Assembly: GCA_033064195.1 (NCBI GenBank)
Contig: JARBJD010000305.1
Location: 23,714-87,713, forward strand
Length of the DNA stretch: 64,000 nucleotides
Direction: 5' to 3'
Source: Blattamonas nauphoetae
Taxonomy: Eukaryota; Preaxostyla; Oxymonadida
In this document: positions 1 through 64,000 of the stretch, piece by piece
Position numbering within the stretch: the stretch's first letter is position 1
How the letters are laid out: every line of letters starts with the position of its first letter
Translations under genes and position numbers: made by a program
The notes under the pieces: generated by a model
Told to the model about the DNA's origin: nothing
The model's input: only the letters and a program-made list of their open reading frames with translations
Database searches by the model: none

Positions 1-1968
1 TCGTTGAAAGCGACAGGTCGATCGAATTCAGTTCAAGTTGGATCGGTTGTTATTCAGATGCCTGTGGAGCCAGTTCGTTTGACTCAGATCGAAAAGACTG
101 TCGAGACCGAGACATCACTGAAACTGTTGTTGACAGGATCAGGATTTGTTTCGAAAGAAACATACACAGTGGAAGTGTCTGGAGTTGCGACAGAAGATAG
201 ATCGTCGAATGCTCACACACGAACGTTCACAGTTGTTGCCTCTGCCACAACATCAGCTTCGTCGTCCACACTTGTTCTCTCCATCTCTGATCCAACATCT
301 CTGCAGTTTGGGCAAACATACACCGTGACGAAGATTGACAATGGGACAAACCCTGGAATTGTTGTTGGGACTCTCTCTTTCTCGACCCCTGCACTTCCTG
401 CTCCAACCCCTCTCTTCACATCAGCCGTCTGTTCTTTGGATGCGAGCCACACGAAAGTGATCGTTGATTTTAGAGGAACAGACTTTGAAGCCGGACAATA
501 CAAAGTGACATTCCAAGATGACTCGTTTCTGGATGTAGAATTCACCACAGATTCTGATGGAAAATCGACAGGAACGATGGATTTGGGAGTGATTGGATCA
601 AATGCTGGATGGATTGAAGGAACAACATGGATTGTGAGTAAAGTGAAGAGTGTGTCAAATCCGACACTTTCGATCGACATTGTGCATCCTGTGTCGTTCA
701 CGATTCCGACGGTGGCTCGACTGACTGGGATTGAAGTGAGTGAACTGGATGGGTCAACGAAAGGGAAAGTGAGGCTGTCGTTTTCGAGTGTGGAGTTGGA
801 GAAAGGAGTGGAATACACGCTGACACTGAATGGACAAGACTCAGATCAAGAGGAGCTGACTCGGAAAATGACAACATCAGTATCTGGAGATCTTGGAGTG
901 AAGGAAGAAGTGCTGTATCCATTTGAGACCGACGTAGGCAAACGAAAACAACAGATGAAATTTGGAGTGTTGTACAAGGTGACATCGTTGAAAGCGACAG
1001 GTCGATCGAATTCAGTTCAAGTTGGATCGGTTGTTATTCAGATGCCTGTGGAGCCAGTTCGTTTGACTCAGATCGAAAAGACTGTCGAGACCGAGACATC
1101 ACTGAAACTGTTGTTGACAGGATCAGGATTTGTTTCGAAAGAAACATACACAGTGGAAGTGTCTGGAGTTGCGACAGAAGATAGATCGTCGAATGCTCAC
1201 ACACGAACGTTCACAGTTGTTGCCTCTGCCACAACATCAGCTTCGTCGTCCACACTTGTTCTCTCCATCTCTGATCCAACATCTCTGCAGTTTGGGCAAA
1301 CATACACCGTGACGAAGATTGACAATGGGACAAACCCTGGAATTGTTGTTGGGACTCTCTCTTTCTCGACCCCTGCACTTCCTGCTCCAACCCCTCTCTT
1401 CACATCAGCCGTCTGTTCTTTGGATGCGAGCCACACGAAAGTGATCGTTGATTTTAGAGGAACAGACTTTGAAGCCGGACAATACAAAGTGACATTCCAA
1501 GATGACTCGTTTCTGGATGTAGAATTCACCACAGATTCTGATGGAAAATCGACAGGAACGATGGATTTGGGAGTGATTGGATCAAATGCTGGATGGATTG
1601 AAGGAACAACATGGATTGTGAGTAAAGTGAAGAGTGTGTCAAATCCGACACTTTCGATCGACATTGTGCATCCTGTGTCGTTCACGATTCCGACGGTGGC
1701 TCGACTGACTGGGATTGAAGTGAGTGAACTGGATGGGTCAACGAAAGGGAAAGTGAGGCTGTCGTTTTCGAGTGTGGAGTTGGAGAAAGGAGTGGAATAC
1801 ACGCTGACACTGAATGGACAAGACTCAGATCAAGAGGAGCTGACTCGGAAAATGACAACATCAGTATCTGGAGATCTTGGAGTGAAGGAAGAAGTGCTGT
1901 ATCCATTTGAGACCGACGTAGGCAAACGAAAACAACAGATGAAATTTGGAGTGTTGTACAAGGTGACA
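1..1968 (+). repeat. Two tandem 984-bp coding repeats, third copy diverging
   Basis: The block starting TCGTTGAAAGCGACAGG recurs at 1, 985 and 1969, a period of 984 bp (328 codons). Copies 1 and 2 read as identical throughout, including silent sites. Copy 3 matches only up to about 2153 and then diverges. Each block encodes about three Ig-like domains. Identity at silent sites points to very recent duplication or conversion; a mis-assembly near the window edge is the alternative. Confidence 0.9.
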
Positions 1969-4839
1969 TCGTTGAAAGCGACAGGTCGATCGAATTCAGT
2001 TCAAGTTGGATCGGTTGTTATTCAGATGCCTGTGGAGCCAGTTCGTTTGACTCAGATCGAAAAGACTGTCGAGACCGAGACATCACTGAAACTGTTGTTG
2101 ACAGGATCAGGATTTGTTTCGAAAGAAACATACACAGTGGAAGTGTCTGGAGTTTTGACGGGAAGTGAATCGTCGAATGTTCACACTCGGACTTTCACAG
2201 TTGTTGCCTCTGATGTGACATCTGCGTCATCGTCGACCCTCGTTCTCTCAAGCTCTGATCCAACATCTCTGAAATTTGGTCAAACATACTCAGTGAAGAA
2301 GATTGACAATGGGACAGAGTCTGGAATTGTTATTGAGACTCCCTCGTTCTCGACCTCTGACCTTTCTGTTAATCCGCCATCCACTGCTCGCTTAACTTTT
2401 GCCTCAGTCGAGATGAACTCCCAAGGCATCTTGTTGTCGATCGTTCTCAATGGCGAGCATCTTCCCTCTGACTCAATATTCCACTTGACACTCAACAAAA
2501 CAATCACAATCCCAGTTTCGTTCAGCTCGAGCACGAAAGGAAAGAGCGAGGTTGTGATGTTGGGGTTGGATGGAGGCCTCGATTTTGGTAAAACATATTC
2601 GATCACAGATCTGTCAAATGGAGGACTGAAGATCATTGCAGATGACATCCAAATCACAACACCTCCGAAACCATCGGAACTGACACTCTGTGTGTGCTCC
2701 GACGATTCTGGTGATTCATGGATGATTCGGAGTGGGGCAGATGTCGCGACGTGTCTCCGAATCGAACGAGCGTGGAACTTAGCTGAACGACTCTCGATTC
2801 ACAACAATATGATGCGAATTGTGAAACCCGCGTCGCTCTCCTCACCGATGCTCGTGTCGTCTCTTCCATTCAAACTGACATCAGGAAACATGGATCAATC
2901 GCTCCTCTCTCTTTCCCAACCATCGTCGATGACCAATTCGGATGGTTCGCTGCTCTCGATCACGAATGGTGAATGTGGATTGACACTCCTCACCATCACC
3001 ACTTCCTCCTCGTCGTCGTTCGTCTTCATCTCTGCTCAATCCTCCACAATCACCATCCAATTGTGTTCGATCGAAGGAACATCCAACCCAGAATCGAACT
3101 CAGAAGGATCGATTTGTGGATGGAAGACAGGATTCCTTCAATTTATTGAATCGAAAGCGAATCTGTCAGCAGTGACTCTGAAGGGACTTGGGTCTGGTGG
3201 GATTGTTCAGAAAGGAGGAGAAATGACAATTTCTACTGGGATCTTCTCTGACAACGGACAAACGAACTTATCGTTCCCATTGGCGAGACAGAACATCCAC
3301 TGCGAAGGAGAAGGAAAACTGATGATCAACAGTCTTGCACAAGGGGATGGATCGAAGAACACTCCATCAGCTTGGATTGATGCCGACGAGTGCTCAATCA
3401 GTGGAGACCAAGACATTGTCTCGTCTCCTCTCTTCGTTCCCACTCTCGACTCTGACGCTTCCTCCACGAACCTCGACAAGAAGACAAACACGATGCACTT
3501 CACTGTGAAAGGAGAGATACTTGTGCCGTGTGGTCTGGATGTGGAAGTGTTTGAGTGGGATTCTTCGAAGAGTGTGGAGGGTGGATCCGCTCTTCTCTCT
3601 CTCCACTCGCTGGCAACGACGAAATGGACCTCGACTGAGATTGTTGGACAAGTGGATCTGAAAACATCACTCTCGTCTCTCAACTCTTCTCTCGAATGGC
3701 GTGCCAGACTGGTGTTTGGAGACAATCGAACGACTTCGAATTCGTTCCTGTTCGCTTCAGCTTCATCGACAGGAAAAGGGAACATGTCGCAAGGAGGGGT
3801 TACCTCGAAGATGTTGTGGATCATTCCTGTCGTTGTCTGTGCCCTTCTGGCTCTAATTTTGTTGATTGTTCTGATCATCTTCGTCACTCGTCGAAACAAG
3901 AAGAAGCAGAACCAACAATCGCTCCTGATGAACGAGGAGAGATCAGCGATGGAGATGGGAGAAGTAATTCTGAAAGAAGAAGACGACGATCCCGACTCAA
4001 CACTGAACCGCATTCTGAACAAAGAAGGGTCAATTCTCCATGTCAGCAAGCCTGTCTCATCCCTGACAGACAACGAGAACAGAACATTCTCAAACGACAC
4101 TTTCAATCCTCTCGAAACTGTTGTTCGAGACATCCCGGAATCGATGCAACGTGAAGCCATTCAATGTGTGCATCCTTTTGATACAAAAGTTGTGTCGTGT
4201 GAAGACAGTCTGTATTGTCGTCTGCATGGTCGAGAGAACGAGAGGAAGGGGATCTCTTGGAAGAGAGTGGCGAGCTCGGTTGCAAATGGTCTAGTCCAAC
4301 TTCATCTCCGGAATCCCACTCATCATGCACTCTCCGCACTCAATCCACACCGAATTGTGTTTGACAACGAGACAATCAGCATCGTTCTCAACCATCCCAC
4401 GCCAACAGATCAACTTTCCAACAACCGCAATCGTCAGCCTCACTCGCTCCATCCATCGCTCCAACAGAAGTCTGGTCAGAACGAGGGAGAGCGATGGGAA
4501 GCACCTGAAGTGAAAAGAGACGAACAGCAGCCAAAAAACGAGTGTGACCAGGCCAAGGCATCTGTGTTCAGTCTTGGTCTGGTCATGTTTGAGATGGTGA
4601 CGATGACCGTGCCGTTTGGTGAAGTGGATGGCGTGAATGCTCATCGTCAGATTGTGTCTGGTTCTCTTCCCGACGTCTCGAAGATCGAAGACGACTCCGC
4701 TCGCGACCTCATCTCTTCCTGTCTCGCCCACAACCCGAAAGAAAGGCCAACACTCTCCTCACTCTCCGACTCGCTCAACAAACTCGCCCAAACCGACCCG
4801 AGCACAGCTGCTCTTCCTTCGCACAATGTCGTCCAGTGA
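1..4839 (+). CDS. Large surface receptor with Ig-like repeats, one TM segment and a cytoplasmic pseudokinase (5' end outside window)
   Basis: The frame is already open at base 1, so the start and signal peptide lie upstream; 1612 codons are visible and the gene ends in TGA. Codons 1 to about 890 are Ser/Thr-rich beta-sandwich (IPT/Ig-like) repeats, including two copies of a 328-residue block. About 920-1200 looks like a short beta-helix section containing GSICGWKTGF and SARQNIHCEGEG-type strings shared with the other receptors here. Residues about 1271-1296 (from MLWIIPVVV) form one membrane segment followed by RRNKKK, giving an outside-in topology. About 1395-1600 is a kinase C-lobe: RWEAPEV (APE), VFSLGLVMFEM (F helix) and KERPTL are present. 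The HRD loop and DFG are absent, so it should be a pseudokinase. Exact ligand and role are unknown. Confidence 0.85.
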   Translation, partial: SLKATGRSNSVQVGSVVIQMPVEPVRLTQIEKTVETETSLKLLLTGSGFVSKETYTVEVSGVATEDRSSNAHTRTFTVVASATTSASSSTLVLSISDPTSLQFGQTYTVTKIDNGTNPGIVVGTLSFSTPALPAPTPLFTSAVCSLDASHTKVIVDFRGTDFEAGQYKVTFQDDSFLDVEFTTDSDGKSTGTMDLGVIGSNAGWIEGTTWIVSKVKSVSNPTLSIDIVHPVSFTIPTVARLTGIEVSELDGSTKGKVRLSFSSVELEKGVEYTLTLNGQDSDQEELTRKMTTSVSGDLGVKEEVLYPFETDVGKRKQQMKFGVLYKVTSLKATGRSNSVQVGSVVIQMPVEPVRLTQIEKTVETETSLKLLLTGSGFVSKETYTVEVSGVATEDRSSNAHTRTFTVVASATTSASSSTLVLSISDPTSLQFGQTYTVTKIDNGTNPGIVVGTLSFSTPALPAPTPLFTSAVCSLDASHTKVIVDFRGTDFEAGQYKVTFQDDSFLDVEFTTDSDGKSTGTMDLGVIGSNAGWIEGTTWIVSKVKSVSNPTLSIDIVHPVSFTIPTVARLTGIEVSELDGSTKGKVRLSFSSVELEKGVEYTLTLNGQDSDQEELTRKMTTSVSGDLGVKEEVLYPFETDVGKRKQQMKFGVLYKVTSLKATGRSNSVQVGSVVIQMPVEPVRLTQIEKTVETETSLKLLLTGSGFVSKETYTVEVSGVLTGSESSNVHTRTFTVVASDVTSASSSTLVLSSSDPTSLKFGQTYSVKKIDNGTESGIVIETPSFSTSDLSVNPPSTARLTFASVEMNSQGILLSIVLNGEHLPSDSIFHLTLNKTITIPVSFSSSTKGKSEVVMLGLDGGLDFGKTYSITDLSNGGLKIIADDIQITTPPKPSELTLCVCSDDSGDSWMIRSGADVATCLRIERAWNLAERLSIHNNMMRIVKPASLSSPMLVSSLPFKLTSGNMDQSLLSLSQPSSMTNSDGSLLSITNGECGLTLLTITTSSSSSFVFISAQSSTITIQLCSIEGTSNPESNSEGSICGWKTGFLQFIESKANLSAVTLKGLGSGGIVQKGGEMTISTGIFSDNGQTNLSFPLARQNIHCEGEGKLMINSLAQGDGSKNTPSAWIDADECSISGDQDIVSSPLFVPTLDSDASSTNLDKKTNTMHFTVKGEILVPCGLDVEVFEWDSSKSVEGGSALLSLHSLATTKWTSTEIVGQVDLKTSLSSLNSSLEWRARLVFGDNRTTSNSFLFASASSTGKGNMSQGGVTSKMLWIIPVVVCALLALILLIVLIIFVTRRNKKKQNQQSLLMNEERSAMEMGEVILKEEDDDPDSTLNRILNKEGSILHVSKPVSSLTDNENRTFSNDTFNPLETVVRDIPESMQREAIQCVHPFDTKVVSCEDSLYCRLHGRENERKGISWKRVASSVANGLVQLHLRNPTHHALSALNPHRIVFDNETISIVLNHPTPTDQLSNNRNRQPHSLHPSLQQKSGQNEGERWEAPEVKRDEQQPKNECDQAKASVFSLGLVMFEMVTMTVPFGEVDGVNAHRQIVSGSLPDVSKIEDDSARDLISSCLAHNPKERPTLSSLSDSLNKLAQTDPSTAALPSHNVVQ

Positions 4840-5513
4840 TGAGACAGTGACGATCGCTCACATCACATCAGATGTGCACTTCATTTCAGCTCCTTCACTT
4901 CACCTTCCACTCCCATCTTCGGTGGATGGGTGCTGTTTTCTTTGCATGTCACCCGTCTTCATTCTCTCCACATTTCACCTTTCTGCACTCATCCATCCCA
5001 CACACTGCACGATCAACCACACTTATCTTCACAGAACTCGCTTACCCACAAATCTCGCCACACTCTCACATCTCCACCTCAGTCTCTCATACTGATCAAC
5101 GATCAATCTCCGTCCATCCACTTCATTCCTCCAACTACTCCGATGGGGACTCAGATCGATTCTGTGTGTTTGAATCTCTTATTTTGATGTGCCGCGTGTC
5201 GACGAAGGTTGTCTTTGTTTCTTTGACGTTTGATGATCTCAGAAGACTCTTCTTCGCTGGGATTGGTTGCTCTCTTCACTCGTCATCTCTTTCATCCTTC
5301 ATTTCAGACTTTTTTCTCACATCGTTCTTTCTCTGCTTTTGTTGACAGTACGACAAAATTCGGAATTTTCTTCCTACGTGTCTTTCACGATCCACTTCAC
5401 ATTTTCACGGATTTTCGATTTCTTTCGGACTTTTCAAGTGTAATCGAATGAAAAATGGGTCATTGGGAAGAAAATTTTTGACAACTTGGGAGCGTACCCT
5501 AGCTCTTAAAAGA
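4840..5513. other. Intergenic, no gene seen
   Basis: This pyrimidine-rich stretch lies downstream of the receptor stop. Only short shadow frames occur. It ends at the hAT target duplication and is probably 3' UTR plus spacer. Confidence 0.5.
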
Positions 5514-5537
5514 GATGTAACTAGGCATGGGCACCAG
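5514..5537 (+). repeat. Left target-site duplication and terminal inverted repeat of the hAT element
   Basis: GATGTAAC (5514-5521) is followed by the element end TAGGCATGGGC (5522-5532) and then ACCAG. The right end of the element carries the same 11 bases inverted, then GCCAG, followed by the same 8 bp. An 8-bp duplication is the hallmark of hAT transposition. Confidence 0.9.
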
Positions 5538-5850
5538 TCACCTGACTCCAGATTTTCGGACTGACTCGTTTTGGCCCATGTTTTCTTGCCTTCTCCTGAT
5601 GGTGAGTGATCTTATCGTTTCCGGGGACTTTTTCCTAAATTATTGTCAGAAAATGTTCATTCAACGATGATACTTCTTCCAAAACGCTGATCATGTCAGA
5701 AGGTCAAGAAATTATGAATTATGGTTTGATGTCGATTGTGTCAACTTCGAGAGTCCCGTTTCATCCAAATCATCTCGCGCTCAATGATCGTTGACGTGAG
5801 CAAAGACATCAGTACATACCAAGAGACGGAAGGTGAAACAGCGACGACGC

Positions 5851-8630
5851 GAAACAGGAAATGGACGAGGTGACAACGACGCTGCGCAAAACGAGATGGA
5901 CGAGGTGACAACGACGCTGCGCAACGCGAGATGGACGAGGTGACAACGACGCTGCGCAACACGAAATGGACGAGGTGACAACGACGCTGCGCAACGTGAG
6001 ATGGACGAGGTGACAACGACGCTGCGCAACACGAAATGGACGAGGTGACAACGACGCTGCGCAACGTGAGATGGACGAGGTGACAACGACGCTGCGCAAC
6101 GCGAGATGGACGAGGTGACAACGACGCTGCGCAACGCGAGATGGAGAAGGTGACAACGACGCTGCGCAACGCGAGATGGACGAGGTGACAACGACGCTGC
6201 GCAACGTGAGATGGACGAGGTGACAACGACGCTGCGCAACGCGAGATGGACGAGGTGACAACGACGCTGCGCAACGTGAGATGGACGAGGTGACAACGAC
6301 GCTGCGCAACGCGAGATGGAGGAGGTGACAACGACGCTGCGCAACGCGAGATGGACGAGGTGACAACGACGCTGCGCAACACGAGATGGACGAGGTGACA
6401 ACGAAGCTGCGCAACGCGAGATGGACGAGGTGACAACGACGCTGCGCAACGTGAGATGGACGAGGTGACAACGACGCTGCGCAACGCGAGATGGACGAGG
6501 TGACAACGACGCTGCGCAACGTGAGATGGACGAGGTGACAACGACGCTGCGCAACGCGAGATGGACGAGGTGACAACGACGCTGCGCAACGCGAGATGGA
6601 CGAGGTGACAACGACGCTGCGCAACACGAGATGGAGGAGGTGACAACGACGCTGCGCAACACGAGATGGAGGAGGTGACAACGACGCTGCGCAACACGAG
6701 ATGGACGAGGTGACAACGACGCTGCGCAACGCGAGATGGACGAGGTGACAACGACGCTGCGCAACACGAGATGGAGGAGGTGACAACGACGCTGCGCAAC
6801 GCGAGATGGACGAGGTGACAACGACGCTGCGCAACACGAGATGGAGGAGGTGACAACGACGCTGCGCAACACGAGATGGAGGAGGTGACAACGACGCTGC
6901 GCAACACGAGATGGAGGAGGTGACAACGACGCTGCGCAACGCGAGATGGAGGAGGTGACAACGACGCTGCGCAACGTGAGATGGACGAAGTGACAACGAC
7001 GCTGCGCAACACGAGATGGAGGAGGTGACAACGACGCTGCGCAACGCGAGATGGACGAGGTGACAACGACGCTGCGCAACGTGAGATGGACGAAGTGACA
7101 ACGACGCTGCGCAACGCGAGATGGACGAGGTGACAACGACGCTGCGCAACACGAGATGGAGGAGGTGACAACGACGCTGCGCAACGCGAGATGGAGGAGG
7201 TGACAACGACGCTGCGCAACACGAAATGGACGAGGTGACAACGACGCTGCGCAACGCGAGATGGAGGAGGTGACAACGACGCTGCGCAACGCGAGATGGA
7301 GGAGGTGACAACGACGCTGCGCAACGCGAGATGGACGAGGTGACAACGACGCTGCGCAACGCGAGATGGAGGAGGTGACAACGACGCTGCGCAACGCGAG
7401 ATGGAGGAGGTGACAACGACGCTGCGCAACGCGAGAAGGACGAGGTGACAACGACGCTGCGCAACGCGAGATGGACGAGGTGACAACGACGCTGCGCAAC
7501 GCGAGATGGACGAGGTGACAACGACGCTGCGCAACGCGAGATGGACGAGGTGACAACGACGCTGCGCAACGCGAGATGGACGAGGTGACAACGACGCTGC
7601 GCAACGCGAGATGGACGAGGTGACAACGACGCTGCGCAACGCGAGATGGACGAGGTGACAACGACGCTGCGCAACACGAAATGGACGAGGTGACAACGAC
7701 GCTGCGCAACGCGAGATGGACGAGGTGACAACGACGCTGCGCAACGCGAGATGGACGAGGTGACAACGACGCTGCGCAACACGAGATGGAGGAGGTGACA
7801 ACGACGCTGCGCAACACGAGATGGAGGAGGTGACAACGACGCTGCGCAACACGAGATGGAGGAGGTGACAACGACGCTGCGCAACGCGAGATGGACGAGG
7901 TGACAACGACGCTGCGCAACGTGAGATGGACGAGGTGACAACGACGCTGCGCAACGCGAGATGGACGAGGTGACAACGACGCTGCGCAACACGAGATGGA
8001 TGAGGTGACAACGAAGCTGCGCAACGTGAGATGGACGAGGTGACAACGACGCTGCGCAACGCGAGATGGACGAGGTGACAACGACGCTGCGCAACACGAG
8101 ATGGACGAGGTGACAACGACGCTGCGCAACGCGAGATGGACGAGGTGACAACGACGCTGCGCAACACGAGATGGAGGAGGTGACAACGACGCTGCGCAAC
8201 ACGAGATGGAGGAGGTGACAACGACGCTGCGCAACACGAGATGGACGAGGTGACAACGACGCTGCGCAACGCGAGATGGACGAGGTGACAACGACGCTGC
8301 GCAACACGAGATGGAGGAGGTGACAACGACGCTGCGCAACGCGAGATGGACGAGGTGACAACGACGCTGCGCAACACGAGATGGACGAGGTGACAACGAC
8401 GCTGCGCAACACGAGATGGAGGAGGTGACAACGACGCTGCGCAACGCGAGATGGACGAGGTGACAACGACGCTGCGCAACGTGAGATGGACGAAGTGACA
8501 ACGACGCTGCGCAACGCGAGATGGACGAGGTGACAACGACGCTGCGCAACGTGAGATGGACGAGGTGACAACGACGCTGCGCAACGCGAGATGGACGAGG
8601 TGACAACGACGCTGCGCAACACGAGATGAA
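5851..8630. repeat. 35-bp minisatellite, 79 units
   Basis: The unit contains GACGAGGTGACAACGACGCT followed by GCGCAACGCGAGATG with substitutions only. From ATGGACGAGG at 5861 to the same motif at 8591 is exactly 78 periods of 35 bp, so there are no indels. Variable positions are few (GCG/GTG/ACG after GCAAC, and GGACGAGG versus GGAGGAGG). The minus strand has no stop in any frame. Since 35 is not a multiple of 3, all three minus frames encode the same cyclic 35-residue peptide over about 940-966 codons. The flanks hold decayed units. The long frames look like a by-product of a stop-free repeat rather than genes. Confidence 0.95.
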
Positions 8631-8639
8631 CGCAGAAGC

Positions 8640-9381
8640 AACGACGATACGCTATAGGAGCTGAGTCTGTGCTCTCCTCATCGTGCATATCCAACCTCTG
8701 TGATTTACGAAGTCTTGATCTTTTTCCCTGTCGCAGATGGTCAGACTATTGGAAGCTCTTCAAACTGGTCTGATTCACTCTCTCACATTTGTGACGTATC
8801 AATTGGGTTCTGTCGATGAAGAATTTACCTTCTGGTCAAGTACTCGTGGGTTTTGTTCACTTCTTTTAACACGATTGTTTTCTCCATCGAGTGTTTTGTT
8901 CAGAAAAATGACAGATAAAGTGTGAAGTGTGACTCAAGACACCTGGAGAAGCCAGAAAACAAGAGAAGTAAATCGTGGGGGATGGTGATCCACTGGCAGT
9001 GGCTGAGTCTGTGCTCGCCTCTTCGAGCATGGTTTTGGACAAGGGTGAGTTGGAGGATGACATGGGAGGAGTGGGCATCGGCGAGAACGACACTTTGGGT
9101 CCAGACGACACAAGAAGGTTATGCAAGAGGTGAGTGACGACAGGGATAGTGTCTGGTGCAAGCACGACTTGTTAATGTCCCGTTTGGAGTGGTGTCATGC
9201 GGAGGCGCTTGAGGGAGAGATCGACTTGCTGGGTGGAGAGTGAGTTCGACGGGGAGCGATGAGGTGGGACGTCGTCCTCGCAGATGGTTGTGTGGTGATG
9301 TAATCCGCAAGATCTGATGCTTTTGTTCTTGTCAACTTTCTTCTTGCTCCCTTCTCACTTTTTTAAGAGTCTATCAATGTC
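8640..9381. other. hAT interior between minisatellite and transposase stop, no gene seen
   Basis: Only short overlapping frames occur on both strands, with no recognisable domain. It probably belongs to the 3' flank of the transposase inside the hAT element. Confidence 0.4.
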
Positions 9382-10760
9382 TCATGTTCCGGAACCCAAC
9401 CATTGTCTGACAGTAACCTTCTGTAGTTGTTCCTCATTGTAGTCCTCGCCTTTTTCATCTTGTTCTATCTGTTGACTAATACTAACTCTTGTTAATGCTA
9501 GCAATGTTGTCTCACTGAGATTGAACCGTCGATTTCCAACGAAACGTCGAAGTGCAGAGATTTCTCTCTCACAGCTTGCTTCTGTCGGACTAGTGCAGAA
9601 AAGATTGCAGACAAGATTGGAGTACAAACCAATCTGCGTTTCTTCATCCACCATTGATCTCCAGAAAGGATATAATCCATCGTGACGCAGCACATCCCCT
9701 CCAAAAGAGTTTGTCGACGATGACCAATAGTTGAAGACACGAACAATGGAGTTTATACTCGTTGCATCCAGCTGTGGATAGACAGCTTCGAGCAGATTGC
9801 ACATTGCGATTGGAAGTATTGTTTTCCAATCAATCTCATTGAGTAAATGCCATTTGTCTTCGTGATGGAATGACCTGAAAAGAGGAAGAGCAATATCTCC
9901 TCTGGCAGAGCTCAGAACAGAAATTTCATCATCATTCCCTACTGCTTCAATTCCAGCTAGAATCTCATCCCTTCGTGATTGATTAAGCGCTCCAATTGAC
10001 AATGATGATACTGGCGGAGCGTCCTCATACGGAGTTGCGACTGGTTCACTAGTCATCTCACCATCGTCAATATCACTCAGCTCGTCATCGACGATGCTAT
10101 CTAACAACTGATCAAATGTCTCATGCGACTTTCGATGATGGCGATGAGTGGAGATTTGTGTGACAAGTGCAAGAGGTGTTGGTATTACATGACTCTCATG
10201 GGAAAGACGGGAGGAGACGTTGAGTGTCTGAGTCGATTCAGCGATATAGTCGCCAGTGTTAACATCACGTGGGATAATAGTTGTCATTCGCCTTGGAGTC
10301 GATTTTGCTTCTGGTTCCATCCTTTCATAAATACAAAATGTGTTGTTCACAAACGCTTTTCGGCCTTCAAGTGTGTGAATATAGGCAAGTGCCGCAATAG
10401 TTCCGGCTTCTGTGTTGAAAGTGTAACTATAAAGATTCTCCATCATAGACAGAATGACAGGTTTCCAGACTGTTGTCGATACTTGCACTGACAAGAAGAG
10501 TTGGTGATAGTGTTCAAACAGCTGGATCAGGACTGGGAAAACACTCACGAGCGATGTTGAATCACTTTCGAAAAATGAAATGGCTCGAAAGATGGGAATG
10601 ACCAAGTTGTACATATGTACGACATCTGCAAACGAAAGGCTCTCGCGTTGAAATGGAGGGAGTTGATTGAAAAGTCCCAATAATTTTGAAAAGAGCCAAA
10701 ACACTATGGATGGTTTCACTTTTTTTATTTTTCTCCAAATTCTTAAAATCACTCAAATAT
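9382..10760 (-). pseudogene. hAT transposase, C-terminal part
   Basis: About 456 open codons end in TGA at 9382. The final 60 residues carry the hAT C-terminal dimerisation signature: SPTEASCEREISALRRFVGN, then a short Arg-Phe stretch and SETTLLALTRV. The ER in that signature is a conserved element of hAT catalytic cores. The first residues (LLGLFNQLPP...FADVVHMYN) fit the helical region after the TRW motif. An acidic linker (SIVDDELSDIDDGE) lies in the middle. No ATG-initiated start is needed because this is the continuation of the gene starting at 21845. Near 10690 two frames both look coding, which indicates an intron or a frameshift. It is non-functional because elements A and B lie upstream in the same gene. 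Confidence 0.8.
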
Positions 10761-11133
10761 GATGGAAAAGGGGTTTGTTTCGAAATTGAGCTTCGATCGT
10801 GACGAGAAACGACACTTTTTTGAAACGCCAATTGAACACATTTATTGTTTCAAAAACAGATGAGAGAAGATCATGAGGTGAGACAATGTGAAAAAAGAAG
10901 GTTCTACAATGGAGAGTACGGATAAGATGTATTGTGAAGAAATAGAGGCAAAATACTCAATAGTCTCGAAAATGCTCTATTGCACTTGAATTATCAGTTG
11001 AAATTAGATTTCTGCATGAACCCAGGAGTACAAGTATTTTTTCTTGAATTGGACACATGTTTGCACCCATCTGGCAAGATCATCATCGATCGTGTCCTGA
11101 ACACTCCTTTCCTTTGTCTATCTGAAATTATGA
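10761..11133 (-). pseudogene. hAT transposase, eroded or intron-containing stretch before element A
   Basis: On the minus strand a short open stretch follows TTTCAGATAG next to element A and reads KERSVQDTIDDDLARWVQ, ending in TAA near 11010. It looks like hAT coding sequence with an upstream splice acceptor. The following 250 bp carry stops in every frame. TGA at 11131-11133 is the left copy of the element A target duplication. Confidence 0.4.
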
Positions 11134-11212
11134 TAGTGCCCTCAAAAACCCGCTTTTATCCATAAACCCGCGCAAAATCCAAAATGTTGATCATCATCAT
11201 GAATTAATTCCT
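11134..11212 (+). repeat. Element A left TIR
   Basis: TAGTGCCCTCAAAAACCCGC, then CATAAACCCGCGCAAAATCC and GAATTAATTCC. It is nearly identical to 16374-16450 and is inverted relative to 15785-15865. Confidence 0.88.
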
Positions 11213-11247
11213 TCCATCTCATATTTTCACTTTTTAGACCTAGTTTC

Positions 11248-11550
11248 TTAAAATTGAATAAAAGAGAGGTTGATCAAGATCAAAAAGTGGGTCAGATTCG
11301 TGTGAAACACTTTACCGGATCTATATATCGTCGTTTGGATGACTGGTTCTGATTGTGAGACCGAACGAAGTGAAACAAAGCCCTGAATAGCCATCTCCAA
11401 CACTGGCCATCTTGTCAAAACAGGATTCACAATCTTCGGAAAGTCTTGATCACGCTTCTGCAACGTCCACTCAAACCTCGAAAAAGGAGCAGCAATTTCA
11501 GCATCAGTGTTGAGCACATCTTCCCTCTCGATCTCGTCATCGACATTCAA
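11248..11550 (-). pseudogene. Possible hAT-like TRW fragment inside element A
   Basis: The minus frame contains RFEWTLQKRDQDFPKIVNPV followed by LTRWPVLEMAIQGF. A TRW motif after a short linker is typical of hAT transposases. It is not the same sequence as the TRW segment of the surrounding hAT (near 16330), so it would be a captured piece or a remnant of another hAT. The evidence is one motif only; it could be a shadow of the plus-strand gene starting nearby. Confidence 0.3.
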
Positions 11551-13914
11551 GAGCTACAAGCTGAGCGAGTCGAGTGAACTTAGAGGTGCGATCCATTTCT
11601 TCATCGAAACAGACAAAGCTGACTTCCTCCTCTCAAATCTCCTATTCACATCCAACGAAGCCACCAAAGCGGAAGATGTCTTCATCTCCACTCCCGACCT
11701 GTCGCTGGACAAGCTCGTTTTGACATCAGCCAAAATAAGTATCGAGTGGGAGGACAACATTGCTGACAATAGTCGCTTCCGATGCGAGTCAAGAGAAGGA
11801 CACTTCACTCCCACAGAGCTCAGCAGTCATCCAAATCGACACAGAATATTCGCTGACATGTTCCGGATGGGTCAACTTCACAAGAAAGGATTTCACCTTC
11901 ACTCTGAACGTGGCCTCACATTCAAGTCGCACACAAGTGGAACTCGAATCAGAGCGAATGATCTATCACTCACCACGGATGTCTTCGCTATCAACTCAGC
12001 CTAAATCGCCATCGGATCGGTAACGCTGTCTGGCATCGAATTCACAGGCACTCCCACAACCGCCTTCATTTCTCTCCCCTCAATGTATCCATCGTTGAGA
12101 TTGAGTGTGGGATCAATCTCGTTAGATTCGTCGAATCCACTGCCACTTTCATCTCCTCCACTTACTCCTCAGCCAGCCTTGTCGACACTTCACTCGCCTC
12201 GCTCGTCCTCGCCGACACGACAGATGATGTCTCGTCGCTGACTAGCTTCTTTCCGAGGCTCTCTTCTCGGTGAAAGCCAACACACTCTCTGAAGTTTTGT
12301 CGGATGTGAGTGGAATGACGTGTCCACTCGCCTCTGTTACTGGAGGTTCTCTCGCCCTGTCGAAAGTGAAAATCGATGGAATAGCTCATCATTCGCCAAA
12401 AGTGTGATTGTACAGACAGGCGGAAAAGTTCAGTTGGCAGACTCTCACTTCGCCAACATCTCCACACACAGAGCTGGAATCAACACGAAAACTGAGCTCG
12501 TTGATCCCCATCCGAGACCCGCTCATGAGCATGTCGATTGAGAGCATCCAAGTCGTCAGTCTCATCCTTCAAAGAAGCGAGGGCCTACTGCACCATCGGA
12601 GTCCAATCGATGACGATTTTGGACGTCCGCCCTCTCCCAGGCGACAGCCATTCGCTGTCAGGCACCCAGTCTATTTCATCACGTTCGACAGACTCCACGA
12701 CCCCTCGTTCAAGCTGCAGCCTCTCCCTCTCTCCGTCCAAATCCTCATCGAGAAGAGCCTGGCCATCAACGTCGATGTTCTGATGGACTCTCCTCAAATC
12801 CAAGTCAATATTCTTTTCGTGTTTGATGTTGTTCACACTGCTCTCGCTGTTGTCGACCCGCTTCTCCAGGCAATCACAAAGCTGACGTCCATGCTCACCA
12901 ACTACACCGAGTTCGTAACCAACCCAACCACTCATGAGAACGCTACTGCCACCGGAATGCCCAAACCCTGCGTCATTCAGTTAGACGAGGACGAGATCTT
13001 CGAAGGCGAAAGTGTCCGTGTCGAAAGACAGACTGTCGAAATTGTCCCACCGCCAAGTTCGATTGACACAGAAACAATCGCCGACGTCGCGAAGCAGATC
13101 GTCTCACAGTTCAACGCCCCAGCTCGCATCTCTCTCGCTGTCAAAGACATCACAGTTCATGTGTTTGAGAACGCACATATCAACAGGTCGTATGCTCTGT
13201 CGATCTCAACATCTCTCGGAGCTGATATTGTCCTCCAACCGCCGATGGTTGTGAATCACGAGAAAGAGAAGACAGCAGAGCATCTCGCCTTCCTCGCTGG
13301 ATTCAGCCAGCTCTTCCCTCAGTTCGACCTCCTCTACAAGACCGGCCATGGAATCAAAGGTGTCCAAATCACTCGATTCCGAGAAGTGAAGGAGGACGTT
13401 GCCGGAGCTCTAATCGTCTCGACCGCATCGTCCTCGTTTGTTCGGAATTCGAACACAGCGTATCTTCTGATTGCAGCCGGAAAACTGGTTGTCTCCCAAA
13501 GCACATTCACAAGTTCAGCATCCCTTCCCTATCCTCTCGTCTTTGCAAAAACATCAGGCGCTCTCGAAATTGATGACTTCAACGTGCCAAACTTGAATGA
13601 TGCGTTGATCAGAGGACAGACGAGCACAACTATGAATGTGGCCAACTCGAAGTTCGAATCCATCACTCGCGCGACAACAGAAGGAGAGATAGAGAACGGG
13701 ACTATGATCTCGGCAGTTCTGAAAGATGTCTCGTCATTCGAACTTGACACCCTCACATTCGACACATGAGGCGCAGCTGTCGTCCTTACCATGGAAGGGT
13801 CTCATCACTCGCTGGATTACTTCATCAACAACGTGACATTCACAGTAACCACTCCGTCTCAAAATGGACAGATCTACAGCAGGCTCTCGCGGACGAGACC
13901 CACGAGATCTTCGT
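11507..13914 (+). pseudogene. Decayed beta-helix-like surface protein gene in element A
   Basis: Plus-strand pieces in shifting frames read like the host receptors' beta-helix sections. Examples are ELRGAIHFFIETDK and LLSNLLFTSNEA near 11570-11660, VQTGGKVQLADSHFANIS near 12410-12470, and a long clean piece from about 12900 to 13769 (for example AAGKLVVSQSTFTSSASLPY). The frame moves several times before 12500. A TGA at 13767-13769 is followed in frame by GAAVVLTMEGSHHS up to another TGA near 13914. It cannot make a full protein. Similarity to the receptors is by style (Ser/Thr-rich short strands) rather than by an aligned segment. Confidence 0.5.
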
Positions 13915-15078
13915 GACGTACTCTTCGAAGTGGAATCTTGTCACCTCTCCACGCTCTTATCTCGTCCCACCCGAAAGACTGGAGATGTTTGTGTCGTCGA
14001 TTGGGCGAGCGAGCGACACTGGGGACAGAACACATTCATTCTCATCAATCTCCACGACATGTTGTCTCTGAGCAATAACTCTCACCCAAATTCCCCCTTC
14101 TTGTTCTCGCTAGGATTTAGCTTCTCGTAATGGATTGCTGTTGACGATCCTCGCTTCTGTTCTATCTGACAAAACACGTGAGCCCAGTTGGAGTTGATGA
14201 GAGCGGGTTTGACGTTGCGAATCGTGGATATCAGTCAGTATGGCGTCAATCACTGCTGATGACTCTTGATCGCCTCTCAACAGCACAGTCATCCACAGAT
14301 GTGGACGAACACCATCGATACAACTTGACATTGGAGAAGATACTCACTTCGAACTCCGGACAGACAACGTGAATCTGGATTTGTCATCGCTGATCGTCAC
14401 TTTTCCACCCCAACTGTCATCACCGTGTGTGTTCCTCTCTCGATGACGAACATGAATGTCTCCTCTGCGTTTCTTTTGGGATTTGCTCTGATCAAGTCGT
14501 GGAGTGATGTTGTTATGGATGGATGCCGTTTCTAATCAATCTCTCGATCGACTGGACTGTTCGGTGTGGTTAAAGCGAACATCTCCCTCTCCACTGTCTT
14601 CAGGATCCTACACACGACGTTCGAGCAAGTCAAAACGACTCGACGACAAGCAAGATTATGTTGAAAGGTCTGAATACAATGGCCAACAACGTTTCATCGT
14701 AGGATGAAGACGAACTGTTCTCTCTTATCGAAATCCTGCTCCCTCCTGTCGTGTCTTCCAACATGTTTGTTGGAGGACGAGAAGTCGATGATCGAGCGTC
14801 TGCAGAGACGAATCCACTCCGTGTCAAACCATCTCGATCGGATTCTCATTGATCGCACAAAGTGGATTCGGAGGATGTGTTTGGGTGGGGGTGAATCGTT
14901 GCTGATCTCCACTAATATGAAAAGAACTCGACTCCTGGTTGAGAACGACTTGGAGACAGATGCAAGTTTCATTCACTTTCTTCAGCACTACTACCACCAT
15001 CTTTCATCCACTACTGTATCCACTCTTCCCATGGGTGTGTTCTGTCTGAGGACTCTCTCTTCTCAGAATCAAGCCTGA
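13915..15078 (+). pseudogene. Further broken coding sequence in element A, unrecognised
   Basis: Short coding-like pieces occur in different frames, such as NMNVSSAFLLGFALIKSW near 14450-14500 and DEKSMIERLQRRIHSVSNHL near 14775. The latter belongs to a 124-codon frame ending at 15078. No family was recognised. Stops and frame changes every 100-300 bp argue for decay. Confidence 0.35.
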
Positions 15079-15221
15079 CAAGCACGAAGCAAGGAGAGAA
15101 ACACGAGGAGGGAAGTGTGAGAACGTGGGAGTTTACAAGCGAGGGGAGAGAGAAAACACGTGGCACAGGTCAGAAGCAAGGAAATGGAGTTCGCTTAACG
15201 TGAAGACGTGAACGTCACAGT

Positions 15222-15623
15222 GTGTCGCAACGTCTGTTCCTCCTCTCACTCGTTCTCTCAATTTTTCAAGTACTCTTTCTTCTTCTCCGTCCCCCTTTCT
15301 CATCTCCTTCTTTTCATTCCTCTCTCTTCTATCTCAGAACACTTTCACTTCGGCTGCCGAACTTGGAGGAGCATAGCCGCAGTTTGGACACCTCGCTGCC
15401 AGCGCTGGCATCGTCACTCTGCTCACACACCCTTCAAAGTCTGACAAAGACCAATATCGACAGAATCATTTATCCAATTCATACCATTGACCTCTTCATC
15501 TCTGGAAACATCGACAAAACTAATGTGGTGGAGCCAGAAGCGGAGGGGAACATCGATCTTGTGTGGAACATGGAGGCGCCAGAGATCCTTCAGAAACACC
15601 AATATCTGAAAACCACACATTGA
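15222..15623 (+). pseudogene. 3' end of the element A cargo gene
   Basis: The last part of this frame reads GNIDLVWNMEAPEILQKHQY before a TGA at 15621-15623. Element B has a recognisable counterpart before its right end (near 20490-20562) with a TAA inside. MEAPEIL resembles the kinase APE motif of the receptors (RWEAPEV), so the cargo may be a receptor gene cut within its pseudokinase domain. That reading rests on one motif. Confidence 0.35.
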
Positions 15624-15784
15624 ATCTTTCTTTTCATCATTGTTTCATCATTTCAAACACAATTACCATCAATATTACACACTTTTGAAGAATTCAATTG
15701 AGATCAAACCAGAAATAAAAAGTTCGTTTGAATTCACTTGGTAACGAAGTGTTTATGATTAAAAAGGAGTGAAATTCGAGATCA

Positions 15785-15865
15785 TCGGAATTAATTCATC
15801 ATGATTTTTGATTAAATGGATTTTGCGCGGGTTTATGTATTTTGCGCGGGTTTCTGAGGGCACTA
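15785..15865 (-). repeat. Element A right TIR
   Basis: Read inward on the minus strand: TAGTGCCCTCAGAAACCCGC, then two copies of AAACCCGCGCAAAAT and GAATTAATTCC. It matches 20720-20800 closely. Confidence 0.88.
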
Positions 15866-15868
15866 TGA

Positions 15869-16370
15869 GAGATAATTGAGAACAAACAGGTTTTATATGT
15901 CTGTTTGACACTGGTGAAGAGACATTGGGACATCATTATCTTAATCTCCAAGAGTAACCGTCATGGAAAAAGAGAATCCGCTTTCAGGTGCTACGAGTTT
16001 CAAAGAAAGTGAAAAGAGCACACCCGATCTTCACACATGTGACTTGATGTACATCGATCTGAGTGGAACGCAGTTTATCAAAGGTGGAGCAGTGAGGTCA
16101 CAATGAAGGTTGGAGAGTCAGTGCTTGAAAAGAGGATGTGTAGAAACGAAGTTTTGAGAGAAGATATCCGTGGAGATTGAGGACTTTAATCTGTTCCTGG
16201 AACAAGAATAGACAGAATTTGATAGAAAGACCAGTGAAACGGATGGATTCTTTCAAAATTATTGGGACAAAAGGACTTTTTTCTTGACAATCCAATGAAG
16301 AAGTGGTGTAAGAGACGCCCATCGAGTTTCAACGAATTGTGGGGCGCGGTGGTTAAAATGGTTGCGTAGA
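15869..16370 (-). pseudogene. hAT transposase, middle fragment between elements A and B
   Basis: On the minus strand, directly after the element B target site, the sequence reads NLRNHFNHRAPQFVETRWAS, then LTPLLHWIVKK and a TAA. TRW is the conserved central motif of hAT transposases. The frame joins the N-terminal piece exactly if B and one TTA copy are removed (CAC ACT AAT CTA). Further on, after TTGTTCCAG, an open stretch EQIKVLNLHGYLLSKLRF follows, suggesting an intron between them. The rest up to element A is unresolved. Confidence 0.7.
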
Positions 16371-16373
16371 TTA

Positions 16374-16450
16374 TAGTGCCCTCAAAAACCCGCTTTTATC
16401 CATAAACCCGCGCAAAATCCAAAATAGTGATCATCATTATGAATTAATTC
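16374..16450 (+). repeat. Element B left TIR
   Basis: Near-identical to 11134-11212: TAGTGCCCTCAAAAACCCGC, CATAAACCCGCGCAAAATCC and GAATTAATTCC. Similarity to element A continues to about 16520. Confidence 0.88.
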
Positions 16451-16847
16451 CTTCCATCTCATATTGTCACTTTTTAGAACTAGTTACTCAAAATTGATTA
16501 AAAGGGAGTCGGATCAAAATCAAAATGTGGGTCAATTTTGTTCAGAACACAGGAGGAATGAGAAGCTGAACCGCGCAGCCAGCTTGACATCTTCCTCCAG
16601 ATTGTCATCTTCGATCTCAATCAGTTGCAATCGATAATGTGGTCGCTGCCACCTCTCTTTGGATATCTCTTCACACAATCAAAAGACCACACTAATCTTC
16701 AGGATTCTCGACTCAACGAAGTTCCACAAGACGCACAACCAATGAATCGATCCCTCCATCCCCCTCACGACACAGAATACTTATATGTGGCCGACATCTC
16801 CAAATTTCGGTGAGGGGAATCGATGATTCATCCATCCGCTTTTCTTC

Positions 16848-17891
16848 ATGCTCAATCACCTCATCCGGACTCTTATCTCTGTTCAGAGTTGGTATTTCGA
16901 TGGAGTGCTAGCCGAATCAACGAACCACCATTATTCACTCCAGGATTATCCACGTCACCAAATCATCCCCCACCCACCTCTCGTTGACCTATTTCATCCA
17001 CCAACTGGATCATACTCTCGTATCATGTCTGAATCTCCAAGTTCTCAGCAAGGCCAAAACGGTGGCATCCCTGTTCATGGAATCGACTCAAAAGTCTTCG
17101 AATGCGGAACTACCACACTCTTCTCGTTTGCTCTTACAGAAACAACGCCATCCCAACATCGCCTGTTTGGGAGTGAGGTGATCCAGCGAGTGGTTGGATG
17201 TTCAGTGTCACACTCCACCATGACAGTGATCACCAAAGGAACGAATTCAGAACCAACACTTCGCATCCCCTCGTCCGTCATCAACCCATCTGCTGATTCT
17301 ATCGTGGTGGTTGTTGTTGAAGACGAGTTCTTCGAGATCAGCTCGGTCAACATCGAACTCAAACCGAACGACTCGTCATTCTCGCTTCTCTCTCCTTCCG
17401 ATTACACTATCGTCCTCCTCACAGTCTCACTGACCGGATCGAAACTTGCTTCGGAAAAGAACAACGACCCAACAACACAGGAGTTGTGTGAGTGGGAGAG
17501 TGGAATCATCAAACTTGTGAACAGCTCGACTTCGATCAAACTTTCCAGTTTTTTGCGTCTGTCGCAGGGAGCGATCAACATGAAAGGCAGCAGTCTGACG
17601 ATTCAGACATCCTCTTTCTCAGACAACACTCCTCGCTCGACACTCTTCCCCTCATTTCGCCGAAACATCCGCTGCTCCGATGAAGAAAGGCAACTGATGA
17701 GTTCGAAGACACTCGAGAAGGAGTACGGAGGAGATATGGAGAAGAGGAGGAAAGAACTCATGTCGCAGCATCACTCCACTGTCGCTGACGACTCGGAAAC
17801 TCCAACAGACGCGACCGATGAAGACGAGGTCTCCATCACAACTTTGAAGGCGAAGAAGAAGCGAAAGATGGAGACGAGTTGGATGGATTAA
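16848..17891 (+). pseudogene. Captured receptor-family gene fragment in element B
   Basis: The frame is open for 347 codons. Residues about 155-280 align with the second beta-helix region of the receptors. GIIKLVNSSTSIKLSSF, QGAINMKGSSLTIQTSSF and SFRRNIRCSDE correspond to GLIKLSNCTTTITSTQL, QGAINMKSGMVDIETSTF and SARQNIHCSDGG in the gene at 45649-52524. After that the frame runs into a Lys-rich tail (KAKKKRKMETSW) that has no match in the receptors and ends in TAA. No signal peptide, membrane segment or kinase is attached. It is best read as a captured and decaying host gene piece; a small independent gene is possible. Confidence 0.6.
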
Positions 17892-20570
17892 TTGTTCGAA
17901 TCCACCGACATCCAAATGTGGTCGACAGTTCCCAACAAGAAACCAGTCGAGCCACTCGCTGGGACTCCAACAAAACACACCCATTCGGGGAAGTCCTCGC
18001 CGCGGACCCAATCTTCACAATCAACTCGTAGCAGCAGCCCGACGAGAGAAGAACTGATGATTATGTTTCCTGAGAGAAGACTCCTGGACCATCCCATTGT
18101 CATCTCGTCGATGAGCCTCTGTCCTGCTCGCATCCGACTTGAGATTATTTCAGATTTTCCGAACTCAGTCTGGATCTCGCGAAGACACATCGTGGACAAC
18201 ATCGTCCGGACCACACTCACCCACCCTCACACCAACAATCACCTTCCGAAGAACCCGCATAGGTCGTCTGTGTCCGCCCGGCCTTCGAATATGACTGCAC
18301 ACTTATGGACATTCTCGTCGATAACCTTCAAGCAAAGCCAGCGCAGCCCACAGATTCGATTCAAATTCCTGTTTTCACCGCTCTCTGACCATCAACGACG
18401 GAGATTACATGTCGGTTGGTGAATGATTTGGTTCAGCAGAAGTGGGCGATGAACACACTTTACCAAAGTCTCTACCAACAACAGCAGGAAAGGATCATGA
18501 ACGTGATGGACGAACATCGTTCAAAATGGACCAAAAAAGTGACGGAAATCGAAAAGACTGAAGCAAGTCATCGTCCAACCGACGATCTCCTCGAAGGGAT
18601 CGACTGTGGAAGCTCCGAGCTGGTCCAATCTCTGAAGACAAACACCGCTTGGAAGAAAGATCTCGAATGGCTGTATCCTCAAATCACGTCCCCTCCGCCT
18701 CCGCAGCTTCTCTGGTGGCATGCCGAGAAAGTACGGGCTGTGTTCAAAACCCAATTGAAGAGTGTGGAGTCCTGCATTGCTGTCAAGACCTCACACTTCC
18801 AAGGAGCAAGAAAGGCCAGTCTTTTGATGATTTATGTTTGATAAACAAGACGATCAACGAAAGAGTCGATCGAATGTCGCAAGTTGAGCTTCTCCATCTA
18901 ATGAAAGAGCGAGCTACCACTTCTGTCACACCCTCACCGTTCCTTCCTTTCTTCGTCGGAATAAGCTTCCTGACACTGTCCGAACTCTCTCACAACCTTT
19001 GAACACGTTTGACTGCGAGCCAATTCACAAGCCTATCGATCAGGACACATTTTTCTCAAGAGTATCCCTTCTCCTCCCAACACAGACCACTCGACACTAC
19101 ACATCCGAAGCCCCAATGCCAAACCAAGAGAAGTCAGTCGTCGAGAACTGCTTTGATTCGCTGAAGATGGATAAGGACGGACAGAATGGGAAATCAATTC
19201 CATTCGCACTCACAACAGACACTACACGCTCGAATGGTGAGGTCGACTCACAAACGGCAAAGACCAGAAGACGAACACGACATTTCTGATCCAACAGAAC
19301 GCAACCACTCTGCTGGCTCAACTAGTGCGATGGGAGAGTTGAAGACAGTCATTGTGCCGAAGGAGCGACAACCGAAATGGAGCAGACTAACACAAAGATC
19401 GACATTTAACGAGAAGCAATCCACCCTGCTACCAACCGTGCTTCTCTCCTCTTCTTTGTCATGGTCGACCTGGCGTCTGTGGACTCGATGTTGGGAAAGC
19501 ACAAAATCCTGTTCTCACTCTAATTGGTGAAATTGTGATCGACACGGATCTGCAGCCGAAAAACCAAATCGAGAATCACGCTCGCGAAGTCCTCCACAGC
19601 CTCGCCAGCTCCAAATGAAAGGATGTCAAGGACTTCCTCTGGAAGCATCATCTCAAATTCCACAAGCTCAGTGTCACAGTGAACACGGGTGACGACAACG
19701 ACCCCAAAGCCAATGGCAGACAGACTGGTCGTTCCGTTACGGTTAGGAATATTTGGGATCCATCAATCGTCTTGCTGTGACCAGCCTGACCGATCACTGT
19801 ATTATCACACTCGCCACCAACGTGTACAAACCGGTTGTGGATGACCCCATGCCCTCACAGCCGAATTGCGCTCGCTGTTCAATCTGCGTCATTTCAGCAA
19901 CATCATCGGAGGTCTCTTCCGTGTAAACCAGAACCAGATCGACAAAGATGGTATGATCCGTTTGTCAGTACACGAGTGCACTCAGACATTCAGTGATCGA
20001 CTGGTGGACTCGTTTGGTCTGACAGAACGATGTGGAGAGAAAGAAGGATTTCTCAACACATTCCAGAAACGAGGAAATGAAATTTCATCGAAGGAACAAC
20101 TTTAACTGTCGCGGTTTGTAGCTTCACAAGATTCTCCTCTTTCTTCATCCACTCTTTCTCCTTCTGTCCTCTGCATTTTCTGTCCTCTTCTATTGTTGAA
20201 CTTTCTCGTTCATTTCTCCTCCTTCGTATTCAGGCAGACAGCTTGCCTCTCTTCTACCTCCCCTCGCAGTCCATTTCGATGAACCCGACGTGAACCGTGA
20301 TAGCAGCTGAACGAAGCTGACAACGCCATCGCTTCGTCACTGGCATTGTTGCTCCATTTCGTTCAATTGGCCTCACTACTCGAAATACTCATCGACGCCG
20401 TCTGATTTAATTGGAGCAGCATTCGAAACATACGCCGAGAAGAATACTTCTACAAATGGGCCAAGCAGAGGTGTAGAGGTGGAAGAGAACGTCGATCTTG
20501 GACAGCACATAGAGGCGTAAGAGATCCTCAGGAATCGCCTCTATCTGAGTGCCATGCATTGAACATTCCT
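17892..20570 (+). pseudogene. Broken cargo coding sequence of element B, unrecognised
   Basis: Several plus-strand frames of 80-180 codons follow one another. The best is 18416-18841 (141 codons from ATG), a charged helical sequence with QQKWAMNTLYQSLYQQQQ and PPPPQLLWWHAEKV. Another is 19866-20105. None was recognised. Near 20490-20562 the sequence parallels the 3' end of the element A cargo (ENVDLGQHIEA, stop, EILRNRLYLSAMH), here with an internal TAA. Overall this looks like a once longer gene in decay. Confidence 0.4.
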
Positions 20571-20719
20571 TTTCACCATTGTTTATTCATTTCACACACC
20601 ATTTCAATTCAAATTACCATCTTTTGAAGAATTCAATAAAGATCAAACCAGAAATAAAAAGATTGAAGTCACTTGCGAACAAAGTGTTTGTGAGTTAAAA
20701 GGAGTGAAATTCGAGATCA

Positions 20720-20800
20720 CTGGAATTTTTTCATCATGATTTTTTGATAAATGGAATTTGCGCGGGTTTATGTATTTTGCGCGGGTTTCTGAGGGCACTA
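20720..20800 (-). repeat. Element B right TIR
   Basis: Read inward on the minus strand: TAGTGCCCTCAGAAACCCGC, then two copies of AAACCCGCGCAAA. It pairs with 16374-16450. Confidence 0.88.
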
Positions 20801-21845
20801 TTAGTGTGAGATGATCGGCACACTGTTCTCACCTTTTCGAATGTAGAAACTGCAATTGTGTGCATCGCCACTGTCTTCGAAAGAGCGTTGTTCAGTCGAT
20901 GTGCCATGCATGGCCAGTGAAACGCGATTTGTTTCAGGCCATGCATGGTTGCCATTCTCACCCCAGAAACCAATCCCAGAAATCCATCGGTGACGCATGA
21001 GGTAACTGTTATTCCTTTTTCGAACATTTCCAGCAGAATTGCTCCAATCGAAGCGGCATAGATATCCGCGCTTTTCCCCTCGGCTCGAATTGTCCACAGG
21101 AGAGGCCGATTCATTTCTAGTGGATTAGTGGCGCAGTAAATGTTGTAACCAGTGTGGCCAAGTGTACCACCATCGACACTGAGACACACTCGAGTAGGAA
21201 GATGATTGAAAAACTCAGCGAGGAGTGAATCACTCTCCTGAATCATTTTTTTCGCAATTGTTTTTCGATTAGGCACGTCAAATAGATCTTTCGCTGGCTT
21301 TGTCGGGAATTGCTGGCTTTCGTGAATGAGTGTCTGAACAAAGGTTTTCATAGCTGGACTTGAAGCTTGGTTGAATGACAGTTTTGTTGAGGCTACCATC
21401 CGTAAAAATGCTTTCTCAATCTCTGTCTTCGATGAACTCACGGACTGAACTTCGCGCTGTCTTGAAAGAGTGATAGACTTCATTGGATGGTTTTGCATCA
21501 TCGATGGTATTCCACCACGGACAGGAAAACTACAGCTGTGCTTGTGAAACTTAGGCAACGAGTTTTCGAAGAGACAACCGCAGATTGTGGATCCATCAGA
21601 GTTGAGACAGATTAACTTTCGATGACTGGATCGATCTCCTCCTGATCTGCTACAACCGGTGTATCTTGCATATGGCCTTTTAGAAAGTGGAGTTTCTTCC
21701 TTTCCCCGCACAACTTCAGTGGCATATTTTCCGGGATGTTTTGGCAGTGGTACGATAGAAATTTCTAGAAAAAGAGCAATGAAGAATCAATAGCTGTCAT
21801 ACCTGAGCACCCAAAAATGGTGATACCCTTATTTTCCTCAGCCAT
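20801..21845 (-). pseudogene. hAT transposase, N-terminal part (two exons)
   Basis: Exon 1 runs from ATG at 21845 to 21803 (MAEENKGITIFGCS; an ATG three bases earlier is also possible). A 38-bp intron (21802-21765, GTATGA...TTTTTCTAG) follows, then exon 2 from 21764 to the element B insertion at 20801. The visible 335 residues contain a Cys/His cluster (CGCLFENSLPKFHKHSC) like a degenerate BED finger. They also contain two hAT catalytic-core segments with Asp (CLSVDGGTLGHTG and SCVTDGFLGL) and the HWPCMAHRLNNAL motif typical of hAT. The frame continues in the fragment at 15869-16370. As it stands the gene is interrupted and inactive. Confidence 0.85.
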
Positions 21846-22353
21846 CATCGGCGGTGGTGTGCGCTGCATCTGAGCGTCAAAATCAATTTCCTTTGGTCAA
21901 ATAGGGAATATAATATAGGATAAACAAATTCAATACATCGTCGATTAGCATGTCGAGTCTCAATTGAAATGATGATCCGAGAGTCCAGTCAGTCGGTGAC
22001 TATTAACGTGATTGCATGGGCGGATCAGTGACTCAAAGTGACTCGACACAAAAGTATGGGGTGGGGTGGTGACTTGTGGCTAAATTCGTTTGATTTATCT
22101 GAAAATGAGTTTATCTCTCAAAAATAGTGTGAAATGTGAAAGAAACACTAAGACAAATAATTGAAAGAGAATTTAGATTGTGAACGAGTTTTTGAGAGGA
22201 TAAAACCAGGATCTTGAGGTGATAATCAATACTGCTGTGATGTTCGATGGGAAAACGGGCATTTTGGGTCTGGATTCATCATATTTTGAACTTATGGGGA
22301 TGAGTCACTGACTCGATTTTTTTGGGTGACTGGACTCAATGATTCTGGACTGC

Positions 22354-22377
22354 CTGGCGCCCATGCCTAGATGTAAC
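22354..22377 (-). repeat. Right terminal inverted repeat and target duplication of the hAT element
   Basis: CTGGCGCCCATGCCTA ends at 22369 and is followed by GATGTAAC (22370-22377), identical to 5514-5521. Confidence 0.9.
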
Positions 22378-25246
22378 TCTTATTTTTTTGGCATTTTTTG
22401 AATGAGGAGGACCCTGACTGCATAAATCTGAAAAATTTCTGTGACAGATGATAGAAGAACAAGGTTGCTCTTCCAAGTTTTCAAAAAAATTCTTCCATTT
22501 ATATCTGTGTGTTTGAACACAGAAATGAAGGGTCCAGTCGAGGGAGTAAAGCTACAAGCACGAAACGAGAAAGGAACAAAGTTCAAACATGATGGGTTTT
22601 CTTGGATTGAATGATGAGCTCTCTCCACCATCACGTCCTTTTATGAGACTGAGTCACGTCACCCACAAACTACCGTTCAACATCGTCTTCACAATGCTCT
22701 CCAACATTTTGTCTCATCACGCGATCACTTCAGTCAGGCAGACAGTCGAACGCAGATTCCAACGAGAGATCAACATCCGATGGCCAGTCCTTCTGAAGAT
22801 TCTCTCCATCCCGACGAGTATTATGGTCTTGTTTTGACACAACACGAATCGGAGTTGGAAACAAGCTTAGAACGTAAGAACAAACTCAAAATGTCTTTCT
22901 GCGAAAAAAGCACCTTCTAGACAGTATGAACCAGTGTTGTGTCAGAATTGTAGCTTTTTATGGAATGATCGTTTTCTTCATTCTTTTCTTCACTTCATGT
23001 CCAAATTTGCTTCACAAAAAACAATCTATGGTTGTTGAATTTCAAAACTAGCAAGTCAAAGTGGTGATTAATCCCGTTGATGAACGAGTTCGAAGATCTT
23101 CAATCCATTGTTCATCAGTGACCATTCTCTCAACATATTCAGGTCCTCAGGTTAAACAATGTGACAGCATATATCTCCTTTCTTCTTTGAGGGACACAAT
23201 CAGAGTTGGAAAAAGTCCAATTCTGGGGGTTGATCGAATTGGCCAATTGGATTTCCATTTGACTTCAATTGGTCAATTCGATCAAACACTGTTCCAAGTC
23301 CTCCAATTCACTGTTTGTCATGTGAGTTATGGTGAACCTTTGTTTCAAGAGAAATAAGTATGTGGATACTGAGATGAAATGGTCTAAAAGTTGATATAAG
23401 GGTCGATCAGACCACAAAAGAACGCTTGATCCTTGGTTGGTGACACAGTTTAGATTCCAAACAATCCAATCCTACTACATCCTCTGAGATGGAGACACAA
23501 TTTAACTGAGAATCTTCATTTTTGTCACATTTTTTGTGATCTCCCCCATTTTTCATCTCTACGACGCAATTGTCTAAATCGTCAAAAAAGAGTGGTGAAA
23601 TGGCTTAAAAGAGAGTAGAAAGTACAAAAAAATCGATTTGGATTATGACACCTAAAACAGATACAATGAAAAGAAAAAATGAAGTTTCATCTTTTCACCT
23701 CATTTTGAAATAAAAAGGTGTTTATTTCACAATATCGGTGATATGATGACAATATTGACGAATCGAGAACACTTCTGAAGGTATTGATCGACTGTCTTTG
23801 GCAGGTGTCTGATCGCTGAGCACATTTCAGTGTATTCATCAGATCATTTGATCTGATGGACACAAATTAGAGGTCTGATTATCGCCTATTTGGGAGATTC
23901 GCTCAACCGACATTGTTTCAGTTTTTTTATCAAAGTCGAAGAATCTCAGAAGCTCCAACCGAAAGAAGAAGCGGATTCAACTCCGACGAGTACGGACCAT
24001 CCACAACCGAACGATCGTCAAGATTAAGTCGCGGCCGAACGATCCACTGAAGATGACGATGCATTTGAACCTCATCAATTCGATGATGACAGATGATATC
24101 CTCTTGGGGAGTTGAAACAAACACATTCCAAGTCGAAGTTTTACTCACAATGGAACGTGGGAAAAGAATGTTGAAATGGCAGAAGTCGCTATTTCGCATG
24201 AAGATCGTAGTGGAGTTATGAATTACCAAAAAACCAAATCAGAGCCGTTCATTCCCTTGCCAAGAATGGTCTTTCTGTTGGCAAGTTGAAATCGTTACAC
24301 CATCGGAGTCTTCTGAATATCGCCTCTTCTGGCGAACACATCTACCAATTGTTCATCAACCACAGTACAATGTTGCAATCTGCGTTTTTTGTCAAAAACA
24401 AATAATGTCATGAAAGTACTGTTGGGACAACATGGCTGGAATCCGGCGCGAAATGAATTCAAAAATCAAAGTTGGAGGAACATGACATCTCTGACAGGAA
24501 AGTGCACCATGACTGTCTGCTTTTTTCCTTCGATTTTTTCTCCTTTTTGAGCTTTTATATGATTATATCTGATTGTCAATGTTGACCCTCTTCTCTCTCA
24601 TCATTTTCTTCGCTACAGTTCTCATGTATCGATTTTGAACCATCATTAGATCTCATCAGTCCATCTTCGTGATCCCAGCTTTGCCCGTGTTTTCTCTATG
24701 CACATCTATCTTCTTTTTCTCTCCTTTTAATGTCTTTTCTCCTCGTTTCAGGATAACTCAAAGTCATTCCCCTTCTGAATAGCCACAAACACACCGCCTT
24801 CGACAGTCGTATCATGAATCACGAAATGGGTCCATGAGTAAAAACCGGATTAAAGTTGTTGGATTTTGTGAACGATCGTATGAGAAGACTATACTTGGTC
24901 AATGTCCACTGCTGCTGAGACAAACTGAATTCCCTATTCGACCTACCCTTTAGTCTTTGTCTATCATCAGTCCAATTCAAAGCAAATCACTTCTCAAAAT
25001 AGATGATTTCGTGACGCATTTGTTGTATCTCCTGGTTCTCATCGTTCACAATTTCCCAAATCTCGATTTTCACCGAGATTTATCCTTTTCTTTTGTTGAA
25101 ATGCCAATAGCATCCCTCGAAATATTCACTCCACCATCCATCGTTCACTGTCACAATTGTCTTTGATTTCCCGAAATTGCAGGGAACTTTGTGAATGCAA
25201 TAATTTGTAACATCAGAAAGAGAGAGGTTTGAATATCCTCGATTTC
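22378..25246. other. No confident gene; probable old mobile or intergenic DNA
   Basis: The stretch is AT-rich with short frames on both strands. 22589-22837 (plus) contains QREINIRWPVLLKIL, faintly like a hAT TRW segment. 23930-24229 (minus) has coding-like composition without a recognised domain. A near-perfect hairpin lies at 23230-23285. Confidence 0.4.
23230..23285. repeat. 20-bp hairpin with 16-nt loop
   Basis: TTGATCGAATTGGCCAATTG (23230-23249) pairs with CAATTGGTCAATTCGATCAA (23266-23285) with one mismatch. Each arm contains a smaller palindrome-like CAATTGG/CCAATTG core. Confidence 0.8.
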
Positions 25247-25750
25247 TCAGGTTTGTGGAGTAATAATACGATGCTGGTATTGCTGTACACCTTTTCGATG
25301 GTCTCTCGCCATGATATTATGCGATGGGCGTCCAATTTGTCTGGAGGTGGATAGATAATTCTGAAAAATTGTGTCGATTGTTGACTTCATCTTCGTGAGT
25401 AGTCCTAGCATTTTTCTGGAATCGCCAAAATGTGATTGCTTCCGAAGAAGCTTGATTCCTGACTCAACTGTGTCCGTGAGTGTGTGAAGACTTCGTGAAG
25501 AGTTTAAGTCCGATTTCATGCCGGAGTCTGACATGTCAATGCTAGGTGCAAGTTGGTCTGTGCTGAACGGAAAAGACGAACTGTCAGTCGTGATTTTTGA
25601 TTCGGAATCATCAACAATTGAATCTTCACTTCGTACACTGGATGCGACTTGAATCGGTCGTATTGTGAGGGAGTTGGTCTCAGTTGTTGGCTTGATTGCT
25701 TCAGTTTCTTCCGGCTTTGTTTTGTTTTGTTTTGTGTAAATCTCATTTTA
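25247..25750 (-). pseudogene. Coding-like C-terminal exon, possibly of a MULE/FAR1-type transposase
   Basis: After a TAA the minus frame is open for about 168 codons. It has an acidic Ser/Thr-rich region (SEDSIVDDSESKITTDSSSF), a helical part (LLRKQSHFGDSRKMLGLL) and a tail with RQIGRPSHNIMARDH. A GRP motif near the C-terminus is common in Mutator-like transposases. The MULE catalytic fragment 1.5 kb upstream on the same strand (27540-27185) supports that reading. No start was found. Confidence 0.35.
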
Positions 25751-26484
25751 GATGTTGCTGCGAGAAATCCGGGGGAATATGAAAATCGAGGAGGATCTTA
25801 TGCGATTCTGGCGACAGGTGGAGACCGGATTGAGATGGAACAATGGTCTTATCTGGTTGAGGAAGCTCTAGCCGAATCATGGCCTTTTCGACATTCTCCG
25901 AATGAATTTTAAGAAATAAAATTGGTTGATATTGTTGTGAAGATAATCTTGATTTTGTCGTCTTTTGAGTGCGGTTATGTGTGGATTTTTAGATTGATGG
26001 TGGATCCTCGAAGATAACACTTGGGAGAGCAGTGATAAGCGGAGAATCAATTGTGTTAACTGATGAATGCGTCGTTTGGTGAATGATCGAAAAATTGACA
26101 CTTGAAGTGTTGAAATCGAGGATATTGAGAGTTCAGAATGGAGTTTAAAAGACTCGACAGAATGATTCGGAGTTTATTGGCTGAAATTGTGAAGAATCGT
26201 ACGGTATTGTTCGTAGGTTGTGATGGGAAAGTGGATCGAGGTTCTATGATGTTGAAGGACTCCGAAGGCCCTGCCAAACTCTGCTGCGAAACGACCTTCG
26301 AGGTTTGTTCTTCCGCCTCACAGTCATGTCATTCGATAGTCTGAACCCTCTTTCTCGCAGATTTGAACGTGGTTCTCGGTGTGACAGTGATTTCATGAAA
26401 TCTGTTTTGTGTCCACAATCTGTTTAATTAAATTGAAATTCAATGGCAAATAGTTGACGTCAAGATCTTTTTCTTGAAAATCCG

Positions 26485-26834
26485 GTTGATCGAAGTCACT
26501 ATTTTGTGAGATCATCTTTTTCCCAGCACTGGACATCAGAGTTATTCAGAATGACGGAACCGATACCTTTTCTGGTGTTCTCACTTCGTCGGCAACACTT
26601 GGCCGTTTTTGGTCCCCGGCTTATGGGGTTCACTCGTGGGCGACATGTCACACAGTTATCGAAGAAGCAATGGAAGATAATGATTTTATCAGAAGTATTA
26701 TTCAAATCGAAAAAGACGAAAAAGCAAAGAAACTCGTGGCAGCTTTCTCAGATCCTGACAATAAATTGAGATTAGCTTCCATCCTGCTTCTCCTCGACCA
26801 AACAACTGTCTCACTCCATATATTTCAACTGTGA
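26485..26834 (+). other. Coding-like plus-strand frame, about 110 codons, unrecognised
   Basis: The frame reads ALDIRVIQNDGTDTFSGVLT, AMEDNDFIRSIIQIEKDEKA and LASILLLLDQTTVSLHIFQL before TGA. It has a helical, ARM-like flavour near the end and no ATG near its beginning. It may be an exon or a relic. Confidence 0.3.
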
Positions 26835-27184
26835 AATGGTGGAGCGACGGAGCTCCTCACTTTCACTCGAGGGAATTTGTGTCATTTCTCCTCTTGAATC
26901 TTCACCCTCAACATGACGCAGTTACAGCCGAGGTAAACTTTTTCTTCCCACAACATGGGAAGAACTGCTGGAATTGGGTCTTCGCGAAATAATCAAAACT
27001 CCTCTCTCGATATCCTTCACCTATCAATGACTTTTCTATCTTCATTCAAATCTTCAGGCAGGAGGCGAACAGAGTTAGAGTAGTGCCTCACGTGTTACTT
27101 GATTGCTCCGACTTCGTTACACTGGTAACGGTTCAGGATCTCCCCCTCGAACACTTCAAAACATGTCTATACTTCGTAAGAAGG

Positions 27185-27540
27185 CTATTTTTGTACAACG
27201 ATCTCTCGAAACATAGCACGAAATTTGGCATGCTTTGTTTGATTGACGATGTCTGTAGTTGAATCAGTGAAGAACTGTAGAGATTTTGCTTCAACAGACT
27301 TCATAAAATGCCAAAAGCAAAGAATCGGATGGAGATGAGCAAAATTATGGTTGAGAGCGTTCAACAGAGCCAAACACTGGTTAACCAGAACTGTCGACGT
27401 GTGATTCAACCCGATGTGCCGATTGAAAGTCGTGTGTGCCCACTGATAATCAGCATCTTTTTCACCACTCATCAAAACAAATCCAACGGAAAACACGATC
27501 CCGGTGAAGGTTCTTCCCCCATTGTGGAGGAGTAAGAGTT
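27185..27540 (-). pseudogene. MULE (Mutator-like) transposase catalytic fragment
   Basis: The minus frame reads GGRTFTGIVFSVGFVLMSGE, DADYQWAHTTFNRHI, LVNQCLALLNALNHNF and HPILCFWHFMKSVEAK, ending in a stop at 27185. This order (a vGf.l...E...Y.W segment, a block before the A-i...f segment, then lC.wH..k.v) is that of the MULE transposase domain. The Asp expected before the second block is replaced (VNQCLAL), which suggests loss of activity. The upstream side is cut at about 27535, where the MULE-like sequence continues on the opposite strand. Confidence 0.6.
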
Positions 27541-27718
27541 CGAAAAGGAGGATTATCTCACACCCATCATTCCAAAGGATGTTTCAAACCTCAGAACATC
27601 GATCAACAGGGAAAGGTTGATGGGAAAAACACCCTATGATTTGCTGCTGGAATCGCGGGCACGAAAGGATTGTATCTCCCTTTTTCACCATCAAAAAATT
27701 GAGGTCCTTAACATTTAG
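27536..27718 (+). pseudogene. MULE N-terminal-type fragment in inverted orientation
   Basis: The plus frame reads EFEKEDYLTPIIPKDVSNLR, TSINRERLMGKTPYDLLLES and ends in TAG. A 'tpkDv.Nlr' segment followed by 'G.tp...Ll' is typical of the region before the catalytic domain of MULE transposases. It abuts the catalytic fragment head to head, so an inversion has cut the gene here. Confidence 0.4.
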
Positions 27719-28201
27719 GCGTAGGAAAGTTGAACTTCACGACCACTTTTCTCCACGCGTGTCCAATGTTTGTCTTTCTCGTTTGATTTATGGTAGTTGT
27801 GGTCTTTTTCATTCCATTTAGTGACCCATTGTCCATCCTTTGACTACTTTTGCCACTTCATCGGCAGTAAAGGACGAAATAAACCAGCGATCCGAAATGA
27901 ACCCGAGAATTTTTTTTACTATTTTGCCCCATTTCTCGCTTTTTCACTTTTCCTCAGGACCCATCTTTTTTTCGATCCCACTTTCTTGGTGGGTCTTCAT
28001 CATATCCCCATGAATCATTCCAGATGGAAATCAATTTAACAAAACAGGATTCCAGACTGTGAGTGACGACATATGAGTCATTTTTCTGACCATTAAAATA
28101 GAGGTCCTTAACATTTAAGCTTAGGGATTCAAAACTTCGTGACCAAATTTCTCTACGCCCGTTCAAGATTTTTCTTTCTCGTTTGATTTATGGTAGTTTG
28201 G
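27697..28201 (+). repeat. Dispersed direct repeat, about 100 bp, two copies
   Basis: Copies at about 27697-27800 and 28101-28201 share GAGGTCCTTAACATTTA and CTTTCTCGTTTGATTTATGG in the same order, about 80% alike by eye. Between and after them are AT-rich stretches without a gene. CATATCTCCACAACC recurs at 28333 and 28787, so an older, larger repeat family is likely. Confidence 0.6.
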
Positions 28202-28620
28202 GATGGTTTTCTCTCGAAATCACAATTTTTTGAAAAAGAAAAAAAAACCTGGGGGACCTAGTTCAAAATAAATCATCAAATACTGATTTGACTGAATGTT
28301 AAGTTTAGGAACCAGAAAATTTGTTTTGATCATATCTCCACAACCAGACGTAGTTCGGACATGAAGTTTTCACCAATATGGAAGTATTGTTGGATACTAA
28401 TTTTTTCTGCAGATTTTGAGAGTTTGCGATGACTTCTTGTTTTGGAGTTTCCGGCCATCACTTCACAATTAGACCTGATTTCACCTGATTTACATTCGAA
28501 TACGTCTAAATATGTTCAGGGGTTGATACTAATGAACCGGAACTCCAGATATATATTTCCACAAAGGACGGACTGCCTCTTGCAATAACCCTGATATTCT
28601 TGTGGACACATTTCTTTTAT

Positions 28621-29205
28621 AGATGTGTCATTAACCCGGTTCTGTCACCAACCCGGAACATGGGGTTGAAATAAACCATTTTGGTCAAACTAAGAAAAAA
28701 ATAAAATTTAACAATTTTCTATCTTGGTGAATCAGAGAAAACCTCGAAAAACCTCGTTTAAGGCCCTTTTGGTAGTGTGTCCAAATCATATCTCCACAAC
28801 CTGTGGACCAATTTTTATGAAATTTTCCACAGAAACGTTTTTTTCGAGTAAAGTTTTTTTTGACAAAAATTGGTAAAAAAAGTTGGGTATTTGGAAAGTT
28901 GCGAAAAAACGTAATTTTTCTAGACACAAAAATTTTTGGGCAAATTTTTTTGAGAGTCTTTTTTCGACGTATTCACGATAAAAATGCTTTTTCTTTGGTT
29001 TAAAACGGATATCTGGTTGTGGAGAAACGAGCTGACAAAGTTTGAAAAAATGTGTGTATTCCTGTAGTATACAGTATTTTGGGGTTTTCTCCGATTCGCC
29101 TCGATAGAAAATTCTCAACTTTTTTTTTTCTTAGTTTGACCAAAATGGTTGATTTCAACCCCATGTTCCGGGTTGGTGACACGGACCGGGTGAATGACAC
29201 ATCTA
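28621..29205. mobile_element. 585-bp MITE-like element with about 90-bp TIRs
   Basis: It starts TAGATGTGTCATT and ends AATGACACATCTA, flanked by TTA on both sides (28618-28620 and 29206-29208). The ends are inverted repeats over about 90 bp (including ACCAACCCGGAACATGGGGT and CATTTTGGTCAAACTAAG) with few differences. The interior is AT-rich and non-coding. It is small and non-autonomous. Target and terminal bases (TTA, TAG...) recall elements A and B, but the TIR sequences differ. Confidence 0.8.
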
Positions 29206-29488
29206 TTAGTCATCAATGAAAGGATCATTGTTCAATGAGAGAACTGACACAACGGCATCCCTGATTTATTTCGGGTTTTGTTCACGAGTTTTTTCATACA
29301 GTCTTTTCATCTCACAATTAAATGCGTCTAAAATCTCTCTGAAAGAGCATTTGTGTCAGTGAACGATTCAATAAGAGCTGACTGGTTTAAACTCGCTTCA
29401 CATGCTCTAATCCATTTTATCAATACCTTCAGATCTGATCTGATCTAATTTCTACAAATCATGCACATCGTCTTGATGACTTGATATA

Positions 29489-32400
29489 ATGGGACTTCGA
29501 GTGAACTTGATCACATTCACAATGGTTCAATTCGGACTACTATTCATCATCTGTTCACTGAACTGTGACTGGGATGATTTTAGTGACACAAGATTGCAGC
29601 CGCTGTCACCAATCCTGACATCATTCTCAAACTCTGCTCAACATGGAACTGCAGAGCCAAGATCGTTGCTGCTCCCGAAAGGAAATTTCTTCATATCGAA
29701 TCATGTGGTGGAATCGAGTGATCTGACGATGACAGGAAATGACACAAGGATCAGATTTTGGAATGATATTGGTGGAATGAAAGAGACTCGCAAGTTGGAT
29801 GGGAATGTCGTCGGAATTGAGACGATGTTCGTGTTCAAGAACAGCTCAGTTTGTCTATCATCATTGGAGTTGGATTGTGGTGTTGACGGAGTTAGGGCAG
29901 CTCGTGTATTGGGGTCTTGTGTGGTTGTGTCATTGTGCTCGATTCGTTCGAACATGGAATGCTCGCCATTTGTGGTTTGTTGGATGGGAGAGACAGACTG
30001 GAGCTCGATCACAGTGACATCGAGTTCTCACGTGTCATCATGCTCTCCTTCTCTTCTTCCTCTGGTTGAGATTTGTGACGACTCGATTCGCTCTGGCAAG
30101 ACAGGAACTGCATCCCATGACCGATTGGACAGAAACGACCGAACTGACAGAACTGATGGATGGACACCGTCTGTCTCGATCACAGGCTCTTCGATTGAGT
30201 TTGGTGATGGTGATTTGATTTTGGGGACTGGTCCTCTGATTGGGTCACTGGACGGAATCGGAAATGAAGAAACGATGAAATCAGTGTGGACATCGTTGGT
30301 TGGTTGTGTTCTTGTGAACATGACATCTCGATGCTCATCGGAATTGAGTGAAGTTGGAAGTTGGTTTGGTCAGTCGATTGTTGGGAGTGTTGTGACATCG
30401 TGTTCGAACCATCTTTATGGAACATCGATTCGTTCGCTGAATGGTGGCGGGAGTCTTCTGAGTCTGAACTCCTCCTTCCTCTCCTGCCTCGTAGACGCCA
30501 CCAACAACAACATCGCCTACGCAGCCAGAACCGATCTCACCGCAGATCATTCTCCGGTCTCCTTCACCCAGTGCACATTCAGAAGATGCTCAAATACAGA
30601 CACTGGTGGAGGAGCGCTTTACTGTAACAAGAATATCAATATCCTCATTGAGTCTTGTTCGTTTGACACATGTACTGCACCTCAGCAGTGGGGTGGAGCA
30701 ATCTGGATCGAGTTTCCATCTGACTCCAACACTCTCACGCTCAAGTCATCCATCTTCACGTCTTGTTCATCACGATTCGATGGATCTCTGGCTATCAATA
30801 ACACAGGCACATTAACCATCTCAGAATGTGTCTTCATGGACTCAGAAGCGGAACAATATGGTGGAGCGATTGGTTTGAACAATTGAGATCCAGCGACAAA
30901 TGAAGGATCCATCTCAAATTGCCTCTTCCAGAACTGCAGACATACAAAGACAGACTACAACATGGGTGGAGGAGCAATGTTTTTCCAGAACAGTGCCTCG
31001 GTTCAATTCACCTCTCTCCTGTTCGCAGATTGTTCTTCAGCGATTGAACTAGGTCATGCCGTATACATATTTTACTATCCTGTTCCAACGCTTGACTCAA
31101 CAACCGTCTCGAACTGTGCATCTCATTCAGAATACTCTTCAAATCTTCTTTGGGTTAACTATACGTTAGCAGACTATAGTCTTCTCCTGAACCGATCTCC
31201 AACCCAACTCGCCATCACAGCGCTCACTGCAAATGTGAAAGGGACGACAGCTGACGTGGAAGTGACACTGGACAAGGAAGTGGATGGAACATTGTTGGTT
31301 GTTGTGTCGAATGTTGGGGGAGAGCGAGAGGAAGTGACAGATGGGATTCCAAACATTGGTCGTGTTTTGGAGTTCTCGATGTCGTCGTCGATTGGATCGT
31401 GTTCTGTGTCGATTGGTGAGACTGGTCTTCTTCAGAAACCTCTCTCCGATTACTCCATCGTTGATGCCTTTCATCCTGATCACATCGTTGTTTTTTCAGA
31501 CTTTCAAATCTTTGAGCCATCTGTCATCGCAACTCTGCTCTCAGCCTCGTGCTCATTGGATGACAGCCACACAGAAGCAACAATTAGTTTTGAAGGAAGC
31601 GACTTTGAAGTTGGACAATACAAAGTGACATTGCAAGATGACTCGTCACTGGATGTAGAATTCACCACAGATTCTGATGGAAAATCGACAGGAACGATGA
31701 ATTTGGGAGTGATTGGATCAAATGCTGGATGGATTGAAGGAACAACATGGATTGTGAGTAAAGTGGAGAGTGCGTCAACACCAGAACTGTCGATTGAAAT
31801 TGCACATCCTGTGTCGTTCACGATTCCGACGGTGGCTCGACTGACTGGGATTGAAGTGAGTGAACTGGATGCATCAACGAAAGGGAAAGTGACGCTGTCG
31901 TTTTTGAGTGTGGAGTTGGAGAAAGAGACGGAATACACGCTGACACTGGTTGGACAAGACTCAGACAAAAAGACGCTGACTCGGGAAGTGACAACAACAG
32001 TGTCTGGAAATCTTGGAGAGTTGTCTGAAGTCTTGTATCCATTTGAGACAGACCCAGCTGAACAGATGAAATTTGGAGTGTTGTACAAGGTGACATCGTT
32101 GAAAGCGACAGGTCGATCGAATTCAGTTCAATTTGGATCGGTTGAAGTCCAGATGCCTGTGGAGCCAGTTCGTTTGACAAAGATCGAAAAGACTGTCGAG
32201 ACCGAGACATCAATGAAACTATTGTTGACAGGGTCAGGATTTGTTGTCAAAGAAACATACACAGTGGAAGTGTCTGGAGTTTTGACTGGAAGTGGATCTT
32301 CGAATGTTCACACACGAACGTTCACAGTTGTTGCCTCTGATGCGAAATCTGCATCATCGTCGACCCTCGTTCTCTCCAGCTCTGATGCAACATCTCTGCA

Positions 32401-34902
32401 GTTTGGGCAAACATACACAGTGTCGAAGATAGACAATGGGACAAACCCTGGAATTGTTGTTGGGAATCCCTCATTCTCAACTCCTGAGCTTAATAGTCTT
32501 CCTCCAACCGCTGCTCGCATCACTGATTCCTCTATCGAGACGAACTCCCAAGGCATTTTGTTATCAATCGTTCTCACTGGCGAGAATCTTCCTTCAGACT
32601 CAACCTTCAATCTGATTCTCAACAATACAATCACACTCACAGTTACATTCAGCTCGAGCACGAAAGGAAAGAGCGAGGTTGTGATGTTGGGGTTTGATGG
32701 AGGCCTCGACTTTGGTTCAACATATTCGATCACAGATCTGTCAAATGGAGGACTGAAGATCATTGCAGATGGGATCAAAATAACAACACCTCCGAAACCA
32801 GCCGAACTGACACTCTGTGTGTGCTCGGACGATTCTGGTGATTCATCGACGATTCGGAGTGGGGCAGATGTCTCGACGTGTCTCCGAATGGAACGAGCGT
32901 GGAACCTGGCCTCACGACTCTCGATTGCGAACACGATGATGCGAATTGTGGAACCAGCGTCACTCTCCACACCACTGCTCGTGTCGTCTCTTCCGTTCAA
33001 ACTGACATCAGGAAACATGGATCAATCGCTCCTCTCTCTTTCCCAACCATCGTCGATGACCAATTCGGATGGTTCGCTGCTCTCGATCACGAATGGTGAA
33101 TGTGGATTGACACTCCTCACAATCACCACTTCCTCATCCTCCTCGTTCATGTTCATCTCGGCTAAATCATCCACAATCACACTTCAATTGTGTTCGATCG
33201 AAGGAACAAGCAGCACAGAATGGAACTCCGAAGGATCGATTTGTGGATGGAAGACAGGATTCCTTCATTTTGTTGAATCGAAAACGAATCTGTCGTCCGT
33301 GACTCTGAAGGGACTTGGGTCTGGAGGGATTGTTCAGAAAGGAGGAGAAATGACAATTTCGACTGGGATCTTCTCTGACAACGGACGAACAAACTCATCG
33401 TTCCCATCAGCTCGACAGAACATCCACTGCGAAGGAGAAGGGAAGCTGACGATCAGCAGTCTTGCCCAAGGGGATGGAACAAAGAACACTCCATCAGCTT
33501 GGATTGAAGCCGACGAGTGCACGATCAGTGGAGATCAAGACATTGTCTCGTCTCCTCTCTTCGTTCCCACTCTCGACTCCGACACTTCCTCCACGAACTT
33601 TGAGAAGAAGTCAAACACGATGCACTTCACAGTGAAAGGAGAGATGCTTGTGCCGTGTGGTCTGGATGTGGAAGTGTTTGAGTGGGATTCTTCGAAGAGT
33701 GTGAAGGGTGAATCTGCTCTTCTCTCTCTGCACTCGCTGGCAACGACAAAATGGACCTCGACCGAGATTGTTGGACAAGTGGATCTGAACACATCACTCT
33801 CATCTCTCAACTCTTCCTTCGAATGGCGTGCCAGACTGGTGTTTGGAGACAATCGAACGACTTCGAATTCGTTCCTGTTCGCTTCAGCTTCATCGACAGG
33901 AAAAGGGAACATGTCGCAAGGAGGGGTTACCTCGAAGATGATGTGGATCATTCCAATTGCCGTTGCTGCTCTTCTGGCTGTTGCGTTTCTGGTTGTGCTG
34001 GTGTGCCTCGTTCGAGTTCGCAAGTATCGAAAGCAAAAATCGGATCTTCTTCTTGCCACGGAGAGGATGTCCAAAATGAAGCAGAGATCGAGAAAGTGGA
34101 AGCCACCGATGGAATTCAACCAAACTCAACTGGTTCTGCTCATCTGTCCTCCCAGGCACTCCACGGAGAGCTCTCTGATGCCCCAACTGGAAAGATGTCG
34201 ACTTTTATGTTGGAATCGGTCCATTCCGGAGAGATGGTTGATGTGATTGAGCTTGATGGAAAGGAACACACAGCCACGAAAGTGAGAGCGGTGACGACAC
34301 TTCACTCGAAACTACACAAAGAGAAGTCCCTCCTCCATCCACAACTGATCCAACGACACCTCGCTTTTGGACTGTCGCAAGTGCTGTCCACTCTGCAGAC
34401 GAAAGACGCTCTCACCCAACTGACGTCGCACTGGGTGTTGTTCGACAACAAGGATCGGATGTTCCTTCAGATTGCAAGTGGGAGTGGGAATGGAATGGGA
34501 GTGAGTGGCTGGAGTTTGAAAAACGGGATAAATGGATCGAACGAGGGATTACGATGGGGAGCACCGGAGCAGAAAGAGGATTCCATGCTCTCATCAAACG
34601 ATGTGGACATCGAGAAAGTGTCGGTTTTTCGGCTGGGTCTGTTGTTGTGGGAGATGGAGACGGGAGAGATCCCGTTCAAGGAAGTGGATGCTGTGAACGC
34701 GCATCGGCAGGTTGTGAGTGGAGTCCGACCCGACCTCACGAAAGTGCCAGACTCGTCGATTCGAGCATTAATCCAGAACTGTCTCCATCAACAACCGGAA
34801 CACAGACCAACGCTCGCCACAGTTGAGCGCGACCTCAGCGACCTGTCCTCACACGTCACCAGATCTGTCGACAATCTTGCTCCTCTTCCACTTCACAATT
34901 GA
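29489..34902 (+). pseudogene. Receptor pseudokinase paralog 2, broken by a stop and a frameshift
   Basis: ATG at 29489 gives a signal peptide (MVQFGLLFIICSLNC core). A Cys-rich beta-helix section follows with Pmp-like CSFDTC and GGA strings. An in-frame TGA at 30884-30886 then interrupts (GAIGLNN, stop, DPATNEGSISN), and the same frame resumes. One Ig-like super-module, a second beta-helix and a TM segment (MMWIIPIAVAALLAVAFLVV) follow. Between about 34065 and 34095 it is 4 bp shorter than the neighbour at 35642, which throws the frame; the original frame stops at 34246. The other frame continues as an intact pseudokinase domain (RWGAPEQ, VFRLGLLLWEM, PEHRPTL) to 34902. Two independent lesions suggest a pseudogene; sequencing error cannot be excluded. 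Confidence 0.75.
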
Positions 34903-35641
34903 GTCGAGCAGAGTCGCAATCCGTCTTCGTTCTCCATCTTCACTGACCGAGCAAAATCACACGCACTTCACCAGATCAGCCGACCATCCAGCTTCTGATG
35001 CACTTCACGATTGAGTTGAGGCGTGTCGTGATCTGTCTTCGTTCTTCTTCCTTTCCTCACTTCATGTGCTTTCTTGCTCGTCCCTTCTTCATTCTCGTCT
35101 TCACACTTCGTTTCGTCTTCCTTCAATCCTCGTTTTGTGGAGTGTTTGGCCACTTCACTTCCTTCACTCCTCTTATTTTCCCCTCTTCACTTCAACAACT
35201 GAAACAATGTCAACTTCCTCACCGTTCGACTCAACTATTTCCAACTTTTCTATTTTGTGCCGTTTTTCAGATAAAGTGTTTTGTTCTGGCTGTCTTACAG
35301 CCCCTTCTATCTTGTGTCTCTCACTTCATCACGTCTCCACATTTCACCAGATCATATGTGACTCACTGAGATGGAAGAAAGTCCGAATTTCGTTGGATTC
35401 GGAGATGAAATGCAGGATTATCTCAGAAATTTTCATTCTGGTCCCCTTATCCTGTGTCTTTTTCTGACGACTCCATTGATAGATTGAAGAGGGGATGAGT
35501 AATGAAGGCACATCATCTCAGAAAGTTACAGATTCAATGAGTCAGGAGTTTCAGAAAAAACCTAATTTCTCATCCGCGGGGAACAGGATGTTTTTTTGAG
35601 CCTGGAATAATGGGCCACAATTCTCTTTGATCGCATTCATC
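34903..35641. other. Intergenic, duplicated 3' flank of the receptor genes
   Basis: The first roughly 270 bp are near-identical to 42020-42290 after the next receptor gene, so the duplication unit includes the 3' flank. No gene was seen. An ATG at 35610 corresponds to the upstream start of paralog 2 but runs into TGA because of one missing base. Confidence 0.6.
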
Positions 35642-38600
35642 ATGCTTCTTTTCCACATTCTTTTCATCATATGTTCACTGAACTGTAATTGGGATGATTG
35701 TGGTGACAACACATTACAGCCACTGTCACCAATCCTGGCATCATTCTCAAACTCTGCTCAACATGGAAATGCTGAGGCAGGATCGTTGCTGCTCCCGAAA
35801 GGGAATTTCTTCATATCGAATCATGTGGTGGAATCGAGTGATCTGATGATGACAGGAAATGAAACAAGGATCAGATTCTGGGATGATAATCGTGGAAAGA
35901 AAGAGACTCGCAAATTGGATGGGAATGACGTCGGAATTGAGACGATGTTCGTGTTCATGAACAGCTCGGTTTGTCTGTCGTCATTGGAGTTGGATTGTGG
36001 TGTGGAAGGAGTTGGGACAGCTCGTGTGTTGGGATCGAATGTGGTTGTGTCGTTGTGTTCGATTCGTTCGAACATGGAATGCTCGCCATTTGTGGTTTGT
36101 TGGATGGGAGAGACAGACTGGAGCTCGATCACAGTGACATCGAGTTCTCACGTGTCATCATGCTCTCCTTCTCTTCTTCCTCTGGTTGAGATTTGTGACG
36201 ACTCGATTGGCTCTGGCAAGACTGCACCGAATGAACAATTGGACAGAATTGACCAAAATGACAGAACTGATGGATGGACACCGTCTGTTTCGATCACAGG
36301 CTCTTCGATTGAGTTTGGTGATGGTGATTTGATTTTGGGGACTGGCCCTCTGATTGGGTCACTGGACAGAGCTGGAAATGAAGAAATGATGAAATCTGTA
36401 TCGACATCGTTGGTTGGTTGTGTTCTTGTGAACATGACATCTCGATGCTCATCGGAATTGAGTGAAGTTGGAAGTTGGTTTGGTCAGTCGATTGTTGGGA
36501 GTGTTGTGACATCGTGTTCGAACCATCTTTATGGAACATCGATTCGTTCGCTGAATGGTGGCGGGAGTCTTCTGAGTCTGAACTCCTCCTTCCTCTCCTG
36601 CCTCGTGGACGCCACCAACAACAACATCGCCTACGCAACCCGAATTGAAATCCCCGGCAGCTCATCTTCCTTCTCCTTCACTCTCTGCACGTTCAAAGAG
36701 TGTTCCACGCCGTCTGCACAAGGAGGTGCCATCTACTCCTACGATCGGAATGTCGACTTCTCCATCGACTCTTGTTCGTTTGATTCGTGTTCTGCGGGTT
36801 CAAGAGGAGGAGCTGTTTGCATTGTTTACCTATGGCAAACCAAGAACACGATCACAGTCCAATCGTCGTTGTTCAAGTCTTGTTCAGCTCATTCTGGTGG
36901 TAGTCTGTATGTCACAGAAACTTGCATAACAACCATCTCAGAATGTGTCTTCATGGACTCAGAAGCGCCTAATTGGTGTGGAGCCGTATACTTACACCGC
37001 TGGAGTACCATCTACGGAGGAAGCATCTCAAATAGTCTCTTCGAGAATTGTGCACAAAATGACACAACATCTGGGCATGGTGGAGGCGCAATAGTTTTTG
37101 AAATGTGTTCCTCGGTTCAGCTCACTTCTCTTCTCTTCAAACATTGCTATGCTGCCTCAAACAGAGGTCATCTGATCTATTCTTTCAACGGTTATGCAAC
37201 AATTAGCTCAACAACTTTCTCAAATTGTGCCTCTGATTCACCACTCGCAAGTCTTATCTATGTCTATAACAATTACGGCACAGAAGATCGGAGTGATGTC
37301 ATCTCCAGATCACCAGCCGGAATTTCTCTCATTTCCCTCACTGCCGATGTGAAAGGAACGACAGCTGACGTGGAAGTGACACTGGATCAGGAAGTGGATG
37401 GAACATTGCTGGTTGTTGTGTCGAATATTGATAGAACACGAGAGGAAGTGACAGATGGGATTCCAAACATTGGTCGTGTTTTGGAGTTCTCGATTCCTTC
37501 GTCGTCGTCGATTGGATCGTGTTCTGTGTCGGTTGGTGAGACTGGCCTTCTTCAGACACCTCTTTCCGACTATTTCATCGTCTCTGCCTTTCTTCCTGGT
37601 CACGTCTTTACCCAGCTAACTACTCCCCCGCGAATCAAACCATCGATTATCACAACTCTTCTCTCAGCCTCATGTTCGTTGGATGCGAGCCACACAGAAG
37701 CGACTGTTCATTTTGAAGGAAAAGGATTTGAAGATGGACAATACAAAGTGACATTGCAAGGTGGATCGACAATGGAGGTGGAGTTGAGCAAAGGCCCAGA
37801 TGGAAAATCGACAGGATCGACTTATTTGGGAGTGATTGGATCTGATCCGAAATGGATTGAAGGAACAACATGGATTGTGAAAGAAATGACGAGTGTGTTG
37901 AAGCCGGAAATGTCAATCGAAATCGACCATCCTGTGTCGTTCACGATTCCAAGGGTGGCTCGACTGTCTGAGATTGAAGTGAGTGAACTGGATGCATTAA
38001 CGAAAGGGAAAGTGAGGCTGTCGTTTTTGAGTGTGGAGTTGGAGAAAGGGGTGAAATACACGCTGACACTGGTTGGACAAGACTCAGACAAAAAGACGCT
38101 GACTCGGGAAGTGACAACAACAGTGTCTGGAAATCTTGGAGAGTTGTCTGAAGTCTTGTATCCATTTGAGACAGACCCAGCTGAACAGATGAAATTTGGA
38201 GTGTTGTACAAGGTGACATCGTTGAAAGCGACAGGTCGATCGAATTCAGTTCAATTTGGATTGGTTGGAGTTCAGATGCCTGTGGAGCCAGTTCGTTTGA
38301 CAAAGATTGCAAAGACCGACGAGACAGAGACGTCACTGAAACTGTTGTTGACAGGGTCAGGATTCGTTGTCAGTGAAACATACGCAGTGGAAGTGTCTGG
38401 AGTTGCGACAGGAAGCGGATCGTCGATTGATCACACTCGGACGTTCACAGTTGTTGCCTCTGATGCGACATCAGCGACATCGTCGATACTCGTTCTCTCC
38501 AGCTCTGATCCATTCGCTCTGCAGTTTGGGCAAACATACACAGTGACGAAGATTGACAATGGGACAAACCCTGGAATTGTTGTTGGTTCTCCCTCGTTCT

Positions 38601-41600
38601 CAACCCCTGCACTTCCACCACTTCCTGCTCCAACCCCTCGACTCGCTTCGGCCGTGTGTTCATTGGATGACAGCCACACAGAAGTGACAGTTAGTTTTGA
38701 AGGAACAGACTTTGAAGCCGGACAATACAAAGTGACCTTGCAAGATGACACACCATTGGATGTGCTGTTCAGCAAATCTTCTGATGGGAAATGGATCGGA
38801 TTGACAGATTTGGGAGTGATTGGATCAGATGGGGAATGGATTGAAGGGACAACATGGATTGTGAAAGAAGTGAAGAGTGTGACAGATACGGCACTATTGA
38901 TCGAAATTGCACATCCTGTGTCGTTCACGATTCCAGCTGTAGCTCGGCTTTCTCAGATTGAAGTGAGTGAAGTGGATGTCTCATCGGAAGGGGAATGGAA
39001 AGTGACGCTGTCGTTTTTGAGTGTGGAGTTGGAGAAAGGGGTGAAATACACGCTGACACTGGTTGGACAAGACTCAGACAAAAAGACGCTGACTCGGGAA
39101 GTGACAACAACAGTGTCTGGAAATCTTGGAGAGTTGTCTGAAGTCTTGTATCCATTTGAGACAGACCCAGCTGAACAGATGAAATTTGGAGTGTTGTACA
39201 AGGTGACATCGTTGAAAGCGACAGGTCGATCGAATTCAGTTCAAGTTGGATCGGTTGTTATTCAGATGCCTGTGGAGCCAGTTCGTTTGACAAAGATTGC
39301 AAAGACCGACGAGACAGAGACGTCACTGAAACTGTTGTTGACAGGATCAGGATTTGTTCCGAAAGAAACAAACACAGTGGAAGTGTCTGGAGTTGCGACA
39401 GAAGATGGATCGTCGAATGCTCACCCAAGGACTTTCACAGTTGTTGCCTCTGATGCGACATCAGCGACATCGTCGATACTCGTTCTCTCCAGCTCTGATC
39501 CATTCGCTCTGCAGTTTGGGCAAACATACACAGTGACGAAGATTGACAATGGGACAAACCCTGGAATTGTTGTTGGAACTCCCTCGTTCTCAACTCCTCC
39601 ACAACCTGAGAATCTGCCAGCCACTGCTCGCATAACTAACACCTCTATCGAGGTGAACTCCCAAAGCATCTTGCTGTCAATCATTCTCACTGGCGAACAC
39701 CTTCCTTCAGACTCAACCTTCGTTCTGACACTCAACGAAACAATCACAATCCCAGTTTCATTCACCTCGAGCACGAAAGGAAAGAGCGAGGTTGTGATGT
39801 TGGGGTTGGATGGTAGTCTCGATTTTGGTAAAACATATTCGATCACAGATCTGTCAAATGGAGGACTGAAAGTCATTGCAGATGGAATCCACATCTCAAC
39901 ACCTCCAAAACCAACAGAACTGACACTCTGTGTGTGCTCCGACGATTCTGGTGATGCATCGACGATTCGGAGTGGGGCAGATGTCTCGATGTGTCTCCGA
40001 ATGGAACGAGCGTGGAATCTGGCCTCACAACTCTCGATTGCGAACACGATGATGCGAATTGTGAAACCCGCGTCGCTCTCCACTCCACTGCTCGTGTCGT
40101 CTCTTCCATTCAAACTGACATCAGGAAACATGGATCAATCGCTCCTCTCTCTTTCCCAACCATCGTCGATGACCAATTCGGATGGTTCGCTGCTCTCGAT
40201 CACGAATGGTGAATGTGGATTGACACTCCTCACAATCACCACTTCCTCATCGTCATCGTTTGTGTTCATCTCTGCTCAGTCCTCAACAATCACAATCCAA
40301 ATGTGTTCGATCGAAGGAACAAGCAGCACAGAATGGAACTCCGAAGGATCGATTTGTGGATGGAAGACAGGATTCCTTCATTTTGTTGAATCGAAAACGA
40401 ATCTGTCGTCAGTGACTCTGAAGGGACTTGGATCTGGTGGGATTGTTCAGAAAGGAGGAGAACTGACAATCTCGAAAGGAGAGTTCTCTGACAACGGACA
40501 AACGAACTCATCGTTCCCATCAGCTCGACAGAACATCCACTGCGAGGGAGAGGGAAAGCTGACGATCAGCAGTCTTGCCCAAGGGGATGGAACAAAGAAC
40601 ACTCCATCAGCTTGGATTGAAGCCGACGAGTGCACGATCAGTGGAGATCAAGACATTGTCTCGTCTCCTCTCTTCGTTCCCACTCTCGACTCCGACACTT
40701 CCTCCACGAACTTTGAGAAGAAGTCAAACACGATGCACTTCACAGTGAAAGGAGAGATGCTTGTGCCGTGTGGTCTGGATGTGGAAGTGTTTGAGTGGGA
40801 TTCTTCGAAGAGTGTGAAGGGTGAATCTGCTCTTCTCTCTCTGCACTCGCTGGCAACGACGAAATGGACGTCGACTGAGATTGTTGGTCAAGTGGATCTC
40901 AAAACATCACTCTCGTCTCTCAAATCCTCTCTCGACTGGCGTGGCAGACTGGTGTTTGGAGACAATCGAACAACTTCGAATTCGTTCCTGTTCGCTTCAG
41001 CTTCATCGACAGGAAAAGGGAACATGTCTCAAGGAGGGGTTGCCTCGAAGATGTTGTGGATCATTCCAATTGCCGTTGCTGCCCTTCTGGCTGTTGCCTT
41101 TCTCGTCGTGTTGGTCTGTCTCATTCGAGTTCGTAAAGATCGAAAGCAAAAGTCGGATCTTCTTCTTTCTCACCAAGAGATGGATGCCCAGAATGAAGTT
41201 GACATCGAGAAAGTGGAAGTCACCGATGGAATTCTCCCCAACTCAACTGGTTCTGCTCATCTGTCCTCCCAGGGACTTCAAAAAGGGTTCTCTTATGCAT
41301 CCACAGGAGAGCTGTCGACATTGCTATATGACTCTGACTTGACTGGAGAGATGGTTGATGTGATTGAGCTTGATGGAAAGGAACACACAGCCACGAAAGT
41401 TAGAGCGGTGACCACACTCCATTCGAAACTGCACAAAGAGAATGCACTTCTCCATCCACAACTGATCCAACGACACATCGCTTTCGGATTGTCGCAAGTG
41501 CTGTCCACTCTGCAGACGAAAGACGCTCTCACTCAACTGACATCGCACTGGGTGCTGTTCGACAACAAGGATCGGATGTTCCTTCAGATTGCGAATGGGG

Positions 41601-42019
41601 ACGCGAACAGATTGGGAGTGAGTGGAGCGAGTGGGAAGAAAGGGATTAATGGATCGAACGAGGGATTGCGCTGGGGAGCACCAGAGCAGAAGGAAGACGC
41701 GACACTGTCAGCAAACGATGTGGACGTAGAGAAGGTGTCGGTTTTTCGGCTGGGCCTATTGTTGTGGGAGATGGAGACGGGAGATGTCCCGTTCAAGGAA
41801 GTGGATGCTGTGAACGCGCATCGGCAGGTTGTGAGTGGAATCCGACCCGACCTCACGAAAGTGCCAGACTCGTCGATGCGAGCACTGATCCAGAGCTGCC
41901 TGCACCAGACACCCGAACACCGACCAACACTCGCCACGATTAAACGTGACCTCAACAACATTTCAGCACATGTCACCAGATCTGTCGACAATCTTGTTCC
42001 TCTTCCACTTCACAGTTGA
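35642..42019 (+). CDS. Receptor pseudokinase paralog 3, intact (2125 aa)
   Basis: The start is the ATG at 35642, the first in frame, and gives a short signal peptide (MLLFHILFIICSLNC). Residues about 30-520 form a beta-helix with repeated CSFDSCSAGSRGGAV-like rungs. About 665-1420 are Ig-like (IPT-type) domains with two copies of the super-module (CSLDxSHTE ... MKFGVLYKVTSLKATGRSNS). About 1490-1650 is the second beta-helix (GSICGWKTGF, SARQNIHCEGEG). A TM segment lies at about 1804-1828 (MLWIIPIAVAALLAVAFLVV) followed by basic RVRKDRKQK. The cytoplasmic part (about 1900-2120) is a kinase fold with RWGAPEQ, VFRLGLLLWEMETG and PEHRPTL. HWVLFDNKDRM sits where HRD should be and there is no DFG, so it is probably a non-catalytic signalling or docking domain. 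Ligand unknown. Confidence 0.9.
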   Translation: MLLFHILFIICSLNCNWDDCGDNTLQPLSPILASFSNSAQHGNAEAGSLLLPKGNFFISNHVVESSDLMMTGNETRIRFWDDNRGKKETRKLDGNDVGIETMFVFMNSSVCLSSLELDCGVEGVGTARVLGSNVVVSLCSIRSNMECSPFVVCWMGETDWSSITVTSSSHVSSCSPSLLPLVEICDDSIGSGKTAPNEQLDRIDQNDRTDGWTPSVSITGSSIEFGDGDLILGTGPLIGSLDRAGNEEMMKSVSTSLVGCVLVNMTSRCSSELSEVGSWFGQSIVGSVVTSCSNHLYGTSIRSLNGGGSLLSLNSSFLSCLVDATNNNIAYATRIEIPGSSSSFSFTLCTFKECSTPSAQGGAIYSYDRNVDFSIDSCSFDSCSAGSRGGAVCIVYLWQTKNTITVQSSLFKSCSAHSGGSLYVTETCITTISECVFMDSEAPNWCGAVYLHRWSTIYGGSISNSLFENCAQNDTTSGHGGGAIVFEMCSSVQLTSLLFKHCYAASNRGHLIYSFNGYATISSTTFSNCASDSPLASLIYVYNNYGTEDRSDVISRSPAGISLISLTADVKGTTADVEVTLDQEVDGTLLVVVSNIDRTREEVTDGIPNIGRVLEFSIPSSSSIGSCSVSVGETGLLQTPLSDYFIVSAFLPGHVFTQLTTPPRIKPSIITTLLSASCSLDASHTEATVHFEGKGFEDGQYKVTLQGGSTMEVELSKGPDGKSTGSTYLGVIGSDPKWIEGTTWIVKEMTSVLKPEMSIEIDHPVSFTIPRVARLSEIEVSELDALTKGKVRLSFLSVELEKGVKYTLTLVGQDSDKKTLTREVTTTVSGNLGELSEVLYPFETDPAEQMKFGVLYKVTSLKATGRSNSVQFGLVGVQMPVEPVRLTKIAKTDETETSLKLLLTGSGFVVSETYAVEVSGVATGSGSSIDHTRTFTVVASDATSATSSILVLSSSDPFALQFGQTYTVTKIDNGTNPGIVVGSPSFSTPALPPLPAPTPRLASAVCSLDDSHTEVTVSFEGTDFEAGQYKVTLQDDTPLDVLFSKSSDGKWIGLTDLGVIGSDGEWIEGTTWIVKEVKSVTDTALLIEIAHPVSFTIPAVARLSQIEVSEVDVSSEGEWKVTLSFLSVELEKGVKYTLTLVGQDSDKKTLTREVTTTVSGNLGELSEVLYPFETDPAEQMKFGVLYKVTSLKATGRSNSVQVGSVVIQMPVEPVRLTKIAKTDETETSLKLLLTGSGFVPKETNTVEVSGVATEDGSSNAHPRTFTVVASDATSATSSILVLSSSDPFALQFGQTYTVTKIDNGTNPGIVVGTPSFSTPPQPENLPATARITNTSIEVNSQSILLSIILTGEHLPSDSTFVLTLNETITIPVSFTSSTKGKSEVVMLGLDGSLDFGKTYSITDLSNGGLKVIADGIHISTPPKPTELTLCVCSDDSGDASTIRSGADVSMCLRMERAWNLASQLSIANTMMRIVKPASLSTPLLVSSLPFKLTSGNMDQSLLSLSQPSSMTNSDGSLLSITNGECGLTLLTITTSSSSSFVFISAQSSTITIQMCSIEGTSSTEWNSEGSICGWKTGFLHFVESKTNLSSVTLKGLGSGGIVQKGGELTISKGEFSDNGQTNSSFPSARQNIHCEGEGKLTISSLAQGDGTKNTPSAWIEADECTISGDQDIVSSPLFVPTLDSDTSSTNFEKKSNTMHFTVKGEMLVPCGLDVEVFEWDSSKSVKGESALLSLHSLATTKWTSTEIVGQVDLKTSLSSLKSSLDWRGRLVFGDNRTTSNSFLFASASSTGKGNMSQGGVASKMLWIIPIAVAALLAVAFLVVLVCLIRVRKDRKQKSDLLLSHQEMDAQNEVDIEKVEVTDGILPNSTGSAHLSSQGLQKGFSYASTGELSTLLYDSDLTGEMVDVIELDGKEHTATKVRAVTTLHSKLHKENALLHPQLIQRHIAFGLSQVLSTLQTKDALTQLTSHWVLFDNKDRMFLQIANGDANRLGVSGASGKKGINGSNEGLRWGAPEQKEDATLSANDVDVEKVSVFRLGLLLWEMETGDVPFKEVDAVNAHRQVVSGIRPDLTKVPDSSMRALIQSCLHQTPEHRPTLATIKRDLNNISAHVTRSVDNLVPLPLHS

Positions 42020-43467
42020 GTCGAGCAGGGTCGCAATCTGTTTTTCTTCTCTATCTTCACTGACCGAGCAGAATCACACGCACTTCACCAGATCAGCCGA
42101 CCATCCAGCTTCTGATGCACTTCACGATTGAGTTGAGGCGTGTCGTGATCTGTCTTCGTTCTTCTTCCTTTCCTCACTTCATGTGCTTTCTTGCTCGTCC
42201 CTTCTTCATTCTCGTCTTCACACTTCGTTTCGTCCTCCTTCAATCCTCGTTTTGTGGAGTGTTTGGCCACTTCACTTCCTTCACTCCTATTGTTTTCTCC
42301 TCTTCACTCCCCCAATGACTCATTCGACGTCAACTTCCTCACTATTCGATTCGACCATCTCCAACCAGTTCTTGTTGGTCATCCCATCCCAATTGGGGGT
42401 CGAGTGAGATCCGTGATGGAGTGTCGGAGGTTTATTCTGTTTTTCTCTTTTTCGAGGTTGAGTTTATCAACTGTCTGCTCAGCAGCGCTCTCTCTTATGT
42501 TCATTTCATCACATCATTTTTTTCACTCAAAAATCTATTACTTGGTCTGTTCTCAAAAAAAACACACCTTACTTCCCAAATGATGATAAATAACAACAGA
42601 GACACAACACAAGTGACCCGTTTTCTCTGTTGAGTTTCAGGAATGAAGCTGCCAGTTAGACGACACACTTCTGAAGCATGGAGGAAAAGAATGTAAAGAA
42701 GAGAAGATAATGGAGTGCCTTGTCGTGTATGAACGAAAGTGACGAAGGAAAAAACAATTCATGTGTAATGTGGCAGATCTCGGAGTATTTCACGATATTG
42801 AGCTCACTCTCCTCGTGTTTCGAAAGGGCGCAGTTCTGTCTGTGTTCCCACCACACAGTGTGAACACTCTCGGTGTATGGCTACTCCCTGGCATTTGAAT
42901 AAAAAGGAAAACAGACCCGAGACTGGCGGAGGGAGCTCGGAAACCGTTTTGTCTTTCGACGGTTGGTCCACTGGTTGTTGATCCAGCTCTGGTGGGCAGG
43001 ATAGAGGAGGAGGTTGGGGTTCATAGTATCGTCAGCATTGCTCATTTTGTTGTTGTGGTTGAGGATGAGGTTGATTGTCCTGTGACGGTGGACATGGAGG
43101 AGAGATCTGCTGAGATGGCGATTGTTGTTGAGTGGAGGATTGTCCGTCATGTGCACGATGTGTAGGCAAAGAAGCGAATCCTCAGTTTTTGAAGATTTCA
43201 GTGACACTCCTCGATCATCAAGAAAGACAGAACCAGTTTCAACGCGATCAGACGAGGTGCAGCTTGACACATCTGAAAGAGCGTCGGACGTGGTTGGCAT
43301 TCGACCATCCTTGATCAGAGCTGTGGGTGGAGGAGAGGGTGTTCTGAGAGGAGAGAAAGAGAAAGAACAGCACAGACTGCGCGAAGGCGGCGAGAAGGGC
43401 GGGGTTGGTGGCTGTGATCGAGAGCAGAGCAGCGGGGGAGGTGGATTCCACAGACGACCAACCTTCG
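42020..43467. other. Intergenic with possible exons, no firm gene
   Basis: The first part duplicates 34903-35170. Between about 42880 and 43490 both strands have open frames: minus 42881-43300 (TSDALSDVSSCTSSDRVETG) and plus 43122-43487 (ESSVFEDFSDTPRSSRKTEP). Composition does not decide which, if any, is real. The minus frame could be a 3' exon of the ARM-like gene or a separate small gene. Confidence 0.4.
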
Positions 43468-45504
43468 TCAGAGTGCATCTGCATTGAATGCCTGCTCGAC
43501 TCTGAACAGTTCTGCATAATCGTTGATGATTTGATGAATGCCATCCTCGATCCCCATCACTCTCAGTTCAAACGCATCGTCCCACCCTTCTTCTCTCAAA
43601 AGCACTTCTCGTCTCTTCTGCCGCTCAGGGTTGTTCCGTCTCAAGTCAGATGTTCTAGAACAAATGGCCACAAACACAAGCGCATGGTTGGATTCGGTCT
43701 CCAGGTCGACCATCTTTTGCACTTCCCATTTCACAAGTTCGGACACAAATTCGGTGTCGTAGTCGCCTGAGATGATTTCCATCATGCCTAGGTTCATTTG
43801 GATGTGACAGAGATCAATCTCGAGTTGAGCTGTCTGTTCTTCGTCCAGAATGAGATTGTCCGAATTGTGGAACATGAAGATGATGAATTGCTTGACTGGC
43901 TCGAACACAGATCCACGAATGAGAGGATACTGTTGGAAGTGTATTTCATTATCTCCAATCTGATTAATCATTATGGTGACGAATCTGGTGAGATAGTAAA
44001 GAGTGTCCGATTCCGAAAGAGGAAGAGAAACAAAATCGACTGTTTCAAACATCCTCCGAACAAGATTTGCGGCCATGAACTGTTCTCTTATAAATGGAAA
44101 GTTTACAACGATTCTTAAGATTGCCAAGATGGTGCGGCGTCTGAGAATGTGGCTGTTGAGGTTGAGAGAGTTGATAATGTGATCAGAGAAGGACGGATCG
44201 TTGAGAATGACTGTTTCGAATGAAGATTTGCGAGATTCGGAGAAGAATGGCGTGGATTTGGAAATGGCAGTCCACAAGTTGCAGAGCAGCACTTCACACG
44301 CATGTCGAAGGAGTTCGAGAGATTCAGTCATTTGTGTGTCAACTCGAGAAACCAATGGAGTGGTTGGAGAAGAGTCGGAGGGAAGAGATGCGATGAGATT
44401 GTCGACGTTTGAAATAGTAGTGAGAATCGTTGTGAGAGCGTCTTTGATAATAAGGTTCAATTCTCGAATGATCTTCGAATCAATCTGAATTGATGACAAA
44501 TGATGGAAAGAGTCAATACACACTTCGATTGGCGGAGTTGCTTCCAGAAGAGGAATGGGGATGAAAATCGCAGATGCACAGAAGTTAAGTGAACGCGTGA
44601 CCTTGTCTTGATCATCCTTCGTACGCTGAACGTATTGTGGGAGGTGTGAAAGATCCATTTTGATATCCCTTTGGAATTTTGAGAAAACGATTCGGAGTTT
44701 CTTTGTCAGAGCGGCCAGGAATGAGAGGCCAGAATATTGTTGGTGTGGGGAAGATGATGGGAAGATGGGTGAGGGGAGAAGTGTGAGAGCTGTTGGATCT
44801 CGTTCAATAATATGATACAGATCAGTGAGTGAATGAGTGGCGATTCTGAGATGAGGGAAGAGAGATATTCGAGCTAAAGTTGTGCGAACAGCTTGCGGAG
44901 CCAATGATGTCCCGATTTTGTCGAATGTGGTAATGATGAAGTCTTCGCTTCGCAGAAAGAGTGAGTCGACGATTTCAGGTTCGAAAAAGAGTGATTCCAT
45001 GCAAGAACAACACTGAGAACAATTGAGCAAGATGAAAGAATGAAACAAACTGATTCAAATGCAGCGTATTTAGACCAATCTCCAAATTGGGTGATGACGA
45101 AAGAAGGGATTTCAGAGGAAAGCGAGGATCGAACGAACGAGGGCGATTTCGAATCTGAAAGAAAGCAATATGACATTAATCATCATAAAGAAGAAAACCA
45201 CAAACAAAGAATCTCAATCAACTTCATCAGTTCAGCCTGGAAAGCGAGAAAGAACAAAAGAGAAAAGGAGAGACCAGAAGTCCAGATGAGTGTGTTCCAC
45301 AACACAAAGGGGACATAATTGGACACCAATCATCGAAAGTTTCACCCGATCCACATTCTGAAACACATCAAACACAACCACCAACAAAACGATGAAAAAC
45401 AAAAACGACACACCAGAGGCTACTTTCTGGAACGCTCCAAGAGTTGCAACCTGAATTTCGTCGTCATCACATTGCAATCCTTCGAGAAGTGAAGAGTAAT
45501 TAGT
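43468..45504 (-). CDS. ARM-like helical-repeat protein, spliced (5' exon unresolved)
   Basis: Exons on the minus strand are 45504-45414, 45154-45051 and 45012-43468. The introns are 45413-45155 (GTGTGT...CTTTCAG) and 45050-45013 (GTTTGT...TTCTCAG, 38 bp). Phases join exactly: 91 + 104 nt = 65 codons, then 515 codons including the stop. The first exon starts after TTTGCCTCTCAG, so a further 5' exon is needed; a candidate begins at ATG 45619 (MGSQQSASNGEHIQER) but its phase does not fit directly. The protein is all-helical and leucine-rich without a signal peptide, suggesting cytosolic ARM/HEAT-type folding (LRRRTILAILRIVVNFPFI). A truncated paralog lies at 55485-55855. Function unknown. Confidence 0.75.
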
Positions 45505-45648
45505 CTGAGAGGCAAAGAGAGAAATGGGTAGAAACAATGTAAACAATCTTCAGTCCTCTTTCGCCAGACCTACGCTCCTGTATGTGTTCACCATTCGATG
45601 CAGACTGTTGGGATCCCATTAAATCCTTCCTTGATACAAAAGGTGTGG

Positions 45649-48600
45649 ATGAGAATTGAGAAAAAGGGTTTGATCTTGAGTCTCATCTTCATTTTGATGC
45701 TATCACTTCCACTATCTGCAGCAGTCGCACTCCTGCTTTCTCCGATATTCATCCAAGCTTTGACTCAATCGCCACAACCACTCTCCACTCTCCTGTTGTC
45801 CAGCGACAGAAATCATCAGAACGATGCCCAATTCGCAAACATTCTTCATGTACCAGCTGGGATTTACCATACAGATGAATATTTGATTGAATCATCACGA
45901 CTCACGATCGAAGGAGATTCCAGTCGTGTGATTCATTCATCGCCCGAAGCATCAGATTCAACCCGTGATGAAGATTCAGCTGTCTCTGGAAGGAACAACA
46001 GGAGAAACTCAAGGTCGTCACTCTTTGTGATGATTAACAGTTCGATTTCTGTTAATTCGATCTGCTTCGACGTGAGAAGCCCAAAGACAATCGTGAGCTT
46101 GATTTCGTCGTCGAACGTAAAACTGACATCATGCAAGATCATGAGTGGTGAAAGATGTTCACCGTTTGTTGTTGGTTCTCACTCAGGATGCGGTGGATCG
46201 TCAATCTCGTTTGTGAGCTGTTGTCACAAACCATCGACGCAGAATCATCTCCTCCCTCTCGTCGACTTTGATTATCTCACCAATTCATCTTTTCACACGT
46301 CTATAAATGCTGACAGTGATATCACAACACAATCTGCAGATGGTACAATGTCTGTGACGTGTGTGAATCATTTGATCTCCGATGCCGATCTTCCCCTCGG
46401 AACGGGTCCTCTGTTCAATTTTGAGAGAATTTCGGATGACCATCACACTCCCTCGTCACTGAGTGTCGAAACATCTCTTTCACACTCTTGCCTTCGGAAC
46501 GTGACGAGTTCGCCTTCTCCTGCCCTCCGTCTGATCAACTCGAACGGACACAGCCAGAAAATGATTGGAGTGGAGGTTTGTGGATGCTCGAATCATCTGT
46601 ATGGGACAGTGTGCGACGACATGAACAATGGAGGAAGCATTCTTTGCTTGAACTCGTCGTTCTCTCGCTGCTCGACCTCTCTCCCACCATCCTCCACGCA
46701 TCCCACATACATCCTCCAACACCGCACAGGAGCCGAACAGTTGTTGTTACTACCACCAAAAGATTCATCATCCGTGTCTTTCTCCCACTGCACTTTCCAC
46801 ACCGTGACGTCCAATTCCGATGGGGCAGCAATCGCTCTGACGAATGGTCTATCACCAGTCTCCGTCACAGTGTGTTCATTCGTCGACTGTAAAACAACTC
46901 TCTCATATGGGAGTGGAAGTGCTGTCCATATCTCTAACACATGGCCCTATAATCAATCGGTGTCAGTCATGTCTTCTGTCTTCACTGGCTGCTATGCGCC
47001 GAATCAGGGAGGGATCATTTGTCTCAGTTACATTCGAACTGCAACTCTCGCAGATTGCAGCTTCGTTGGCACGGAACTCCACTCCAAATTCGGAGATGTT
47101 CTCTATATCGACACTTTGAAAGAAGTGATGCAGTTCTCTCACTGCCTTGTCCGCGATTTAGATGCCCCGACTTTTGGAAGTGCTATCACTCTTTTCCAAG
47201 TCCCCACCAGCGTCATCACTTTCTCATCCTTCATCTCGTGCCATGCACGAGCATTTGATACCACCATGGGAGCTAAGAATGTTGACGTTCTGAATTGCAT
47301 GTTTGTCGAGTGCAACGATTTGAATTCAGGAGGGCTCTATGTGCGAGAATGTTCCGATCGTGTCACCGTGCAGGACTCTCTCTTCGACAGATGCAACGCC
47401 TCAAATTGCGGTGGCTTGTATATCAATTCCACGCCATCAGTCAAACTGGACAATCTCAAGTTCCGAGCCTGCACATCAGATAAAGCGAGCGACGTGTATA
47501 TTAGACTCTCAAAAACAGAAGTGATACAGGGGAATATGATCACGAATTGTGTCTCGACTTCTGACACGAACAATATTTTGTTTTATAATGGCTCTTATGA
47601 GTTTGACAACACTCTCATTCATCATGTTGCCTCGATTGATGTTCCAGCGATCGCTCTGTCTGCGTCGCTGGATGGGGATGAAGTGGGATGGAGTTTGAGC
47701 GTGACAGCGAATGCGAGTGTGGATGGAAGGATGCTGGTTGTGCTGGACCACAACAGTGCGAGTGTTTACGAGAAACCGAACTTGGACTCTCCTCCACCGA
47801 TCGCTCGTCTGTTCGTGTTCGACTTCTCGTCGTCTCAAACAGTGTCTCAGTCGGTGTCGTTGAACGAGTGGAACCTGCTGCAATACGAAGCGAATTATTC
47901 GATGGCAATGGCATCGCTTGCTGGAACAGACATCACTCTCGCTTCATCAAGCATCGAAACACCGAACCCCGCTCGGATTGTGGAAGTGATCACCGACTGG
48001 TCGTCCTCACAACCAGAACAGCTGTCGTTCCAGCTGAAAGGTCGAACGCTGTCTTCTGGGAACTACAATGTGAAAGTGAAGGGCGTGTCAGATCTGTCAA
48101 TTGATGTGTCATTCACTGGCCAACCGACGAATCAATCGGAATCGCGAAACATGCACTCGACGACAGCCACTCTGTTGTTGGTTGGGGAAGGGAGCAAGCT
48201 GACATTCGACAGGAAATATGAAATCGAGTCAGTTGAGAAAGCGGACGGCACGTCTCTCATCCTCGACCCTCCTCACCTCTTCTTCACAACTCCCAATCCG
48301 ACTCGCCTGACGTCAGTGAGTGATGCGGTCTTTACCGATCCTCTCGACAAATCAACAGTCTTCGTCACTCTCTCTGGAGGCAACTTTCCAACTGGATCGT
48401 ATTCTTTGAATGTCTCTCTGATCGGAGAACAACCTTCGACTGAAATCACCATCAATGTTACCTTCTTATTGAGTGACAGTGGAAAAGCAAAATCAGCTGT
48501 TGTGTTCAAAAGAGATGGGAGTCAGGTTGATCTGCTTTTTGGTGAGAGATACAACATTCGCTCTCTCTCGAATGCCTCCGAATCGATTTGGATTCCGTCT

Positions 48601-51600
48601 CCTCTCTCCTTCTCTGTTCCTGAATGTCCTGGGATTGTGGAGAGAGTGTCATCGTGCTCGCTGGATGATGCGAAGTCGTCTGTTCTGGTGACGTTTGAGG
48701 GATGTTGCTTTGTGACTGGATCGACACATGTTGTTGTTTCTGATGGATCGAATGAAGCGCAATCGAAAGGAGATTTGTCTGTGATCAATTCAACACACTT
48801 CTCAGTCTCGTTCACAGCTGGTTGGACACAATCATGGCTGCATGTCGCGTATGGTGAGACTTATTCTGTGAAATCGGTTTCATTATCCTCGACATCGTTC
48901 CTTGTTCGTTCGTCGATCTTTGTGACCATCCCCAAACCTCCGTGTGTGACAAGCATCTCGTGCAACTTCGACACGAATCTCACTCATTTTGTGGTGACAT
49001 TGTCAGGAGAGAGTCTCCCACCAGCTGCCACCTACACCGCACTTCTGTCACCGTCGGCTTCATTTGAAGTGACATTCTCTGAAAATGTTGGGAAGTCAGA
49101 TCCGATCGAAGGGAATGCAACGAATGGTCTGCTCTTCGGAACGGAATATACCCTTTCGTCACTCTCGCATGGGGACAACCAGATTCTTCTGAACAAGACA
49201 ACCTTCTCCACCCCACTTGGTCCCGCGTTGTCTGATGTTGTGTGCTCTCTTGATGCTGTGGATTCGTCGTTTGTTGTTCTGGCATTGTCAGGATTGCGAA
49301 TGCCTTCATCGTCGGACTACAAACTGATTGTTGCTGAAAAAGGAGGGCCAGCGCAGGTGACTCTGAACGTGTCATTCTCATCGTCAAGTGTGGGGAGTGG
49401 GAGTGTTGAAGTGTTCGAGAAGGAGAACACTCTGGAATATGGTCAATCATATTCTGTTGTGTCCCTCTCACTTGACTCATTGCTGATCTCGCTCCCTTCT
49501 CAATCCATCACTTTCGACGTTCCCAACCCTCCTCGCCTGACCGCAGTGGACGAACCGATTGTCTTTCTCCCGTCTGATCATTCAAAGATTTCGATTGTGT
49601 TGATGGGGACAGAGATCCCAGTTGGATCATATTCTTTGAATGTGTCTCTGGTTGGAGATAGACCATCTGACGAAATCAGGCTCACGACAGTGTTCTCATC
49701 GAAAGAGAGTGGGACGGCAACAGCTGTTGTGTTTTATGCAAACAATGGAAAAGTGGATCTCTTGTTTGACAAGAAGTATTCGATCAAATCATTGTGGAAT
49801 GTCGATGGCTCGATTTGGATTCCATCTCCTCTCTCTTTCACTGTTCCTAAATGTCCTGGGATTGTTGAATCGTTCTTGTCGGCATCGCTGAACGACGCGA
49901 AGACGATTGTGACCTTGACATTTCGTGGGACAGACTTTACTCCTGGGCCAACACATGTTGTTCTTTCTGATGGATCGGACGAGGTGAAATCGAATGGAGA
50001 TCTCACAGTCATCGATTACACACACTTCACTGTCACATTCACAGCTGGTTGGACACAATCATCGTCGACTGTGGCATATGGTCGAACTTATTCATTGAAA
50101 TCGGTTTCGTCATCGTCGACATCGTTCCTTGTTCGTTCGTCAATCTTAGTGAACATCCCCAAACCTCCATGTGTGACTGGCATCTCGTGCAACTTCGACA
50201 CCAATCTCACACATTTCGTGGTGACCCTCACTGGAGAAGATCTTCCAAAAACAGGAACATACACTGCTCGTTTGATGTCACCATCGGTTTCATTTGAAGT
50301 GACATTCTCTGATAATTCTGGGATGTCAGATCCGATCGAAGGGAATCTGATGAATGGTCTGCTCTTCGGAACGGAATACAAACTCTCATCACTCTCGCAT
50401 GGGGACGATGTGATTCTTCTGAACAAGACAACCTTCTCCACACCATCACCTCCATTCGTGAACGCTGCCTCTTTTCATTTTGTGAATGAAATCAAGACGA
50501 GCTGCAAACTCGTTTTGGGAGGGACAAATCTCGCGTTGGAAGGAGAGTTCAAAGTCACTCTCGAACCGCCACTTTCAATCATCGTGTCCTTCTCATCAGC
50601 GACTCATGGAGAAAGCGATGAACTTCGGATTGGCTGGCCAGGGGAACTGGAATATGGTCAGAACTACACCATCCAATCCATCACTCACTCTATCAGTGAG
50701 ACTCTTGCAGTCGTTGTTGATTCTGATGTGAGCTTCACAACCGAACCTGAACCAGCATCGATTTTGTTGTTTGTGGACTCGTCGGGATCGTCGTCGTTGT
50801 TGTGTGGTGATCTGACTCGACCTTGTTCGTCGATGGATATTGGTCTGTCGATTGTGTCTGGAATTGGGTTGACTCGTGCAGATGTGAAGATTGTTGAGAA
50901 AGGAACACAAAACACAGTTCATTCGATGTCATTAGGATCAGTTCTGTCGATCTCAACGAGCAGCCCAATCTCAGCGACACTCGAGATAGGATCATCGGCT
51001 TCGATTGGATCGCAATCAGGATTGTTCGTCGTCTTGTCAGGTCGATTGGAGTTCCACGACATCTCCGTTTCTGTTCTCCCAACCGATCCTTCCTTCGTCC
51101 TCGTTTCTGGTGACCACTCCACTCTCGTTCTGAAAAACACATCATTCTTTGGCAGATCCTCAGGTTCTTTGTCAAAGAGAGGAGACACGAACACGATTCC
51201 ATCTTTACTCACTTCAGAATCGTCTGACGAATCTGAATTTGTGTGCGATTGGTTGACAGGATTGATCAAACTATCGAACTGCACGACAACGATCACAAGC
51301 ACTCAACTGCACGATCTTGGGCAAGGAGCGATCAACATGAAGAGCGGGATGGTTGACATTGAAACATCAACATTTCACAACAACACACATCGTCACTCAT
51401 CCTTCCCCTCAGCTCGACAGAACATCCACTGCTCGGATGGAGGAGTTGTGAAGGTTGGGAGTCTGTTTGGAGGAGACGGATCATCCGACATGCATCCTCA
51501 TCTGTGGATTGCAGCGGATGAGTGCTCGCTGAGTGGAGACGATGTTCAGCCTTCGCATCCCTTCTTTGTTCCGACACTCTCAACGACATCGACAAGCACT

Positions 51601-52524
51601 CTTGACAAAAGGAAGAAAGAATTCGCTGTGACGATTCTTGGCTCAACTCTGATTCCGTGTGGTCTGTGGCTGGAAGTGTTTGAAGTTGGGAAAGTCGCAA
51701 ATGCAGAGATATCAAAGAAGATTGAACTGACCGAGAACTCCACTCTCTCCTTCACTGAAACGAAAATCACGTTTTCTCTCCCTCAGACCACCCTCGCTTC
51801 TCTGGACTCTTCTCTGGAATGGCGTGGTCGTCTTGTGTTTGGAGAGGAACTGAGGACAGCAGAATCGTTCTTGATCCAAAGTGACTCGTCGAGCCGAATG
51901 GCGGAATCAGTGAAAGACAACATGAAATGGTGGATTCCTCTCGTGGTTGTTCTGTCGTGCCTCCTGCTCGCTCTGATTCTGGTTGTGATTCTGTGTCGTC
52001 GCCGTCGCTCGAAGAGTGAAGAAGCGAAGACGAATTTGGCGAACGAGATGGATCAACACGAAATGGAAGTGGAGAAGATGGAAGAAGATGTTGTCCCGCG
52101 ATCCGACAATCTCGTCATCTCTTCCGACCAGTACACACAAGCCACGTCGCAGCAAGTTTCGATCTGCAAAGAACAAGCAGTGAAACCGACAGGCGAGCCG
52201 CTGAATGCAATCCCGATTCAGAATCGAGTGGAGGCGCTGAGTTGTGGTGGAGAGATGAAGACAGTTGTGGTGAACAAGATGGACACGCTTTACGAAAGAC
52301 TGCACACTTCGAAGATGGTGTTTGATCGGCGACATGTTGAGCAGATGATTGTTCGAGGAATGATGCAGCTGATGGAGAAGCGACACGAAGAGACTGGCCT
52401 TCGACTGAGCTCGCACTGGGTTCTGTTCGACAGCCAGGGGGAAGTGTGCATTTCGCATGCATACCAATCTCGGGTATGGTCACCCCATTTACTAGATTCC
52501 ACTTCACATTATAAACAAAGTTAG
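45649..52524 (+). CDS. Divergent receptor paralog 4 with truncated pseudokinase (2291 aa)
   Basis: An in-frame ATG exists at 45598. ATG 45649 (MRIEKKGLILSLIFILMLSL) is preferred because it places a basic N-region directly before the hydrophobic core. Residues about 100-665 are a beta-helix (CSFVDCKTTLSYGSGSAVHI-type rungs). About 765-1700 holds some eight Ig/IPT-like domains (LSGGNFPTGSYSLNVSLIGE and similar). About 1780-1990 is the second beta-helix with GQGAINMKSG and SARQNIHC. A TM segment lies at about 2091-2115 (WWIPLVVVLSCLLLALILVV) followed by RRRR. The cytoplasmic part begins a pseudokinase (HWVLFDSQGEVCISHAYQ) but then leaves homology and stops at TAG 52522. A kinase-end relic lies 190 bp downstream. 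It may still be a membrane protein with a shortened tail. Confidence 0.85.
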   Translation: MRIEKKGLILSLIFILMLSLPLSAAVALLLSPIFIQALTQSPQPLSTLLLSSDRNHQNDAQFANILHVPAGIYHTDEYLIESSRLTIEGDSSRVIHSSPEASDSTRDEDSAVSGRNNRRNSRSSLFVMINSSISVNSICFDVRSPKTIVSLISSSNVKLTSCKIMSGERCSPFVVGSHSGCGGSSISFVSCCHKPSTQNHLLPLVDFDYLTNSSFHTSINADSDITTQSADGTMSVTCVNHLISDADLPLGTGPLFNFERISDDHHTPSSLSVETSLSHSCLRNVTSSPSPALRLINSNGHSQKMIGVEVCGCSNHLYGTVCDDMNNGGSILCLNSSFSRCSTSLPPSSTHPTYILQHRTGAEQLLLLPPKDSSSVSFSHCTFHTVTSNSDGAAIALTNGLSPVSVTVCSFVDCKTTLSYGSGSAVHISNTWPYNQSVSVMSSVFTGCYAPNQGGIICLSYIRTATLADCSFVGTELHSKFGDVLYIDTLKEVMQFSHCLVRDLDAPTFGSAITLFQVPTSVITFSSFISCHARAFDTTMGAKNVDVLNCMFVECNDLNSGGLYVRECSDRVTVQDSLFDRCNASNCGGLYINSTPSVKLDNLKFRACTSDKASDVYIRLSKTEVIQGNMITNCVSTSDTNNILFYNGSYEFDNTLIHHVASIDVPAIALSASLDGDEVGWSLSVTANASVDGRMLVVLDHNSASVYEKPNLDSPPPIARLFVFDFSSSQTVSQSVSLNEWNLLQYEANYSMAMASLAGTDITLASSSIETPNPARIVEVITDWSSSQPEQLSFQLKGRTLSSGNYNVKVKGVSDLSIDVSFTGQPTNQSESRNMHSTTATLLLVGEGSKLTFDRKYEIESVEKADGTSLILDPPHLFFTTPNPTRLTSVSDAVFTDPLDKSTVFVTLSGGNFPTGSYSLNVSLIGEQPSTEITINVTFLLSDSGKAKSAVVFKRDGSQVDLLFGERYNIRSLSNASESIWIPSPLSFSVPECPGIVERVSSCSLDDAKSSVLVTFEGCCFVTGSTHVVVSDGSNEAQSKGDLSVINSTHFSVSFTAGWTQSWLHVAYGETYSVKSVSLSSTSFLVRSSIFVTIPKPPCVTSISCNFDTNLTHFVVTLSGESLPPAATYTALLSPSASFEVTFSENVGKSDPIEGNATNGLLFGTEYTLSSLSHGDNQILLNKTTFSTPLGPALSDVVCSLDAVDSSFVVLALSGLRMPSSSDYKLIVAEKGGPAQVTLNVSFSSSSVGSGSVEVFEKENTLEYGQSYSVVSLSLDSLLISLPSQSITFDVPNPPRLTAVDEPIVFLPSDHSKISIVLMGTEIPVGSYSLNVSLVGDRPSDEIRLTTVFSSKESGTATAVVFYANNGKVDLLFDKKYSIKSLWNVDGSIWIPSPLSFTVPKCPGIVESFLSASLNDAKTIVTLTFRGTDFTPGPTHVVLSDGSDEVKSNGDLTVIDYTHFTVTFTAGWTQSSSTVAYGRTYSLKSVSSSSTSFLVRSSILVNIPKPPCVTGISCNFDTNLTHFVVTLTGEDLPKTGTYTARLMSPSVSFEVTFSDNSGMSDPIEGNLMNGLLFGTEYKLSSLSHGDDVILLNKTTFSTPSPPFVNAASFHFVNEIKTSCKLVLGGTNLALEGEFKVTLEPPLSIIVSFSSATHGESDELRIGWPGELEYGQNYTIQSITHSISETLAVVVDSDVSFTTEPEPASILLFVDSSGSSSLLCGDLTRPCSSMDIGLSIVSGIGLTRADVKIVEKGTQNTVHSMSLGSVLSISTSSPISATLEIGSSASIGSQSGLFVVLSGRLEFHDISVSVLPTDPSFVLVSGDHSTLVLKNTSFFGRSSGSLSKRGDTNTIPSLLTSESSDESEFVCDWLTGLIKLSNCTTTITSTQLHDLGQGAINMKSGMVDIETSTFHNNTHRHSSFPSARQNIHCSDGGVVKVGSLFGGDGSSDMHPHLWIAADECSLSGDDVQPSHPFFVPTLSTTSTSTLDKRKKEFAVTILGSTLIPCGLWLEVFEVGKVANAEISKKIELTENSTLSFTETKITFSLPQTTLASLDSSLEWRGRLVFGEELRTAESFLIQSDSSSRMAESVKDNMKWWIPLVVVLSCLLLALILVVILCRRRRSKSEEAKTNLANEMDQHEMEVEKMEEDVVPRSDNLVISSDQYTQATSQQVSICKEQAVKPTGEPLNAIPIQNRVEALSCGGEMKTVVVNKMDTLYERLHTSKMVFDRRHVEQMIVRGMMQLMEKRHEETGLRLSSHWVLFDSQGEVCISHAYQSRVWSPHLLDSTSHYKQS

Positions 52525-52824
52525 AGAACCATTTTTGTGAAATGAGGGCTTGTTAATGAAATTGGGACACCACGATCCTCTGTTTCGAACAACCTTTTCT
52601 CCATTGAAAGGACTTTATTTGATCCAATTCGACAAAAAACCAATATTGAGAGTATGTGAGACGAACTGAACGATACAAAAAAAGGGAAAAATGCCCTTGG
52701 AATGATTTGATGGATTCAGATCAATCCCCAGCGACTCGCCCTTCACTCTCCGCGATCGCCATCTCACTCTCAGAGATTCCGGAATCACTTGCACCTGGAC
52801 GGAATGCAAAGTCGTTCATCTCCT
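52525..52824 (+). pseudogene. Detached 3' end of the paralog 4 kinase domain
   Basis: The plus frame from 52711 reads MDSDQSPATRPSLSAIAISL, SEIPESLAPGRN and a TGA at 52824. SPATRPSLSAI matches the end of the kinase domain in the other receptors (PEHRPTLATI, NPKERPTLSSL). About 110-130 codons with the APE and F-helix region are missing between 52465 and 52711, where the DNA is AT-rich and unrelated. A GTATG at 52474 could be a splice donor, but splicing to here would still skip the missing part. Confidence 0.5.
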
Positions 52825-53686
52825 GAACACTCCCTTCTCACCTCTCCTCGCTCATCTCGTTGGGAGAGTCTTCGTTCTCGACATCACGTCACGTTCACTT
52901 TTCATTCATACAATCTTGATTTCTCGCAGACTCTCCTGTCTGATGTTTTCAGTTGTTCCGACACTTCGCAGTGCTCTCACTGAGACCTCTACCCCTCTTG
53001 ACTTCTCAGTAGATATCTCTCATTCGCTCTTCAGTTCACCTCATGTTTCTTCCTTCTCTCGTCATTTTCACCCCAACATTCTTTCCGCTATTGGCGAGGT
53101 CACATGAGTTGATGTCCACGATCTCTTCATTCGCCCTCTCTTTCAATCATTCAGCAGTTGTCGTTGGTTCTGAAGACACGATGGATTCATTCGCCTTCGA
53201 TCAAAATCGTTCTGATGTCAACGACATCACAGCATTTGGACGGTGTTCATCATTTCCGTCTGTCTTCACTCAATTCATCGTTGATGCTGGCGGTTTCCCT
53301 GAGAGTTCTTTCATTCTCTGGCTTCTGTTCCTTCTTGTTTTTCTTTTTTTGGTTCTGTTTCGACTCGATTCTCAATCGACCACGTCAAACACAACCACTC
53401 CACGTTCCGCAACCGACCTCTCACTCATTCTCTTTCATTTTTCTTCTTTCTTCTCATGAACCAAACATTTGAACGAGTTCATCCTCAATTGAGCAAATTC
53501 AATCGATTAGTGACGACAGGCCGAATGATATGCATCCATTTTCAGGAATCTGATGTTCTTCAGCATGAGCATGGAAAATCAAGTGAAAAGGGAACGTTCA
53601 CTGATGTGGTTCCAATTATTCACTTATAACTTTTCATTTTGGGTAGATCACAAATAGACTCAATTGGAGAAGATTATTCGTGTTAT
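52825..53686. other. Intergenic, pyrimidine-rich
   Basis: Only T/C-rich short frames are present. A hydrophobic run near 53310-53365 lies in one of them but has no start or homology I recognise. Probably 3' flank of the receptor and 5' flank of the kinase. Confidence 0.4.
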
Positions 53687-55457
53687 ATGACAGATTCAAT
53701 CGAAGTTGCTGTGGGATGTCTGTTCTTTCTCGACCTTATTATTCATTTGCTTCTGTGTGTCCTGGTCAGATTCGTACGTTCGAACCATCAACTCTAGTGG
53801 TTTTGGAATAGTTGTAGAAATGATTGAAAAGTCAACCAAGACCCACTATGCGGGAAAAATCGTGCAGTGCTTGACGCAGAAACAGAAAGACCGATTCGAT
53901 CGCGAAGTTGTGAGACACGCATCCTTCTCACATCCTCGAATCATCAAATTGAAGGAAGCAGTGACGATGGAGGGCAACCGAGTGATCGTGATGGATCTCG
54001 GCGGAAAGTCTCTTGCCGAGGTTGTGAAAGATTTGACAGAACGGAAAGTCTTGATGCCTCGCGATGTGTGTTCGTCAAACACATTTTCGTGATATTCTTG
54101 TTCATCAATTTGATTATCTCTTGACTTATTGCCTTCCTCTTGTGGTTTTATTGATTGTGTCAGGAAGTGTATCGAGTGATGGAAGATATTGCGTCCGCAC
54201 TGGAATTGATGCACAACCACCCAAGCGGAAGGACGGCGCACGGCGATGTCAAAATGGAGAACATCCTGATCGAGGCGGATGGCCACGCGAAGCTCTGTAT
54301 GCTTGTTTCGATCTCTGATCTTCTGTTCTTCATCGAAGGTGATTTTGGGGCAGCAGAATCCGAAGATGTGACAGCGACTCGTTCGGCGCTGTCTTACCTG
54401 TACACTGCCCCAGAACGTCTGGAATCAGAAACATTAAAGGCGACGGGCAAAGCAGACGTGTGGGCGTTGGGCGTCGTGTTGTATTGGCTTCTCTTTGGAG
54501 AACCGCCGTTCAAGAGCCAATCAATTCTGAAACTGGGTCAAGAAATATCATCCTTCAAAGTGACGTCGATTAAGAACACGTGTGGAGAGGAAGAGCGAGC
54601 GCTGTTGATGCGAATGATGGACCCAGTCTGCTTTCCGCTGTCAATTGTTCATCGACCATGCCATCTCTCTTTCTCTGCTGTTTTAATCAGAATACTGCAA
54701 CCAGAGTGTCATCTCGCCAGTTGTGCCGTGGAAACGTCTTCCGATGCATCGTGAACACACCAGCAGGAGTTTGGAAGCTAAAAGACGCAGAAAATAAAGC
54801 GCTCTTGAGAAGGTTAGCTGAAGTCGAAGCAAAACTGGCGATTGAAGTCGAGAACAGACAAATGAAAGAAAAGGCAGATCAGCTGGCGATACGGCCGACC
54901 AATCCATGGAAAGGGACAGAATCCATCCGAGTATTTGACAAGACGATTCACAGACGGACTGCCGCGTTCCTAATTCAGGAGAAGAAACTGGACGTTGGAC
55001 AGAGTGCGACAGCTTTCACGATTCCAATTTCTGCGGGAATGGCGGAATTGTGCATCAAGTCAACAGGCCAAGGATTTCAATGGACAAGTCTGCTTTTCTC
55101 CATTTCCGTCACCAAAAAGAGCTTGGATTCCTCAGATATCCTCTGCCGGAGAATGCTGTGAGAGCTACCTGTGCTTCACATCTCGATGGATCAGGAGGCC
55201 AGTTCAATCTTTTCAATGGATCGATGTGGAGAAAGGGGAAGATGGTCGCGCCAGAAAGAACGAACAAGCCGTGTACTGAAATTGAACAGACAGCCGCGAT
55301 TCGAGTGAACATGTCGAGGAGAGAAGCAAGATTGTTTGTAGACGATGAGGAACAGCCTGGGAAATTCACCGAAATCCCTGCTCATCTCTGCCTTGCAATC
55401 ACAACTGGATTCACGAAAGAGGACCAGACTGTGAAAGTTATGTGGTTCAAGCAATAA
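53687..55457 (+). CDS. Protein kinase with C-terminal coiled coil and SPRY-like domain, six exons, 493 aa
   Basis: Exons are 53687-53717, 53770-54065, 54164-54296, 54339-54625, 54691-55087 and 55120-55457. The introns are 52, 98, 42, 65 and 32 bp; all begin GTNTG (GTCTG, GTGTG, GTATG, GTCTG, GTCTG) and end AG. The lengths sum to 1482 nt, 494 codons with TAA. All catalytic landmarks are present: glycine loop SSGFGIV (about 19-25), Lys40 (YAGKIV), a Glu in the following helix (DREVVRHASF), HGDVKMEN with Asp137, CDFGAAE with Asp155, TAPERLE, and KADVWALGVVLYWLL. An active Ser/Thr kinase is expected. A charged helix (ENKALLRRLAEVEAKLAIEV) follows. The final about 180 residues resemble a SPRY/concanavalin-like domain (LGFLRYPLPENA, NMSRREARLFVDDEEQPG). 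The 32-bp last intron is the least certain junction; without it there is a frameshift. Confidence 0.82.
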
Positions 55458-55484
55458 TTCAGCTTTCCTCATTTCATTTCACAA

Positions 55485-55855
55485 CGAGCTTTTGTGTATC
55501 AACTCGAGAAACAAATGGAGAAGTTGAAGCTGAAATTGAGGGAATAGAAGCGATGAGTGTGTCGATGTTCGGAATGTTCGTGAGAATCGTTGTGAGAGCT
55601 TCTTTCAGAAAAAGACTCAATTCTCGAATGATCTCAGAATCAACCTGAAATGACGAGAACTGATGGAAAGAGTCAATACACACTTTGATTGGTGGAGTGG
55701 CAGGCACATGAGGGGTGATGTCAAAGATCGAATCGGATGAGAACTGAAGTGAACGTGTGATTGTGGAAGGATCATCCTTCGGGAGCTTGACGTTTTGCGG
55801 GAGGCGTGAAGGATTGGTTGGGAGATTCCTTTGGAATGTGGAGAAAAGGATGAGA
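55485..55855 (-). pseudogene. Truncated copy of the ARM-like gene
   Basis: The minus strand reads FSTFQRNLPTNPSRLPQNV, TPPIKVCIDSFHQFSSFQV, IIRELSLFLKEALTTILTNI and SPFVSRVDTQ. These align with FSKFQRDIKMDLSHLPQYV, TPPIEVCIDSFHHLSSIQI and so on in the gene at 43468-45504. Homology stops abruptly at both ends. The 5' side runs into low-complexity DNA and the 38-bp minisatellite. It lies tail to tail with the kinase gene, 28 bp away. A non-functional fragment. Confidence 0.65.
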
Positions 55856-56159
55856 GGAAGGGAGTGAATGATGAAGGGTGGTCACGCCACAGTCCCTTCC
55901 TTGTTCTGCACGTCTTTCGAGTGTGGGAGTGTTGATGAAGTGGTTCGTGTGGAGAGGGACGAGTGGCGGGCTGGTGTTGATGAAGATGTGTCTTGTCTCT
56001 TCTGTCTTTCCGAAGACTAGATGATGATGGTCGATGTGGGATCGGAAGGAAGAGAGGATGGAGGGGTGAAGAATACGACGACGGATAAAAGAAGGCGAAG
56101 GAGGAAGACATTCGAGGCGAGCATTTCTTGGTCCTCGAAGGAACAGCAAACAGCACGAG

Positions 56160-56690
56160 GGACAACGAGTGCGGTGAGGTGAGAGGCAGAGGGGAGTGGG
56201 AGGGTGTGGGTGGTGAGGGAGAGGCAGAGGGGAGAGGGAGGGTGTGGGTGGTGAGGGAGAGGCAGAGGGGAGTGGGAGGTGTGGGTGGTGAGGGAGAGGC
56301 AGAGGGGAGTGGGAGGGTGTGGGTGGTGAGGGAGAGGCAGAGGGAGTGGGAGGGTGTGGGTGGTGAGGGAGAGGCAGAGGGAGTGGGAGGGTGTGGGTGG
56401 TGAGGGAGAGGCAGAGGGGAGAGGGAGGGTGTGGGTGGTGAGGGAGAGGCAGAGGGGAGTGGGAGGGTGTGGGTGGTGAGGGAGAGGCAGAGGGAGTGGG
56501 AGGGTGTGGGTGAGGGAGAGGCAGAGGGAGAGGGAGGGTGTGGGTGGTGAGGAGAGGCAGAGGGGAGTGGGAGGGTGTGGGTGGTGAGGGAGAGGCAGAG
56601 GGAGTGGGAGGGTGTGGGTGGTGAGGGAGAGGCAGAGGGAGTGGGAGGTGGGCAGGGAAGGGTGAGGCAGAGGGCGGGACTGTATGGTGA
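56160..56690 (+). repeat. 38-bp G-rich minisatellite, about 13 units
   Basis: The units are built on GGGAGAGGCAGAGGGGAGTG followed by GGAGGGTGTGGGTGGTGA, with small deletions. The minus-strand Pro/Ser/Leu/His-rich open frames across it (up to 385 codons) are by-products. The same repeat with related left flanks occurs at 63556-64000. Confidence 0.9.
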
Positions 56691-57072
56691 ATCGGAAAGG
56701 CAACAGGACGAGTGAGGGAGATCAAGAATGCGGAGGGACAGAGGCAGATGGTCGTTGAAATCCAAAACCATCATTGAAATACATCAAGAGAACACCATTT
56801 AAGAGAACAATTAGAAACAATCACAGAGACACTAACTCCCACCATCGATCGATTGATTGACGTATTGAATTCCAAAAAGGAGCAGAGCGAGAGTCGCGGC
56901 GAAGGTGATGGAGGGTGTGGCGATCATCGAAGAAGACTGGCGAGCGAGAATCCAAACCGTACGAGCAAAGTATGAGGTGATGTCAGTGCTGACAAAGATC
57001 ACACACAAACAGTGTTTGTTGTCCAAAACCAGTCACAAAATGAGGGAGATGTTCGCTGAGTCCTGCCTGCTT
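56691..57072. other. Spacer downstream of the ARM-like paralog
   Basis: The minus strand at 56832-57026 could encode a hydrophobic tail (TPSITFAATLALLLFGI). The corresponding region after the neighbouring paralog (58487-58672) is similar in sequence, so the duplication extends beyond the stop codons. Whether it is 3' UTR or a skipped exon is unclear. Confidence 0.4.
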
Positions 57073-58146
57073 CTACCAACGATATGGAGGGTTCATGCCC
57101 AGCAGGTTGCTCCACCCAATCGAGAAGGAAACAAGTGATCTTCCATACGACGCGTTTTTGTCGTTTCGCAGCTTTGTCTCAATCACATCTTCGATGCCCT
57201 CCATTCTCAACTGTCGATGCAATGTCTTCCACATCTGTCGCTGATCTCCCTTTGTTTGGTTCCATTCCCGCTGGGTAGCGTTCATATCAACCAGAAAACT
57301 CCAGATTGAGCAATTATCTTCGAAGACTGTCAGACAACTTGGGATCGTGAGAATGACCGGCATGTGAAGAACAATATCCACCGTCCGTTGATAATAAGGA
57401 CAGATTTGGAGGAGTCGGGTGAGGAGTTCCAGAAAACTTTTGGATTGCTGTCGATTGACGATCGAAAATCGGTTGACGCACAAATGGCAAATATACATCT
57501 CCGAAGGTGCTATAACTTGCTTCAAAACTGTCTTGTGAACAGCTAGTTGTTTATAGCCATCTTCAATTTTGAGTTCTGCGAGACCACGCGGAGTTGGGAG
57601 CCAGAAAGAGTGGCGGAGCATTTTCATGAGATAAGTGTGGATATCTCCACTTTCCGTGAATGAAAGTGACAATGGATTGAGCGTTGTGATGATTTGAGGG
57701 ACAAGATTAGCCTTGACGATGGTGAGATGAACTTTTGGAGAACAATGAAAGATCAGGTCGGAGAGCATCTCCATTGTTGCTGTAGTAATTGTCTGTTTGG
57801 GTGTGGAAAGGAGTACCACAATGGACTGTACGAAGTTGGTCGAAGAATTATCAGATAACGATGCAAAGTTGCTGAGAAAAGCATCTCGTGAAAAGTAATA
57901 AATGTGAGCCATAGATTCCAGAAATAGTATGGCTTTAGCTTCCAGAGAGTCATCAAGAACAGTCTGTAACTTCATAGTGGTGACGAGAGACTGAAAGACA
58001 ACAGCTTTTTCAGCTCCAGATTCTGGTTCTTCTTCGTCCCAATTCAGGAAAGCAGAACAGTCTGAAGAATGTGAAAAGAAGTGTGAAGACATACTAGGGC
58101 AAGCAGAAACAGTGGAGGAGGATGTCGTCAAATCTAAAGCACTCAT
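57073..58146 (-). CDS. ARM-like family protein, copy 1 (357 aa)
   Basis: The start is ATG at 58146; the frame extends upstream only through non-ATG codons. The paralog at 58743-59816 begins at an equivalent place. The all-helical sequence has SSDCSAFLNWDEEEPES, EKAVVFQSLVTTMKLQ and SLEAKAILFLES near the N-terminus and QREWNQTKGDQRQMWKTLHR near the C-terminus. No signal peptide or membrane segment is seen, so it is probably cytosolic. The architecture suggests stacked ARM/HEAT-type helices, a fold used for protein binding. I associate this family with large lineage-specific expansions in oxymonads, from memory only. Confidence 0.8.
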   Translation of the reverse strand: MSALDLTTSSSTVSACPSMSSHFFSHSSDCSAFLNWDEEEPESGAEKAVVFQSLVTTMKLQTVLDDSLEAKAILFLESMAHIYYFSRDAFLSNFASLSDNSSTNFVQSIVVLLSTPKQTITTATMEMLSDLIFHCSPKVHLTIVKANLVPQIITTLNPLSLSFTESGDIHTYLMKMLRHSFWLPTPRGLAELKIEDGYKQLAVHKTVLKQVIAPSEMYICHLCVNRFSIVNRQQSKSFLELLTRLLQICPYYQRTVDIVLHMPVILTIPSCLTVFEDNCSIWSFLVDMNATQREWNQTKGDQRQMWKTLHRQLRMEGIEDVIETKLRNDKNASYGRSLVSFSIGWSNLLGMNPPYRW

Positions 58147-58742
58147 TCTTTCAGAGTCGAGGTTCAATCGTTCGTTATGGGTCAGAAACAAAGGGTGGGA
58201 AACATTGACATTGTGATGAGGGAAATGTCCAAAAGGAAGAATAAAACATCACATCGTGGTGAATATGAAAATCCAGGAATGAAGAGAAAGGTTGCGAAGG
58301 AGACAAAGTTAAGATTCTTTCACAAACGGCGAGGATTGCAGAGGTCGTAATTAAAAGTGGGTTCGGTTTTGATCTGAAGTGCATCTGGTTTTTTCATCTC
58401 GCAAATCGATAAATCATAATTTTTCAAAAACTGCTTTTTGAGACGGCTGGCTTCTCCTGGCACGTGTTCCGACCTAGACCGAACGATCATCGAAACAATC
58501 TGCTTCGAATGTTTGACGGAAAGTGGTGCCGGGACGACGGAGGGAATGGACGCAGGATGAGAGTAGGGGCGAATGTGAAGTGGAGTGCGACGACCCTTGA
58601 GGGAGACTGGCGAGAGAGAATCGGAATAGTCCGAGTAAACTGTGAGGTGATGCCAGAGCCAACATAGATCACATAAAAGCAGTGTTTATTGTCTAAATGA
58701 AATCAGGAACTGTTCAAGACGTTCGCTGGCTTCTGTCAGTTT
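58147..58742. other. Spacer between ARM-like paralogs
   Basis: It holds the 3' flank of copy 2, with an AATAAA on the minus strand at 58690-58685 about 55 nt after the stop, a plausible poly(A) signal. It also shows sequence similarity to 56840-57060. No other gene seen. Confidence 0.5.
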
Positions 58743-59816
58743 CTACCGACGCCGGGGTGTGTTCATGCCCAGCAAGTTGTTCCATTGAACCGATTCGGCA
58801 ACAATAAACATTCCGACATCTGTTGTTTTGTCGAATCTCAGCTTTTCTTCAACCGCATCTTCGAGGCCCTCCATTCTCAATACTCGATGCAAGATCTTCC
58901 ACATCTGTCGTACCTCGCCTATTTTTTTGTTCCATTCCCGCTGGATATCGACCATAGAAGACAGACAATACGAGATCGAGTCATCAGTTTCGATGGATGC
59001 GAGACCACTTGGGATTGTGGCAAAGATGGGCATACGAACGACGAAATCCATCGTCGGTTGATAATAAGGAGCGATTCGGAGGAGCCAAACAGGAAGAGTC
59101 ATGATTTCATCAGAGAGCTGTCTTTCGGTGATCGAATTGCGATTTCGGCATAAATCGCAAATAAACTTCTCTGACGGGATCAAAACTTGCTGATAAATCG
59201 TCTCACAAACAGCTTGTCGATCATCTTGATTGTCAATTTCCAGTTCTGCGAAACCATACGGAGTTGGGAGCCAGAGAGAGGAGTGGAGGATTTTCATGAG
59301 GTTGGTGTGGATTTCTTCCGCTTCTACAAACGAAAGAGATAGAATATTGAGTGCTATGATGAGTTGAGGGATCAGATCAGCGGTGATGAGGGCAAGGGAG
59401 ACTTTTGCCGAACAGAGATAGATGAGAGCATTGACCATCTTCATTGTTGCTGTGGTGAGAGTCTTATTGGCACACGAAACGAGCACCCCAATGGACTGTA
59501 CGAAGTTAGTCACCGATTCATCAGTGGTTCGCCCAAAGCTGTTGATGAAAACATCGGCTGATTCTTTATCATCCCGATCCACAGATTCCAGAAAGACAAT
59601 AGCTTTAGCTTCCAGGGCGACATCAAGCATTGGTTGTAACTTCACAGTTGCAATGAGAGACTGAAAGACAACGGCTTTTTTCGGCACAGATTCATTTTTA
59701 TCCATTTTCCAATTCATGAATGATGAACAATCTGTGGAGAATGATAAACGAGATGAAGACAAACCAGAAGGTTTTTGTCTTGATAATGAGGGTGTTTTCA
59801 TGGTAATCTTGTCCAT
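58743..59816 (-). CDS. ARM-like family protein, copy 2 (357 aa)
   Basis: ATG at 59816 (MDKITMKTPSLSRQKPSGLS). It aligns along its whole length with copy 1. Matching blocks include STDCSSFMNWKMDKNES, KKAVVFQSLIATVKLQ, LEAKAIVFLESVDR, TNFVQSIGVLVSCANK, QREWNKKIGEVRQMWKILHR and WNNLLGMNTPRRR. The two genes are tandem, same-strand duplicates roughly 600 bp apart. Predicted cytosolic helical-repeat protein; partners unknown. Confidence 0.82.
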   Translation of the reverse strand: MDKITMKTPSLSRQKPSGLSSSRLSFSTDCSSFMNWKMDKNESVPKKAVVFQSLIATVKLQPMLDVALEAKAIVFLESVDRDDKESADVFINSFGRTTDESVTNFVQSIGVLVSCANKTLTTATMKMVNALIYLCSAKVSLALITADLIPQLIIALNILSLSFVEAEEIHTNLMKILHSSLWLPTPYGFAELEIDNQDDRQAVCETIYQQVLIPSEKFICDLCRNRNSITERQLSDEIMTLPVWLLRIAPYYQPTMDFVVRMPIFATIPSGLASIETDDSISYCLSSMVDIQREWNKKIGEVRQMWKILHRVLRMEGLEDAVEEKLRFDKTTDVGMFIVAESVQWNNLLGMNTPRRR

Positions 59817-60632
59817 TCAGATTGATTGGCAGAAATGAGTCTCAAAATGGGTCAACAAAAGACACAAGTCCTTTTCTTCACAGATTTTGACAGAGCAAGA
59901 AGACATGAACAATTTAGACACTGAGAGGGAAAGAAAGAGAGATCGAAGTGAAATGAGAACTCATTCAATCATCTCTTTTTCTCCAACAGTGCGAATCCAC
60001 GATGACTTCGCACTATCCTCAAAAACGCACCAGATTAAGTCGTGACCACTACAAGGAAGAGGAGATCACTTCTCATCCCTTTCTTTTGCCATTTCATTCT
60101 TTGATCCTGACATTTCGCTCGCCCATTTCAGAAAATTGGTTTCGATTGCATCTTCTTTTGAGACCTTGTCCATCGCAGAAAGTCCGAATTCCACTTATAA
60201 ATATCCGAGTATGTGAAATCTTCTTCAAAATATCTCACGAATTCAGCTCTCTTGTGGTATTTTACAGCGGAAAATGTAAAACTGCAAGGACGAGATGAGA
60301 TGGCACTGAAGTTCAAACATGGTTTATTCTCTTCTTTGGGGAGTATGCTAGTGTTCTTTTAGACGCTCACAACCAAAACGGCCTTATTGGTTTGTTTGTG
60401 AGACATTGGTCCACTTGGGGGATTGATCGGATCTCAATTATTAAGACAAGGTTCACTTGCCTAATTGGAATTTCACGAACAAATTTGGAGACAAAACAGA
60501 GAAATGTGGAATCATTATTAAAATGGAACGATGAACGGAGAAAAGAGTGAAAAGTGAATTGTGACAATCCACAGCGGCCCGGCTCTTTCGAATTGATTGA
60601 AAATCAGAAACCGACAAATGTGAATCGGTATC
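59817..60632 (+). other. Mostly non-coding; possible small spliced gene ending at 60362
   Basis: After CCCATTTCAG (60130) the plus strand reads KLVSIASSFETLSIAESPNS. A GTATG donor (60210) and ATTCAG acceptor (60247) would follow, then YFTAENVKLQGRDEMALKFK and a TAG at 60362. The phase joins, but no matching first exon was found. ATG 60002 (MTSHYPQKRTRLSRDHYKEE) is a candidate start without a clear donor. Confidence 0.25.
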
Positions 60633-61012
60633 TTAATCACAAATCTCGTCATGTTTTTCTTCTTCCTTCAAGTTTAAGAGTGAGAGATTGTTGCATTCTT
60701 GCTCGAGTTGCACATCTTGCTTGAACAATGGAGTTTGAGCATTTTCCGACTGAGACATCTCAGAAAAGGTCTGGTTGGGTCAGAAATCAGAGTTGGAAGA
60801 ATAATGGATGAAAGGAAGGAGACATTCATTGCTTTCAAAGACTCACAGAAATCACTTCCATTTCGCAGGCGGTGATCCTCCAAATTTTCGTATCCGACCG
60901 AATTTCTGCATTCAACAGAATACATCTTGATCTTTGTCTGTGAATACACAATTTCAGCGAAAGTGGACGGAATGAGAGAAAGCAGTGCAAGAGAACGGCG
61001 AGATATCATCAT
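60633..61012 (-). CDS. Candidate small secreted acidic protein, two exons, about 101 aa
   Basis: ATG at 61012 gives a possible signal peptide (MMISRRSLALLSLIPSTFAE). The frame stays open through KMYSVECRNSVGYENLEDHR and ESLKAMN. A 74-bp intron from GTCTCC (60823) to TCTCAG (60750) would join in phase to SENAQTPLFKQDVQLEQECN, NLSLLNLKEEEKHDEICD and TAA at 60633. Without splicing the frame continues into less coding-like sequence to 60674. The donor is GTCTC rather than the GTNTG seen elsewhere. No family recognised. Confidence 0.4.
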
Positions 61013-62366
61013 ACAGTCTGAAATAGTTGAGTAAAATGGAGGACACACAGTATATTTGTGGATATTTGCATGGTTTCATCGAAGTGCAATTTGACAAATG
61101 GTTTCGAAAAGAGTCGTTTTCACTGAAGATTGACTGCTATACTTGTATTTTGGGAGAGTGTTGCCAAAAATGTCGGAAGATTTAGAGACTGTACAAAAGA
61201 AAGCTGAATAAAAATACAATATACACCGTTGATGTGCAGAAAAGTTTCATCTGTCGTATCAAGTTGAAATACTTTTTAGATGTGATCAGAAACGCATTTT
61301 GAAGTACGAAAGGACAAATGATGCATGCGGTGATAATGACAGTCGGATGGGCTCGATGGATGGAGAAAGAGAAGACGATCATCCCATGTTGTTTGTTTTT
61401 CTCGACACTTCGCCACGATTGTTACTCTGCGTCTATTTTAGGAAAACTACAGATGAATCCAAAGTGGATAATGAATCAGATTCAAGATAATTATTCTTCC
61501 GTTAGACTTGCAGTTTTGCATCTTCCGCTGTAGTTCAGAAGAAAATGAATTCCGTTTTTTTACCTGATCTCCAACAATAGAAGGGATGATCAGACCAAAC
61601 ACCACATACTCAGTGTTGACAACGTATTTCACCCATTTTCCCGGACAATACACTCCTCAAACCAATCCAGTCAAAACCAAGCGATTTCTATGTTCAATTT
61701 CATTCAACGAACATGATCAATCGAAAAATCACACAAAACTTTGCTGTTTTCAGGAATAATCTCCCAACAGATGCTCTTCTGGATCAATTACAAGAGAAAC
61801 AGACTCCAATCGACACTTCACGGCGATTCGCAAGTAGACGACACCAGACATAATACTCCAACTTTATCGTGTTTGATCCCTTTTTTGTCAACATTTTCAG
61901 ACTTGATCATAGTCAGTCACCATTCAGTTCCCGTGTTTGCTTCGAACCGACTTCTGAAGTCGAACTTATCCTTTGCGAGACTAAACTCAGGACATCCTAT
62001 CACTAAAAACAAGAACAAAGTCGAATAAGATTATTTTGAATGACACACGAGACGTTGGGAAGTCAATTTCAGCAATCTGATCTCATTGTCGGATCTCACC
62101 GTGTTTTGGTTATTTGTCCTTCAAGCTCCAGTTTCAGCGTCAAAACATTCACTGTCTGTTATTTTCCAGTTCAATCAAACAGAAACCTCACATGTTCGAA
62201 GATAATGATGACAGAAGAAAGTTACGACCGTTCATCACTATAGAGCTCGTTAGAAGAGAAATTAAGATGCGTCGTGGAATCTCACTTCTTTTTCGGTTTT
62301 ATTCTCTGATTTGTTTCAAAAAATTCGAAAGTGTGTAGTCAACGTGGATCCGCACAACTCTCACCC
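61013..62366. other. AT-rich, no firm gene; one likely terminal exon
   Basis: After CTGTTTTCAG (61754) the plus strand reads NNLPTDALLDQLQEKQTPID, TSRRFASRRHQT and a TAA near 61852. This looks like a last exon of a spliced gene. Upstream coding-like sequence near 61445-61490 (KTTDESKVDNESDSR) could belong to it, but no consistent splice joins them. Confidence 0.3.
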
Positions 62367-62830
62367 TCATTTCTTCCTTTCCTTTTCGATCCTGTCCTCC
62401 ACTTCATCTGTCGGGGACACAACCAGCTCCTCCTTCGTCCCGTCCCCCTCATCACTCTGAACCGCCCGCGTCAATCCCAGGCTTCGTTCTCGCACTGTCA
62501 ACAGGGACTCCAGAACCTCCAGCTGTCCATCCAGTCACCAGACAGCAACGAGAGATGGAGTGAGGGAAGGCGACGATGTGATGTGTCCAGCCAGAATCGC
62601 AGTCACAGCGGAGACGATGTGGCAAGTCGTGAGGTCGACTGTGTCTGTGTTCTGTCGGTCGGTTTGCACATCGCCTAGTTCGCTTGGGCAGATTCAGCAG
62701 AAGTCAGCCAACAGCAACCTCGTTGTTCCCTCGAGTGCGGTTGGGATTGTGTCTGGCGAAGAGTGAGGGGACAGCCAGTGATCAGTTGTGGTGTTGTCGA
62801 CGAGAGCGACGAAAAGTGATGTCGAGCTTC
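62367..62830 (-). other. Coding-like minus-strand frame with two in-frame TGAs
   Basis: One frame reads DNTTTDHWLSPHSSPDTIPT, ALEGTTRLLLADFC, TGA (62694-62696), ICPSELGDVQTDRQNTDTVD, ILAGHITSSPSLTPSLVAVW, TGA (62535-62537), LDGQLEVLESLLTVRERSLG, EELVVSPTDEVEDRIEKERK, TGA at 62367. The second TGA could be removed by a 21-bp GTCTG...ACAG intron, which would be unusually short. Pseudogene or spliced gene; family not recognised. Confidence 0.3.
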
Positions 62831-63555
62831 GTCTTCCGTGGTGGAGACAGGTGGTGATATGTGCGGGAGGGGAATTGTGGACTTCCTCCACTTCGCGCCC
62901 TCCTCTCTTTCTCACTCCTCGTCCCTCTCTCCACCACATCCATGGCTGAGGATCGGTCCTGCATGTCAAGCATCCACCCACTTCGAGTGGCTCTGCCGCT
63001 CTTTCCCGTCTTCCTCTCGCCTATTCTGTTCGTCGGCTGTCTCATTTGCTTCTCCTCTTCTTCATCAATCTCACCCTTCCACTCTTTCGATTCTCGCCTT
63101 CTCAATTCGTCGACGGAGTCTCGTCGTTTCTCATCTTCCTCTTTCTTCCTTCTCTCCTCCTCTTCCCCTTCTTCTCCACATCTCTCCTCCTTTCCCATCC
63201 CGTCCACTTTCGAGACTATTCCCTTATCTTCGTCCGTCCCTCTCCTTTCTCGTCTTCGACTCTTCGAACGATCTGCACAACAATCAGAAATGTGGACAGA
63301 ACGAGACGAGACGAAGAAAGGTGTGTGCGTGGGTCAGGGTGAGTGGAGGAGAGAGGGAGACAAAGGCACCCAATCAGGCTCAATTCCCCATTCCAAGGCG
63401 ACAAAAGCAGTTCGATCGGGTACGAATGAAGAGAGGAGCGAAGAGTGATGAACTCGATTTGGAGTCAATAAAAGGGAACGAGGGAGACAGTTGAAGCGGG
63501 CATTTCGTGTGCTTCGAACAAACAGCCACAAGCTCGGGAAAGATTTAGTGTAGTG
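62831..63555. other. Low-complexity CT/GA-rich stretch without a gene
   Basis: Long open frames exist on both strands (for example 62838-63494 plus and 62782-63207 minus). They are driven by CTC/TCT-rich composition and have no recognisable domain. The part next to 63556 resembles the left flank of the 56160 minisatellite. Confidence 0.45.
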
Positions 63556-64000
63556 ATGAGAGAGGCAGAGGCAGAGGGGAGTGGGAGGGTGTGAGTGGTG
63601 AGGGAGAGGCAGAGGGGAGTGGGAGGGTGTGGGTGGTGAGGGAGAGGCAGGAGTGGAGTGTGGTGAGGGAGAGGCAGAGGGAGGGAGGTGGGTGGTGAGG
63701 AGAGGCAGAGGGAGGGAGGGTGGGGTGGTGAGGGAGAGGGGCAGAGGGGAGTGGGAGGGTGGAGGGTGAGGAGAGGCAGGGAGGGAGGGGTGGGTGGTGA
63801 GGGAGAGGCAGAGGGGAGGGAGGGTGTGGGTGGTGAGAGAGGCAGAGGGGAGGGAGAGGGGTGGTGAGGAGAGGCAGAGGGGAGTGGAGGGTGTGGGTGG
63901 TGAGGGAGAGGCAGAGGGGAGGGAGGGTGGAGTGGGTGGAGGGAGAGGCAGAGGGAGGGAGGGTGTGGGTGGTGAGGGAGAGGCAGAGGGGAGGGAGGTG
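63556..64000 (+). repeat. Second locus of the 38-bp G-rich minisatellite (runs off the window)
   Basis: Units of GGGAGAGGCAGAGGGGAGTG and GGGAGGGTGTGGGTGGTGA are present with more length variation than at 56160. The array is still repeating at base 64000. Confidence 0.9.

Follow-up and report, generated by a model that had tools for sequence, protein, structure and literature searches.

Elements A and B of the oxymonad Blattamonas nauphoetae are inserted TIR elements, and the reading we favour, at a probability of about 0.86, is that they are non-autonomous DNA transposons of one Pack-type family with captured host-gene interiors. In the window, by which we mean the whole 64,000-nucleotide stretch of contig JARBJD010000305.1 that was analysed, A occupies positions 11134–15865 and B positions 16374–20800, 508 bp apart. 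Both start with TAGTGCCCTC and finish with GAGGGCACTA, while the ends of the family as a whole can be written TAGTGCCC..GGGCACTA, with a target duplication of the form TNA. Flank comparison places TGA on either side of A (11131–11133 and 15866–15868) and TTA on either side of B (16371–16373 and 20801–20803), and re-reading the window bore out the first-pass annotation on the coordinates, the shared TIR ends and both duplications. Each element would be built from a shared left end of about 180 bp, in most cases a right-end block of about 250–330 bp, and a captured, deleted and chimeric host interior; the interior makes up 88–89% of A and of B. A transposase encoded elsewhere would recognise the ends and, acting in trans, insert the element with a 3-bp TNA duplication.

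Target duplications and an empty site

The genome searched comprised 837 contigs and 88,311,006 bp. Genome-wide, the bare 10-bp TIR occurs at 72 places and its reversed control at 127, so this short motif is no evidence by itself. A 39-bp right-end pattern (at most three mismatches) was found at 34 places and a 29-bp left-end pattern at 51, with a count of zero for each control. Every one of the 18 inverted TIR pairs spaced at most 10 kb apart is flanked by an exact 3-bp TNA duplication (TTA 6, TCA 4, TGA 4, TAA 4); flanks are common to two pairs of these 18 elements, which therefore represent 16 independent sites. Among 11 further copies with both ends recognised, the flanking triplets are equal in five (L027, L028, L031, L032 and L047) and unequal in six (L029, L030, L033, L034, L035 and C209), giving a matching duplication in 23 of 29 elements overall. 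The duplication of L044, TCA, was matched by eye. Two of the copies with unequal triplets, L029 (C135:2574-8460) and L030 (C135:179131-185027), belong to F7; they lie some 171 kb from each other, oppositely oriented, and their triplets are swapped (TCA/TTA versus TTA/TCA), as expected of an inversion by recombination between the copies or of an assembly chimera; L034 has the same flanks as L029.

For A, an empty site is present in the genome: the left flank of L044, on contig C41, matches the joined flanks of A at 284 of 300 positions, gap-free and with a single TGA. The window, in turn, is uninterrupted at the position where the C41 element sits. In the paralogous sequence on C41, an F6 element sits about 118 bp away from the position of A's insertion. 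Insertion of B split a hAT-like frame, and joining the flanks gives a 365-aa reading across the site; the transposase remnant at 20804–21711 (minus strand) is thus B's insertion site and belongs to the host, not to the element. Remnants of a hAT-like transposase gene lie around both sites, at 9382–10752 and 20804–21711 (minus strand). The hAT label comes from reading by eye and from the neighbouring frame 9382–10752, whose Pfam match is weak (E 0.033).

Shared ends and variable interiors

Collecting the genomic copies, as the first-pass annotation had proposed, was done with TIR pairs and the longer end patterns and revealed an element family of multiple subfamilies. The 51 left ends were assigned to A (8), F2 (11), B (1), F3, the relatives of B (5), F7 (8), F8 (10), F9 (6), C209 (1) and C324, the F5 element (1); 35 of these copies were read, and the other 16 were placed by pattern variant and earlier matches only. 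F4 and F6, with two copies each, were found by A sequence and stand outside this count. Elements with both ends measure 3.9–8.3 kb, and the family has about ten interior arrangements.

Two parts recur. The left end, consisting of the TIR TAGTGCCCTC and subterminal sequence amounting to about 180 bp (11134–11312 in A; 16374–16568 in B by comparison with other copies; both on the forward strand, like all parts of A and B described here), is common to 10 of 11 representatives, the left end of F4 not having been located. A right-end block of about 250–330 bp is found in eight of 11 representatives, alongside unrelated cargoes; it lies at 15536–15865 in A (about 330 bp, finishing in GAGGGCACTA) and, by comparison of representatives, at 20475–20800 in B. 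F8 retains just the terminal portion of this block and F5 and F9 just the inner portion, their terminal right TIRs being unrecognised. The block holds the tail of an old reading frame (..NMEAPEIL.. in A) that is kept in several subfamilies. A and B had been annotated as apparently ending in the same cargo gene 3' end; the shared sequence is there but its attribution to a cargo does not hold, since a block that recurs with unrelated cargoes belongs to the element and not to a shared cargo.

Interiors are shared by A and F5, A and F4, F2 and F9, F7 and F8, and F4 and F7, whereas A and B, like A and F2, have only their ends in common. These patterns bear on the alternative that the elements are ordinary deletion derivatives of one autonomous element, with the 'cargo' being that element's own large gene. 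The retained reading-frame tail at the right end, the interior sequence common to some subfamilies and the many junctions that are deletions at microhomologies (see below) are all in keeping with such an origin. However, pairs such as A/B and A/F2 share ends alone, the interiors match different host open frames and no transposase family was found in the scanned ORFs; we regard this alternative as highly improbable. Under the favoured Pack-type reading, host-gene pieces would have entered ancestral elements; trimming of these pieces at short microhomologies, and their exchange from one element to another, would then have yielded the arrangements seen today.

At least two arrangements, A and F7, were amplified very recently. 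Seven A copies, at six independent sites, are 0–2 substitutions apart in approximately 4,725 bases, with an eighth copy 8–9 substitutions away, and the F7 copies differ by 0–5 substitutions in approximately 5,290 bases; this near-identity points to very recent movement of both. Small length differences among the A and F7 copies may be assembly errors. Elsewhere, L001 (C2:29374-30532) resembles positions 3245–4414 of A but lacks the right-end block that normally follows and stops directly at TAGTGCCCTC; it may be a relict or represent an older type of element. The F2 copies L020, L011, L021 and L025 carry extra insertions of about 0.8–2.2 kb, possibly nested mobile elements.

Host-gene cargo

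Donors of the interiors are long open frames elsewhere in the genome: 4444 aa on C31, 1587 aa on C468, 796 aa on C790, 3048 aa on C827 and 1248 aa on C284. A contains collinear pieces of the C468 beta-helix surface-receptor gene (80–83% DNA identity in the longer blocks), beginning with a fragment at 11454–11799 (83%) and continuing with more at 11917–12464 (80–95%). A stretch of this receptor sequence has been replaced by a piece of the unrelated C31 gene at 12445–13435 (92% and 96% DNA identity; 219/238 and 735/762 bases identical), from which 119 bp have been deleted internally at a TCATC microhomology. The receptor fragment resumes at 13417–14043 (80%), fused in frame to the C31 piece, and the resulting chimeric open frame of 453 aa (12408–13766) joins the two, its first part being out of frame relative to the donors. 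In B, a chimeric open frame of 354 aa (16827–17888) combines a receptor piece (residues 125–288, best match C790 at 84% aa) with part of the unnamed 3048-aa open frame on C827 (residues 284–354, 97% aa). The C827 gene fragment as a whole spans 17682–18962 (95–98% DNA identity) and lacks about 0.18 kb of internal gene sequence.

The first-pass annotation had noted a resemblance of B to the surface receptors and beta-helix-like sequence in A, and had taken loss of this similarity under profile search as a sign against its own reading. Both similarities are real and survive a phmmer search: A matches the receptor-type frame on C468 with E values of 4.6e-46 and 2e-49, and B matches the four receptor-type frames of the window with E values from 1.7e-16 to 2.5e-10, while a shuffled copy gave no match. 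The four frames lie at 4–4839, 30962–34246, 35627–42019 and 45598–52524, and kinase-domain matches are located near the ends of the first and third.

Other members of the family carry other cargo. F9, and F2 in decayed form, contain a TmcB-type TPR gene (Pfam E 8.7e-10) with open-frame relatives on C284, C115, C55 and C215 at 81–84% aa identity; F5 has a dynein heavy chain piece (E 1e-15) followed by receptor sequence, and F6 has receptor sequence at 71–78%. Altogether, receptor pieces are present in A, B, F3, F5 and F6, and parts of the C31 gene in five representatives (A, F4, F5, F7 and F8). Ten of the 11 representatives contain identified host-gene pieces, and a cargo-free member was not found among the 11, the cargo of the last, C209, being judged by eye. 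For the C31 gene stretch itself, neither Pfam nor PDB gave a match. In a part of an F4 element beyond that stretch, one Pfam hit scored 16.3 bits (E 0.0037), below the cut-off of 22.6; on this hit, together with sequence motifs, the gene is tentatively labelled VPS13-like.

In all six source genes with readable orientation (the receptor in A/F5/F6, C31, the receptor in B/F3, C827, the TmcB-type gene and dynein), the sense strand of the cargo runs left to right (p 0.03), which is suggestive only. The elements contain three chimeric open frames of 338–453 aa. We set aside the in-frame fusions as a sign of function, as one in three is expected by chance.

How the pieces were cut can be examined at 15 junctions that leave out a portion of the C31 gene or, in B, a portion of F3. 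Exact microhomology of at least 3 bp is present at 12 of them, short filler at two and neither at one; among 388 simulated random deletions run through the same pipeline, 16.8% had at least 3 bp (binomial p 1.3e-7). This pattern fits end-joining or template switching during gap repair. Several missing blocks measure 94–122 bp, which raised the possibility of retro-capture via spliced RNA, but the blocks sit in an uninterrupted donor frame without GT..AG borders, so internal deletion fits better. For Pack-CACTA elements, fusion of neighbouring insertions is proposed as a capture route (PMC8903248). Close neighbours occur here too, namely A and B and two elements 35 bp apart on C170. Both pairs consist of separate insertions and have the arrangement from which the fusion model starts.

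Direction of transfer was assessed for one donor gene by pN/pS at the 763 positions that the C31 gene has in common with A, F4 and F5. The three elements share 13 changes, of which 11 are synonymous and two non-synonymous (pN/pS 0.06, p 1e-5 versus neutral). Private changes number 3/11 (synonymous/non-synonymous) in A, 7/15 in F4 and 5/12 in F5, with pN/pS values of 1.16, 0.68 and 0.76, none of which is distinguishable from neutral given the small numbers. In F7 and F8, private changes gave 1.70 and 0.47 (p 0.09 for F8) and shared changes 0.20. Shared changes thus show purifying selection and private ones near-neutrality, which indicates that transfer ran from the host gene into the element and was probably followed by drift. 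The simplest reading of these counts would be that the donor gene is under purifying selection and that A, F4 and F5 derive from one captured copy or one donor allele. Taken over the whole divergence from the donor, shared and private together, F4 (0.45) and F7 (0.25) are well below 1, values as expected of a mixture, yet leaving room for some constraint. For this one donor and these few changes, the captured cargo is probably mostly neutral baggage.

The proposal that capture feeds a surface-antigen family, which the first-pass annotation had drawn from A and B, fares poorly in this light. It would have the elements return receptor fragments to genes and so diversify the surface-receptor family, and the receptor pieces in five subfamilies and the chimeric open frames speak for it. 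Receptor pieces are only one type of cargo, however, alongside pieces of the TmcB-type, dynein, tentatively VPS13-like and unnamed 3,048-aa genes; the post-capture changes of the one testable cargo are, in small numbers, not distinguishable from neutral; and no recent recipient host gene appears among the matches listed for A and B sequence (lists that scored 40 of 146, 40 of 175 and 115 of 1179 candidates). We consider a receptor-diversifying shuttle very unlikely.

Transposase partner and known systems

The 11 representatives contain 166 ORFs of at least 100 aa. Scanning the 149 longest (the 17 ORFs of 100–105 aa, and shorter ones, falling outside the scan) gave 11 Pfam families at E ≤ 0.01, among which there was no transposase family; weak matches included Sec62, Tim54, CDC45 and others. 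The first-pass annotation had reported no transposase in A or B, and no transposase family matched their ORFs; nor do all copies share one cargo encoding a transposition protein, the finding it had named as contradicting gene capture, as the cargoes differ and no such protein was recognised. Its suggestion of Pack-type capture has likewise gained ground, with donor genes, chimeric cargo and several subfamilies now found and no transposase family among them. A divergent, unrecognised transposase inside autonomous elements would be compatible with the many element ORFs that lack a Pfam match. The sequence common to unrelated subfamilies, however, amounts to about 180 bp on the left and at most about 330 bp on the right, which is too short for a transposase, and the interiors hold host-gene pieces in 10 of 11 representatives (C209 by eye), making this explanation, too, highly implausible. 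The 8.3-kb C209 element was rejected as a possible autonomous member: its ORFs are short, a few of them looking beta-helix-like by eye, none matched a transposase family, and its flanking triplets are unequal.

Pack-TYPE elements (Pack-MULE, Pack-CACTA, Pack-PIF and Pack-hAT) are described as a plant phenomenon (PMC8903248). The A/B family resembles that description: its members are non-autonomous TIR elements, each bearing fragments of host coding sequence from several donors, and their ends are shared while their interiors differ (PMC8903248). Three defining features are seen here: TIRs with target-site duplications (18 of 18 TIR pairs, five of 11 later copies and the empty site of A), non-autonomy (149 ORFs without a transposase family at E ≤ 0.01) and host-gene fragments for which a donor or relative lies at another place in the genome (10 of 11 representatives). 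The family differs from the plant elements in its oxymonad host, in a TAGTGCCC.. TIR and TNA duplication without an assigned transposase, in having no cargo-free representative among 11 (C209 by eye), in lengths of 3.9–8.3 kb with 88–89% interior in A and B and, suggestively, in the same cargo sense strand in six of six sources.

Outside plants, Turmoil-1 of C. elegans carries two transduplicated host coding fragments inside inverted repeats (PMC2572040). A and B are similar in carrying transduplicated host coding fragments in a transposon, but form a family of chimeric interiors where that source describes one element with two fragments. In fungi, transposon-linked duplication of host gene sequence has been described (PMC3538342, PMC6710886), to which the present family can be likened by description only: host sequence duplicated with a transposon outside plants. 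Among the papers listed from the literature searched, in which subscription journals are thinly covered, no oxymonad gene-capture element appeared and none dealt with the transposons of Blattamonas nauphoetae, and by title only the Monocercomonoides exilis assembly paper looked relevant to oxymonad transposable elements. In that assembly, unclassified repeats make up 35%, many overlapping tyrosine (receptor) kinase genes (PMC8767320).

Finding such a family in an anaerobic gut protist, recently active and with several of its donor genes preserved, indicates that capture of this kind is not confined to plants. Some of the unclassified repeats of M. exilis may likewise be mobile elements with receptor pieces and not an expanded gene family, which is testable, and gene predictions in such genomes may count chimeric element ORFs as false genes. 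A more far-reaching idea is that the ends (TAGTGCCC.., TNA) mark an undescribed transposase group, and that Pack-type elements are a main, ongoing source of mosaic gene fragments in this oxymonad, occasionally re-seeding its very large beta-helix receptor family and forming part of the large share of unclassified repeats reported for oxymonads; we offer this as speculation with the odds well against it.

Three transposon superfamilies invite comparison. CACTA/EnSpm elements make a 3-bp duplication and have TIRs starting 5'-CACTA, with CACTA/TAGTG as their tip letters. A and B share the 3-bp duplication and these letters at their tips, but in inverted order (start TAGTG, end CACTA), with a TNA target and no such transposase inside, and membership was rejected. 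The same holds for hAT, which makes an 8-bp target duplication where the A/B family has 3 bp only. PIF/Harbinger elements produce a 3-bp TNA or TWA duplication, and the TNA duplication of the A/B family makes this group the first guess for the partner; we would give a partner transposase of PIF/Harbinger type somewhat less than an even chance.

DDE_Tnp_4, the PIF/Harbinger-type transposase domain and the only family searched genome-wide, gave 62 matches, so that such transposases are abundant in the genome. Among the ends listed, with coordinates read against the left-end census, none of these matches lies inside an A/B-family element, and the search for an autonomous member with a transposase, another check proposed at the outset, gave no candidate within that listing. 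Those coming closest lie 1.7 kb beyond the F2 copy of C368 and, on C377, 6.7 kb away from an unread copy, measured to its left end. L057, a Harbinger family with located ends, has TIRs AGACCCAACCCG with an ATT repeat, unlike the A/B ends, and was rejected as the partner for its different TIRs. L058 is a further copy of the L057 family; no convincing TIRs were seen for L058 or L059 in the stretches examined. Several of the PIF/Harbinger-type transposases are 457-aa frames present in multiple copies.
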